Virus record (IMG/VR): IMGVR_UViG_3300025421_000060
Coordinates: 1-26,804 of that record
Strand: one strand, 5' to 3'
Source of the DNA: a virus
Length of the DNA stretch: 26,804 nt
Shown: positions 1-26,804 of the stretch, in pieces
How positions within the stretch are numbered: position 1 is the first letter of the stretch
How the letters are laid out: each line of letters starts with the position of its first letter
The notes under the pieces: model-generated
Told to the model about the DNA's origin: nothing
Databases searched by the model: none
Seen by the model: the letters and a program-made list of their open reading frames with translations, nothing else
Program-made: the position numbers and the translations under genes

Positions 1-2
1 AC

Positions 3-197
3 GACGACTTGCCAGCAGCGACCAACACCAACGAGGACGCAGCACTCGCCGCCAGCATTGAGCGAGCCATTGAGAGCCACGACGAGGAGATGGAGCGCCG
101 AGAGGCCTACGCCGAGCGTCAGAAGGGTAACAAAACCGACCCTGCATTGACTACGGCTGCTCGTCATACTCGAATGCTGTTCGGAGGCAAGTTATGA
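3..197 (+). CDS. Hypothetical protein, 5' end outside the window
   Basis: The frame is open from the first bases of the window, so the true start probably lies upstream; a TTG at 9 is the first possible start inside the window. The visible 64 residues are rich in Ala, Glu and Arg and look helical and charged, with no motif I recognise. It ends in FGGKL, and the codons for that tail (ggaggcaagtt) form the Shine-Dalgarno sequence of the next gene. Its stop overlaps the next start as ATGA, so it is the upstream member of a translationally coupled operon. Confidence 0.6.
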   Translation, partial: DDLPAATNTNEDAALAASIERAIESHDEEMERREAYAERQKGNKTDPALTTAARHTRMLFGGKL

Positions 198-466
198 ACC
201 AGCAAGAGCGAGACGACCTGAGAGTGCATTGGGAAAGTTTCCGGCAACACCGGACTCACTTCCTTGATTGCTACAAGTGGCACCCAGAGTGCGCTGTCAT
301 CTGTGTGCTAGATGCTTGGGAGGCTGAAGTTCACCACGGCAGCGAAGTATCCACCACTCGTGAAGTATGCGACCACGTAGAAGGTGGCGAAATCCCTCAC
401 ACCACCGAAGGCATCAACGTCTGGCTGCACTTCACCTACTGCCCTAAGTGTGGAGAGAAACTATGA
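194..466 (+). CDS. Small Zn-finger-like protein, paralogue of the 651-1286 product
   Basis: Ninety residues, function unknown. It begins MNQQERDDLR and ends FTYCPKCGEKL; both ends recur in the 651-1286 product (MNQQERDALR and YTYCPLCGEKL). A CDH motif near residue 57 and the terminal CPKC could bind one zinc. The ATG at 194 is chosen because it overlaps the upstream stop (ATGA) and follows GGAGG at a usual spacing. The terminal GEKL codons carry the ribosome binding site of the next gene. It is probably an accessory early protein, but no activity can be assigned. Confidence 0.75.
   Translation: MNQQERDDLRVHWESFRQHRTHFLDCYKWHPECAVICVLDAWEAEVHHGSEVSTTREVCDHVEGGEIPHTTEGINVWLHFTYCPKCGEKL
452..466 (+). 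repeat. Repeated ribosome site and junction, copy 1
   Basis: GGAGAGAAACTATGA is identical to 640-654. It encodes the C-terminal GEKL of one gene, the Shine-Dalgarno of the next and the overlapping stop/start. Confidence 0.7.
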
Positions 467-654
467 GGGCATCAGGGGTCTATAACCCAATGGTGGGCGA
501 TGTTGTGACGTTCACTCACTTCGCTGGAGAACAAACTGGTCGGGTGATTGCAACTCAGTCCCAGTGGTCGTGGGTATTGCCAGATGGCAGCGACCACTTT
601 GAGCCATTGACCATCCTCAACAAGTATTTGGAATGGACAGGAGAGAAACTATGA
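463..654 (+). CDS. Hypothetical small protein
   Basis: Sixty-three residues beginning MRASGVYNPMVGDVVTF. A GTG at 448 would extend it by five residues, but ATG 463 overlaps the upstream stop (ATGA) and sits just after GGAGAGAAACT, so it is preferred. The segment VGDVVTFTHFAGEQTGRV resembles the small beta-barrel (SH3/KOW-like) stretch VGDKVRLIG in the next gene product, suggesting a related beta-rich fold. It ends TGEKL, again encoding the next gene's Shine-Dalgarno. Function unknown. Confidence 0.7.
   Translation: MRASGVYNPMVGDVVTFTHFAGEQTGRVIATQSQWSWVLPDGSDHFEPLTILNKYLEWTGEKL
640..654 (+). repeat. Repeated ribosome site and junction, copy 2
   Basis: Identical to 452-466; followed by ATGAACCAGCAAGAGCGAGA, which also opens the gene at 194. 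Confidence 0.7.
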
Positions 655-1286
655 ACCAGCAAGAGCGAGATGCCCTGCGATACAAGCATCGGTGCCTTGA
701 GAGCAAGGTTGGCCCGTGGTGTCGTTCCTGTATGCACGGTTGGCCCTGCGACACGATCCACGCACTCAACCTCTACGACGACCTCGTGGACAACGCTCGG
801 TTCATGCTCAAAGAGGTCACGCCTAGCGAATACGGTTCCGCCTACGCACACGGCTACCGAGTGGCACTCCAAGACATGATCGGCGAGGACGACCTGTATG
901 GGGAGCGTTTAGCCGAAGCAGTTTCCACCACCGAGCCAACCGAGGATGTTATGCCGCCACATACTATTGCCAGCCATACATTCCAGCCGCCGAAGTTCAA
1001 GGTGGGCGACAAGGTTCGGCTCATCGGGAACCCTGAGTTGGGCGACCTCACCGTGACCCAAGTGGACACCGTGTACACGGTTGTGGACAGCAAAGGCCGT
1101 GATGACGCTTGGGTGGAAGCAGAGTTAGTCGCTACGCCGCCCCCGTGCAAGCACATCGTCGGTAGTGAAATCTTGCCGAGCGCAGCCAATCCCGACTTCC
1201 AATGGATCGACTACACCTACTGCCCACTGTGCGGGGAGAAACTTACCCCTACAGGAACAACTTTGTCCAAGGAAGGTGGAAAATGA
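651..1286 (+). CDS. Hypothetical protein with beta-barrel segment and C-terminal Zn-finger
   Basis: A 211-residue protein of unknown function that looks modular. It has an N-terminal MNQQERDALR block shared with the 194-466 product, a Cys-rich stretch (CRSCMHGWPC, residues 24-33), a central segment FKVGDKVRLIG that looks like an SH3/KOW-like barrel start, and a C-terminal CKH...CPLCGEKL finger matching the 194-466 product. ATG 651 overlaps the upstream stop and follows GGAGAG; an upstream in-frame ATG at 633 lies inside the previous gene and is less likely. It appears to combine elements of its two upstream neighbours, suggesting duplication and fusion. Confidence 0.75.
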   Translation: MNQQERDALRYKHRCLESKVGPWCRSCMHGWPCDTIHALNLYDDLVDNARFMLKEVTPSEYGSAYAHGYRVALQDMIGEDDLYGERLAEAVSTTEPTEDVMPPHTIASHTFQPPKFKVGDKVRLIGNPELGDLTVTQVDTVYTVVDSKGRDDAWVEAELVATPPPCKHIVGSEILPSAANPDFQWIDYTYCPLCGEKLTPTGTTLSKEGGK

Positions 1287-1516
1287 GCCGAGAAATCATC
1301 GCCAACATCAACCGGCAGGAGAAGTTGCTCCTAGACCTTATCTACGAGCGTGTCCTCGCCAACAAGCCCGAACCACCCGACACTATCGGGGAACCGGCGA
1401 GCGACCACTATAAGGGCTACTGCGAAGGCTGGTGGGACTGTTTGGAAGCCCTCGGCAACGCTATGGCGCAACAACAAGAGAGCAACGATGCTGAAATGGA
1501 ACGATGGAAACGGTGA
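1283..1516 (+). CDS. Hypothetical small protein
   Basis: Seventy-seven residues (MSREIIANINRQEKLLLDLI...), mostly helical with a Trp-rich stretch GYCEGWWDCLEAL near residue 46. No family recognised. ATG 1283 overlaps the upstream stop as ATGA and follows GGAAGGTGG, so this start is preferred over an upstream in-frame ATG at 1202 that would lie deep inside the preceding gene. Confidence 0.7.
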   Translation: MSREIIANINRQEKLLLDLIYERVLANKPEPPDTIGEPASDHYKGYCEGWWDCLEALGNAMAQQQESNDAEMERWKR

Positions 1517-1638
1517 GCGATCCATGCGGCTACTGCGGACACGCTAAGGAAGCACACCCTTTCGGCGGTTGCGACTACTGCGCCCTCGATAAGACCATTA
1601 CCACCCCCTGCGATGACTACGAGGCTCCAAATGTCTAG
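1513..1638 (+). CDS. Small zinc-ribbon-like protein
   Basis: A 41-residue protein with CGYCGH near residue 5 and CDYC near residue 23, a four-cysteine pattern typical of a small zinc knuckle. GTG 1513 overlaps the upstream stop as GTGA, matching neighbouring junctions; an in-frame ATG at 1504 would add three residues and cannot be excluded. Its stop overlaps the next start at 1631. Function unknown; small phage Zn proteins of this type often bind nucleic acid or host proteins. Confidence 0.6.
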   Translation: MSDPCGYCGHAKEAHPFGGCDYCALDKTITTPCDDYEAPNV

Positions 1639-2074
1639 CCGTAAGCCGTTCAGCCAAACCCTCTACGACAACGACGACAGCGCAAAAGACCAACTGATCG
1701 CCTACCTCGCCAACCACCGATTTCACAACCCCCGTGTGAACCCCGACCAATACGGGATCGACGTTCTCGCCGAGCGTGATGGGCAGCCGTATGCCTTTGA
1801 GGTGGAGGTGAAACACAACTGGAAAGGCACCCATTTCCCGTATAGCACTGTTCACTTTGCCGGGCGCAAGGCGAAGTTCACGGATGAGGCCGCCGCACCT
1901 ATCCAAAACACCCATTTCGTCATGCTGAACCACGACCGCACCATCGCCCTCGCCATTAGTGGTGAAATCATCGTCCAAGCCCAGAAAGTCGTCAAAGAGA
2001 CGATCTACACACAGGGCGAGGAGTTCATCAGCGTTCCAAAGGCGCAAGCCAAGTTCTTCCGCATCGAAACTTGA
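1631..2074 (+). CDS. Putative PD-(D/E)XK-fold nuclease
   Basis: A 147-residue protein with YGIDVLAERDG followed by YAFEVEVKHNW: Asp44, then Glu59-x-Lys61, the D-(x)n-(E/D)-x-K pattern of the PD-(D/E)XK nuclease fold used by restriction enzymes, Holliday-junction resolvases and Mrr/VSR-like proteins. The small size suits a stand-alone phage nuclease. ATG 1631 overlaps the upstream stop; an in-frame ATG at 1613 is possible. It sits in the accessory operon upstream of the terminase small subunit, so it may act in recombination, host DNA degradation or DNA repair. Fold assignment is from motif spacing only. Confidence 0.6.
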   Translation: MSSRKPFSQTLYDNDDSAKDQLIAYLANHRFHNPRVNPDQYGIDVLAERDGQPYAFEVEVKHNWKGTHFPYSTVHFAGRKAKFTDEAAAPIQNTHFVMLNHDRTIALAISGEIIVQAQKVVKETIYTQGEEFISVPKAQAKFFRIET

Positions 2075-2107
2075 CCGCACAACCCCACTTTGGCTAAGGT
2101 ATCCACC

Positions 2108-2473
2108 ATGCCCTCCCACCAACCAAACAAGGCAAAGCCGTGGGTCGCCAGAGTGAAGCGTGGCGGACAGAGCACCTACCTCGGACATTTCAGCACTTAC
2201 GACGAAGCGTGGGACGAAGAACAGGCGTATGCCGCCATCTACCCCGCCGCCATCAACAACAACCGGCAAAAGGCTGATCCGACCACTCCAAAAGTCCGCA
2301 AGCCGTTCGTAGCCCGCCGCTACAGAGGCGGATACATCACTTTGGGCTACTACGCCACCGCAGAGGAAGCACGAGCCGTAGAAGCCGCCTTCGACGCTGC
2401 AAACCCCCGCAAGAAGCCCGGTCCCAACCCCAACCCTGTCCGACCAGCACGAATGAGGAACAATGCCCACTAA
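2108..2473 (+). CDS. Protein with two AP2-like DNA-binding repeats
   Basis: A 121-residue protein with two copies of a short repeat: KPWVARVKRGGQSTYLGHF (about residues 9-27) and KPFVARRYRGGYITLGYY (about 63-80), each followed by a helix rich in Ala and Glu. The pattern W/F-x-A-R-x6-YLGxF...EEA is that of AP2/ERF-type integrase-like DNA-binding domains, which in phages often accompany HNH endonucleases. No nuclease domain is present here. ATG 2108 follows AAGG at a usual spacing; a TTG at 2090 is an alternative. It is probably a DNA-binding protein. Confidence 0.65.
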   Translation: MPSHQPNKAKPWVARVKRGGQSTYLGHFSTYDEAWDEEQAYAAIYPAAINNNRQKADPTTPKVRKPFVARRYRGGYITLGYYATAEEARAVEAAFDAANPRKKPGPNPNPVRPARMRNNAH

Positions 2474-2633
2474 CCGCTCCAAGCAACACCCCGGACTTAT
2501 CCAACCGTGGCACGCCAGAGTGACCATGTACGGTGTTCGCTACCACCTCGGCTATTTCAGCACCTATGAGGAAGCCCTCGCCGCAGAGAACGAGTTCCGT
2601 GAGATCAACACCCACGCACTCACCACAGCCTAA
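2463..2633 (+). CDS. Single AP2-like repeat protein
   Basis: Fifty-six residues starting MPTNRSKQHPGLIQPWHARV and containing one more AP2-like unit (PWHARVTMYGVRYHLGYF, then STYEEALAAENEF). It is clearly related to the two repeats in the upstream gene. ATG 2463 follows GAGGAA and overlaps the end of the upstream gene by 11 bases in another frame. It may be a third repeat split off from its neighbour or a separate small DNA-binding protein. The downstream gene begins about 30 bases later. Confidence 0.6.
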   Translation: MPTNRSKQHPGLIQPWHARVTMYGVRYHLGYFSTYEEALAAENEFREINTHALTTA

Positions 2634-2661
2634 ACGCCGAAACGGGGGTAAAGTAGTGAAC

Positions 2662-2799
2662 ATGACTGACGAGAAGTGCCATTTCTGCGGAGCCACCATT
2701 GAGCACGCCCCTACAGGGGAATGGCGGCACAAACAGAGCATCGCCAAGGCGTGCGACCTTGACGACCCCACCTCCACGACCGCAGAGCCAAAGCGATGA
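2662..2799 (+). CDS. Small Zn-binding hypothetical protein
   Basis: Forty-five residues with CHFCGATIEH near the N-terminus and further His and Cys residues downstream (WRHKQSIAKACD), a plausible single zinc site. GGGGG lies 13-17 bases upstream of ATG 2662; an in-frame GTG at 2656 has better spacing to it and is an alternative start. Its stop overlaps the next start as ATGA. Function unknown. Confidence 0.55.
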   Translation: MTDEKCHFCGATIEHAPTGEWRHKQSIAKACDLDDPTSTTAEPKR

Positions 2800-2984
2800 A
2801 GAAGAAGCAACTCCGTCGTGAAATCGCACACCTGAACACCCGTTTCGATGCCCTCCTCGCACTGGTAGAGCACAACGACAAGACCCAATACGACCGTGTG
2901 ACCAACCTCGTCAAGTCTCTTGAAACCACCGATCAGGTGCTCGACGAAGTGGTGCACACTCTCCGCACCCGCAACCGTGCCTGA
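2796..2984 (+). CDS. Small coiled-coil protein
   Basis: Sixty-two residues, charged and helical throughout, with heptad-like hydrophobic spacing (LRREIAHLNTRFDALLALV ... VTNLVKSLETTDQVLDEVV). It is translationally coupled to the gene before it (ATGA). Immediately before the terminase small-subunit candidate, it might be a scaffold or accessory protein, but this is inference from position. Confidence 0.6.
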   Translation: MKKKQLRREIAHLNTRFDALLALVEHNDKTQYDRVTNLVKSLETTDQVLDEVVHTLRTRNRA

Positions 2985-3537
2985 GACGACCTACCCACTA
3001 CCGAAGAAGAAGCCACTAGGCGTGTCCGAGAAGCGAGCAAAGGCCAGAGCAGAGGCACCGCAGCCCCGTGTAGGGCGCAAGACCCTACTGACCCCTGAGA
3101 TGACCGCCACCATCACCGACCTCCTACGGAGAGGGAACTACCTGAGCACGGTCGCTAAGGCCGTAGGGCTGAACCCCAGCACGCTCCAAGTGTGGCTAAA
3201 GCGAGGGAACGACCTCATCGCAGAGGATCGTGAATACGACGATTACGAACAGCAGTTTGTGGACTACGCCCTAGAAGTAGAAAAGGCGAGGGCACGGGCA
3301 GAGATCAACGCCGTTGAGGTCATCAGGTCAGCATCCACGACACAGTGGCAGGCGGCAGCGTGGTATCTAGAGCGCACCAACAACCCACAGTGGGGCAGGA
3401 CAGTCCGCACCGAAGTCACCGGAGCAGAGGGCGGTCCGATCCAAGTAGATGCCGATAGCGTCATGCGGAAGTTGGAAGCCCTACAGCAACGCTATGTAGA
3501 GGCAGATGTAGTCCAAGACGCAGAGTTGGAAGCCTAG
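2977..3537 (+). CDS. terS: Putative terminase small subunit
   Basis: A 186-residue protein with a basic N-terminus, a helix-turn-helix at about residues 40-76 (LSTVAKAVGLNPSTLQVWL), a long helix with the pattern VEKARARAEINAVEVIRSAS, and WQAAAWYLERTNNPQWGR followed by EVTGAEGGPI. That order, HTH then alpha-helical oligomerisation region then a WYLER...WGR segment, is typical of terminase small subunits of actinobacteriophages and related phages. Small subunits recognise the packaging site and recruit the large subunit. The GTG at 2977 overlaps the upstream gene; the start is uncertain because no Shine-Dalgarno is obvious, and GTG 3022 is an alternative. The large subunit lies about 1.3 kb downstream. 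Confidence 0.7.
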   Translation: MPETTYPLPKKKPLGVSEKRAKARAEAPQPRVGRKTLLTPEMTATITDLLRRGNYLSTVAKAVGLNPSTLQVWLKRGNDLIAEDREYDDYEQQFVDYALEVEKARARAEINAVEVIRSASTTQWQAAAWYLERTNNPQWGRTVRTEVTGAEGGPIQVDADSVMRKLEALQQRYVEADVVQDAELEA

Positions 3538-3552
3538 CCCTTACAGCAAGAA

Positions 3553-3577
3553 GCCCCCGGTGGACAGGACCGGGGGC
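3553..3577 (+). terminator. Hairpin after the terminase small-subunit candidate
   Basis: A perfect 9-bp inverted repeat, GCCCCCGGT and ACCGGGGGC with a 7-base loop, starts 16 bases after the stop of the 2977-3537 gene. It is a strong GC hairpin but has no T-run, so it would be an atypical intrinsic terminator of the kind often seen in actinobacteria and their phages. Confidence 0.6.
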
Positions 3578-3825
3578 AACTCGCTATCCACAGTCACCGT
3601 CAGCGGTCGGTGCACTGCATACACACAGGCCGGGGAACAAGGAAACCCTGCCAATGCGATACCTGCCATGATAGCCCCTCCACAGGGACGCTGCAAGTCA
3701 GGTGGTCGAGATACCCCCCCCTGTATGGCACACGCACACACGCATACCCCCCCCATAGGATTTCACTCCACATAGACAAGTGCTATAAGACAGGGAACGC
3801 TATCTACGAAACGCTATAGCGAAGC

Positions 3826-3858
3826 CATGCACAAGTCATGCACAAGTTCTGCACAAGT
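3826..3858 (+). repeat. Three tandem 11-bp repeats
   Basis: CATGCACAAGT occurs at 3826 and 3837, followed at 3848 by TCTGCACAAGT and a degenerate fourth unit TCTGCAACAAC. One repeat per helical turn suits cooperative binding of a protein to one face of the DNA. Position between the terminase genes suggests a small-terminase (cosB-like) site, an origin iteron set or an operator. Confidence 0.6.
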
Positions 3859-3917
3859 TCTGCAACAACTTTGGATCGCATCACGCAGGCGTGGGTTGTC
3901 TCCCTAGGAGGTGGGAG

Positions 3918-4019
3918 GTGATTTCACAGCGCACCATCCACAGGATATTTCAAGCGACTTTTTGGATTTTGCCGCAGGGTGACCCCCTCACTACACAACG
4001 GCTCAGTTTCGGAGACTAA
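3918..4019 (+). CDS. Possible 33-residue ORF, doubtful
   Basis: GTG 3918 follows a strong AGGAGGT five bases upstream and opens 33 codons (MISQRTIHRIFQATFWILPQ...). The sequence has no motif and its codon use is unlike the neighbours. The only support is the ribosome binding site; it may equally be a purine-rich chance match in a regulatory region. Confidence 0.2.
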   Translation: MISQRTIHRIFQATFWILPQGDPLTTQRLSFGD

Positions 4020-4031
4020 ACTACGGTTGAG
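4015..4031 (-). promoter_or_regulatory. Degenerate leftward CTCAAC-N5-TTTAGT element
   Basis: Read on the - strand this is CTCAAC, CGTAG, TTTAGT: the same spacing as four other elements in the window, with one mismatch to TANAGT. It points into the non-coding gap, where no - strand gene is convincing, so it may drive an RNA, or may be an operator only. Confidence 0.3.
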
Positions 4032-4092
4032 TGTGGTGTAATCCCAACCCCACAAAACTTTGGCAGCCTATTTCGGGGACTATAGGGGGGTT

Positions 4093-4126
4093 GTTTCACA
4101 CGGGGAGCGTGAAACATTGGTAATCT
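4093..4126 (+). promoter_or_regulatory. Operator-like inverted repeat and -10 box of the methyltransferase gene
   Basis: GTTTCAC (4093-4099) and GTGAAAC (4109-4115) form a perfect 7-bp dyad with a 9-base centre. TAATCT (4121-4126) follows and lies exactly six bases before ATG 4133, the layout of an actinobacterial leaderless promoter. The dyad would cover the -35 region, so a bound protein could repress or activate. Its half-site matches the GTGAAAT word repeated throughout the window. Confidence 0.5.
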
Positions 4127-4132
4127 TCCCTC

Positions 4133-4711
4133 ATGGGACTTCCAAACTGGTTCGATCATGTTCGAGGAACCTTTGTTGAGCAACTGTCGCCCCTGTTTGG
4201 GGCAAAGGATTTCACGGCACTGCAAGTTGGGGCGTATGTCGGTCATGCGTCGGAGTGGTTGCTTGCTTTCCTGCTTACTGACGAGGGATCACGGCTCGAC
4301 GATGTAGATACTTGGCTTGGAAGCGATGAAGCGGAGCATCAAGCCCTTGATTTCACTGAGGTAGAGCGGGAATACCGAGAGCGATTGAAGCATTGGCTTG
4401 CCCTCGGGCAGGTGTCGGCGTTCAAGATGACCTCCGACGACTTCTTCCGTATGGCCTGCCCCGTTGAGGAATACGACTTCATCTACATTGACGGCGACCA
4501 TCGCTCGCATCAGGTTCTCCGAGATGCGATCAACGCTGACGCTGGACTGAAGCACGGTGGAATACTTGCCTTCGACGACTACTCGTGGTCGGCGGGAACC
4601 GGAGTAGATGCCGACCAACCCAAACTTGCTATTGACGCTTTTCTGGCGACTTTTGGAAGATACTACGAGGTCCTCCACGAGGGGCAGCAAGTCTGGCTGC
4701 GGAAGCACTGA
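4133..4711 (+). CDS. Class I SAM-dependent methyltransferase
   Basis: A 192-residue protein with the nucleotide-binding loop VGAYVGHAS (residues 32-40), an acidic residue at the end of strand beta-2 (VDTWLGS) and YDFIYIDGDHRSHQV (112-126) followed by GGILAFDDYSW, the signature of Methyltransf_24-type small-molecule or sugar methyltransferases. ATG 4133 has no Shine-Dalgarno; TAATCT six bases upstream suggests a leaderless transcript. It stands directly before the terminase genes but has no obvious role in packaging. The substrate is unknown; modification of a cell-surface sugar or a phage component is possible. Confidence 0.75.
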   Translation: MGLPNWFDHVRGTFVEQLSPLFGAKDFTALQVGAYVGHASEWLLAFLLTDEGSRLDDVDTWLGSDEAEHQALDFTEVEREYRERLKHWLALGQVSAFKMTSDDFFRMACPVEEYDFIYIDGDHRSHQVLRDAINADAGLKHGGILAFDDYSWSAGTGVDADQPKLAIDAFLATFGRYYEVLHEGQQVWLRKH

Positions 4712-4742
4712 TCCATTTCCTATAGGAAGGTAGAATAATGCC

Positions 4743-4844
4743 ATGATCGCAGCATTCCTCCTTGACCAATGGAAGCAGTATGCGGCGGCTTTTGGCGGCG
4801 GCGTGTTGTTCGTCTTACTGGTGTCCTTCTTCCGTAAGCCATGA
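4743..4844 (+). CDS. 33-residue membrane protein
   Basis: MIAAFLLDQWKQYAAAFGGG leads into a single hydrophobic helix (VLFVLLVSFF) with a short basic tail RKP. Its stop overlaps the terminase start as ATGA, so the two are coupled. AGGAAGGT lies upstream; TAGAAT also sits six bases before the ATG, so a leaderless start is possible. A preceding ATG at 4738 would give only two codons. Function unknown; it might mainly serve to couple translation into the terminase gene. Confidence 0.5.
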   Translation: MIAAFLLDQWKQYAAAFGGGVLFVLLVSFFRKP

Positions 4845-6577
4845 ACCCCGTCGTCCAACGCCTTCTCGGTGCCAACAAAGATCAACGTCGTGAAATCCTG
4901 ACCGGGCTGAAGCCCGAGGAACTCGCCATCGTGTTCCGAGAGTTGGAGGAGATCGAGCGCACCCCGCCCCGCCGGTGGTTCTGCGCCCGTGAAACCTGCA
5001 ACGGCAACCCCCATGTGGGATTTCACTGGTGCGAGCACCCCATTGACGGACAGCACACGCCGTTCTGCAAGCACGCTCGAACCCCGCAGCGACCACCCGC
5101 CGACGAGTCCAATACAAGCCCGTGGCTCACATGGTTTTTCAGCGGCGGTCGTGGGACGGGCAAGACACGAGCCGGAGCGGAGTGGGTTTTGGACTTGGTG
5201 TGGAACCAAGGCTACAAGCGCATCGCCCTCGTAGGCCGAACCCCTGCCGATGTTCGAGATGTGATGATCTACGGGGACAGCGGCATTATGAACTGCTCCC
5301 CGCCCAATGTGCGCCCACAGCACGAGCCGACGAAGCGGCGGCTGATCTGGCCGAACGGCGCACAGGCGTTCACCTACTCCGCTGCCGCCCCCTCGCAGTT
5401 GCGTGGTCCGCAGCACGACGCAGCGTGGTGTGTTTTGGAAGGCGAACTCGTGACGACCGCTCGGGGTGAAATCCCCATCGAACAAGTCGTTGTCGGCGAT
5501 CTCGTCGCCACCCGTGATGGCTGGAAGCAAGTCCTCGCCGCCACAATGACGAACCCTGACGCAGAGGTGCTGGAAATCCACACCGAGTCGGGCAATGTCC
5601 TGCGGTGCACCCCGAACCACCGTGTCTGGGTCAATGGGGACTGGGTGCTCGCCGAGAGCATCGTTCCAAGCGATAGAGTGCTGGCATGGATTTCACATAC
5701 GGACCCGCAGCGTGGATCGAGTGGGACGGAAGCCGCTGGCACCGTTCCAAAAGCGGCTACTACAAAGACCGGACAGGGAGCCTGCTTCATGTCGTCGTGT
5801 GGGAGCACTGCAACGGAAGGCGGCTCACGCCTGACGAGATCGTGCACCACATCGACCACAACCCCTCCAACAACACACCCGACAACCTGCGGGTCATGCT
5901 GCGAGCCGACCACATCAGGCTCCATATGGAGGAGCGTGGCTTCACGGCTCAGCCGGGTCTTGCCAAGATGGGTGCCGAAGCACTTTGGAAGAACCGCAAG
6001 CCACAGCCCGTCGTCTGCGATCAGTGTGGAACTCACTACGAAAGCGTCGGTATGCGAGCGAGGTTCTGCTCCAAAGCCTGTAGCAACGAGCACCTCCGTC
6101 TCCGCCGTATTTCAGAACGGGCAGAGAGGCGCAGTTTACGATCTCACGGTTGAGGGAGCACACGAGTTCTTCGCTGGCGGCATCCTCGTCCACAACTGCG
6201 ACGAGTTGGCAGCGTGGACCGATGCTCCAAAGGGCGACACCTTGGACACGAGTTGGAACAACCTCATGCTTGGACTTCGCCTCGGACAGATGCCTCGATG
6301 CCTCGTGACCACGACCCCGAAGCGGGTCAAGTTGGTTCGGCAAGTCATGGAGCGGCGCACCACGGTCGTCACGAACGGCTCGACCTACGAGAACCTCGAC
6401 AACCTCGCTCCGGCGTTCCGTGAGCAGGTGCTCGCTTCGTATGAGGGCACACGGATCGGCGAGCAGGAACTCAAAGGTGTCCTGCTGACCGATGTGGAAG
6501 GTGCGCTGTGGACGATGGAGATGATCGACAACGCCCGTGGTGAGTTTTGGAAGCCAGCCATGTTGGAACCGGCATGA
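4841..6577 (+). CDS. terL: Terminase large subunit, ATPase part, interrupted by an intein
   Basis: A 578-residue precursor that powers DNA packaging. Residues 101-109 (SGGRGTGKT) are the Walker A loop. The extein stops at AAW196, an intein fills residues 197-452, and the extein resumes with CDELAAW, so splicing would rebuild the Walker B motif around AWCDELAAW. Motif III-like CLVTTTPKR follows. Splicing leaves about 322 residues. An N-terminal Cys/His-rich stretch (C48, C53, C64, C76) could bind zinc, which is unusual. The ORF stops after the ATPase domain; the nuclease domain is the next gene, overlapping as ATGA. The start overlaps the 33-residue gene. Confidence 0.9.
   Translation: MNPVVQRLLGANKDQRREILTGLKPEELAIVFRELEEIERTPPRRWFCARETCNGNPHVGFHWCEHPIDGQHTPFCKHARTPQRPPADESNTSPWLTWFFSGGRGTGKTRAGAEWVLDLVWNQGYKRIALVGRTPADVRDVMIYGDSGIMNCSPPNVRPQHEPTKRRLIWPNGAQAFTYSAAAPSQLRGPQHDAAWCVLEGELVTTARGEIPIEQVVVGDLVATRDGWKQVLAATMTNPDAEVLEIHTESGNVLRCTPNHRVWVNGDWVLAESIVPSDRVLAWISHTDPQRGSSGTEAAGTVPKAATTKTGQGACFMSSCGSTATEGGSRLTRSCTTSTTTPPTTHPTTCGSCCEPTTSGSIWRSVASRLSRVLPRWVPKHFGRTASHSPSSAISVELTTKASVCERGSAPKPVATSTSVSAVFQNGQRGAVYDLTVEGAHEFFAGGILVHNCDELAAWTDAPKGDTLDTSWNNLMLGLRLGQMPRCLVTTTPKRVKLVRQVMERRTTVVTNGSTYENLDNLAPAFREQVLASYEGTRIGEQELKGVLLTDVEGALWTMEMIDNARGEFWKPAMLEPA
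5674..5679 (+). promoter_or_regulatory. Possible leaderless -10 box of the nested HNH gene
   Basis: TAGAGT lies exactly six bases before ATG 5686 of the nested endonuclease ORF, the same spacing seen at several other starts in the window. It lies inside intein coding sequence, so it may be chance, but no other translation signal for the ORF is obvious. Confidence 0.35.
5686..6153 (+). CDS. HNH homing endonuclease nested out of frame in the intein
   Basis: A 155-residue HNH endonuclease. The core is EIVHHIDHNPSNNTPDNLRV (residues 51-70), with DHIRLH after it, followed by a C-terminal zinc site CDQC...FCSKAC (Cys111, 114, 128, 132). The N-terminal WIEWDGSRWHR...GYY segment is common in phage HNH proteins. 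It lies wholly within the intein but in the -1 frame relative to the terminase, which stays open across it. Homing endonucleases in inteins are normally fused in frame. It has its own ATG with a TAGAGT six bases upstream. Expression is inferred. Confidence 0.8.
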   Translation: MDFTYGPAAWIEWDGSRWHRSKSGYYKDRTGSLLHVVVWEHCNGRRLTPDEIVHHIDHNPSNNTPDNLRVMLRADHIRLHMEERGFTAQPGLAKMGAEALWKNRKPQPVVCDQCGTHYESVGMRARFCSKACSNEHLRLRRISERAERRSLRSHG

Positions 6578-7203
6578 TTGAAATACACCCCGAGCAGTTC
6601 ACCAAAATCGTCATCGGTGTTGACCCTGCCATCACCTCGGGCGAGGACGCAGACGAAACGGGCATCATCGTTGTCGCCTCCGGTCCCCACCAGCCCTCGA
6701 CTTGTGTGATACCATCCTGCACCGCTCACGGCTACGTCCTGCAAGATGCCACGCCGCCCAAGTCCAACAAGAACTCCATTGACCGGTGGGTGAAGGTTGT
6801 CGTGGACCTCTACGACGAATGGAACGCCAACATCATCGTCGTTGAGAACAACGCCGGACGGGAACTTTTGGAAATGGCCTTGCGGACAGTGCGCTCCGAC
6901 TTGCCGATCCACCGCCCCAACGCCATCGAGAACAAGAAGGCACGAGCGGAACCTATCGTGGCTCTCTACGAGCAGGGGCGCATCCACCATGTAGGCGACC
7001 CGTTGCAGTTCGCCGAGTTGGAGGAACAGATGACGACATGGGTTCCAAAAGAGGGGAGCGGGCGAGGCTCGAAATCGCCTGACCGTGTGGACGCTCTCGT
7101 GTGGGCGTTGGCTGAACTCAACCTACAGGGCAAGAAGCCGAAGCAGGGAGTATCTGCCATCGCTCCCATCGGGCTGATGCAGAACAACGTCTGGTCGATT
7201 TGA
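6574..7203 (+). CDS. Terminase large subunit, nuclease part
   Basis: A 209-residue RNase H-like nuclease domain: IVIGVDPAITSGEDADETG (Asp17), NIIVVENNAGRELL (Glu91) and KSPDRVDALVWALAEL (Asp170/Asp173) supply the acidic metal-binding residues of terminase nucleases, which cut the concatemer during packaging. Normally this domain is fused to the ATPase. Here ATG 6574 overlaps the ATPase stop as ATGA, so the two would be made by coupled translation, or by a -1 shift. ATPase plus nuclease lengths add up to a normal terminase. A strong hairpin follows the gene. Confidence 0.85.
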   Translation: MIEIHPEQFTKIVIGVDPAITSGEDADETGIIVVASGPHQPSTCVIPSCTAHGYVLQDATPPKSNKNSIDRWVKVVVDLYDEWNANIIVVENNAGRELLEMALRTVRSDLPIHRPNAIENKKARAEPIVALYEQGRIHHVGDPLQFAELEEQMTTWVPKEGSGRGSKSPDRVDALVWALAELNLQGKKPKQGVSAIAPIGLMQNNVWSI

Positions 7204-7208
7204 ACGGC

Positions 7209-7249
7209 AAGCGACGGAGGCCGAGTGGCATCTCGAACCTCCGTCGCTT
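7209..7249. terminator. Bidirectional hairpin between convergent genes
   Basis: AAGCGACGGAGG (7209-7220) and CCTCCGTCGCTT (7238-7249) form a perfect 12-bp stem with a small inner stem (CGAG/CTCG) in the loop. It lies between the end of the rightward terminase nuclease gene and the end of the leftward HTH gene, so it can stop transcription from both sides. Confidence 0.8.
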
Positions 7250-7272
7250 TCGGTTCCCGTAGTCAGGAGGGA

Positions 7273-7653
7273 CTATGGGACGATCAGGACTTCCTGAGTT
7301 GCAGGAGCCGTGTAGTGCTCGATGGCACGCTTGGCGTAGCGGTAAGCCGTAGGCTCACTGATGCCAAACGCCTTCGCCAACGGAGCGATGCGCTGCCCAG
7401 CGACAACACTTTGGTTGAAGGCATCGAGCCGTGCGCCGGTCAAAGCCCGGTAGGGACGACGCTTGCGGCTCACCTTGCGGGCACGGGGAACAACCGCCTT
7501 CGGCACAACCGCTGCCGTGGGTTTCGTGTTTGCGCTCGGAGCGGTGAGTCCTTGCAGGACGGTGGCAACCAACTTCGTTGCCTGCGCCTTGTCGCCGTTC
7601 AGCAGGACGATGATGGCTTCGCTCATTTGCGATGCGAGAGTTTCGGTAGTCAT
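7273..7653 (-). CDS. HTH DNA-binding protein
   Basis: A 126-residue protein with a helical N-terminus, an Ala/Pro-rich linker, a basic stretch (ARKVSRKRRPYRALT) and a C-terminal helix-turn-helix (IAPLAKAFGISEPTAYRYAK). The start at 7653 follows a perfect AGGAGGTGA. A longer frame upstream to 7986 overlaps the next gene and lacks support. It is the last gene of the amidoligase cluster, so it may be a regulator or DNA-targeting subunit for it. Confidence 0.75.
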   Translation of the reverse strand: MTTETLASQMSEAIIVLLNGDKAQATKLVATVLQGLTAPSANTKPTAAVVPKAVVPRARKVSRKRRPYRALTGARLDAFNQSVVAGQRIAPLAKAFGISEPTAYRYAKRAIEHYTAPATQEVLIVP

Positions 7654-7691
7654 AGAAATCACCTCCTCATGACTGGTCGCTTGTAGATAGG

Positions 7692-8021
7692 TCATTCGAC
7701 ACCGTTCCATGCGGCGGAGAAATCCCACGCTTCTTGGAGCACGTCGTTCGGCTTTTGTCCGGTGACGGAGAGTTCGATGATGCCGTATTCCGCCAACTTG
7801 GCGAGGAACACCTCGTCCTCCATGTCGTCGTTGAGCAGAACCCGATACTGCATGAACAGCCGATAAGCGATGCCACGCTTCGGGTGCTTGTGATCCATTG
7901 GGTTGTGTGACCGCTCGCCGATGGTGGCGAGAATGTCGAAGGCGGAGGGAGCGGTAAAGGTTTCGCCGCCCCACACCACCGTCCAAAGAGCCTTGGGTGG
8001 ATACATGACGGGGACATTCAT
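7692..8021 (-). CDS. Hypothetical protein coupled to the amidotransferase
   Basis: A 109-residue protein starting MNVPVMYPPKALWTVVWGGE with no domain I can name. The start at 8021 overlaps the amidotransferase stop (ATGA) and follows AAGGAG within that gene. Such tight coupling suggests it works with the amidotransferase and amidoligase, perhaps as a substrate, carrier or partner. Its middle (RLFMQYRVLLNDDMEDEVFLAKLAE) is helical. Confidence 0.75.
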   Translation of the reverse strand: MNVPVMYPPKALWTVVWGGETFTAPSAFDILATIGERSHNPMDHKHPKRGIAYRLFMQYRVLLNDDMEDEVFLAKLAEYGIIELSVTGQKPNDVLQEAWDFSAAWNGVE

Positions 8022-8752
8022 GATGCGATCTCCTTCTTGCTCTGACCGATCTCGAAGCAGTCGGCGATATCGCCGTTGCGGATACGGAGGTAGGTCATCG
8101 GCTCGACTTCTTCGACCCACGACAGTTCCACGCCCGACCGCTGCGTGCCCTGCACGAGCAGAGGCATGGTGGAGGCGAACACGATGGAACCCTTCGCCGT
8201 TGCGCCGAGCACGAGCGGGCTGCCGTCCACACGAGCGAGGTGCAGGTCACGCTTGTCTCGTGCGTCCAGCCACGCCAGCGCAGCACGACCTTGGAGCGAG
8301 CGCAGCACATCGGCAGGGTGGTAAACGGTTTGGTCGATCAGGGCGAAGGCTGCTTCGCTGTCCACCTCAGCACGACGCTGCGCTCCGAGGTGCGAGAACA
8401 CCGCATCGTCGTTGCTCAGAACGCCGTTGTGCACGCCCACGATCTTGCCGCTGACGATGGGGTGGTTGTTGCCGTTGTTCTGCGGCGAACCCTGCGTAGC
8501 CCAACGGGTGTGCAGGACAGCACGCCGAGTGGACTTCGGCATGGACTTCAGATACGGCTCGAACAGCCGAGAGGGAACGGGAGCCTTGCTCACATGGATA
8601 CCCGCTACCTTTGTCTCTTTGTCGATCTGCACCCACGCTGCTCCGGTGGCATCACGGCCACGAGAAGCGATCTCATTGAGAAGGGACATGGACAACTTCC
8701 GTGCGTCCAACTTCTCATCTTGGTTCAAACAAAATCCTGCGATGCCACACAT
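8018..8752 (-). CDS. Class II glutamine amidotransferase
   Basis: A 244-residue Ntn-hydrolase-type glutaminase. The N-terminal MCGIAGF gives the nucleophile Cys2; SRGRDATG (30-37), LHTRWATQG (80-88), NNHPI with His97, and GVHNG (106-110) match the substrate-binding loops of the GlmS/PurF/AsnB glutaminase domain. No second catalytic domain is present, so the ammonia it releases must be used by a partner. The nearby amidoligase is the obvious candidate. AAAGGA precedes the start, and a promoter may lie just upstream (8787-8815). Confidence 0.88.
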   Translation of the reverse strand: MCGIAGFCLNQDEKLDARKLSMSLLNEIASRGRDATGAAWVQIDKETKVAGIHVSKAPVPSRLFEPYLKSMPKSTRRAVLHTRWATQGSPQNNGNNHPIVSGKIVGVHNGVLSNDDAVFSHLGAQRRAEVDSEAAFALIDQTVYHPADVLRSLQGRAALAWLDARDKRDLHLARVDGSPLVLGATAKGSIVFASTMPLLVQGTQRSGVELSWVEEVEPMTYLRIRNGDIADCFEIGQSKKEIAS

Positions 8753-8786
8753 GGATTTTTCCTTTCGGTTTGGGGTCGGTTGCTAT

Positions 8787-8815
8787 AGGATACTACAGTT
8801 CCCACCCCCTCGCAA
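8787..8815 (-). promoter_or_regulatory. Candidate promoter of the amidotransferase gene
   Basis: On the - strand TTGCGA (8815-8810), 17 bases, TATCCT (8792-8787). The -35 lies inside the loop and stem of the preceding hairpin, so transcription of the amidoligase could interfere with it. Confidence 0.4.
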
Positions 8816-8832
8816 GTTGAGAGGGTGGGAAC
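8798..8832 (-). terminator. Hairpin after the amidoligase gene
   Basis: GTTCCCACCC (8798-8807) and GGGTGGGAAC (8823-8832) form a 10-bp stem, extended by CTC/GAG after one mismatch, with a 7-base loop. It begins eight bases past the amidoligase stop. No T-run is visible. It may terminate or attenuate, separating amidoligase from amidotransferase expression. Confidence 0.65.
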
Positions 8833-8839
8833 CTTACTG

Positions 8840-9877
8840 CTAGTTCGCTGCTGCGAACCGTGCTGCTCGCTGCGAGAGGAACTGACGGCTCTCACTGTCG
8901 AGGTCAAGCCCACCGAGCAACTCGTCAATGTTGGCGTAAGCCGTCTGGTTGCCGGCGATGCCAGCCTCGACGATGGCGAGCACGAAGCAAATCCACTGAA
9001 CAGCCTTCTTGCCGTTGAGCGTGCCTTGGTGCTGACGGAACTCAATGGTTCCGTATCGGGCGTAAGCGTTGAGGTTGATCGTGCGGTACTTCTCACGGTG
9101 CTGCGTCGCCCGACGGATAGCGTGACGAGTGACCGCCTGACGGATTTCCTCGAACGCTCCACCGGCGATGCGCTGGTTCGTGGTCGGGACGATCTCCCGA
9201 GCGTAGAAGGCGTTGCGACGGCTCGGCGGAACCAACCCGTTGATGATGGCTTGGTTCATGGCGTAGAGGTCGAAGATGCTCATGATCTGAGCACCGGTCA
9301 AACCGTCCATGCCAACGTGCAAGTGGAAGCCACACTGCATATCCACATGACCACCTGCGCCCATGATGGCGGTGAGTGCGGTCATGACCGCCTGCAAGCC
9401 ATCCTGACCACGGAGGATCGGGCTGACCAACTCGCAGCCGGAAGCCACCGAAGCATCGGGCACGATCTTCCACATGGTCGAAACATCGTGGCGGTAGTGG
9501 GTCGCTGACTCCACATCCACCCCTGCGTCACGAAGCGTGCGGATAGCACTCTGCATGGACAAGCCCTTGAACTCGAACTCACAACCGAAGGTGCGGTTAG
9601 AGGGGATCGAGGGAACGCCGCTGACCGTGGCAACCGGAGCGACCGATGCGACCGATGCGACCGCCTGCGTCACCTGACCCTGACGGCTGCGAGCGGCACG
9701 GCAGGCTTCCGATGCGCCCTGTGCTGCACGGTAGCCCAGTCGCTGTGCGATGGTGGCGTAGGAGTATCCGGCTTCACGGAGGGCAAGCGCCCTGTCTTGA
9801 CGAGCGTGCGTCGCCGAGGTGTTCCGAGCGGAGATGCGGCTCGGGCGGTACTGCGCTGGGCGGTTCGTTGCGGGCAT
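8840..9877 (-). CDS. Amidoligase (COOH-NH2 ligase) with N-terminal HTH
   Basis: A 345-residue protein. The main domain has the glutamine-synthetase-like amidoligase pattern: FGCEFEF (97-103), MWKIVPDAS with GCELVSPIL (135-155), GGHVDMQCGFHLHVGM (175-190) and YGTIEFRQHQGTLN (275-288), holding the acidic and His residues that bind ATP and metal. This family forms amide or isopeptide bonds, often with Glu or Gln. Residues 27-50 (ALREAGYSYATIAQRLGY) look like a helix-turn-helix, an unusual fusion. Start 9877 follows GGGAGA. The promoter is at 9920-9948. An amidotransferase follows downstream. Confidence 0.85.
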   Translation of the reverse strand: MPATNRPAQYRPSRISARNTSATHARQDRALALREAGYSYATIAQRLGYRAAQGASEACRAARSRQGQVTQAVASVASVAPVATVSGVPSIPSNRTFGCEFEFKGLSMQSAIRTLRDAGVDVESATHYRHDVSTMWKIVPDASVASGCELVSPILRGQDGLQAVMTALTAIMGAGGHVDMQCGFHLHVGMDGLTGAQIMSIFDLYAMNQAIINGLVPPSRRNAFYAREIVPTTNQRIAGGAFEEIRQAVTRHAIRRATQHREKYRTINLNAYARYGTIEFRQHQGTLNGKKAVQWICFVLAIVEAGIAGNQTAYANIDELLGGLDLDSESRQFLSQRAARFAAAN

Positions 9878-9919
9878 CTTGTTCTCCCTGTCCGTATCGG
9901 CCTTGTTGCCGACAAACAA

Positions 9920-9948
9920 ACTGTAGCAGGGTTGAGTAGTGCGTGCAA
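9920..9948 (-). promoter_or_regulatory. Amidoligase promoter with CTCAAC element
   Basis: On the - strand TTGCAC (9948-9943), 17 bases, TACAGT (9925-9920). The spacer contains CTACTCAAC ending five bases before the -10. The same CTCAAC-N5-TANAGT arrangement occurs before the cyclotransferase gene, at 26624-26640 and at 24264-24280. Confidence 0.75.
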
Positions 9949-9983
9949 GTCATTTGGAAACCCTTGCAAATAAAGGGCTTTAC

Positions 9984-10012
9984 GCTTTCTCTGCAACAAG
10001 CCATGAGAAAGC
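9984..10012. repeat. 8-bp inverted repeat in the divergent intergenic region
   Basis: GCTTTCTC (9984-9991) and GAGAAAGC (10005-10012) enclose 13 bases. It lies between the divergent amidoligase and 10188 genes, where a regulator site or a small structured leader would fit. The surrounding 310-base gap (9878-10187) otherwise holds promoters only. Confidence 0.4.
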
Positions 10013-10058
10013 CATCGAGAGTTGCCAACGGCGATCCTCATGCGCCCACTCAAAAGAC

Positions 10059-10087
10059 TTGACGCTATCTGTCTAGTGTGATACAAG
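10059..10087 (+). promoter_or_regulatory. Weaker candidate promoter
   Basis: TTGACG (10059-10064), 17 bases, TACAAG (10082-10087). The -35 is good and the -10 poor. It lies 58 bases upstream of a better promoter with the same -35, so it may be a second start site or an old duplicate. Confidence 0.3.
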
Positions 10088-10116
10088 CCGCCGGACAGAA
10101 AATCCCTCACTATGAT

Positions 10117-10145
10117 TTGACGACTAAACCGTAGTTGTGTATCAT
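10117..10145 (+). promoter_or_regulatory. Promoter of the 10188-10642 operon
   Basis: TTGACG (10117-10122), 17 bases, TATCAT (10140-10145), close to the sigma-70/SigA consensus at optimal spacing. Predicted transcription would begin near 10152, giving a short leader with GGGAGAGAG before ATG 10188. Confidence 0.75.
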
Positions 10146-10187
10146 GGCGAAGCAGTGCAGCGACCACCTACTACACGGGAGAGAGAC

Positions 10188-10391
10188 ATGGCTTACACAG
10201 GCGAGGAAGCAACTGCCCTAGAAAAGGCATCGGCGTATCTTGCCGATATTGCTTGGCCGGAGGGTTCGAGCGAAGTTCAGTGCGAAGCAGCGATGGTGCT
10301 GTCGGTGGAACTCGGACGGCTCGCCCGTTCGCTCCCTGCCACGCTCGTCCTCGGTGAGGATCACAGCGAGAAGGTGGAGGTGGTGCTGTGA
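10188..10391 (+). CDS. Hypothetical small acidic protein
   Basis: Sixty-seven residues (MAYTGEEATALEKASAYLAD...), helical and acidic, function unknown. ATG 10188 follows GGGAGAGAG; the longer frame from 10137 would start upstream of the expected transcription start and is not used. Its stop overlaps the next start as GTGA. Confidence 0.7.
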   Translation: MAYTGEEATALEKASAYLADIAWPEGSSEVQCEAAMVLSVELGRLARSLPATLVLGEDHSEKVEVVL

Positions 10392-10642
10392 CGAAGGCAA
10401 AGCATGGTCGCAAGCGTCGGCTCCGTTGGAAGCCGTGGGCGAAGTGGGTTCACCTCGGAGCCTTCACTTGGGCAGCAGCCTTCGTGTCGTTCCGAGCGGA
10501 CAGACTAAACGCTCGCACCTTCGATGGTCAGTTGTTCCTCAGTGCTATGTGGACGGTCATCATCTACGCCGTCCTCACGCTGGTTCTCGGGTTCCTGATC
10601 TCGACGAGCGAGAAGCATCCGAGCGGAGACTACGAGGGCTGA
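10388..10642 (+). CDS. Small membrane protein with two predicted helices
   Basis: Eighty-four residues: a basic N-terminus (MTKAKHGRKRRLRWKPWAKW), a first hydrophobic segment around WVHLGAFTWAAAFVSF and a second around AMWTVIIYAVLTLVLGFLI. It starts with GTG coupled to the previous gene. Its 3' end overlaps the end of the convergent glycosyltransferase gene by 13 bases. Function unknown; a membrane-level superinfection or host-takeover role would be a guess. Confidence 0.7.
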   Translation: MTKAKHGRKRRLRWKPWAKWVHLGAFTWAAAFVSFRADRLNARTFDGQLFLSAMWTVIIYAVLTLVLGFLISTSEKHPSGDYEG

Positions 10643-11769
10643 GCGACCGGCGGCTGAGGCTGCTGCGGAACGATCCCGTTCTTCGCATCGAGGAACATCG
10701 TCAGGTTCATGAATAGGCGGCTGCGTTCGGGGCACTGTAGGCGAAGTGCCTCGTTCGTCGCTGCGATGGCATCGTCGAGCATACCGAGGTTGCCGTAGCA
10801 TACGGCGAGCCGGTCATGAGGGAGCCAAGTGTAGCACGTTTCCAAAACGAAACCCTCGATGGGTCGCACCATGCCGACGCACGCCTTGTAGAACGCCATC
10901 GCAGATCGCCAGTTCTGCTTCTCGTAGGCGAGGTCGCCGAGAGCCATGAACGCTTCGGCACGGCTCGCATCAAATCGGAGCGCACGAAAATACGCATCGC
11001 ACGACGCTTCCTCCGAACCGAGTTGGCGGTGGCAGTTGCCGAGCGAGATCAGGCTGTCGTAATGCTCCCATGAAAAATAGTTCATGTTGAGGAAGTGGTC
11101 GTAGGCTTCCACCGCTTCAGCCCACCGCTTGTGGTCACGCAGTTCGTTGGCGTAGTAGTAGGCGGTGCGGGTCGTGGTGTCGCCCTCGTCGAGGAGCCGC
11201 CGCAAAATCTTGATGTTGCGCTCCGTCGGTGCGTTGTTCAGTGCGAGCGGGTCGTCCACCCATGCGTCCTGCCAGAGCATTGCGTTTTGGTTCGAGAAAT
11301 CGAGATACTCGTGAACCGCCCCGATCCACTGCGTCCCCGTCGCCTTGCGAAACACACGGGGCGTGTTGAACTTGAACACCACGGCTCCGTCGTCGGTGAT
11401 GCCTCGGTTGATGTTGCACCACACGAAGTCCACCTTCTCGACCGTCTTGGCGAGGTGGTCTTTGAGCGAGAGGAAGCCAGAGGAAGCCTTGGGCGGGATA
11501 ATGTCGCCACAGTCGAGCCAGATGATCCACTTGCCCCGGCAGTGTTTGATGGCCTCGTTGCGGGCTGCCGAAAAATCGTCGATCCACTCAAAGTGAAATA
11601 CCCGTGCCCCATGCGCCTTGGCGATGGCAACCGTATCGTCGGTGGAACCGGTGTCCACCACCACGAGTTCGTCGCAGAACACCTTTGCGCTTTCGAGCGT
11701 CTGAGCGATGTGCTCAGCCCCGTTCTTGACGATCACGCTCAGCGACCAGTTGATCGGTCCGTTCCCCAT
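10630..11769 (-). CDS. GT2-family glycosyltransferase with TPR-like C-terminus
   Basis: A 379-residue protein. The N-terminal GT-A domain shows LSVIVKNGAEHIAQTLES, VVVDTGSTDDTVAIAK (36-51), FSAARNEAIKHCRGKWIIWLDCGD (the last acidic pair in the place of the DxD metal motif). From about residue 190 the sequence becomes helical repeats of TPR type (TAYYYANELRDHKRWAEAVEAY, AFMALGDLAYEKQNWRSAM). SunS-like and phage GT2-TPR proteins glycosylate proteins or DNA. The start follows AGGAGAGG. It lies downstream of two DNA methyltransferases, so a DNA or virion modification role is possible. Confidence 0.85.
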   Translation of the reverse strand: MGNGPINWSLSVIVKNGAEHIAQTLESAKVFCDELVVVDTGSTDDTVAIAKAHGARVFHFEWIDDFSAARNEAIKHCRGKWIIWLDCGDIIPPKASSGFLSLKDHLAKTVEKVDFVWCNINRGITDDGAVVFKFNTPRVFRKATGTQWIGAVHEYLDFSNQNAMLWQDAWVDDPLALNNAPTERNIKILRRLLDEGDTTTRTAYYYANELRDHKRWAEAVEAYDHFLNMNYFSWEHYDSLISLGNCHRQLGSEEASCDAYFRALRFDASRAEAFMALGDLAYEKQNWRSAMAFYKACVGMVRPIEGFVLETCYTWLPHDRLAVCYGNLGMLDDAIAATNEALRLQCPERSRLFMNLTMFLDAKNGIVPQQPQPPVAQPS

Positions 11770-11783
11770 AGTGAAATCCTCTC

Positions 11784-13283
11784 CTAAAAAAGTGTCGGTG
11801 CGTCAGGTGTGATGGCTTCGACTTGCTTAGCGTACTCTTTTTCAGCCCACGCCGTCCGAGCCTTGATGATCGGCCAGTAATCCTCAGTCATCTCGCAGCC
11901 AATCCATTCAAAGCCTTCCATGATGGCAGCGCAGGCAGTTGTGCCACTACCGAGGAACGGGTCAAGGATTGTGCCACCGGGAGGCGTGACCATCTTGACG
12001 AGGTAGCGCATGAGGGCGATGGGCTTGACGGTTGGGTGGATGTTGGCGGTGACTTTGGAACGGGTCTTGTACGGCACTTGCATAGCGTCTTGCCCCTCGT
12101 CACGCCCTGTCAGCATTTGTTCAGGCAACCCTTCCAACCCTGCGTTGCGCTCGGACTTACTGGCCTTAGCGCAGTAGAAGTAACGGGCTGCGGAGCCACC
12201 ATCGGCATAACCGTCAATGGCATTCTTGACGCCAGATAGACCAACGCTATTAGTGCTTGCGCCACCTTTGCGATGACCTGACTTTGAGCCGTTGCCAGTG
12301 CTTGCCGTTATCGGAAACCCCTCCAGCACTTCATCGCTTCCGTCGTGGATGACGTTGGCAGGCCAGCGACCTTGAGTGCTTGCCACAAATCCGTCGCCTT
12401 CGTAGCCATTCACAAAGCCGGAAGTAGCCTTGGCTCCACCGCCGAATCCATCAGCCTCACCAACTCGTGAAGCGTCAATGTTCAGCGCACCCGTTCCCCA
12501 CTCCAGCACGTTCGAGGCAACTGTTCCGGTAAGGGGCTTACGAGCAACGACGATTGGTTCGTGAGCAGGTTTGAGTGCCGTTCCCCAGCCCTGCCATTGT
12601 TGAGCCTCGGGAGTGGCTGGTGCGGTGATTGGAACTATTTTGTTGGCATTAGCATTGTCGCCTTCTGCTTGGCGCATACCAAATGTTTCACCGGAACCCA
12701 TACCGGCTTCTTTGTAGCCCACTATTTCACGCTTTGCTTCCGCTAGGTCGGCGTATGGCAAATCAAGAAAATCACGCAAAACGTTGAACTGTTCTGGTGA
12801 AATAGATTGGGCGTGCGAAGCCTTGTTGTAAAGCCAGCCCGTTGTTTTGCCGTTTTTTGACGGGAACAAATCGGTTAGTTGTTTCTTGGTAATACCCTTT
12901 TCCTCTGCCACCTTTAGGCAAAGGTCAATGAACCACCCAATGTTTTCACCACCTTGCTTGTCTATTGCCTTACTCACGTCCAGCGACTTCGGGAAGCCCG
13001 ACCCGTAGAGCCACATAATCTGGTCACGAACCTCAAAGCCAGCATCTTCGACAGCGCAGGCAAGGCGGTGATACGTGCGAGAACCACCGAAGGCAAGCAG
13101 GTGTCCACCCGGCTTCAGCACACGCAGGCACTCGGTCCACAGTTGCACCGAGTAAGCAATACCGGAGTTGTCCCACGCTTTGCCCATAAAGCCAAGTTCG
13201 TAGGGCGGATCGGTAACGATGGAGTCCACCGAGTTGTCTGGCATCTCAGCCACAAGTTCTAAACAGTTGCCACGAAGCAGCAT
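11784..13283 (-). CDS. Site-specific DNA methyltransferase (N6-adenine or N4-cytosine)
   Basis: A 499-residue enzyme that should methylate phage DNA. Catalytic motif IV is TDPPYELGF (DPPY at 25-28) and motif I is DPFLGSGTT (441-449), preceded by HPTVKPIALMRYLVK; this order places it among beta-type N6/N4 amino-methyltransferases. Residues of about 115-200 form an insert with a helical, HTH-like look (ITKKQLTDLFPSKNG) absent from its paralogue. A Gly-rich middle (RKPLTGTVASNVLEWGTG ... GSAARYFYCAK) is likely the target-recognition region. No restriction enzyme is next to it. TAATG overlap links it to the upstream paralogue. Confidence 0.88.
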   Translation of the reverse strand: MLLRGNCLELVAEMPDNSVDSIVTDPPYELGFMGKAWDNSGIAYSVQLWTECLRVLKPGGHLLAFGGSRTYHRLACAVEDAGFEVRDQIMWLYGSGFPKSLDVSKAIDKQGGENIGWFIDLCLKVAEEKGITKKQLTDLFPSKNGKTTGWLYNKASHAQSISPEQFNVLRDFLDLPYADLAEAKREIVGYKEAGMGSGETFGMRQAEGDNANANKIVPITAPATPEAQQWQGWGTALKPAHEPIVVARKPLTGTVASNVLEWGTGALNIDASRVGEADGFGGGAKATSGFVNGYEGDGFVASTQGRWPANVIHDGSDEVLEGFPITASTGNGSKSGHRKGGASTNSVGLSGVKNAIDGYADGGSAARYFYCAKASKSERNAGLEGLPEQMLTGRDEGQDAMQVPYKTRSKVTANIHPTVKPIALMRYLVKMVTPPGGTILDPFLGSGTTACAAIMEGFEWIGCEMTEDYWPIIKARTAWAEKEYAKQVEAITPDAPTLF

Positions 13284-14575
13284 TACTTGTCTCCTGCCTT
13301 AGTCATACCCTCTGCTGAAATCGCTTCAGCGATGGTTGGATTGTCGAATGGGTCGAGAACTACGCCGCCGAGTGGGGTAATCAGTTTCACGAGGTAGCGG
13401 AATAGTGAAATCGGCTTTGGGGCGGTGGCGAAAAATCGTGCGGCTGAGCCGCTACCACCATAACCGCCCGACCTTTCATGGACACCGACACCAAACATGC
13501 CTACTGCGCTGCTTTTTCCCGCTACTCCGTATTTACTGACGGGGAACCCTGCCAGCACTTCCTCACTACCGTCGTGGATGACGTTGGCAGGCCAGCGACC
13601 AAGTTCGTGCTTCTGCGAACGGTATTCTGGGTTCATGGAGCCGTTGAAATACCGACCTTCGTGGTCAACGGTGGCGTTCGATGTTCCCCAAACTCCGTCC
13701 ATGTTCCCTGCAACCCTTGACCCGTCAATGTTGATCCCGCCGACCCCGTATTCCAAAACATTTGCCGCCACGGTGCCGTCGAGGGGCTTTCTCCCGAGGA
13801 CAATGGACAGGTGCGCTATTTCGTCCTCCGTGTAAGGGAGTTGCTGAAAAAATCGTGCTGCGGAGCCAGAACCGCCAAACCCGCCCCATTTTTCGTGACT
13901 ACCTACATCGAACATGCCGACACCTGCGTTGCGCCGACCCGCCACCCCGTCTTTGCTCGATGGAAAATCCAAAGCAGGGCAACCTTCGGCGCACTCGTAA
14001 ATCGGCGAGGAAACTACTTGCCCCGTCCATCCATCGTGCTCGTATCCATTGACGAAACCCGATGTTGCCTTCGAGCCGCCGCCAAAACTGTCTGGGGCTT
14101 GTCCGATAATCCTGCACTCAGGGAGGTGGGAGATCATCACATTGGCAGGCCACCTTCCGGTGACGGTTGCCGAGCCAGACTTCTTGTTCTTGCCGCCGCC
14201 GGTGGTTTCAAAGTTGCCGGAGGTCATCGTGAGGTCATAGGTGCGTTCCTCCGCCCCGACCCTCGAAGCGTCAATATTCATCGCCCCAACCCCGTATTTC
14301 AGCACATTGGACGCAACGGTTCCCTCTAGGGGCTTGCGAGCCAATACTGCGGAGTTGTGACGCTTGTGGAGCCAGATCAGTTGGTCACGAACCTCGAAAC
14401 CGGCATCTTCGATGGCTACGGCGACACGGTGATACTGCCTCGGCTCGGAAATGGCGATTACATGGCCGCCCGGCTTTAGGACACGGAGGCACTCAACCCA
14501 CAACTCGATCCCGATGCCCTCTAGCGGCATTTCAGCGATGACGCTATCCACGCTGCACTCGGGGAGTTGGTTCAC
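13283..14575 (-). CDS. Catalytically inactive-looking DNA methyltransferase paralogue
   Basis: A 430-residue homologue of the downstream methyltransferase. The DPPY motif is replaced by AEMPLEG (residues 14-20) and DPFLGSGTT by DPFDNPTIAE (408-417), so SAM binding and catalysis should be lost. The flanking LWVECLRVLKPGGHVIAI and YHRVAVAIEDAGFEVRDQLIWL segments are preserved. The middle is duplicated: RKPLEGTVASNVLKYGVGAMN ... GSGSAARFF appears twice (second copy RKPLDGTVAANVLEYGVGG). GTG 14575 is the first start after an in-frame stop; about 13 residues of the paralogue's N-terminus are missing. It may be a DNA-recognition partner or a decaying gene. Confidence 0.8.
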   Translation of the reverse strand: MNQLPECSVDSVIAEMPLEGIGIELWVECLRVLKPGGHVIAISEPRQYHRVAVAIEDAGFEVRDQLIWLHKRHNSAVLARKPLEGTVASNVLKYGVGAMNIDASRVGAEERTYDLTMTSGNFETTGGGKNKKSGSATVTGRWPANVMISHLPECRIIGQAPDSFGGGSKATSGFVNGYEHDGWTGQVVSSPIYECAEGCPALDFPSSKDGVAGRRNAGVGMFDVGSHEKWGGFGGSGSAARFFQQLPYTEDEIAHLSIVLGRKPLDGTVAANVLEYGVGGINIDGSRVAGNMDGVWGTSNATVDHEGRYFNGSMNPEYRSQKHELGRWPANVIHDGSEEVLAGFPVSKYGVAGKSSAVGMFGVGVHERSGGYGGSGSAARFFATAPKPISLFRYLVKLITPLGGVVLDPFDNPTIAEAISAEGMTKAGDK

Positions 14576-14595
14576 GATCCAAAACTTTACAGTAT

Positions 14596-14625
14596 TTCAC
14601 TTATCGCCGCAGGGAGGGCTATGCT
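14596..14625 (+). promoter_or_regulatory. Leaderless promoter of the metallophosphoesterase gene
   Basis: TTCACT (14596-14601), 18 bases, TATGCT (14620-14625), then six bases to ATG 14632. The -35 overlaps an ATTTCAC word that also lies 20 bases before the divergent methyltransferase start, so one protein could control both directions. Confidence 0.55.
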
Positions 14626-14631
14626 GTCCCA

Positions 14632-15372
14632 ATGCCCGAACCGTCAGTTCTCCTCGTCGGCGATCTTCATGGGAACGTCAATGCTCTACAGCGAGCGTTC
14701 CTACAGGCGCACTACGCCGGAGCCTCGGCGATTATCCAACTAGGCGACTTTGGATTTGGCTGGCGGCTCGACGATGGAAAATGTGCGTTCACGAACCTCG
14801 TAGCGGATTTTGTCCGGCAAAGTGAAATAAGATTTCACTTCCTTGACGGAAATCACGAAAACTTCGACCTGCTCTACGCTATTCCAAAAGACGAGAACGG
14901 GCATCGTGAGGTTGCGCCCGGCGTGTTCCACCTCCACAGGGGTTCCAAGTTGTCCATAGGTTCTACGACCTTTCTGGCGATGGGCGGTGCGTATTCTGTG
15001 GACAAGCCCAACCGTCGAGAAGGCGTGTCGTGGTGGCCGCAGGAAGCGATCACCGATGAAGATGTTGAGCGTGCTCTCGCCGCCGGACAGGTTGATGTGC
15101 TGCTCAGTCACGACATTCCTCGTGGCATCCAAGACGAGGAGAAGGTCGCTCCCTACCTCGACCGCATTTTTGGCACCGGAGCCGCAGAGAACGCCTTTGT
15201 CGGGCAAACGCTACTCCGACAGGTGCTCGATGCTTGCGGAGCGCAGCGGGCATTTCACGGGCATCTCCACTACTTCCATGAGACATGGCTAGGTGCCCAA
15301 GGGGAGGGTGTCCTCGTAGTTGGACTGAACAAAGAGGACGAGCCAGACAGCACGATCCTTTTGGAGTGCTAG
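14632..15372 (+). CDS. Calcineurin-like metallophosphoesterase
   Basis: A 246-residue phosphoesterase with all family motifs: VGDLHGN (Asp11, His13), LGDFGFG (Asp39), LDGNHEN (Asn74, His75), LLSHDIP (His160) and FHGHLHY (His209, His211), which bind two metals. Relatives act as protein phosphatases, nucleotidases or RNA 2',3'-cyclic phosphodiesterases. No Shine-Dalgarno precedes the ATG; TATGCT six bases upstream indicates a leaderless transcript. An internal dyad (14821-14839) carries the GTGAAAT word in both directions. Substrate unknown. Confidence 0.88.
   Translation: MPEPSVLLVGDLHGNVNALQRAFLQAHYAGASAIIQLGDFGFGWRLDDGKCAFTNLVADFVRQSEIRFHFLDGNHENFDLLYAIPKDENGHREVAPGVFHLHRGSKLSIGSTTFLAMGGAYSVDKPNRREGVSWWPQEAITDEDVERALAAGQVDVLLSHDIPRGIQDEEKVAPYLDRIFGTGAAENAFVGQTLLRQVLDACGAQRAFHGHLHYFHETWLGAQGEGVLVVGLNKEDEPDSTILLEC
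14821..14839. repeat. Perfect GTGAAAT dyad inside a coding region
   Basis: AGTGAAAT, AAG, ATTTCACT: an 8-bp inverted repeat with a 3-base centre inside the metallophosphoesterase gene. It joins a + and a - copy of the GTGAAAT word that is frequent in the window and would suit a dimeric DNA-binding protein. Confidence 0.6.
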
Positions 15373-15376
15373 GTAG

Positions 15377-15405
15377 TTGCACCACTCCACCGGAGTTGCT
15401 AACCT
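15377..15405 (+). promoter_or_regulatory. Leaderless promoter of the 15413 gene
   Basis: TTGCAC (15377-15382), 17 bases, TAACCT (15400-15405), then seven bases to ATG 15413. The promoter lies in a short gap after the phosphoesterase stop, and the gene has no Shine-Dalgarno. Confidence 0.7.
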
Positions 15406-15412
15406 TCGGTTT

Positions 15413-15679
15413 ATGACCCGCTACGAAATCTACAAGCCTGCCGACGACGGTGAGATGCCGGAAAAATGTGCCGCCTTCGTCAGTAGCACTTTAGAACTCG
15501 GCGCATACCTCGAACGGAACTTCCCGTCAGCACTCTGGGAAAAATCCGCCGGTCTGTTCGACAGCCACTTTGATACCGGCACAGCCACCTTCGACGATGG
15601 CGACGAAATCCGTGTGCGTGGCATTTACCCCTACAGCGATGACTATGTGCATCTCGTCATTCGGAGAGTGATCTCATGA
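15413..15679 (+). CDS. Hypothetical protein
   Basis: Eighty-eight residues starting MTRYEIYKPADDGEMPEKCA, mixed alpha/beta with no family recognised. It is the first gene of a run of small genes and has its own leaderless promoter. Its stop overlaps the next start (ATGA). A GTG in the same frame upstream, or the ATG-like start at 15377, would lie within the promoter and is rejected. Confidence 0.75.
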   Translation: MTRYEIYKPADDGEMPEKCAAFVSSTLELGAYLERNFPSALWEKSAGLFDSHFDTGTATFDDGDEIRVRGIYPYSDDYVHLVIRRVIS

Positions 15680-15870
15680 AAACCCTCGCCAACCTGCTTG
15701 CCCTGATCTTGATTTTGGTCATCATCGCTGCCGTTTGGGTCATGGCGGTCGGACCGATCTTCGCCTACCTCATGTGGGGCTGGAAATCCGCCATCGGTGC
15801 GCTCTGCTTGTCGTTCGCCATCGCTTGCACCTTCCAACTTGTCGCATCATTCCTGCCGAAAAAAAAGTGA
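15676..15870 (+). CDS. Small membrane protein with two helices
   Basis: Sixty-four residues: LLALILILVIIAAVWVMAV forms the first membrane helix, IGALCLSFAIACTFQLVASF the second, with a basic FLPKKK tail. Coupled to the previous gene by ATGA and to the deaminase by GTGA. Function unknown. Confidence 0.75.
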   Translation: MKTLANLLALILILVIIAAVWVMAVGPIFAYLMWGWKSAIGALCLSFAIACTFQLVASFLPKKK

Positions 15871-16382
15871 ACGAGGCTTACGCCTACGAAATCATGCGTC
15901 TCGTCATGGACGCTGCTCAGGGGTCGCCTGATCCGTCCACCCAAAATGCTGCGGTCATCGTAAATCCGTGGCGAGGGGTCGCACCCGAGACGCTGGCGGT
16001 AAATCGCTTCCCGACAGGGGTGCAGGAAAATCCTGAACGGTGGGAGCGACCGGGCAAGTATCTGTTCGTCGAGCACGCCGAGCGCAATGCCATCTACGCT
16101 GCGGCACGACACGGCATCGCAACAAAAAACATGATGCTCGTCGCTGTATGGGCTGCTTGTGCCGACTGTGCCCGAGCCATCATTCAGGCCGAAATATCTA
16201 CGCTCGTCCGCTATGTGAGCACCGAGCACCTGCATTGGAGCGACAGCACGAACGCCGCAGAGAAAATGTTGGAGGAAGCAGGCGTGGAGATCGTGACCCT
16301 TGACCGCCCGATGCCCGATGTTGCACCGCTGCGCCGCAACGAAAATGTGTGGTTGCCGTCAGGTGCTACACCCATCTGCTAA
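15867..16382 (+). CDS. dCMP deaminase-like protein
   Basis: A 171-residue cytidine-deaminase-fold protein. VEHAERNAIYAAARHG (residues 69-84) gives the H-A-E zinc and proton-relay motif, and WAACADCARAII (95-106) the C-x-x-C half; the usual Pro before the first Cys is Ala. Size and the ERNAIYAA segment fit deoxycytidylate deaminases, which turn dCMP to dUMP for dTTP synthesis. GTG 15867 is coupled to the membrane-protein gene (GTGA); no Shine-Dalgarno is visible, only an A-run. Phage enzymes of this kind adjust the nucleotide pool during replication. Confidence 0.82.
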   Translation: MNEAYAYEIMRLVMDAAQGSPDPSTQNAAVIVNPWRGVAPETLAVNRFPTGVQENPERWERPGKYLFVEHAERNAIYAAARHGIATKNMMLVAVWAACADCARAIIQAEISTLVRYVSTEHLHWSDSTNAAEKMLEEAGVEIVTLDRPMPDVAPLRRNENVWLPSGATPIC

Positions 16383-16385
16383 ACT
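16378..16385 (+). promoter_or_regulatory. Extended -10 box of the oligoribonuclease gene
   Basis: TGC followed by TAAACT (16380-16385), six bases before ATG 16392. A TGN motif before the -10 allows weak or absent -35 recognition. The hexamer overlaps the deaminase stop. Confidence 0.5.
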
Positions 16386-16391
16386 AGGGTT

Positions 16392-16916
16392 ATGTTCACA
16401 TGGATAGACACGGAAACGACGGGGTTGGACTACGGGAAGGACGCTCTGCTCGAAATCGCAGTCGTGGTGACTGACGATGACTTGCAGACCATCGCCGAAA
16501 AAACCATCGTCATCAAGCCAAAGCGTCGTGCGCTCCGCCGCATGGACGACTTCGTGACCAAGATGCACACAAAATCCGGTCTGCTCGCCGAACTCAGCAA
16601 GGGCGTGTCGGTGCGTCAGGCGGAAATCCAAATCCTCGGTTTCCTCGATGGCTGTGGCGTTCCAAAGGGCAGCCCGATGGGCGGGAACAGCGTCCACTTC
16701 GACCGCCGCTTCATCGAGCGGGACATGCCCACCCTCGCTAAGCGGTTTGGACACCGCAACATTGACGTTTCGACGCTCGGCGAGTTGGCGAAGCGTTGGC
16801 ACGGGAAGGCATACTCCGAGTGGAGAAAATCCGCTAGCGAGACAGCCCACCGTGCGCTAGACGACATTCGATCCTGCATCGAGCAGTTGAGGTTCTACCG
16901 AAAGTTGGGGCTGTGA
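16392..16916 (+). CDS. orn: Oligoribonuclease-type DEDDh exonuclease
   Basis: A 174-residue 3'-5' exonuclease: WIDTETTGLD (Asp6, Glu8), GNSVHFDRRFI (Asp104) and HRALDDI (His153, Asp158) are the ExoI, II and III motifs of DEDDh nucleases. Length and the MGGNSVHFDRRF segment match oligoribonuclease, which degrades 2-5 nt RNA and pGpG and recycles nucleotides. It follows a dCMP deaminase, so the two may serve nucleotide salvage. The ATG is leaderless-looking. Its stop overlaps the next GTG start. Confidence 0.88.
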   Translation: MFTWIDTETTGLDYGKDALLEIAVVVTDDDLQTIAEKTIVIKPKRRALRRMDDFVTKMHTKSGLLAELSKGVSVRQAEIQILGFLDGCGVPKGSPMGGNSVHFDRRFIERDMPTLAKRFGHRNIDVSTLGELAKRWHGKAYSEWRKSASETAHRALDDIRSCIEQLRFYRKLGL

Positions 16917-17188
16917 CGAAAATCCAATGGCGCAAGCAAGAGGGCTACACCCTCGTCGGCTCTGACCGGATCGCCGAGCAATACATCGGCGAGTGCGGGA
17001 AAATCTACTGCTATGTGGAGTCTCACAAGTGGGACGAGCGAGGCGAACGCTACATCTACCCACGATGGTTGCTGTGGTTCAGTGTGGGCTTCCAAAAATC
17101 CGGCATCTACATCAACGACTTCATCTTCGACACCGATACGGAGGCGAAAGAGGCGGCGGAAAATCTTGTCGCAGCACTCACGGAGTAG
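16913..17188 (+). CDS. Hypothetical protein
   Basis: Ninety-one residues (MTKIQWRKQEGYTLVGSDRI...), rich in aromatic residues with a beta-strand-like middle (RYIYPRWLLWFSVGF) and an acidic helical C-terminus. GTG start coupled to the exonuclease by GTGA. No family recognised. Confidence 0.7.
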   Translation: MTKIQWRKQEGYTLVGSDRIAEQYIGECGKIYCYVESHKWDERGERYIYPRWLLWFSVGFQKSGIYINDFIFDTDTEAKEAAENLVAALTE

Positions 17189-17197
17189 CCTTGTCGT

Positions 17198-17404
17198 ATG
17201 GACGACGAACTTGACGGCTTAGAGGCGGAGATCAGGGCAGAGTTCAGCCCTGCCGAAATCCTGCTCGGCATCAGACAGTTCGCCGAGGTCAAGTTGGGCA
17301 TGAGCGGCGACGAGTTCATCGCCAAAGTCCGAGCCGGAGAAAATGTTGGGCGGCTCCACTCCAAAGCGCAAGATGTGGCTGATCTAGTAGCCTTCCTGCC
17401 ATGA
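17198..17404 (+). CDS. Hypothetical small protein
   Basis: Sixty-eight residues (MDDELDGLEAEIRAEFSPAE...), helical and acidic, function unknown. TAGCCT lies six bases before the ATG and also contains the stop of the preceding gene; GGAG is 12 bases away. Its end overlaps the next start by ATGA. Confidence 0.65.
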   Translation: MDDELDGLEAEIRAEFSPAEILLGIRQFAEVKLGMSGDEFIAKVRAGENVGRLHSKAQDVADLVAFLP

Positions 17405-17805
17405 CGACGCTTCTCGTGCTCTCGCAGGAAAAAAATGTGTGCATCGCACTACTCAACGCCGATGGCGTGTTCCTCAGCACCGTCCCGATCTCAACCGACA
17501 CCGACGAGACGGTCACTCCCGACGACGCTGTGCGCCTTGCCGAAAATGCTGGCTGGCAAACCTACGGCGAATGGATACAAGACGGGGACGAGCGTTGGAT
17601 CATTGCCGTTCCAAAACCCATCACCTTCGCCTTCGCTGGCAGCGAAATCACCGACGAGCAGGCACTCTACAACGCCAAAGCCGCCGGTTATGAGGTTCGA
17701 GAGGTCGTCCGCCAAACGCCCGACTCCGTTGCTGGAAAAATCTACATCGCCTTCTCAGTGGACAAGCCGCATCTCTGGGACTGGGGAACCTATGAACCCT
17801 TTTGA
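17401..17805 (+). CDS. Hypothetical protein
   Basis: A 134-residue protein with a beta-rich N-terminus (MTTLLVLSQEKNVCIALLNA) and two similar helical segments, DDAVRLAENAGWQTYG and DEQALYNAKAAGYEVRE, which look like an internal repeat. Coupled to the preceding gene by ATGA. No family recognised. Confidence 0.7.
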   Translation: MTTLLVLSQEKNVCIALLNADGVFLSTVPISTDTDETVTPDDAVRLAENAGWQTYGEWIQDGDERWIIAVPKPITFAFAGSEITDEQALYNAKAAGYEVREVVRQTPDSVAGKIYIAFSVDKPHLWDWGTYEPF

Positions 17806-17977
17806 TCCAAACCCTGCGCCGTGGCGAGCCTACTCAGACCCCGATGCTTCCGAATGGGTCATCGAGGACGGCAACGGCAACGAAATCCTGTTCGCCTCCA
17901 CGAAGCAAGTGGCTACCGAGACGATCAACATGGTCGTCCGGGCAGTGAACCGCTACAAAGATGGTGAAAAAGCGTGA
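17792..17977 (+). CDS. Hypothetical small protein
   Basis: Sixty-one residues starting MNPFDPNPAPWRAYSDPDAS, with a short beta hairpin (EWVIEDGNGNEILFAS) and a C-terminal helix. ATG 17792 follows GGGGA and overlaps the upstream gene by 14 bases in another frame. A longer frame upstream inside that gene is a shadow. Confidence 0.65.
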   Translation: MNPFDPNPAPWRAYSDPDASEWVIEDGNGNEILFASTKQVATETINMVVRAVNRYKDGEKA

Positions 17978-17996
17978 ACGGGCATCAAATCTCATG

Positions 17997-18002
17997 TAGG
18001 GT
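17997..18002 (+). promoter_or_regulatory. Possible leaderless -10 box
   Basis: TAGGGT six bases before ATG 18009; no clear -35. Support comes only from repeated spacing at other starts in the window. Confidence 0.35.
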
Positions 18003-18008
18003 TGCCGC

Positions 18009-18341
18009 ATGACGCTCGCCAGACGACTGCTTCTGCGCCTCGGGATAATCCAAGAGCCAGAACTTACGGATTTCACGGCACTTGACCCCGAAATCCAAAT
18101 CGCTGTCGCTACGGAAGCCGCCTTAGCCGCCGCCGTAGATTTGATCGTGCTCCAAAAGATCGCATGGAACGAACTGTGCGACAACCTTGCTGAAATGGGC
18201 TGCACCGTTTCGGTTGCGCCACATGCTCAGGAACGCTACGACGAAATCATGAAGCGGCTCAACGCTGCCATGATCGTCGCAGGGGAAAATGTCGGAGTGC
18301 CCGACGAGGTAATGAGAGGATTACGCCGTGACCGACCCTAG
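18009..18341 (+). CDS. Hypothetical helical protein
   Basis: A 110-residue, mostly helical protein (MTLARRLLLRLGIIQEPELT...) with an Ala-rich central helix (VATEAALAAAVDLIVLQK). No Shine-Dalgarno precedes the ATG, fitting a leaderless start at TAGGGT. It overlaps the next gene by 14 bases. Function unknown. Confidence 0.7.
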   Translation: MTLARRLLLRLGIIQEPELTDFTALDPEIQIAVATEAALAAAVDLIVLQKIAWNELCDNLAEMGCTVSVAPHAQERYDEIMKRLNAAMIVAGENVGVPDEVMRGLRRDRP

Positions 18342-18630
18342 CGAGAACCCAATGCCCGAGGGGTTGGACGACGCAGCCGCCGAGAAGGTAGCCGTTGATG
18401 CTGGTATCGAAGCCATTCGGAAAATCCACGCCATCGAACGGCAGATGCTCAACCGAGCGATCCACTCCCTTTCCGAAATCACGGGCAAGTCAGTCCAAGA
18501 TGTGCTGGAAATCTTGGCTGATGGCGTGGACACCGAATACCACGGCGCAGTCCAACAAGCGCAGGCAGCGGCAAAGGTGGCAGAGGCAACAAAATCCCTC
18601 TACATTCCAAAGCCCTACTTGCCCAACTGA
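18328..18630 (+). CDS. Hypothetical helical protein
   Basis: A 100-residue protein, charged and helical, with a Gln/Ala-rich C-terminal helix (VQQAQAAAKVAEATK). GTG 18328 follows GAGAGGA at a good spacing. Its 3' end overlaps the convergent Zn-repeat gene by 16 bases. No family recognised. Confidence 0.7.
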   Translation: MTDPSENPMPEGLDDAAAEKVAVDAGIEAIRKIHAIERQMLNRAIHSLSEITGKSVQDVLEILADGVDTEYHGAVQQAQAAAKVAEATKSLYIPKPYLPN

Positions 18631-19079
18631 GCCTCGTCCCTAAGACGCTGACGACGCTTGCGCTGATACTCCCGCATCGCCGTCACGCAAATCTCGCAAC
18701 GGCAACGGTGGTTGTCGTAGGCCGAAATCCCGTGCTTGATGGGACGGACTGAACGGCGAGGACAGCGAGGATCACCACACGAGCAAATCCTCCCGTCTGC
18801 CATGCTTCTCGCCTGCCGATACTTTTGGCGGTAGAGCCGTAGGGCATCGGTGCACTCTGGGCATCGGCAGCCGTGGTTGGTGTAGCGGCTGTAGTAACCG
18901 TGAGGCACGACAAACTTTTCATCGTGCACAACTTTGCAGGTCGGACACAGTTCAGGCTCCGGCTCAGGTTCGACGACTGCGGTGGCAGGCACGAAAATAA
19001 TGCTCGGGTCGGTGGGTTGCGCTGGCTCGTCGTAAGCGTCCCACCAGTCCAACTCTGGGCGGAAGGAAAATGCGGTCAT
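18615..19079 (-). CDS. Protein with two NHxCRCxxC zinc repeats
   Basis: A 154-residue protein with tandem units: HGYYSRYTNHGCRCPECTDA (about residues 60-79) and HGISAYDNHRCRCEICVTAM (about 117-136), each followed by a basic helix (LRLYRQKYRQ, REYQRKRRQ). Between them lies CSCGDPRCPRRSV, and before them CPTC. The repeat N-H-x-C-R-C-x2-C with a basic helix is known from actinophage small proteins and from the ends of some HNH nucleases and likely binds DNA. Start 19079 has a weak Shine-Dalgarno. It follows the acidic gene at four bases. Confidence 0.72.
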   Translation of the reverse strand: MTAFSFRPELDWWDAYDEPAQPTDPSIIFVPATAVVEPEPEPELCPTCKVVHDEKFVVPHGYYSRYTNHGCRCPECTDALRLYRQKYRQARSMADGRICSCGDPRCPRRSVRPIKHGISAYDNHRCRCEICVTAMREYQRKRRQRLRDEAQLGK

Positions 19080-19083
19080 TCCG

Positions 19084-19515
19084 CTACCTCACGATCTCGT
19101 AGTGATGGGGGACTGCTCGCTTGTGGCTGTTAGCGGGCGAAAATCTTGGGTTCGGGTATGCCTTCGATGAACCGCCATGCACCGAGAGTGGCGTTGGCTC
19201 AGGCGTGGGCTTCGGGTTCAGCACGGTCTTTTCCGTGAGCGCAACCAACGCATCGTCCCAAGCATCGAAATCAAAACTGCCGTCCTGATCGAAGCCATCG
19301 TCGTCCGTCGTGTCGCCGAAAATCTTGTCGTATTCCTCGGTGTCGAACAAGTAGAACGACAACTCATCCAACTCGCAACCGATGAGATAGCACAGATCAA
19401 GGTCGCTCATGGTGCGAACCAAATGTTCCGGCGTGTCGTAGGCTTCAGACACCGCCACAATGTCTGCCTCGCTCATGTTGCGAGCGAGCAAGCGTGGGTC
19501 AAGTGCTCTGGTCAT
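19084..19515 (-). CDS. Acidic hypothetical protein
   Basis: A 143-residue protein whose middle is strongly acidic (IFGDTTDDDGFDQDGSFDFD), followed by a Pro-rich linker and a basic tail. No domain recognised; the charge pattern could mimic DNA. The start overlaps the upstream gene's stop as TAATG. A longer frame to 19596 lies inside that gene and is not used. Confidence 0.7.
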   Translation of the reverse strand: MTRALDPRLLARNMSEADIVAVSEAYDTPEHLVRTMSDLDLCYLIGCELDELSFYLFDTEEYDKIFGDTTDDDGFDQDGSFDFDAWDDALVALTEKTVLNPKPTPEPTPLSVHGGSSKAYPNPRFSPANSHKRAVPHHYEIVR

Positions 19516-19934
19516 TAGTTCCACCACCCCTCGGTGGCACGAACCCAGTCGTTCTCCGGCACAGCATCGCCGTAGCCGTCTCGGTTCCAAACGCACACGG
19601 TCGCAGGCATCTCGCCCTCGCCGAAAATCACGCTCAACTCCTCGATGGTGTAGCCAGCGTTTTGCTCCATCTCCAACATGGAGATCACCTGACGGTTGAG
19701 CGGGAGCCGATAGAGTTCGCCGGTCACCACATCGCTAGGGTGCTCGGACGGCACGAGAAACGGGAAGCCTCGGTGCGAGGCGTAGTGCAGCCGAGCGTAG
19801 GGCATCTGAACCGTGCCCAAATCTTCGATGATCTCGCCTGCGATCCAGTTGTGAAGGCGTTGCCCCTTCCGCAGCGTGCCGTAAGCGAAAAATGTGATGG
19901 TCGGTGTTTCCTGTTGTGTAGGTGTAGTGGTCAT
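19515..19934 (-). CDS. Gamma-glutamylcyclotransferase-like (AIG2/GGCT) protein
   Basis: A 139-residue GGCT-fold protein. FFAYGTLRKGQRLH (residues 15-28) is the family's Y-G-T/S-L substrate-binding loop, followed by GTVQMPYARLHYA and VVTGELYRLP; MLEMEQNAGYTIEEL (86-100) supplies the acidic catalytic residue and the usual Tyr. Such enzymes release 5-oxoproline from gamma-glutamyl amides. That is chemically the reverse of what amidoligases build. The ATG is seven bases after TATAGT, so the mRNA is probably leaderless. The promoter has the same CTCAAC layout as the amidoligase promoter. Confidence 0.82.
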   Translation of the reverse strand: MTTTPTQQETPTITFFAYGTLRKGQRLHNWIAGEIIEDLGTVQMPYARLHYASHRGFPFLVPSEHPSDVVTGELYRLPLNRQVISMLEMEQNAGYTIEELSVIFGEGEMPATVCVWNRDGYGDAVPENDWVRATEGWWN

Positions 19935-19941
19935 GGGTGGA

Positions 19942-19971
19942 ACTATAGCACCGTTGAGTAGCACTGTGCAA
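19942..19971 (-). promoter_or_regulatory. Cyclotransferase promoter with CTCAAC element
   Basis: On the - strand TTGCAC (19971-19966), 18 bases, TATAGT (19947-19942), then seven bases to the ATG. The spacer holds GCTACTCAAC ending five bases before the -10. Confidence 0.75.
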
Positions 19972-20004
19972 ATCGCACTACAGCACATTGTCGCACCCCC
20001 TCGC

Positions 20005-20020
20005 TAAACTGTGGTATAGT
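20005..20020 (+). promoter_or_regulatory. Candidate promoter of the 20050 gene
   Basis: TATAGT (20015-20020) is preceded by TGTGG (an imperfect TGN extension) and by TCGCAC 18 bases upstream. TAAACT (20005-20010) is a second possible -10. It is divergent from the cyclotransferase promoter less than 50 bases away. Confidence 0.5.
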
Positions 20021-20049
20021 TAGTTCACCGGCAGAGAACAGGAGAAAAA

Positions 20050-20874
20050 ATGCCATACGACATAGCAGGAATCCGCCGCCTTGTGCAGGAAAGGGCAGAG
20101 ACGATCCAAGGTGCTGAGCGCACCTCGGGGTATGTCTCGTGTCCGGCGACGACCGGAGCATTGGTCGCTGACTTGCTCGACCTCGACATTCGAGAGGCGG
20201 GCAGCCCTTCGATGATCGAAGTGCTCGTCCCCGACTTTGCGACCGTGCGAGACGAAGTTATCGCCATCAGTGCCGAACTGCCGGAGCGTGTGTCCAGCCG
20301 CATCAACCCTGCGTTCTCGAACTGCCTTGACGCTTCCCGCTTCGAGGACAGCCAAATCGTCCGCAGTGCCTTCGCCTCACGCATGTCGCAGTTGATTACC
20401 AACCACCCCTACCGTCCGACCTCGTTCGATGAGTTGGGCATCATGCAACTGAGCGAACTCGACCAGATCGCCGCCATGCTTCAGGAAAATCCTACGGTTG
20501 AGGTGGACGAGCAACGCCGTTCCTCCAATATCCTGAACTACCGCATCGGCACTAGTGGCTACGGTGCACGCCTGAATGTGCGTGCTCGCATCATGCTCAG
20601 CGACGATGCGGTTCCCTCGGTCGAGGTCAAGATCGCCGAAATCTCGACCGGAAACGATGCCCTCGACATGGCTCTGAACTTGCTTATCAACATGAACGGC
20701 AACTACGAGTTGATCCTCACCCAAAATCTCGCAGGCTCGCCTGCTGCGGTCAATGGTGTCGTCGCTCGGTTCGCCGACGACCTCAGCAACGCCGTCACCG
20801 CAGCCATCAGCGTAAAGTGCGAGCAGTTCGCTGCCGAGGGCATCGACATTCGCTCCGCCGACATGCTGAACTAG
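20050..20874 (+). CDS. Hypothetical 274-residue protein
   Basis: Starts MPYDIAGIRRLVQERAETIQ after a clear AGGAG. The C-terminal half has an alpha/beta look with VPSVEVKIAEIS and MALNLLINMNGNYELILTQNL. No catalytic signature is visible and I do not recognise the family. It is the first gene of the last rightward operon and is followed closely by a small Zn protein. A virion or DNA-metabolism role cannot be told from sequence. Confidence 0.78.
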   Translation: MPYDIAGIRRLVQERAETIQGAERTSGYVSCPATTGALVADLLDLDIREAGSPSMIEVLVPDFATVRDEVIAISAELPERVSSRINPAFSNCLDASRFEDSQIVRSAFASRMSQLITNHPYRPTSFDELGIMQLSELDQIAAMLQENPTVEVDEQRRSSNILNYRIGTSGYGARLNVRARIMLSDDAVPSVEVKIAEISTGNDALDMALNLLINMNGNYELILTQNLAGSPAAVNGVVARFADDLSNAVTAAISVKCEQFAAEGIDIRSADMLN

Positions 20875-20889
20875 GGGGAGAGAAAATCC

Positions 20890-21102
20890 ATGACCTCCAC
20901 ATACACACTCGTCGAACACACTTGTTTCCTCTGCGGTCGGAAGGGAGGTATGCTTGTGGACACCGAGGGGCTTCGCCGATGGCAAAGCGATCTCCCTATC
21001 CAAGATGCGTTCCCCACCATGACCCCATCGGAGCGGGAGTTTCTGATCGACGGCGTTTGCCCTCCATGCCAAGACTTGATCTTTGCCGAGCCGGAGGAGT
21101 GA
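20890..21102 (+). CDS. Small zinc-binding protein
   Basis: Seventy residues with HTCFLCGRKGG near residue 10 and GVCPPCQD near residue 55, a four-Cys zinc-ribbon arrangement. The start follows GGGGGAGAG. Function unknown; similar proteins are common in actinobacterial phages. Confidence 0.75.
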   Translation: MTSTYTLVEHTCFLCGRKGGMLVDTEGLRRWQSDLPIQDAFPTMTPSEREFLIDGVCPPCQDLIFAEPEE

Positions 21103-21105
21103 ACA

Positions 21106-21432
21106 ATGGACAAGATGCCGGACGGAAAATCCGTCACGGAGCGGTATCTCTACGCCGCTACCCACGATAGTTCCAAGCACCCCGGTCGCCGATCCATTTG
21201 GACGGTCGAACACGGCAAGGGTTCCAACTGCATCATGGTCCGCCACGCTGGCGACGAGGTGCCGGAAAATCTGCAAACCCAACTTGACGAGATCGGTCTG
21301 GTGCTGGCATCATTCGTAGGTCAGCGTCAGGTCTGCAAGTCAGGCAGGCACGAACGCTATCTGCTCTCCAAGATGAAGGGCATTACCAAATCATCATCAT
21401 CATCGTCTTACCAGCCCGAGAGGATTTTCTGA
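21106..21432 (+). CDS. Hypothetical protein
   Basis: A 108-residue protein (MDKMPDGKSVTERYLYAATH...), with a Ser run (KSSSSSSYQ) near the C-terminus encoded by repeated tca/tcg codons. GGAGGAGTGA before the ATG is a strong ribosome site. It ends directly against the WhiB start (TGA-ATG). No family recognised. Confidence 0.7.
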   Translation: MDKMPDGKSVTERYLYAATHDSSKHPGRRSIWTVEHGKGSNCIMVRHAGDEVPENLQTQLDEIGLVLASFVGQRQVCKSGRHERYLLSKMKGITKSSSSSSYQPERIF

Positions 21433-21702
21433 ATGGCGAGAGTGCTGTCCGGTCGTAGCGAATGGATGCCGAGGGCAGCGTGCCGAGGTATGAACCTCAG
21501 TGCCTTTTTCCCAGAGGAAGGCATGAATGTAAGCAAAGAAGTTGCCGACACCTGCAAGTCGTGTCCGGTTTTGGAACGCTGCCGTGAGTGGGCGTTGCGC
21601 CACGAAACCTACGGCTATTTTGGAGGGCTGAGCGCAACCGAGCGACACAAGGTTCGTCGGCAAATGAAAATCGCTTTGGTCGCACCGCACCATCTCGTTT
21701 AG
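21433..21702 (+). CDS. WhiB-family Fe-S transcriptional regulator
   Basis: An 89-residue WhiB protein: WMPRAACRG (Cys17), CKSCPVLERC (Cys41, Cys44, Cys50) supply the four cluster ligands, followed by GYFGGLSATER, the beta-turn and DNA-binding region. WhiB proteins bind a [4Fe-4S] cluster and the sigma-A subunit and occur in actinobacteria and their phages, where some (such as TM4 WhiB) repress host whiB genes and affect septation or superinfection. The start follows GAGAGGA. It may also act on the phage promoters described here. Confidence 0.93.
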   Translation: MARVLSGRSEWMPRAACRGMNLSAFFPEEGMNVSKEVADTCKSCPVLERCREWALRHETYGYFGGLSATERHKVRRQMKIALVAPHHLV

Positions 21703-21725
21703 AGGGCTGTTCCAAATCTCAGGGC

Positions 21726-21731
21726 TAGCAT
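21726..21731 (+). promoter_or_regulatory. Possible leaderless -10 box of the endolysin gene
   Basis: TAGCAT six bases before ATG 21738, with no Shine-Dalgarno and no clear -35. Confidence 0.35.
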
Positions 21732-21737
21732 TGTGCT

Positions 21738-22979
21738 ATGCCACTGCTCAACAAGTTCCGCCAACTGATCGCCTCCGCCGTCCTGCTCGGCGTGTTTACG
21801 CTCGGTTTCACCTCGCCCACCAGCGCAGCGAAAATCGCCGTGCACTCAAACTGCAAGACTTGGGTTCGGGTCATCGACGTTTCCAGCAACAACCCGCACC
21901 CGTTTGACTGGACGAAGATCGCCAAAAACGGCGTTTCGGGCATCTACATCAAGAACTCCGAGGGTGTGGCTTACGTCAACCCGAACTTTGCCCCTGATGC
22001 AGCCGCAGCGAAAAAAGTTGGTATCCCTTATGGCGGCTACTACTTTGCTCGTCCCGGCAAGGCTTCCGGGGCGGCTTCCGCTACCTTCTTCGTGAAATCC
22101 GGCGGCGCAACCGGAACTTTGCCGCCCGCTTTGGATTTGGAAGTCAATGAACTGAGCGTTCCAGCGACCGGCAAGTGGGCGGAGCAGTGGTTTGCAACGG
22201 TGAAATCCCTCACCGGACGCACCCCGATCCTCTACACGGGCGGCTACTACGGCTGGGGAACCGCACAGGGGCTTACTGAAATGCGCCTCTGGCTCGCCGC
22301 CTACCCGCTTGGCTACGCCAATGTGAGCCACGGCGTTTGCTCGCTGCCGCAACCACAAACGCCGTCGGCATGGATTTCACAGGGTTGGTCAATGTGGCAA
22401 TACACAAGCGTCGCCAGCATCCCCGGCATCGCTGGGCATGTTGATCTGTCCGCCGCAGAACCGGCGTGGTGGAGTTCGGTCACCGGCTCCGGCATCAAGC
22501 CGCCCACGCCCGGCCAGAACCGCTATCCAGCCCCTATCTATGCCTACGGCTCGCACGGACCGAAGGTTGTCTATCTACAGAAAATCCTGCACCACTACGG
22601 CTACCTGACTGCGAAGCAGGTTGATGGCGTGTTTGGAGAGCAGACCTACCTCGCAGTCCGCAAGTGGCAGTATCGGATCGGTATTCCGGTGGACGGCAAG
22701 TGGTCCTCGCTGACCGACCATGCGACGAACTGGTACCTGAAGCACGCCCGCCCCTACCCGTGGCCTCGGAACTACCCCGTGCTGCGTGTCGGCTCGGTCA
22801 ATGCACCGAAAATCGTGCAACTACAGCAGTTGCTCACAAAGCATGGATTTGCGGTCAAGGCCGACGGCATCTTTGGCAGTTCTACTGCTGGAAAGTTGCG
22901 TGGCTTCCAAAAGAAGCACCACATTCACATCTCCGGCATTACGACCTACCAGACTTGGGTTGCGCTGTGGCAGCCGTAG
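21738..22979 (+). CDS. Secreted GH25 endolysin with two peptidoglycan-binding repeats
   Basis: A 413-residue lysin. Residues 1-31 look like a secretion signal (LIASAVLLGVFTLGFTSPTSA then AKI), unusual for lysins that rely on holins. The GH25 lysozyme domain follows: VIDVSSNN with the catalytic Asp near 47, PPALDLEVNEL with the acidic pair, ILYTGGYYGWG, LWLAAYPLG and MWQYTS. Two PG_binding_1-type repeats follow (VVYLQKILHHYGYL...VDGVFGEQT and IVQLQQLLTKHGF...ADGIFGSST). GH25 enzymes cut the MurNAc-GlcNAc bond. The 3' end overlaps the membrane-protein gene after it. Confidence 0.92.
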   Translation: MPLLNKFRQLIASAVLLGVFTLGFTSPTSAAKIAVHSNCKTWVRVIDVSSNNPHPFDWTKIAKNGVSGIYIKNSEGVAYVNPNFAPDAAAAKKVGIPYGGYYFARPGKASGAASATFFVKSGGATGTLPPALDLEVNELSVPATGKWAEQWFATVKSLTGRTPILYTGGYYGWGTAQGLTEMRLWLAAYPLGYANVSHGVCSLPQPQTPSAWISQGWSMWQYTSVASIPGIAGHVDLSAAEPAWWSSVTGSGIKPPTPGQNRYPAPIYAYGSHGPKVVYLQKILHHYGYLTAKQVDGVFGEQTYLAVRKWQYRIGIPVDGKWSSLTDHATNWYLKHARPYPWPRNYPVLRVGSVNAPKIVQLQQLLTKHGFAVKADGIFGSSTAGKLRGFQKKHHIHISGITTYQTWVALWQP

Positions 22980-23260
22980 TCGTCACGCAGAACACCTACA
23001 ACATCTGGCAGACCGTTCTCGCCCTCGTCCTGATTACCGGAGCGTTGGCACGATGGCTGAACAGCCGCTTGCCGAAAAAATCCGAGATGGACGACCTCAA
23101 AAAGGCACTCCGAGACGCTAAAGAGAGCAACTCGGCGGAGAACAGCCGCATCATGGCACTTGTCCGTGAGGTCAAGTTTGACCTGCGCCAGACGACGGCT
23201 CGTTTGGAACGCCACATCGACAGGGTGAAGGAAAATCCTGCGGAGATCGGCGATGAGTGA
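22967..23260 (+). CDS. Membrane protein with coiled coil, possible holin or spanin-like
   Basis: A 97-residue protein: one N-terminal membrane helix (IWQTVLALVLITGALARWL) followed by a charged coiled coil (MDDLKKALRDAKESN ... LERHIDRVKE). GTG 22967 overlaps the endolysin by 13 bases. Small membrane proteins just after the endolysin are often holins or regulators of lysis, so a lysis role is likely but unproven. The start is the only plausible one after the helix boundary. Confidence 0.65.
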   Translation: MAAVVVTQNTYNIWQTVLALVLITGALARWLNSRLPKKSEMDDLKKALRDAKESNSAENSRIMALVREVKFDLRQTTARLERHIDRVKENPAEIGDE

Positions 23261-23696
23261 CGACAAAGCCGTAGCCGCCCATGTCCAAAAGTTCACCCAT
23301 TCCTATCTCGTCGTCTATCCCGAGCACTCCGCACGGGAGGACGATCCGCACTACATCGACTTTCATCACTTGCAGCGAGAATGGAAAAAAGACCCCGAGA
23401 AGTGGCGTTGCGCCTACGGCGTAGAGAAGGGGGATTTTACTGAGTGCGACTTGGCGCACCCTTTGGAAATCCATCACGCCCACGTCGAGTTCGCCCTGCT
23501 CAACTCCATTGACCTCGCCCTGTTCGAGAAGCGGTATCCGGGCATCTCCGATCCCGACCACCTCGGCGCATGGGTTGAGAGCGCAGCGAACTGCATCGTC
23601 TATTGCGCTCGCCATCATCGGGGCCACGCCGGAGTTCACAGTGCATCGGCGGCTGACTGGGAAGCCTCGTTCGTTATCCGAAATCTCATTCAGTAG
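23253..23696 (+). CDS. HNH endonuclease-like protein
   Basis: A 147-residue protein with LEIHHAHVEFAL (71-82) and ESAANCIVYCARHHRGHAGVH (109-129), the H-H ... N ... H layout of the HNH nuclease fold, with Cys53, Cys65 and Cys113/118 possibly binding zinc. Stand-alone phage HNH proteins act as homing enzymes or with terminase in packaging. It overlaps the preceding gene by 8 bases and sits in the lysis region, so a mobile origin is plausible. Confidence 0.72.
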   Translation: MSDDKAVAAHVQKFTHSYLVVYPEHSAREDDPHYIDFHHLQREWKKDPEKWRCAYGVEKGDFTECDLAHPLEIHHAHVEFALLNSIDLALFEKRYPGISDPDHLGAWVESAANCIVYCARHHRGHAGVHSASAADWEASFVIRNLIQ

Positions 23697-23698
23697 CC

Positions 23699-24103
23699 AT
23701 GTGGCTTACCGCCCTCGCCACCCTTGTCTGCTTCCTCGGAGCCAATGTGTTCTCCGTGTTCATGGTGCAGGCCGAAGCCCGAAATGATGCCTTCAAGGCG
23801 GGAGTGTTCGAGGCGGGCTATGCCCTGTTTTGGATCGTCGCTGCTCGCTACTCAGTGGACACGCTGAACGGTCACGGCACCGCTCGAACGGTAGTCATGC
23901 TGACGGCGTTGGTGCTCGGCAACTTTGAGGGCGCATACATCGGGACGAAATGGGGAAAGCGGTTCGTTCGAGATCACGATGCCGAGGAAGTGGACGAGAG
24001 GCTCGCTGAGGCGGAGGCTGCGCTGCTCATGGCGGAAAAAACGCTGGAAGAACTCACAGACGAGATCGCTCACCATCACAAGCACGAGGGTCACGAACAC
24101 TAG
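23699..24103 (+). CDS. Membrane protein with His-rich tail, holin candidate
   Basis: A 134-residue protein with hydrophobic segments at WLTALATLVCFLGANVFSVF, AGYALFWIVAARYS and VMLTALVLGNFEGAYIG, then an acidic coiled coil and the tail HHHKHEGHEH. Three membrane helices near the endolysin suggest a holin; the His-rich tail could bind metal. The start lies two bases after the upstream stop. A large inverted repeat follows the gene. Confidence 0.7.
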   Translation: MWLTALATLVCFLGANVFSVFMVQAEARNDAFKAGVFEAGYALFWIVAARYSVDTLNGHGTARTVVMLTALVLGNFEGAYIGTKWGKRFVRDHDAEEVDERLAEAEAALLMAEKTLEELTDEIAHHHKHEGHEH

Positions 24104-24104
24104 A

Positions 24105-24170
24105 ACCGGTGCCGCAGGGCATCGAGGAAACATTCCTAACGACCAGTATCACCCGCCCTACGGCACCGGT
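24105..24170 (+). terminator. Long imperfect inverted repeat with inner hairpin
   Basis: ACCGGTGCCGCAGGGC (24105-24120) pairs with 24155-24170 over 16 bp with one mismatch. The 34-base loop contains a further small hairpin (AGGAA/TTCCT). A GGGCG...CGCCC pair follows downstream near 24171-24194, and a T-run (TATTTTTT) near 24218. It probably ends the lysis operon, but its two-level structure is larger than a simple terminator. Confidence 0.6.
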
Positions 24171-24263
24171 GGGCGTTAGTGTAGTGCGCCCGAAAATCCT
24201 ATGCAAATCGGCATGGCTATTTTTTGTCCGCACGCTCCGGTAGGGTTTATTCCGAGTGCTATA

Positions 24264-24280
24264 CTCAACCCACCTATAGA
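24264..24280 (+). promoter_or_regulatory. CTCAAC-type promoter of the 24292 gene
   Basis: CTCAAC (24264-24269), five bases, TATAGA (24275-24280), the same layout as the amidoligase and cyclotransferase promoters, with GTGCTATA before it. No convincing -35. GAGAGGA then ATG 24292 follow closely. Confidence 0.55.
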
Positions 24281-24291
24281 GAGGACTGGCT

Positions 24292-24456
24292 ATGACCAGC
24301 GAAACAACCAGCGTCACTGACTACGCAACCGCACTGACGGTTGGACGAACCATCGTCAAGACCGAAATCATTGACGGCAATCAGGAAATCACCTTGGACG
24401 ACGGAACCTTCATCTTGGTCCACAACGGCAACCTCGCTCACGGTGGCTTTGAGTGA
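24292..24456 (+). CDS. Hypothetical small protein
   Basis: Fifty-four residues (MTSETTSVTDYATALTVGRT...), beta-rich, with EITLDDGTFILVHNGNLAHG at the end. ATG 24292 follows GAGAGGA at six bases. Its stop overlaps the next gene as GTGA. Function unknown. Its CTCAAC-type promoter makes it a candidate third member of the amidoligase regulon. Confidence 0.65.
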   Translation: MTSETTSVTDYATALTVGRTIVKTEIIDGNQEITLDDGTFILVHNGNLAHGGFE

Positions 24457-24632
24457 TCTACCGAGTGGAGTTCCGTGCCTACAAAGATGCGGCGAAGCAC
24501 GATGACTTTGTGGTGAAGCGGTCATACGCCATCACAAAGCGTCGTGCCCAACGCCTGCTCGATGAGTGGTTCGCAGCGACGGCTGAGGAAAAATCCCTGT
24601 ATTTAGGGCGCATTGAGGCTGTTTGGAAATAA
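24453..24632 (+). CDS. Hypothetical small basic protein
   Basis: Fifty-nine residues (MIYRVEFRAYKDAAKHDDFV...), beta strand then basic helix (ITKRRAQRLLDEWFAATAEE). GTG start coupled by GTGA to the preceding gene. No family recognised. Confidence 0.6.
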   Translation: MIYRVEFRAYKDAAKHDDFVVKRSYAITKRRAQRLLDEWFAATAEEKSLYLGRIEAVWK

Positions 24633-24635
24633 CAC

Positions 24636-24664
24636 TTGACGACGACACACCCCTACTGTATGAT
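24636..24664 (+). promoter_or_regulatory. Strong promoter of the 24711 gene
   Basis: TTGACG (24636-24641), 17 bases, TATGAT (24659-24664): close to the SigA consensus with ideal spacing. The leader is about 40 bases and carries GAGAGGA before ATG 24711. Confidence 0.8.
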
Positions 24665-24710
24665 GGTTGTGTAGTCGGAAGTGCCCATAGACCAGAGAGA
24701 GGAAAATCAC

Positions 24711-25316
24711 ATGACCCAGACCTTCGCCCCCGCCACCGAGAAGCAGGTGGCCTACCTGTTCTCGCTCGCCGCCAAGCGAGTTGTCCCCGCCGACCTCATG
24801 GAAGAAATCTCCTCCGCCGAGGACGGCTTGCTCGCCAAGGCGACCGCCTCGCACCTGATCGACCTCGTGAAGGAACTGCCCTACCGCCGGACTGCGCCTA
24901 CGAGCGTGCAGACGGTCACCTCCGCCCCTGTCCGCCAAATCCCTGTCGGGCTGTGGACTGTCGTGGACGGCGAGGGTCATGTGACCCTGAAGGTCGAGGA
25001 AGCCTCGTGGGCGAACGGCAAGACCGTCATCTCCTACCTGTCCGGCTCGGACAACGAGCGTGCCTACACCGGCTTCGCCTTCATGACCGAGCAGGGCGTA
25101 AAGGTGTGGGGTTCCAAGTCCCACCTCCACCGCCAAATCGCAGCGGCTCAGTTCCTCACGACCGGATCGCTCGACGAGGCACGGGAGAACTTCCTTCAGG
25201 TGGCTGAGGCTCACGCCCTTGCATCGGGTTCGTGCCTCGCCTGCGGTCGCACCCTCACGGTGCCCGCAAGCCTCCACCGTGGCCTCGGTCCGGTGTGCGC
25301 CCAACGCCTGCTCTAA
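24711..25316 (+). CDS. Protein with C-terminal zinc ribbon (DUF6011-like)
   Basis: A 201-residue protein. Near the N-terminus EKQVAYLFSLAAKRVVPADL is a short motif seen in actinophage proteins of unknown role; the C-terminus CLACGRTLTVPASLHRGLGPVCAQRL is the Cys-x2-Cys-Gly-Arg ... Gly-x-Gly-Pro-x-Cys pattern of the DUF6011 zinc ribbon. The middle is beta-rich. The start at 24711 follows GAGAGGA and a strong promoter, so it may be highly expressed. Function unknown; DNA or RNA binding is plausible. Family name from memory of the motif. Confidence 0.75.
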   Translation: MTQTFAPATEKQVAYLFSLAAKRVVPADLMEEISSAEDGLLAKATASHLIDLVKELPYRRTAPTSVQTVTSAPVRQIPVGLWTVVDGEGHVTLKVEEASWANGKTVISYLSGSDNERAYTGFAFMTEQGVKVWGSKSHLHRQIAAAQFLTTGSLDEARENFLQVAEAHALASGSCLACGRTLTVPASLHRGLGPVCAQRLL

Positions 25317-25495
25317 TGGCGAAGCGCAACGGGAAAATCCGAAAGGAGGTTGCCACCCTGAGCGGGCTGCGTCGAGAGGCGCACTTTGCTCAGGGTGGTA
25401 ATCCCGTTCAATGGTTCGGCGGCAAGGCGACGACCGTGCCGAACAAAAAGCGGGAAGCAAGCCGCAACGCCTGTCGTCGCAACTCACAAGACTGA
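25316..25495 (+). CDS. Small basic protein
   Basis: Fifty-nine residues (MAKRNGKIRKEVATLSGLRR...), strongly basic with a single Cys near the C-terminus. TAATG overlap couples it to the upstream gene. It may bind nucleic acid; no family recognised. Confidence 0.6.
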   Translation: MAKRNGKIRKEVATLSGLRREAHFAQGGNPVQWFGGKATTVPNKKREASRNACRRNSQD

Positions 25496-25543
25496 GTTCA
25501 CCAAAACTTGATGTAACATTTCCAACAAGGAGCGTGCCCCACT

Positions 25544-26605
25544 ATGTCCACCAATCCATTCCACATCGACAACCTTGACCCCATCGGTAAGTCCGCTTCC
25601 CGTATCCTGAAGGGCGGTCCCGGCTCAGGGCGACACACCCAAGGTAGCGCACAGGACACGGCAACTCGTCTGGCCCAGTTCGTCTCGGAGAACCGAAGGA
25701 ACATTTCACCATACAAGGCAAAGGACATCGCTCAGGCTCACGTTGACCACGCTGGCTACCACAACAAGATGGCAAAATATCTTCACGAGCAAGCCAATGC
25801 AGTTGCCCTCAATGGGATGGGCAACGTTGCGCTGGCAAAGCAAATGGAAAAGGAAGCGCAACTCCACGACAAGGCTTCTTCAGCGCACCTCGCTGCTTCT
25901 GAAACCGTGCTAAAGGCTCAGGGTGAGTGGGGTGGACGCTTGGGTCTTGACGAGAAGAAGCCGACCGCTTCCCAAGTTTCTGCTGCGAGCAACGCTGCTG
26001 CAAAGGCAACTGTCGCTGCTTCTGGCCCACAAACCACTGCTGCACTGGGATGGCAAACTCCTGATATCCAACTTCCCAGTGGCGCACCTTACTTTCTGGC
26101 GAAGGGCGGTCCCGGCTCAGGGCGACACCCTGAGGGCGCAACCTCGGTGAACACCCACGAAGATATCATCCCCTTCAACATGGCTAAGACCATTGACGAT
26201 GAAGGAACTGATCTAAGCCTCGCTCAGGACGAGGCAGAACGCTACGACGGTTATTCAGGTGCTCACGCCGATCTTGCTGAGGCTTTCGCCGCCGACGGCA
26301 ACACGCCCGCAGCGGAAGCACACATGGCAGCATCGAAGGCGTGGGCTGATGCCGCCAAGGCCGCCAAAGATTATTGGGACGATGAGGCCGACGAATACGG
26401 TGCAGTGGAAGATGCCTCCGCTCGTGCATACGACCTTTCGGAAACCGCAGAAGAAGTAAGTGGTCGTGGCGACCTCCCCTCGGCCTATTATGACGAGGAC
26501 CTCGCATCGGCTGGCAACCCTCGTGACTACACCATTGCCGCAACAAACCCTGATGGCACGCACACCGTTATCGCCCAAGTGACCCACGAGCGCCTCGGCT
26601 ACTAA
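25544..26605 (+). CDS. Repeat protein with two GGPGSGRH motifs
   Basis: A 353-residue, Ala-rich, mostly helical protein. KGGPGSGRH occurs twice, at about residues 23-31 and 187-195, each opening a helical block rich in Ala, His and Asp (AQAHVDHAGYHNKMAKYLHE; AHADLAEAFAADGN). Similar GGPGSG motifs occur in phage head and morphogenesis proteins, often in several copies, with unknown role. The blocks look like structural or scaffold helices, with possible processing at the Gly-rich linkers. AAGGAG lies 12 bases before the ATG. The motif DNA is identical over 28 bp in both places. Confidence 0.75.
   Translation: MSTNPFHIDNLDPIGKSASRILKGGPGSGRHTQGSAQDTATRLAQFVSENRRNISPYKAKDIAQAHVDHAGYHNKMAKYLHEQANAVALNGMGNVALAKQMEKEAQLHDKASSAHLAASETVLKAQGEWGGRLGLDEKKPTASQVSAASNAAAKATVAASGPQTTAALGWQTPDIQLPSGAPYFLAKGGPGSGRHPEGATSVNTHEDIIPFNMAKTIDDEGTDLSLAQDEAERYDGYSGAHADLAEAFAADGNTPAAEAHMAASKAWADAAKAAKDYWDDEADEYGAVEDASARAYDLSETAEEVSGRGDLPSAYYDEDLASAGNPRDYTIAATNPDGTHTVIAQVTHERLGY
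25609..25636 (+). repeat. 28-bp direct repeat, first copy
   Basis: Begins GAAGGGCGGTCCCGGCTCAG and is identical to 26101-26128. It encodes the KGGPGSGRH motif. Neighbouring codons differ, so only the motif is conserved at DNA level. Confidence 0.85.
26101..26128 (+). repeat. 28-bp direct repeat, second copy
   Basis: Second identical copy, 492 bases from the first. It codes for the second KGGPGSGRH motif of the same protein. Confidence 0.85.
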
Positions 26606-26623
26606 ACTCTGCAAATCGCACTA

Positions 26624-26640
26624 CTCAACTCTGCTAGAGT
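26624..26640 (+). promoter_or_regulatory. CTCAAC-type promoter of the 26673 gene
   Basis: CTCAAC (26624-26629), five bases, TAGAGT (26635-26640). The spacer GCACTACTCAACTCTGC differs from the amidoligase promoter spacer by one base. The 15-bp word TGCAAATCGCACTAC just upstream also occurs by the cyclotransferase promoter. Confidence 0.65.
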
Positions 26641-26672
26641 ATCCCCACCGATACCGATAGCAGAGGTGAAAG

Positions 26673-26804
26673 ATGCTCAGCCAATACCAAATCGCCGAAG
26701 CCATTGAAGCCGAGGTGGAGCGTATGCAGGGGCTTGTGGACGAAATCCGACAGGCAGCCGTGGACACCGCCCGTGCTGAGGCGGACTTCAAGGTGCGCTT
26801 TGCA
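26673..26804 (+). CDS. Hypothetical protein, 3' end outside the window
   Basis: The first 44 residues (MLSQYQIAEAIEAEVERMQG...) are open to the end of the window. They form a charged helix, likely coiled coil. GAGGTGA precedes the ATG at a usual spacing. Family cannot be told from this fragment. Confidence 0.65.
   Translation, partial: MLSQYQIAEAIEAEVERMQGLVDEIRQAAVDTARAEADFKVRFA

What the first reader, a model, noticed from the sequence alone, without database searches (positions are those of the whole stretch)
5686..6153. HNH endonuclease nested out of frame inside the terminase intein
The intein has intact splicing blocks, but its middle encodes an HNH endonuclease in the -1 frame, while the terminase frame runs on through the same DNA as a Ser/Thr-rich linker of about 145 residues. 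Usually the endonuclease is fused in frame. Here two proteins share about 470 bases, and the endonuclease would be made separately, perhaps from a leaderless start (TAGAGT six bases before its ATG). It could be a step in how free-standing HNH genes invade mini-inteins.
Basis: partly seen in the sequence, partly recalled or inferred. Interest (0 to 1): 0.78.

Follow-up and report, generated by a model that had tools for sequence, protein, structure and literature searches.

The report
Endonuclease gene hidden inside an intein
A self-removing protein segment (intein) in a phage DNA-packaging enzyme carries a DNA-cutting-enzyme gene hidden in a second reading frame of the same DNA, and the same double-coded layout recurs, always in the same frame, in 77 different viral inteins, so it looks like a widespread and little-noticed way for such mobile elements to carry their cutting enzyme.

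Summary
The terminase ATPase gene (4841-6577) holds an intein at Walker B (5429-6196; C1, TxxH, HN|C intact). An HNH gene (5686-6153) lies in its -1 frame while the intein frame stays open. A second near-identical contig repeats it with an identical intein. Searches of viral contigs, phage records, genomes and plasmids gave 77 distinct inteins (51 clusters) with an HNH in the same -1 frame. Sites are mostly TerL Walker B, also other TerL sites and one portal-like gene; a haloarchaeal plasmid has it too. Over the HNH, about 128-151 stops are expected in the intein frame; none occur. Substitutions concentrate at HNH third positions. The HNH frame is modelled with confidence and resembles I-HmuI; the same DNA read as intein is a disordered linker. 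Most HNH starts have a Shine-Dalgarno inside the intein. The window's branch instead has TANNNT exactly 6 nt before ATG, shared by five other genes of this phage. Best reading: an old, stable architecture in which an intein carries its homing endonuclease as an overlapping, separately translated gene. Homing itself is inferred. Closest precedent: ShiLan hidden HNH, without intein. In-frame HNH inteins also exist (cyanophage CL131).

The parts
4841..6577 (+). TerL ATPase-domain precursor ORF (N-extein, intein, C-extein)
   Evidence: Terminase_6N 1.8e-20; open frame
5429..6196 (+). Intein, inserted in Walker B: AAW^C...HN^CDELAAW
   Evidence: Intein_splicing 9.3e-12; TIGR01443 C-terminal 6.8e-7, over its cut-off; TIGR01445 N-terminal 7.4e-5, just under its cut-off; inteinless relatives such as L012; exact ends
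5429..5698 (+). N-terminal splicing half (residues 1-90; C1, block B T61-x-x-H64)
   Evidence: AF2 pLDDT ~97, Hint fold, best PDB hit Mtu RecA intein
5699..6073 (+). Intein-frame linker (residues 91-215), Ser/Thr-rich, predicted disordered; same DNA as the HNH core
   Evidence: AF2 pLDDT ~50, no secondary structure
6080..6196 (+). C-terminal splicing half (residues 218-256; block F, terminal HN)
   Evidence: AF2 pLDDT ~97
5674..5679 (+). TAGAGT: TANNNT -10-like element exactly 6 nt before the HNH ATG (putative leaderless promoter)
   Evidence: kept in the window's clade; 11/51 clusters against 3.4 expected; 5 of 21 other gene starts in this window
5686..6153 (+). Nested HNH endonuclease gene, -1 frame, 155 aa; H54/H55, N67, H76; C111/C114/C128/C132 zinc ribbon
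   Evidence: HNH_3 2e-11; AF2 pLDDT 91.9; best PDB hit I-HmuI 3.4e-4; conserved columns
6574..7203 (+). TerL nuclease domain as a separate gene, ATGA overlap with the ATPase gene
   Evidence: Terminase_6C 1.4e-9; split kept in the window's TerL clade

Best explanation
This is a mobile class-1-type intein whose homing endonuclease is not a domain of the intein but an overlapping gene in the -1 frame, placed where inteins normally hold their endonuclease domain. Ribosomes reading the terminase frame make a precursor in which the HNH DNA is read as a flexible, disordered linker; the Hint halves on either side fold, splice and restore TerL. The same DNA is also read from an internal start, giving a free HNH protein that would cut inteinless terminase alleles so that the intein is copied in. 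In most relatives the internal start uses a Shine-Dalgarno embedded in the intein's conserved Gly-Asp codons; in the window's branch it probably uses a leaderless transcript from an embedded TANNNT -10 element. Shown here by sequence: architecture, recurrence, selection on the HNH frame, avoidance of stops in the linker frame, start signals, predicted folds. Inferred: splicing, HNH production, cleavage and homing.
For: 77 distinct inteins in 51 clusters with HNH in the same -1 frame and the intein ORF open. Stops in intein frame: 128-151 expected, 0 observed; in the other alternative frame 593-603 expected, 539 observed. 15 independent pairs: HNH-core substitutions per codon 0.171/0.140/0.358 at HNH positions 1/2/3, linker always less conserved than HNH. 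HNH and intein distances congruent, Mantel r 0.67, 0 of 2000 permutations. HNH start at intein residue ~80-90 in most; an HNH-frame stop within 5 codons upstream in 29 of 77, which argues against upstream frameshifting. Internal SD stronger than synonymous recodings, p=5e-4. TANNNT-N6-ATG in the window's clade and in other genes of this phage. HNH frame pLDDT 91.9 and I-HmuI-like, linker ~50. Presence/absence: inteinless and mini-intein relatives lack this HNH in the records searched.
Against: No transcript, protein, splicing or cleavage data. The clusters share ancestry, so the joint probability is not a product of independent events. Seeds of the searches already had the -1 HNH or were mini-inteins. 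The window itself has no Shine-Dalgarno, and the TANNNT test was made after seeing the sequences. The HNH could serve packaging rather than homing. L163 has a nonsense codon in the HNH frame, so not every copy is active.
Confidence: 0.82

Rival explanations
1. The HNH is a packaging accessory nuclease (as HNH proteins encoded beside terminases, e.g. HK97 gp74) that happens to be nested in the terminase intein and is not a homing enzyme.
For: Most host genes here are TerL; free HNH genes sit beside terminases in PAE1 and BP10.
Against: Also in nuclease-domain sites of TerL, in a portal-like gene (L172) and only where a full-length intein is present; mini-intein and inteinless relatives lack it in the records held; distances follow the intein; best structural match is the homing enzyme I-HmuI.
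Confidence: 0.12
2. The HNH is made by -1 ribosomal frameshifting from the terminase frame, as an intein-N/HNH fusion.
For: The HNH frame is the -1 frame in every case.
Against: A stop in the HNH frame lies within 5 codons before the start in 29 of 77, including the window (TAG four codons before the ATG); I saw no obvious slippery heptamer near the start (by eye, not scanned); independent start signals are present.
Confidence: 0.06
3. The -1 HNH is a dead relic or chance ORF; only the intein matters.
For: Some copies are decayed: L163 nonsense, remnants in L050 and L091.
Against: Third-position excess of substitutions in the HNH frame, near-invariant HNH and zinc residues, confident fold, conserved starts.
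Confidence: 0.04
4. Sequencing or assembly indels disguise an in-frame fusion.
For: Metagenomic contigs; in-frame HNH inteins exist (CL131).
Against: Same arrangement in 77 inteins including annotated phage records TJE1 and Highwayman, a bacterial genome, and in a haloarchaeal plasmid; identical intein in L008.
Confidence: 0.01

Closest known systems
ShiLan domain / hidden HNH in actinobacteriophage DNA methylases (PMC11855218; also Pacc40 gp60 there; Applejack, PMC12613952)
   Same: HNH endonuclease in an alternative frame of a phage gene, host frame without stops, no obvious RBS, leaderless start proposed, disordered host-frame product
   Different: ShiLan has no splicing domains and is thought to stay in the methylase; here the HNH lies inside an intein with intact splicing blocks, so the linker can be removed
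HNH homing inteins with in-frame endonuclease (cyanophage CL131 dCTP deaminase, PMC6293099)
   Same: Hint domain plus HNH_3 endonuclease between the splicing halves
   Different: there HNH is in the intein frame (checked); here it is a separate -1 gene
TerL inteins of mycobacteriophages (TerL1-e in Walker B; PMC5050341)
   Same: terminase host gene, Walker B insertion; TerL inteins shown there to splice
   Different: endonucleases shown there (BAKA, Bethlehem) are in-frame LAGLIDADG; no HNH frame overlap seen in the passages read
Fractured genes / split inteins with an endonuclease gene between the halves (Dassa et al. 2009, not held; PolB of phage MIJ3, PMC6892783)
   Same: intein plus separately translated endonuclease gene between the splicing halves
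   Different: here the intein is one continuous ORF overlapping the endonuclease; Vibrio phage 1.245.O (L126) looks like a version where the linker frame has gained stops
Free-standing phage HNH genes, with the group I intron enzyme I-HmuI as nearest solved fold
   Same: HNH_3 domain, zinc ribbon
   Different: nested, with the overlapping frame kept free of stops

Membership tests
Class 1 intein | N-terminal Cys/Ser nucleophile | tested here: met
   C1 invariant in alignment A9
Class 1 intein | Block B TxxH | tested here: met
   T61 and H64 invariant
Class 1 intein | Terminal HN and Cys/Ser/Thr at +1 | tested here: met
   H255 N256 invariant; Cys+1
Class 1 intein | Hint fold | tested here: met
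   pLDDT ~97 in both halves, PDB hits to RecA/DnaB inteins, E 1.7e-7
Class 1 intein | Protein splicing | not testable with these tools
   needs expression
HNH endonuclease (HNH_3) | Profile match and H-N-H residues | tested here: met
   PF13392 2e-11; H54 H55 H76 invariant, N67 nearly invariant
HNH endonuclease (HNH_3) | Fold | tested here: met
   I-HmuI 3.4e-4, probability 1.00
Homing element | Cleaves the element-free allele and is copied in | not testable with these tools
   only presence/absence seen, e.g. L011 with and L048 without the intein
In-frame HNH intein | Endonuclease in the intein frame | tested here: not met
   offset 2 (-1 frame)
ShiLan-type hidden HNH insertion | Out-of-frame HNH in a phage gene, host frame open | tested here: met
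ShiLan-type hidden HNH insertion | No intein splicing domains | tested here: not met
   splicing blocks present
Split intein / fractured gene | Splicing halves encoded by two separate genes | tested here: not met
   one continuous ORF
Leaderless gene | -10 element TANNNT about 6-7 nt before the start | tested here: met
   TAGAGT-N6-ATG
Leaderless gene | Transcript 5' end at the start codon | not testable with these tools
   needs 5'-end mapping

The most novel reading that the evidence does not exclude
Nested-HNH inteins are an ancient, widespread class in packaging genes of bacterial and archaeal tailed viruses, in which the intein's own codons hold the promoter or ribosome-binding site of its endonuclease. 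The -1 phase is kept because it is the only alternative phase in which an HNH gene can be read without stops, and loss of the open linker turns such inteins into split inteins (Vibrio phage 1.245.O arrangement).
Probability: 0.5. Interest if true: 0.86.

Novelty: new variant of a known kind. Interest (0 to 1): 0.78.

Why it matters
Inteins are taught as in-frame composites: a splicing domain with an endonuclease domain grafted in. Here the two functions share DNA but not a protein. This shows how an endonuclease can ride in a splicing element without having to fold inside it, lets each partner die or persist separately (L163 lost HNH, L126 lost the linker), and offers a concrete route to split inteins. 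It also means that endonucleases are missed by annotation: in TJE1, Highwayman and the Halobacterium plasmid only the terminase/Hint protein is annotated at the match. A Ser/Thr-rich linker of the type TTSTTTPPTTHPTT is the out-of-phase reading of HHxDxNxxNN and can be used to find more.

Tried and rejected
Shine-Dalgarno for the window's HNH: tested, weaker than recoded controls, rejected for this phage. Frameshift entry: rejected by upstream stops. Bacterial chromosomal inteins in up to 385 genomes of the class of Beijerinckia: no further HNH inteins in any frame among the loci fetched, so no in-frame control came from there; CL131 supplied it. An early stop-avoidance run gave false stops in three inteins because of a frame error in start picking; corrected. 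tblastn of a group A HNH and of one group B intein against phage records found nothing. L185 (offset 1) was set aside: its N half has stops and the HNH is in frame with the C half. Dassa 2009 and Dalgaard 1997 were not held. One phage query was a locus translation typed as letters and the plasmid query a hand-made consensus of group B HNH proteins; their hits served only as leads that were then checked in the records' own DNA.

Full report
1. What is there. ORF 4841-6577 encodes the TerL ATPase domain with an intein at Walker B (5429-6196, AAW^C...HN^CDELAAW). The HNH ORF 5686-6153 lies in the -1 frame. The nuclease domain of TerL is a separate gene, 6574-7203, joined by ATGA. A second IMG/VR contig (L008) has an identical intein; its few differences to the window lie at 3596-4754.

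2. Relatives. The viral contig scans gave inteinless TerL (L012 and others), a mini-intein at the same site (L009, L010), and L011 with a divergent intein that also had a -1 HNH. Further scans gave many more. A pipeline of three profiles (intein N, intein C, HNH core) over all loci in six frames found 77 distinct full-length inteins with an HNH, all at offset 2 (-1) with the intein ORF open, in 51 clusters at 70% splicing-domain identity. Sites: mostly TerL Walker B, also other TerL families and TerL nuclease-domain sites, and a portal-like gene (L172:5852-6610, called from its sequence by eye). Annotated records among them: Tetrasphaera phage TJE1 (L125), Acinetobacter phage Highwayman (L120), Rhodobacteraceae phage LS06-2018-MD07 (L119), Beijerinckia mobilis (L103) and a Nitrospira MAG (L104). 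Outside the 77: Halobacterium sp. GSL-19 plasmid (L247). Control: cyanophage CL131 has the HNH in frame, and the same HNH profile detects it there.

3. Both frames matter. By exact calculation over synonymous recodings, 128 (own codon usage) or 151 (locus usage) stops are expected in the intein frame over the HNH of 51 clusters and none occur; the other alternative frame has 539 against 603/593 expected. Median chance of an open frame is 0.059 for the used phase and 8e-7 for the other, which may explain why only -1 is seen. Four free-standing HNH genes have 12, 4, 3 and 6 stops in the corresponding frame. In 15 independent pairs the HNH core changes most at HNH third positions (0.171, 0.140, 0.358 per codon), which are second positions of the intein frame; linker identity is below HNH identity in every pair. 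So selection acts on the HNH protein sequence and on the openness, not the sequence, of the linker. The clusters are related, so the numbers are not independent events.

4. Structure. The intein model has two confident halves (residues 1-90 and 218-256, pLDDT ~97) matching solved inteins and a linker near 50 without secondary structure. The HNH model has mean pLDDT 91.9 and its only hit below 0.001 in the PDB is I-HmuI. H54, H55, H76, C111, C114, C128 are invariant and N67 nearly so.

5. Start signals. HNH starts at intein residue ~80-90 in most members, and in 29 of 77 an HNH-frame stop lies within five codons upstream. Upstream pairing with the anti-Shine-Dalgarno is stronger than in synonymous recodings (36 of 51, p=5e-4), often GGAGAT in the Gly-Asp codons of the intein. 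The window lacks this. In its branch (L089, L099, L138, L139, L146, L147, L164) TANNNT lies exactly six bases before the ATG; overall 11 of 51 clusters against 3.4 expected. In this window 12 of 1914 ATG/GTG have this spacing, and 5 of 21 other picked gene starts have it (P 1.8e-7); three of those five have family matches (metallophosphoesterase, exonuclease, endolysin). TANNNT as the -10 motif centred 7-12 bp upstream of transcription starts is established in Mycobacterium tuberculosis (PMC3898074). Gene starts were picked by eye from ORFs.

6. Evolution. HNH and splicing-domain distances agree (Mantel r 0.67, 0 of 2000) and trees share the main groups: the two have travelled together for long. 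L050 and L091 are short inteins with -1 HNH remnants. L163 has a nonsense codon in the HNH only. Vibrio phage 1.245.O has the -1 HNH but stops in the linker frame, leaving TerL-N, HNH and a Hint-C gene: a split-intein layout. This suggests, but does not prove, a path from nested to split.

7. What is known. The paper search found one kind of precedent, the out-of-frame HNH of ShiLan and Pacc40 methylases, without splicing domains (PMC11855218) and its mention in PMC12613952. No paper found describes an out-of-frame HNH in an intein, but most subscription journals and all bioRxiv preprints are outside the library.

8. Verdict. Real, recurrent and under selection; a new variant of HNH homing inteins. 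Splicing, expression and homing remain to be shown.

Noticed in passing
window 6574-7203 and L009-L037: TerL is split into ATPase and nuclease genes with an ATGA overlap; the split is kept through the window's TerL clade, while L038, L042, L046, L089 and L099 have them fused.
   Followed up: partly
window starts 4133, 14632, 16392, 18009, 21738: TANNNT exactly 6 nt before the ATG in five of 21 picked gene starts: this phage probably uses leaderless transcripts widely.
   Followed up: partly
window 23253-23696: A second, free-standing HNH-like gene (phrog_8048 4.7e-5).
   Followed up: no
L126 (Vibrio phage 1.245.O, NC_055736), 1-2900: TerL with two inteins; the second looks split around a -1 HNH, with its C half annotated as a separate Hint protein.
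   Followed up: partly
L033:5001-7028: A relative with a different, larger intein at Walker A (GTGK^A...HN^TRAG) and none at Walker B.
   Followed up: no
L090/L092 against L093: Near relatives whose inteins share the first ~125 bp and last ~60 bp but differ between, one full-length and one mini: recombination inside the intein.
   Followed up: partly
L070, L082, L094, L142: Two nested-HNH inteins on the same contig, one at TerL Walker B and one in the TerL nuclease part.
   Followed up: no

Follow-up and report, generated by a model that had tools for sequence, protein, structure and literature searches.

A reduced phage amidoligase module of three enzymes and a small amidoligase-associated protein

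Amidoligase modules are widespread in phages. In the viral contig analysed here (the window, a linear IMG/VR virus record of 26.8 kb), the module is reduced to three enzymes and one small protein, namely an amidoligase (AL), a lone glutaminase (GAT), a cyclotransferase (GGCT) and a protein of 109 residues (P109), and the four genes very probably act as one unit. The general idea of a module combining AL, GAT and GGCT, with a COOH-NH2 ligase and an ATP-grasp enzyme besides, has already been published. The findings that are new here are a family of small partner proteins of approximately 80 residues without a prior name, for which the name amidoligase-associated small protein (AAP) is coined, fusions of GAT and GGCT that link the enzymes, and a quantified four-gene set. 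A sequence-only reading of the window had joined the four families into one tagging system; their functional grouping is upheld, whereas the claims regarding tagging and its targets go beyond the evidence.

Genes of the window and their predicted products

The following features are considered.

8840-9877, minus strand: AL, amidoligase (PF12224, Amidoligase_2)
8018-8752, minus strand: GAT, lone class-II glutaminase (GATase_6)
7692-8021, minus strand: P109, protein of 109 residues without a match in Pfam, PHROG or NCBIfam
19515-19934, minus strand: GGCT, cyclotransferase of the AIG2/GGACT family (PF06094)
7273-7653, minus strand: protein of 126 residues with a C-terminal helix-turn-helix (HTH) (HTH_28, E 0.0018, sub-threshold)

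The first four open reading frames, as originally proposed, are genuine genes on the minus strand, and the three enzymes have intact catalytic motifs. Compared with those of a relative (L006), AL, GAT, P109 and GGCT have amino acid identities of 0.57, 0.68, 0.61 and 0.53, respectively, and each of the four differs chiefly at third codon positions, which indicates selection at the protein level. AL and GAT are separated by 87 nt, and the start codon of P109 overlaps the stop codon of GAT as ATGA. GGCT is located approximately 10 kb upstream of the AL-GAT-P109 cluster and is therefore not part of its operon in the window, so that the arrangement is one of three clustered genes and one distant gene. 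The frame at 7273-7653 lies downstream of P109 and has a good ribosome-binding site, AGGAGGTGA; its product has phmmer matches in seven related loci, and the gene follows P109 in several relatives. This HTH protein is possibly a regulator, and its membership in the module is uncertain.

Related contigs run to 108-121 kb, and the window is therefore probably a fragment. The best matches of its terminase are from Microbacterium, Arthrobacter and Streptomyces phages, with others besides actinobacterial phages also similar, and an actinobacterial host is likely from this resemblance. The large terminase gene at 4841-6577 (plus strand) contains an intein (Intein_splicing, E 9.3e-12; Hint_2), and the C-terminal part of the terminase is read in 6547-7203.

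AL matches the Pfam Amidoligase_2 profile far above its cut-off (E 5.8e-30; 105 bits against 22), is predicted to have the glutamine synthetase (GS) fold and keeps the active-site residues, and is thus a member of this family. The GS-fold domain spans residues ~94-345. The AlphaFold2 model (mean pLDDT 86.8) aligns with glutamine synthetase 5dm3 (VIA-align Z 13.7, rmsd 3.6, 212 aligned), the best Foldseek match is the carboxylate-amine ligase YbdK (1r8g, E 3.7e-5), and the structural matches include the gamma-glutamylmethylamide synthetase GmaS. AL thus resembles glutamine synthetase and YbdK in predicted fold and in the GS-type pattern of conserved Glu, Arg and His residues, although identity in the structural alignments is 7-16% and AL is a phage gene with accessory partners. 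Among 51 homologues, G98, E100, E102, D141, E149, G183, H185, H187, R220, E279, R281, H283 and others are invariant. The N-terminus comprises a three-helix HTH-like domain (residues 20-66, with sub-threshold Pfam HTH matches) and a disordered linker (~69-90); this domain is common to the nearest relatives and the ALs of Arthrobacter phages and is absent from most ALs.

GAT is a stand-alone, GlmS-like amidotransferase/glutaminase of class II (Ntn) that begins with Met-Cys and matches GATase_6 (1e-18), phrog_14519 (2.1e-53) and the GlmS chain 1xff (3.1e-11). Residues M1-C2, R31-G32, H81, R83, N109-G110 and D131 are invariant in 19 homologues, and GAT has the N-terminal nucleophile Cys2, the Arg, the Asn-Gly and the Asp of class-II amidotransferases. 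A fused synthase domain, which is usual but not universal in that class, is absent from GAT, the 244 residues of which comprise the GAT domain only, and AL would hence have to be the acceptor enzyme. GGCT matches PF06094 (1.6e-12; 48.5 bits against a cut-off of 22.8) and phrog_2520 (3.8e-12), and retains the YG[ST]L motif of the family as YGTLR together with the Glu at the catalytic position (M89-E90...G94-Y95). Conservation of catalytic residues, on which the proposed grouping depended, is accordingly found in the homologues of AL and GAT and in the retained motif of GGCT.

Recurrence of the module genes in phages and bacteria

A scan of viral contigs for AL yielded 80 loci. Searches over the whole record were made in the 15 that contain the nearest ALs (L001, L002, L005, L006, L008-L015, L024, L092 and L094); L005 among them is almost identical to the window, and a few pairs belong to the same species. 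GAT was found in 15/15 and GGCT in 13/15, and in the two records without GGCT (L011 and L014) the flank on which it is expected is too short. GGCT was found in 0/9 records that have a related terminase and no full AL (G005 matches the HTH region of AL alone). When ALs were clustered at 90% identity, one or more of AAP, GAT and GGCT accompanied AL in 58 of the 62 clusters with at least 2 kb of downstream sequence; such partner counts are lower bounds because of the limited flanks, and the clusters are not all independent events. An independent scan of bacterial genomes for an AL motif alone gave 27 loci, with GAT just downstream in 22, of which one, in a Microthrixaceae contig, has the order GGCT-AL-GAT.

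Among 50,697 phage records, AL and GAT were found on 14 Arthrobacter records representing 10 distinct phages (four are duplicated), and the GGCT of phage Waltz and the small protein of phage Ottawa, used as queries, recovered exactly these 14 records and no others. The gene order in Ottawa is GGCT-AL-GAT-small protein. The Waltz record opens with the small protein and closes with GAT; circular permutation of the genome, which one of these Arthrobacter records states, would give the Ottawa order there too. Arthrobacter Laroyevirus (cluster AL) and Ottawa/Kharcho share with the window the order GGCT-AL-GAT-AAP and the N-terminal HTH on AL, whereas GGCT directly adjoins AL in the Arthrobacter phages and the small protein of Ottawa has 87 residues. 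Among the genes of Arthrobacter cluster AL, GGCT and the amidoligase had been listed as atypical for phages (PMC5513430). Since these phages are culturable and carry the four genes contiguously, gene deletion and product analysis are practical in them.

The families thus recur together, as the sequence-only reading had supposed, in the nearest-AL records, the Arthrobacter phages, the AL clusters and the genome scan. The module contents vary: GAT is absent from many AL modules, including those of Bacillus and Porphyromonas and several AL-AAP-GGCT loci. Bacillus phage 035JT001 and the Porphyromonas phage loci resemble the window in having an AAP directly after AL, and differ from it in that no GAT was found and AL has no HTH; in 035JT001, GGCT is 1.1 kb from AL.

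Furthermore, in locus L070 a GAT domain and, C-terminal to it, a GGCT domain are encoded as a single protein, and a fusion of the same type is present in phage C75C1 and virus MW202828 (fusion coordinates L070:3308-4219, L110:5708-6604 and L111:4001-5218). AL is approximately 1 kb from the fusion in C75C1, and a weak AL match is immediately upstream of it in MW202828. In the public records these fusions are annotated solely as gamma-glutamyl cyclotransferase, and no description of them was found in the searchable literature. Judged by their sequences, the fusions tie the enzymes together beyond gene neighbourhood. The distance of GGCT in the window and the variable contents might suggest functionally unrelated neighbours, together by chance or shared ancestry; however, the association is repeated in distantly related phages with hosts of different phyla, and the fusions and the exact set matches in the 50,697 records render this explanation extremely improbable.

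Related cassettes have been described. In RIO-1-like podoviruses, seven genes that include amidoligases, ATP-grasp, GGCT and GAT were reported as a 'peptidoglycan modification cassette', which is conserved in further phages such as phiEco32 and LUZ24 and for which a role in preventing superinfection was hypothesised (PMC5498523); the same reading was given for a LUZ24-like phage (PMC11945000), and the cassette was tabulated in UFV-P2 (PMC3890496). The idea originates from Iyer et al. 2009, as cited in PMC10580990 and PMC11318856. The predicted peptidoglycan modification genes of Pseudoalteromonas phage HP1 are expressed immediately on infection (PMC7082346), which fits early host takeover. The action on peptidoglycan of the LUZ24/RIO-1-type cassette is an inference in PMC5498523 and PMC11945000, and no biochemical test of the cassette and no reported product of an amidoligase module were found in the accessible literature.

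The cassette of the LUZ24/RIO-1/phiEco32 type shares with the window the presence of Amidoligase_2, class-II GAT and AIG2/GGCT in one phage (LUZ24 gp18, gp19 and gp22 were checked). The window clade differs in the HTH on AL and in AAP/P109, no AAP being recognised in LUZ24. Among ten window-related records, of which eight are possibly incomplete contigs and two are complete phage genomes, the COOH-NH2 ligase PF14395 was found in 0/10 (the controls LUZ24 and MW202615 were positive) and a RimK-type ATP-grasp, searched for as the RimK family, in 0/10 (control genomes were positive in 13/14). The window clade is therefore a reduced and rearranged variant rather than a plain member of the cassette.

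P109 and the amidoligase-associated small proteins

AAP genes adjoin amidoligases in Bacillus, Porphyromonas, Arthrobacter and uncultured phages. P109 had no match in a tblastn search against phages or a profile search of PDB sequences; its treatment as an orphan was abandoned after profile comparison with the small neighbours of other ALs, which places it, by sequence, as a larger member of the AAP family. A common pattern is seen in P109 and other small frames adjacent to AL, comprising a beta-hairpin with a D/N-G turn, a helix, A-x-R and FxxxLxxxG. In hhalign, P109 matched the AAP alignment with a probability of 94.6 and a score of 42.6-43.3 over 76 columns, that is, over most of the ~80-residue core, whereas 100 column shuffles scored at most 16.7 and 88 small-ORF families from the same loci at most 18.6 unless the family was P109 or AAP. 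The match survives the omission of any one member, and the probability falls to 88.6 without the Ottawa protein. In the first AAP profile search, a ThyX fragment (1.8e-4) ranked ahead of the best P109 (7.6e-4), so the assignment rests on the full-length hhalign comparison and its controls and not on HMM E-values.

Of 17 P109 loci, 16 have AL and GAT, and the remaining contig is cut within GAT; a Porphyromonas AAP used as a query matched ten phage records, all on the AL list; and AAP/P109 was seen solely beside amidoligases in the searches run. Reverse scans with two single small AAPs recovered only the respective query. No AAP was found in LUZ24, MW202615, C75C1 and FP_Taranis, or in the Bacteroidales genome loci. 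Separately, a conserved protein of ~107 residues (FVxxNGxTxSEALKxAWxN...IREAxGTL) adjoins AL-GAT pairs of the Bacteroidales type in L047, L049, L051 and L061.

The AlphaFold2 model predicts that P109 is folded (pLDDT 83.4). Its best viral match in a fold search is an unnamed phage protein of 80 residues (E 4.4e-3), and PDB matches have Z scores of at most 2.5 and are uninformative. The C-termini of P109 proteins vary (NGVE, KKVK, GGKK, GESK and others), and no column of the AAP alignment is invariant or nearly so, hence none is an invariant Lys, Glu or Gln. With no residue conserved across the family, AAP is suggested to bind rather than to catalyse.

These properties bear on strict protein tagging, wherein proteins of the host or the phage would receive P109 or a glutamyl chain from AL and lose it again through GGCT, much in the manner of Pup and PafA. 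PafA has the GS fold, as AL is predicted to have, and a small protein is co-encoded in overlap with GAT. Pup, however, is a disordered tag with a conserved C-terminal Gly-Gly-Glu/Gln, and the predicted fold and variable C-terminus of P109 led to the rejection of P109 as a Pup-like tag. The lack of an invariant Lys, Glu or Gln in the AAP alignment also argues against tagging, which is accordingly rated very unlikely. The earlier suggestion that P109 is itself the modified target is not favoured either: the wider family offers no invariant acceptor residue and the C-termini of P109 vary, which fits a binding partner better. The AAP family may serve as a handle for pulling down the target of the module.

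Proposed chemistry and candidate targets

The four genes would constitute a phage unit that both makes and unmakes amide bonds to glutamate-like groups. GAT would release ammonia, with glutamate, from glutamine. Like glutamine synthetase, AL would use ATP to activate a carboxylate, in the form of an acyl phosphate, and join it to ammonia or an amine. GGCT would cyclise gamma-glutamyl groups off amines as 5-oxoproline and thereby reverse or trim gamma-glutamyl products. This assignment of ammonia supply, bond formation and removal stands at roughly even chances, and the substrates of GGCT could instead be other gamma-glutamyl compounds, unconnected with AL. AAP/P109 would most likely have no catalytic role and serve, by binding, to position AL or the substrate of AL. 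From its HTH, AL may regulate the operon in which it lies or be targeted to DNA. Given the many AL modules that lack GAT, ammonia from GAT cannot be required by all ALs, and in AL-AAP-GGCT modules without GAT a gamma-glutamyl amide is a likelier AL product than a simple carboxamide; where present, GAT may secure the ammonia supply or alter the AL product.

The favoured target would be a host envelope precursor, either a peptidoglycan stem peptide or its amino acid pool. This proposal, by analogy with the described cassettes, is a tentative one and the weakest step of the explanation. In L114 (PV036447.1, 33057-34500), AL is directly followed by a GGCT of the YGSN type, and the record assigns this phage to Anaeroplasmataceae, which belong to the Mollicutes, generally wall-less bacteria. 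The presence of AL and GGCT in a phage so assigned would argue against peptidoglycan as a universal target; a scan of the lysis and tail genes of L114 recognised no peptidoglycan hydrolase.

A metabolic (auxiliary) module that shifts pools of glutamine, glutamate and gamma-glutamyl-amines (e.g., polyamines), with no macromolecular target, would suit every host, even one without a wall. There are known gamma-glutamyl-amine synthetases of the GS-like type, as the titles of PMC5403932 and PMC8998196 indicate, the structural match of AL to GmaS points in the same direction, and gamma-glutamyl bonds are what all three enzyme families act on. A dedicated small partner and an HTH on AL are, however, unexpected for a plain metabolic enzyme, and no polyamine genes were recognised within the window; this explanation is considered rather unlikely.

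Nucleic-acid-directed chemistry, in which the HTH takes AL to DNA and a modified base or a DNA-bound protein is amidated or glutamylated, is favoured by the HTH-like domain that AL conserves at its N-terminus both in the window clade and in the Arthrobacter phages; modules are often located among replication or packaging genes, and DNA methyltransferase genes are close by in the window. Against this, most ALs have no HTH, the HTH may merely autoregulate, and no base-hypermodification genes were recognised within the window, and such chemistry is regarded as distinctly improbable. A broader scheme, a reversible glutamylation/amidation system with AL as the writer, GAT as the ammonia supplier, GGCT as the eraser and AAP as the adaptor, in which HTH and AAP would choose a cytosolic or DNA-bound target instead of the cell wall, is judged unlikely.

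Other genes are present around the module. A family-2 glycosyltransferase fused to TPR repeats is encoded at 10630-11769 (minus strand), and its relatives are found near AL in seven related loci, where the two do not share a strand in every case. Two adjoining N4/N6 DNA methyltransferase-like genes occupy 11784-14575 (minus strand), the second of which looks degenerate and has repeated RKPLxGTVAxNVL segments. On the plus strand, a methyltransferase-like protein (PF13578, 3.1e-12) is encoded at 4133-4711 and a cytidine/deoxycytidylate-deaminase-like protein (PF00383, 4.5e-9) at 15735-16382.

Follow-up and report, generated by a model that had tools for sequence, protein, structure and literature searches.

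In the stretch of DNA analysed here (the window; 26,804 nucleotides of the IMG/VR virus record IMGVR_UViG_3300025421_000060), the word GAAAAT occurs 34 times on the + strand and once on the − strand. On overlapping contigs of the same phage, 81 + and 3 − copies were found from 10.1 to ~59.8 kb, and GAAAAT was sparse outside this domain. DNA-level selection of some kind is very probably behind this pattern, and the polarity of the word in this lake phage points to a signal that a strand-specific DNA enzyme would recognise. Neither mutation bias nor codon bias nor a role in mRNA accounts well for the pattern.

The sequence-only reading had placed 26–28 + copies between 13.4 and 25.4 kb. Our recount gave 30 on the + strand and 1 on the − strand in 13428–25337, which confirms the polarity. 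The start at 13.4 kb was too late, since the first site lies at 10098–10103 and the tract runs beyond the end of the window. Its ten example positions were correct to within one base (18419, 21124, and 24703 become 18420, 21125, and 24702), and the single reverse copy that it reported (ATTTTC, 21424–21429) is the only one in the whole window. The window part of the domain (10098–26804, + strand) contains 33 + sites and 1 − site; the + site at 1279–1284 lies to its left, at background density.

The first site of the domain is located in the divergent intergenic region 9920–10187. Leftward genes contain the + sites at 10986–10991 (gene 10630–11769), 12767–12772 (methyltransferase gene 11784–13283), 13963–13968 (methyltransferase-like gene 13283–14575), 18993–18998 and 19066–19071 (gene 18615–19079), 19139–19144 and 19318–19323 (gene 19084–19515), and 19623–19628 (gene 19515–19934). 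At 19139, the − strand gene reads AGA TTT TCG, as had been noticed earlier. The sites at 21830–21835, 22580–22585, and 22808–22813 are in the endolysin gene, and that at 24192–24197 is intergenic. The longer form GGAAAATCC occurs seven times on the + strand and never on the − strand of the window, including the sites at 16026–16031, 18420–18425, 20485–20490, 21125–21130, 23231–23236, and 25333–25338, the last site of the window. Further + sites are at 14777–14782, 16262–16267, 16341–16346, 16825–16830, 16918–16923, 16999–17004, 17159–17164, 17339–17344, 17542–17547, 18285–18290, 20882–20887, 21265–21270, 21666–21671, and 24702–24707. The core of the word is 6 bp; C is preferred as the following base, and T follows at none of 68 sites examined. 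Forms with longer A runs are also polar in the domain (A5, GAAAAAT, 10:2; A6, 4:0; A7, 1:0). By one and the same measure, the strongest polar 6-mer scored 10.0 here and 3.2–5.2 in unrelated control phages and segments. Parts of the window are rich in A on the + strand.

Right of the window, the domain was traced on contigs G018, L096, and G027. It spans ~50 kb, roughly half of the phage genome, and covers mainly rightward genes. Its left edge coincides with the divergent intergenic region 9920–10187, where a promoter-like match (TTGACG-17-TATCAT, 10117–10145, + strand) was found nearby; such matches numbered 5, with 5.8 expected by chance. Left of 10 kb, GAAAAT counts were 2:0 (5:1 on the whole contig G026), and the rightward genes there are without the word. 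One proposed check was for a change of strand at an origin or terminus. Over ~96 kb of the phage, the density changes at ~10 and ~60 kb, and the strand never swaps.

We compared these counts with 200 shuffles in which every protein and the codon usage were kept; intergenic and gene-overlap bases were left unshuffled, which makes the null generous. In the window, the 34 + copies stand against 8.9 expected (sd 2.3, maximum 16) and the single − copy against 2.4. The composite of contigs gave 70:2 versus 20.6:4.6 in the shuffles. In the region 10.1–59.8 kb, 81 + copies were found with 23.9 expected, and the − copies (3 versus 4.8) were near expectation. Shuffles of this kind had been named as the way to refute selection on the word, and they did not reproduce the counts. 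Genic sites in 10.0–48.6 kb numbered 58 (8.7 expected) and exceeded expectation in each of the six combinations of codon phase and gene direction; the earlier observation of all codon phases was borne out. Additionally, Glu-Asn codon pairs were written as GAA AAT 28 times, GAA AAC 11 times, GAG AAC 16 times, and never as GAG AAT, while Asn after other codons was AAT 56 times and AAC 272 times. In the composite, GAAAAC was depleted (17 versus 29.8 expected) and GAAAAG was unchanged. No one-base mutation bias gives a pattern in which GAAAAT rises while GAAAAC falls.

The polarity was independent of gene direction, as first proposed. The density of GAAAAT was 1.49 per kb in rightward genes and 1.45 per kb in leftward genes; in the leftward genes of a 38.7 kb part of the domain the count was 9:0, and all nine sites oppose their genes. 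Called genes hold 70 of the 81 + sites, and the intergenic density (3.64 per kb) is above the genic one. Equal density in both gene directions, the excess in all phases, and the drop in GAAAAC together support DNA-level selection for a polar site.

The mean spacing of the sites is ~0.57 kb, and the minimum distance is 73 bp (post hoc P 0.0002 if sites were placed uniformly). Within 73 bp of a GAAAAT site, none of 15 GA5-8T variants was found (~3.9 expected, derived by hand from the GAAAT rate), and 12 of 90 GAAAT copies were found (~23 expected). The comparison of spacing with the codon shuffles carries no information, since the proteins fix where shuffled copies can fall.

Related phages, in which a search for this word and its polarity had been suggested as a check, do not share the word. 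No enrichment of GAAAAT was detected in G001, G002, G003, G006, G008, G009, G010, G020, or G021; the relatives compared have ~60% protein identity. Among 20 aligned genic sites, the endolysin site at 22808–22813 is the sole one present in G001, where the region matching the domain has TGAAATC at 29:2. Related phages share a 482 bp segment at ~98% identity, indicating that DNA is exchanged among them. On contig G022, which is 97% identical, all 13 GAAAAT sites were kept and one was gained, while 88% of all 6-mers were kept; this sample is too small for significance, and strong purifying selection was not adopted on this basis. The idea that GAAAAT sites are hot spots of change was also rejected: against G001 they had 2.8 mismatches versus 2.0 for all 6-mers and 1.84 for one-mismatch neighbour words, but A+T-rich 6-mers had 2.4–2.9 (p 0.16). 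As a separate matter, other words of the family (TAGTGAAA, TGCTGAAA, and TTTGGAA) are strongly enriched, mostly on both strands. Sister phages may perhaps keep the polar region in place with the word swapped (GAAAATC here, TGAAATC in G001). In this possible but speculative scenario for a group of large phages, dozens of short polar sites on one strand over about half of the genome would co-evolve with a fast-evolving phage reader, as a strand label for nicking, marking, or packaging.

In the best-fitting interpretation, GAAAAT is recognised at the DNA level in a strand-oriented way, with a site selected for roughly every 0.6 kb along one strand over about half of the genome irrespective of genes, and a phage-encoded strand-specific DNA enzyme would use it. 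Strand-specific nicking, or an equivalent cut or mark of one strand in replication or packaging, is tentatively the single most likely mechanism, because, of the known systems, the nick motifs confined to one strand in phages such as tf, Rembedalsseter, and T5 come closest to it. According to the available parts of the sources, the nicks of tf and Rembedalsseter are on one strand only (PMC3517423, PMC11780129), and Rembedalsseter has 13 motif copies on one strand, with net enrichment in its cluster of related phages (PMC11780129). In our own count, the tf motif TACTRTGMC was 14:0, with 2 of 9 genic copies in leftward genes, and in the 100 kb of T5 that was read, the major interruptions are annotated on one strand only. 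Counting against nicking, other enriched words of the family are mostly not polar. The function of phage nicks is described as unknown in the portions of these papers at hand (PMC3517423, PMC11780129). A small gene (23253–23696, + strand) that weakly matches HNH endonucleases (phrog_8048, E 4.7e-05) is a candidate nickase; the weakness of the HNH matches also counts against nicking. Scanning the window for Rfam families and tRNAs gave no matches, a host search with the terminase against bacterial genomes gave 29 pattern matches and no relative, and the literature searches made here brought up no paper on the GAAAAT word.

A transcription or RNA signal is rather unlikely. GAAAAT would mark a long rightward transcript from ~10.1 kb, for pausing, antitermination, a stoperator-like roadblock, or RNA binding, and would lie in leftward genes owing to read-through of that transcript. 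The divergent left edge with its promoter-like + match, the mostly rightward genes of the domain, and the higher intergenic density are consistent with this reading, as is the precedent of stoperators, whereas the equal density in leftward genes and the rightward genes left of 10 kb without the word argue against it. In D29, matches to the stoperator consensus (11 on +, 4 on −) were intergenic in 14 of 15 cases, in contrast to the mostly genic GAAAAT sites.

Use of the word for lagging-strand priming, or as another kind of replication-fork site along a single arm, is unlikely. The strand is fixed over ~50 kb, and the mean and minimum spacing are compatible with such sites. However, the other arm should bear the reverse word, and the counts left of 10 kb are low and mostly +; known primase sites are ~3 bases long.

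A phage methyltransferase site marking one strand, or Type III restriction strand bias, is quite unlikely. Two adjoining methyltransferase-family genes (11784–14575, − strand) and a third PF01555 gene at ~49.48–50.61 kb on contig L101 are candidate readers of an asymmetric word, but nothing links these genes to GAAAAT. Type III evasion needs only the loss of one orientation, whereas here the + orientation is in large excess.

Chi-like sites steering or stopping a host or phage recombination nuclease are also quite unlikely. Chi sites are typically short, oriented, over-represented words, but a host-set Chi should be common to the related phages that share the 482 bp segment, and these do not use GAAAAT. 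A one-strand bias in mutation or codon usage is highly improbable: the A-rich + strand and the asymmetry of the shuffles themselves (8.9:2.4) point towards it, but the shuffles keep codon usage, leftward genes behave as rightward ones, and GAAAAC is depleted and GAAAAG unchanged where GAAAAT is enriched.

Among known systems, the stoperators of Cluster A mycobacteriophages are likewise asymmetric, present in many copies, and variable among relatives (available part of PMC6550527). They mostly follow transcription and are 13 bp, mostly intergenic sites, whereas most GAAAAT sites are genic and their orientation is independent of gene direction. The 36 EcoP15 sites of T7 are likewise all in one orientation (PMC3874151, in the part available). 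This Type III trait, with the forward word at chance and the reverse removed, requires no excess of copies, whereas excess is the signal of GAAAAT. Chi sites are also short oriented words, but GAAAAT is absent as a shared word in sister phages and bounded to half of the genome. Strand-confined phage motifs are known mainly from nicked phages. From the available text, known nick motifs are ~9 bp or longer with at most 14 mapped sites (PMC3517423, PMC11780129), in contrast to the 6 bp core and 81 sites of GAAAAT, which are about five times denser than the tf motif. GAAAAT is unlike any known nick consensus, and in contrast to nick motifs it is not kept by relatives (G001, G006, G009, and others are not enriched). 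With ~80 sites overriding codon choice, defined borders, and another word in sister phages, this phage offers far more statistical power on the role of such sites, and the case shows that candidates for nanopore tests can be picked out from sequence data alone. As with the nick motifs of T5, phiKMV, tf, and Rembedalsseter, GAAAAT, known here from assembled metagenomic sequence, is confined to one strand irrespective of gene direction, enriched, and unevenly spread; in Rembedalsseter relatives, the motif is concentrated on one side of terL (PMC11780129, in the part available), as in the present phage.

GAAAAT was the top strand-skewed 6-mer of the window, a phage record of 26.8 kb from IMG/VR, with 34 copies on the + strand and one on the - strand (34:1; word count on both strands). 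Within 13428-25337, where the sequence-only reading had reported one-strand GAAAAT from a hand count of 26-28, the ratio was 30:1, confirming that excess. It also withstood 200 codon-preserving shuffles holding each protein and overall codon usage constant, which gave 8.9 + copies (sd 2.3, maximum 16) and 2.4 - copies. The gene set came from a simple purpose-written caller and is approximate; bases outside genes or in gene overlaps were left unshuffled, so that real GAAAAT copies there persist in the null.

Overlapping contigs extended the map on both sides. G004 (3300025778_000076; 99.9% identity to the window) added 4.7 kb at the left, and each of the window's 22 sites left of 20 kb sat in a 36-mer unchanged on that contig. 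G018 (3300004807_000113; 99.9% identity over the window's right end) added 21.8 kb and carried GAAAAT at 39:1 in window orientation, and contigs L096 and G027 (3300004807_000199) took the map to ~67.7 kb. On the joined map, GAAAAT counts were 2:0 before 10 kb and 2:2 beyond 60 kb; the five 10-kb intervals between held, in order, 21:0, 18:1, 14:0, 17:2, and 11:0. The polar domain spans 10,098 to ~59,780 on the + strand, where 81:3 copies compare with 23.9:4.8 under the null. On one common polarity score, the highest-scoring 6-mer of the domain reached 10.0, and those of the controls (T5 in two parts, phiKMV, D29, tf, and contig G016) 3.2-5.2. A 9-kb contig of ~97% identity (G022) had 16:0. Further left, G026 (~94-99% identical across most of the overlap) had 5:1 in its 25.5 kb, and G024 and G025 had 3:0 and 5:0, some sites being counted in both. 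These low counts and those on the joined-map ends indicate that GAAAAT is sparse outside the domain, with + still predominating. The mapped extent of this species, whose habitat is presumably lake water judging from IMG sample numbers, is ~96 kb, partly from strains at 94-99% identity.

To relate the sites to genes, copies in the 10.0-48.6 kb part were sorted by phase (0/1/2). Rightward genes held 28/6/15 copies against 4.4/0.7/2.6 expected and leftward genes 4/3/2 against 0.6/0.2/0.1, an excess in all six phase and direction classes; - copies numbered 2 against ~3.8 expected. Densities in rightward and leftward genes were 1.61 and 1.57 per kb in this 38.7 kb domain part and 1.49 and 1.45 per kb over 10-60 kb. 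Thus, the occurrence in all codon phases and the polarity regardless of gene direction, both proposed from sequence, held. Intergenic density was above genic (4.24 per kb in the domain part, 3.64 over 10-60 kb). In rightward genes of the domain part, the Asn codon was AAT in 28 of 39 cases after GAA, 0 of 16 after GAG, and 56 of 328 after other codons; codon choice yields to the word. These observations call for a reader of one DNA strand that is indifferent to genes.

At the 68 sites of the domain part, the base 3' of GAAAAT was C in 45, G in 17, A in 6, and never T, with little information at other flanking positions. Longer A runs were likewise polar (A5, 10:2; A6, 4:0; A7, 1:0), and the A3 form was less so (90:37). 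The minimum distance between GAAAAT sites was 73 bp (P = 0.0002 under uniform placement, post hoc). Within that distance of a site lay 0 of 15 GA5-8T variants (~3.9 predicted by uniform spread, hand-calculated) and 12 of 90 GAAAT (23 predicted), both also post hoc.

The word was also sought in related phages (median protein identity ~46-60%): GAAAAT was not enriched in G001 (22:20 in 121 kb, null 22:20), G006 (33:28), G009 (27:13), G008 (4:5), or G010 (7:17), and of 20 genic sites aligned to G001, a single one read GAAAAT there. The G001 stretch corresponding to the domain had TGAAATC as its leading polar 7-mer (29:2, null 6.8:2.6), with just one of its + copies in a leftward gene, so any independence from gene direction there would hang on a single copy. 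In related contig G021, GTGAAATC was found at 24:2, every genic copy in rightward genes; it was non-polar in the window (9:10) and stood at 14:4 across the domain part. Separately, over-represented words common to G001, G006, G008, and G009 occurred on both strands and in every phase; in G006 (108.7 kb), for example, observed and expected counts were 66/34 and 16/9 for TAGTGAAA, 63/40 and 9/7 for TGCTGAAA, and 97/99 and 28/25 for TTTGGAA. These family-wide words were not seen in G011 or G016. Window 25635-26116 (482 bp) was 98-99% identical to G019, G020, and G021, whose adjoining sequence was unalignable, the mark of a recent exchange among sister phages.

GAAAAT may have a Chi-like function; against this, the word is missing from sister phages with which this phage exchanges DNA. 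Priming sites on one replication arm would predict an arm bearing the reverse word, and none was seen on the mapped ~96 kb. Type III restriction strand bias does not explain the GAAAAT excess, and stoperator-like sites fail in both direction and location.

Other features were noted. Terminase and portal genes (window 4841-6577; contig L080 17271-20000) contain intein-like inserted domains that match helicase, primase, and other inserts in PHROGs; by eye, an ORF that overlaps them in a different frame (window 5686-6153) appeared HNH-like. A 54 bp direct repeat (93-98% identical; window 12319-12371 and 13547-13600) lies in both neighbouring methyltransferase-like genes. L080 807-3224 (- strand) holds a gene with an ADP-ribosyltransferase domain (PF03496) among virion genes, and contig L086 16505-17713 a ParB-like gene (PF02195), whose G001 counterpart strongly matched ParB-like families. 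On contig L006 (3300034198_023999; 17-7352), AACACCA was 17:0 by strand, all but one within 5.3 kb, and CAACACCA was 16:0; codon shuffles did not flag AACACCA, so called genes seem not to contain most of its copies, which would sit outside or between them. Window 8018-9919 and 19515-19988 hold genes of the amidoligase, class II glutamine amidotransferase, and gamma-glutamyl cyclotransferase-like types; the nicked phage tf likewise encodes an amidoligase and a glutamine amidotransferase and carries an AIG2-like gene.

Because nicked phages show one-strand, gene-indifferent motifs, we favor as the most likely mechanism, though at rather less than an even chance, a strand-specific nick or an equivalent mark that would be made at GAAAAT on one strand. 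In Rembedalsseter, 13 nick-linked motif copies are reported on one strand, and the motif is reported as enriched in 60 related phages and concentrated to one side of terL (PMC11780129). For tf, 14 top-strand nicks are reported, with 11 falling in one half (PMC3517423). By our own count, the tf nick motif is also on one strand (14:0), and in T5 all four major interruptions annotated in the first 100 kb are on the - strand despite genes in both directions. Compared with these nicked phages, the GAAAAT motif is shorter, its density is higher, and the word turns over between relatives.
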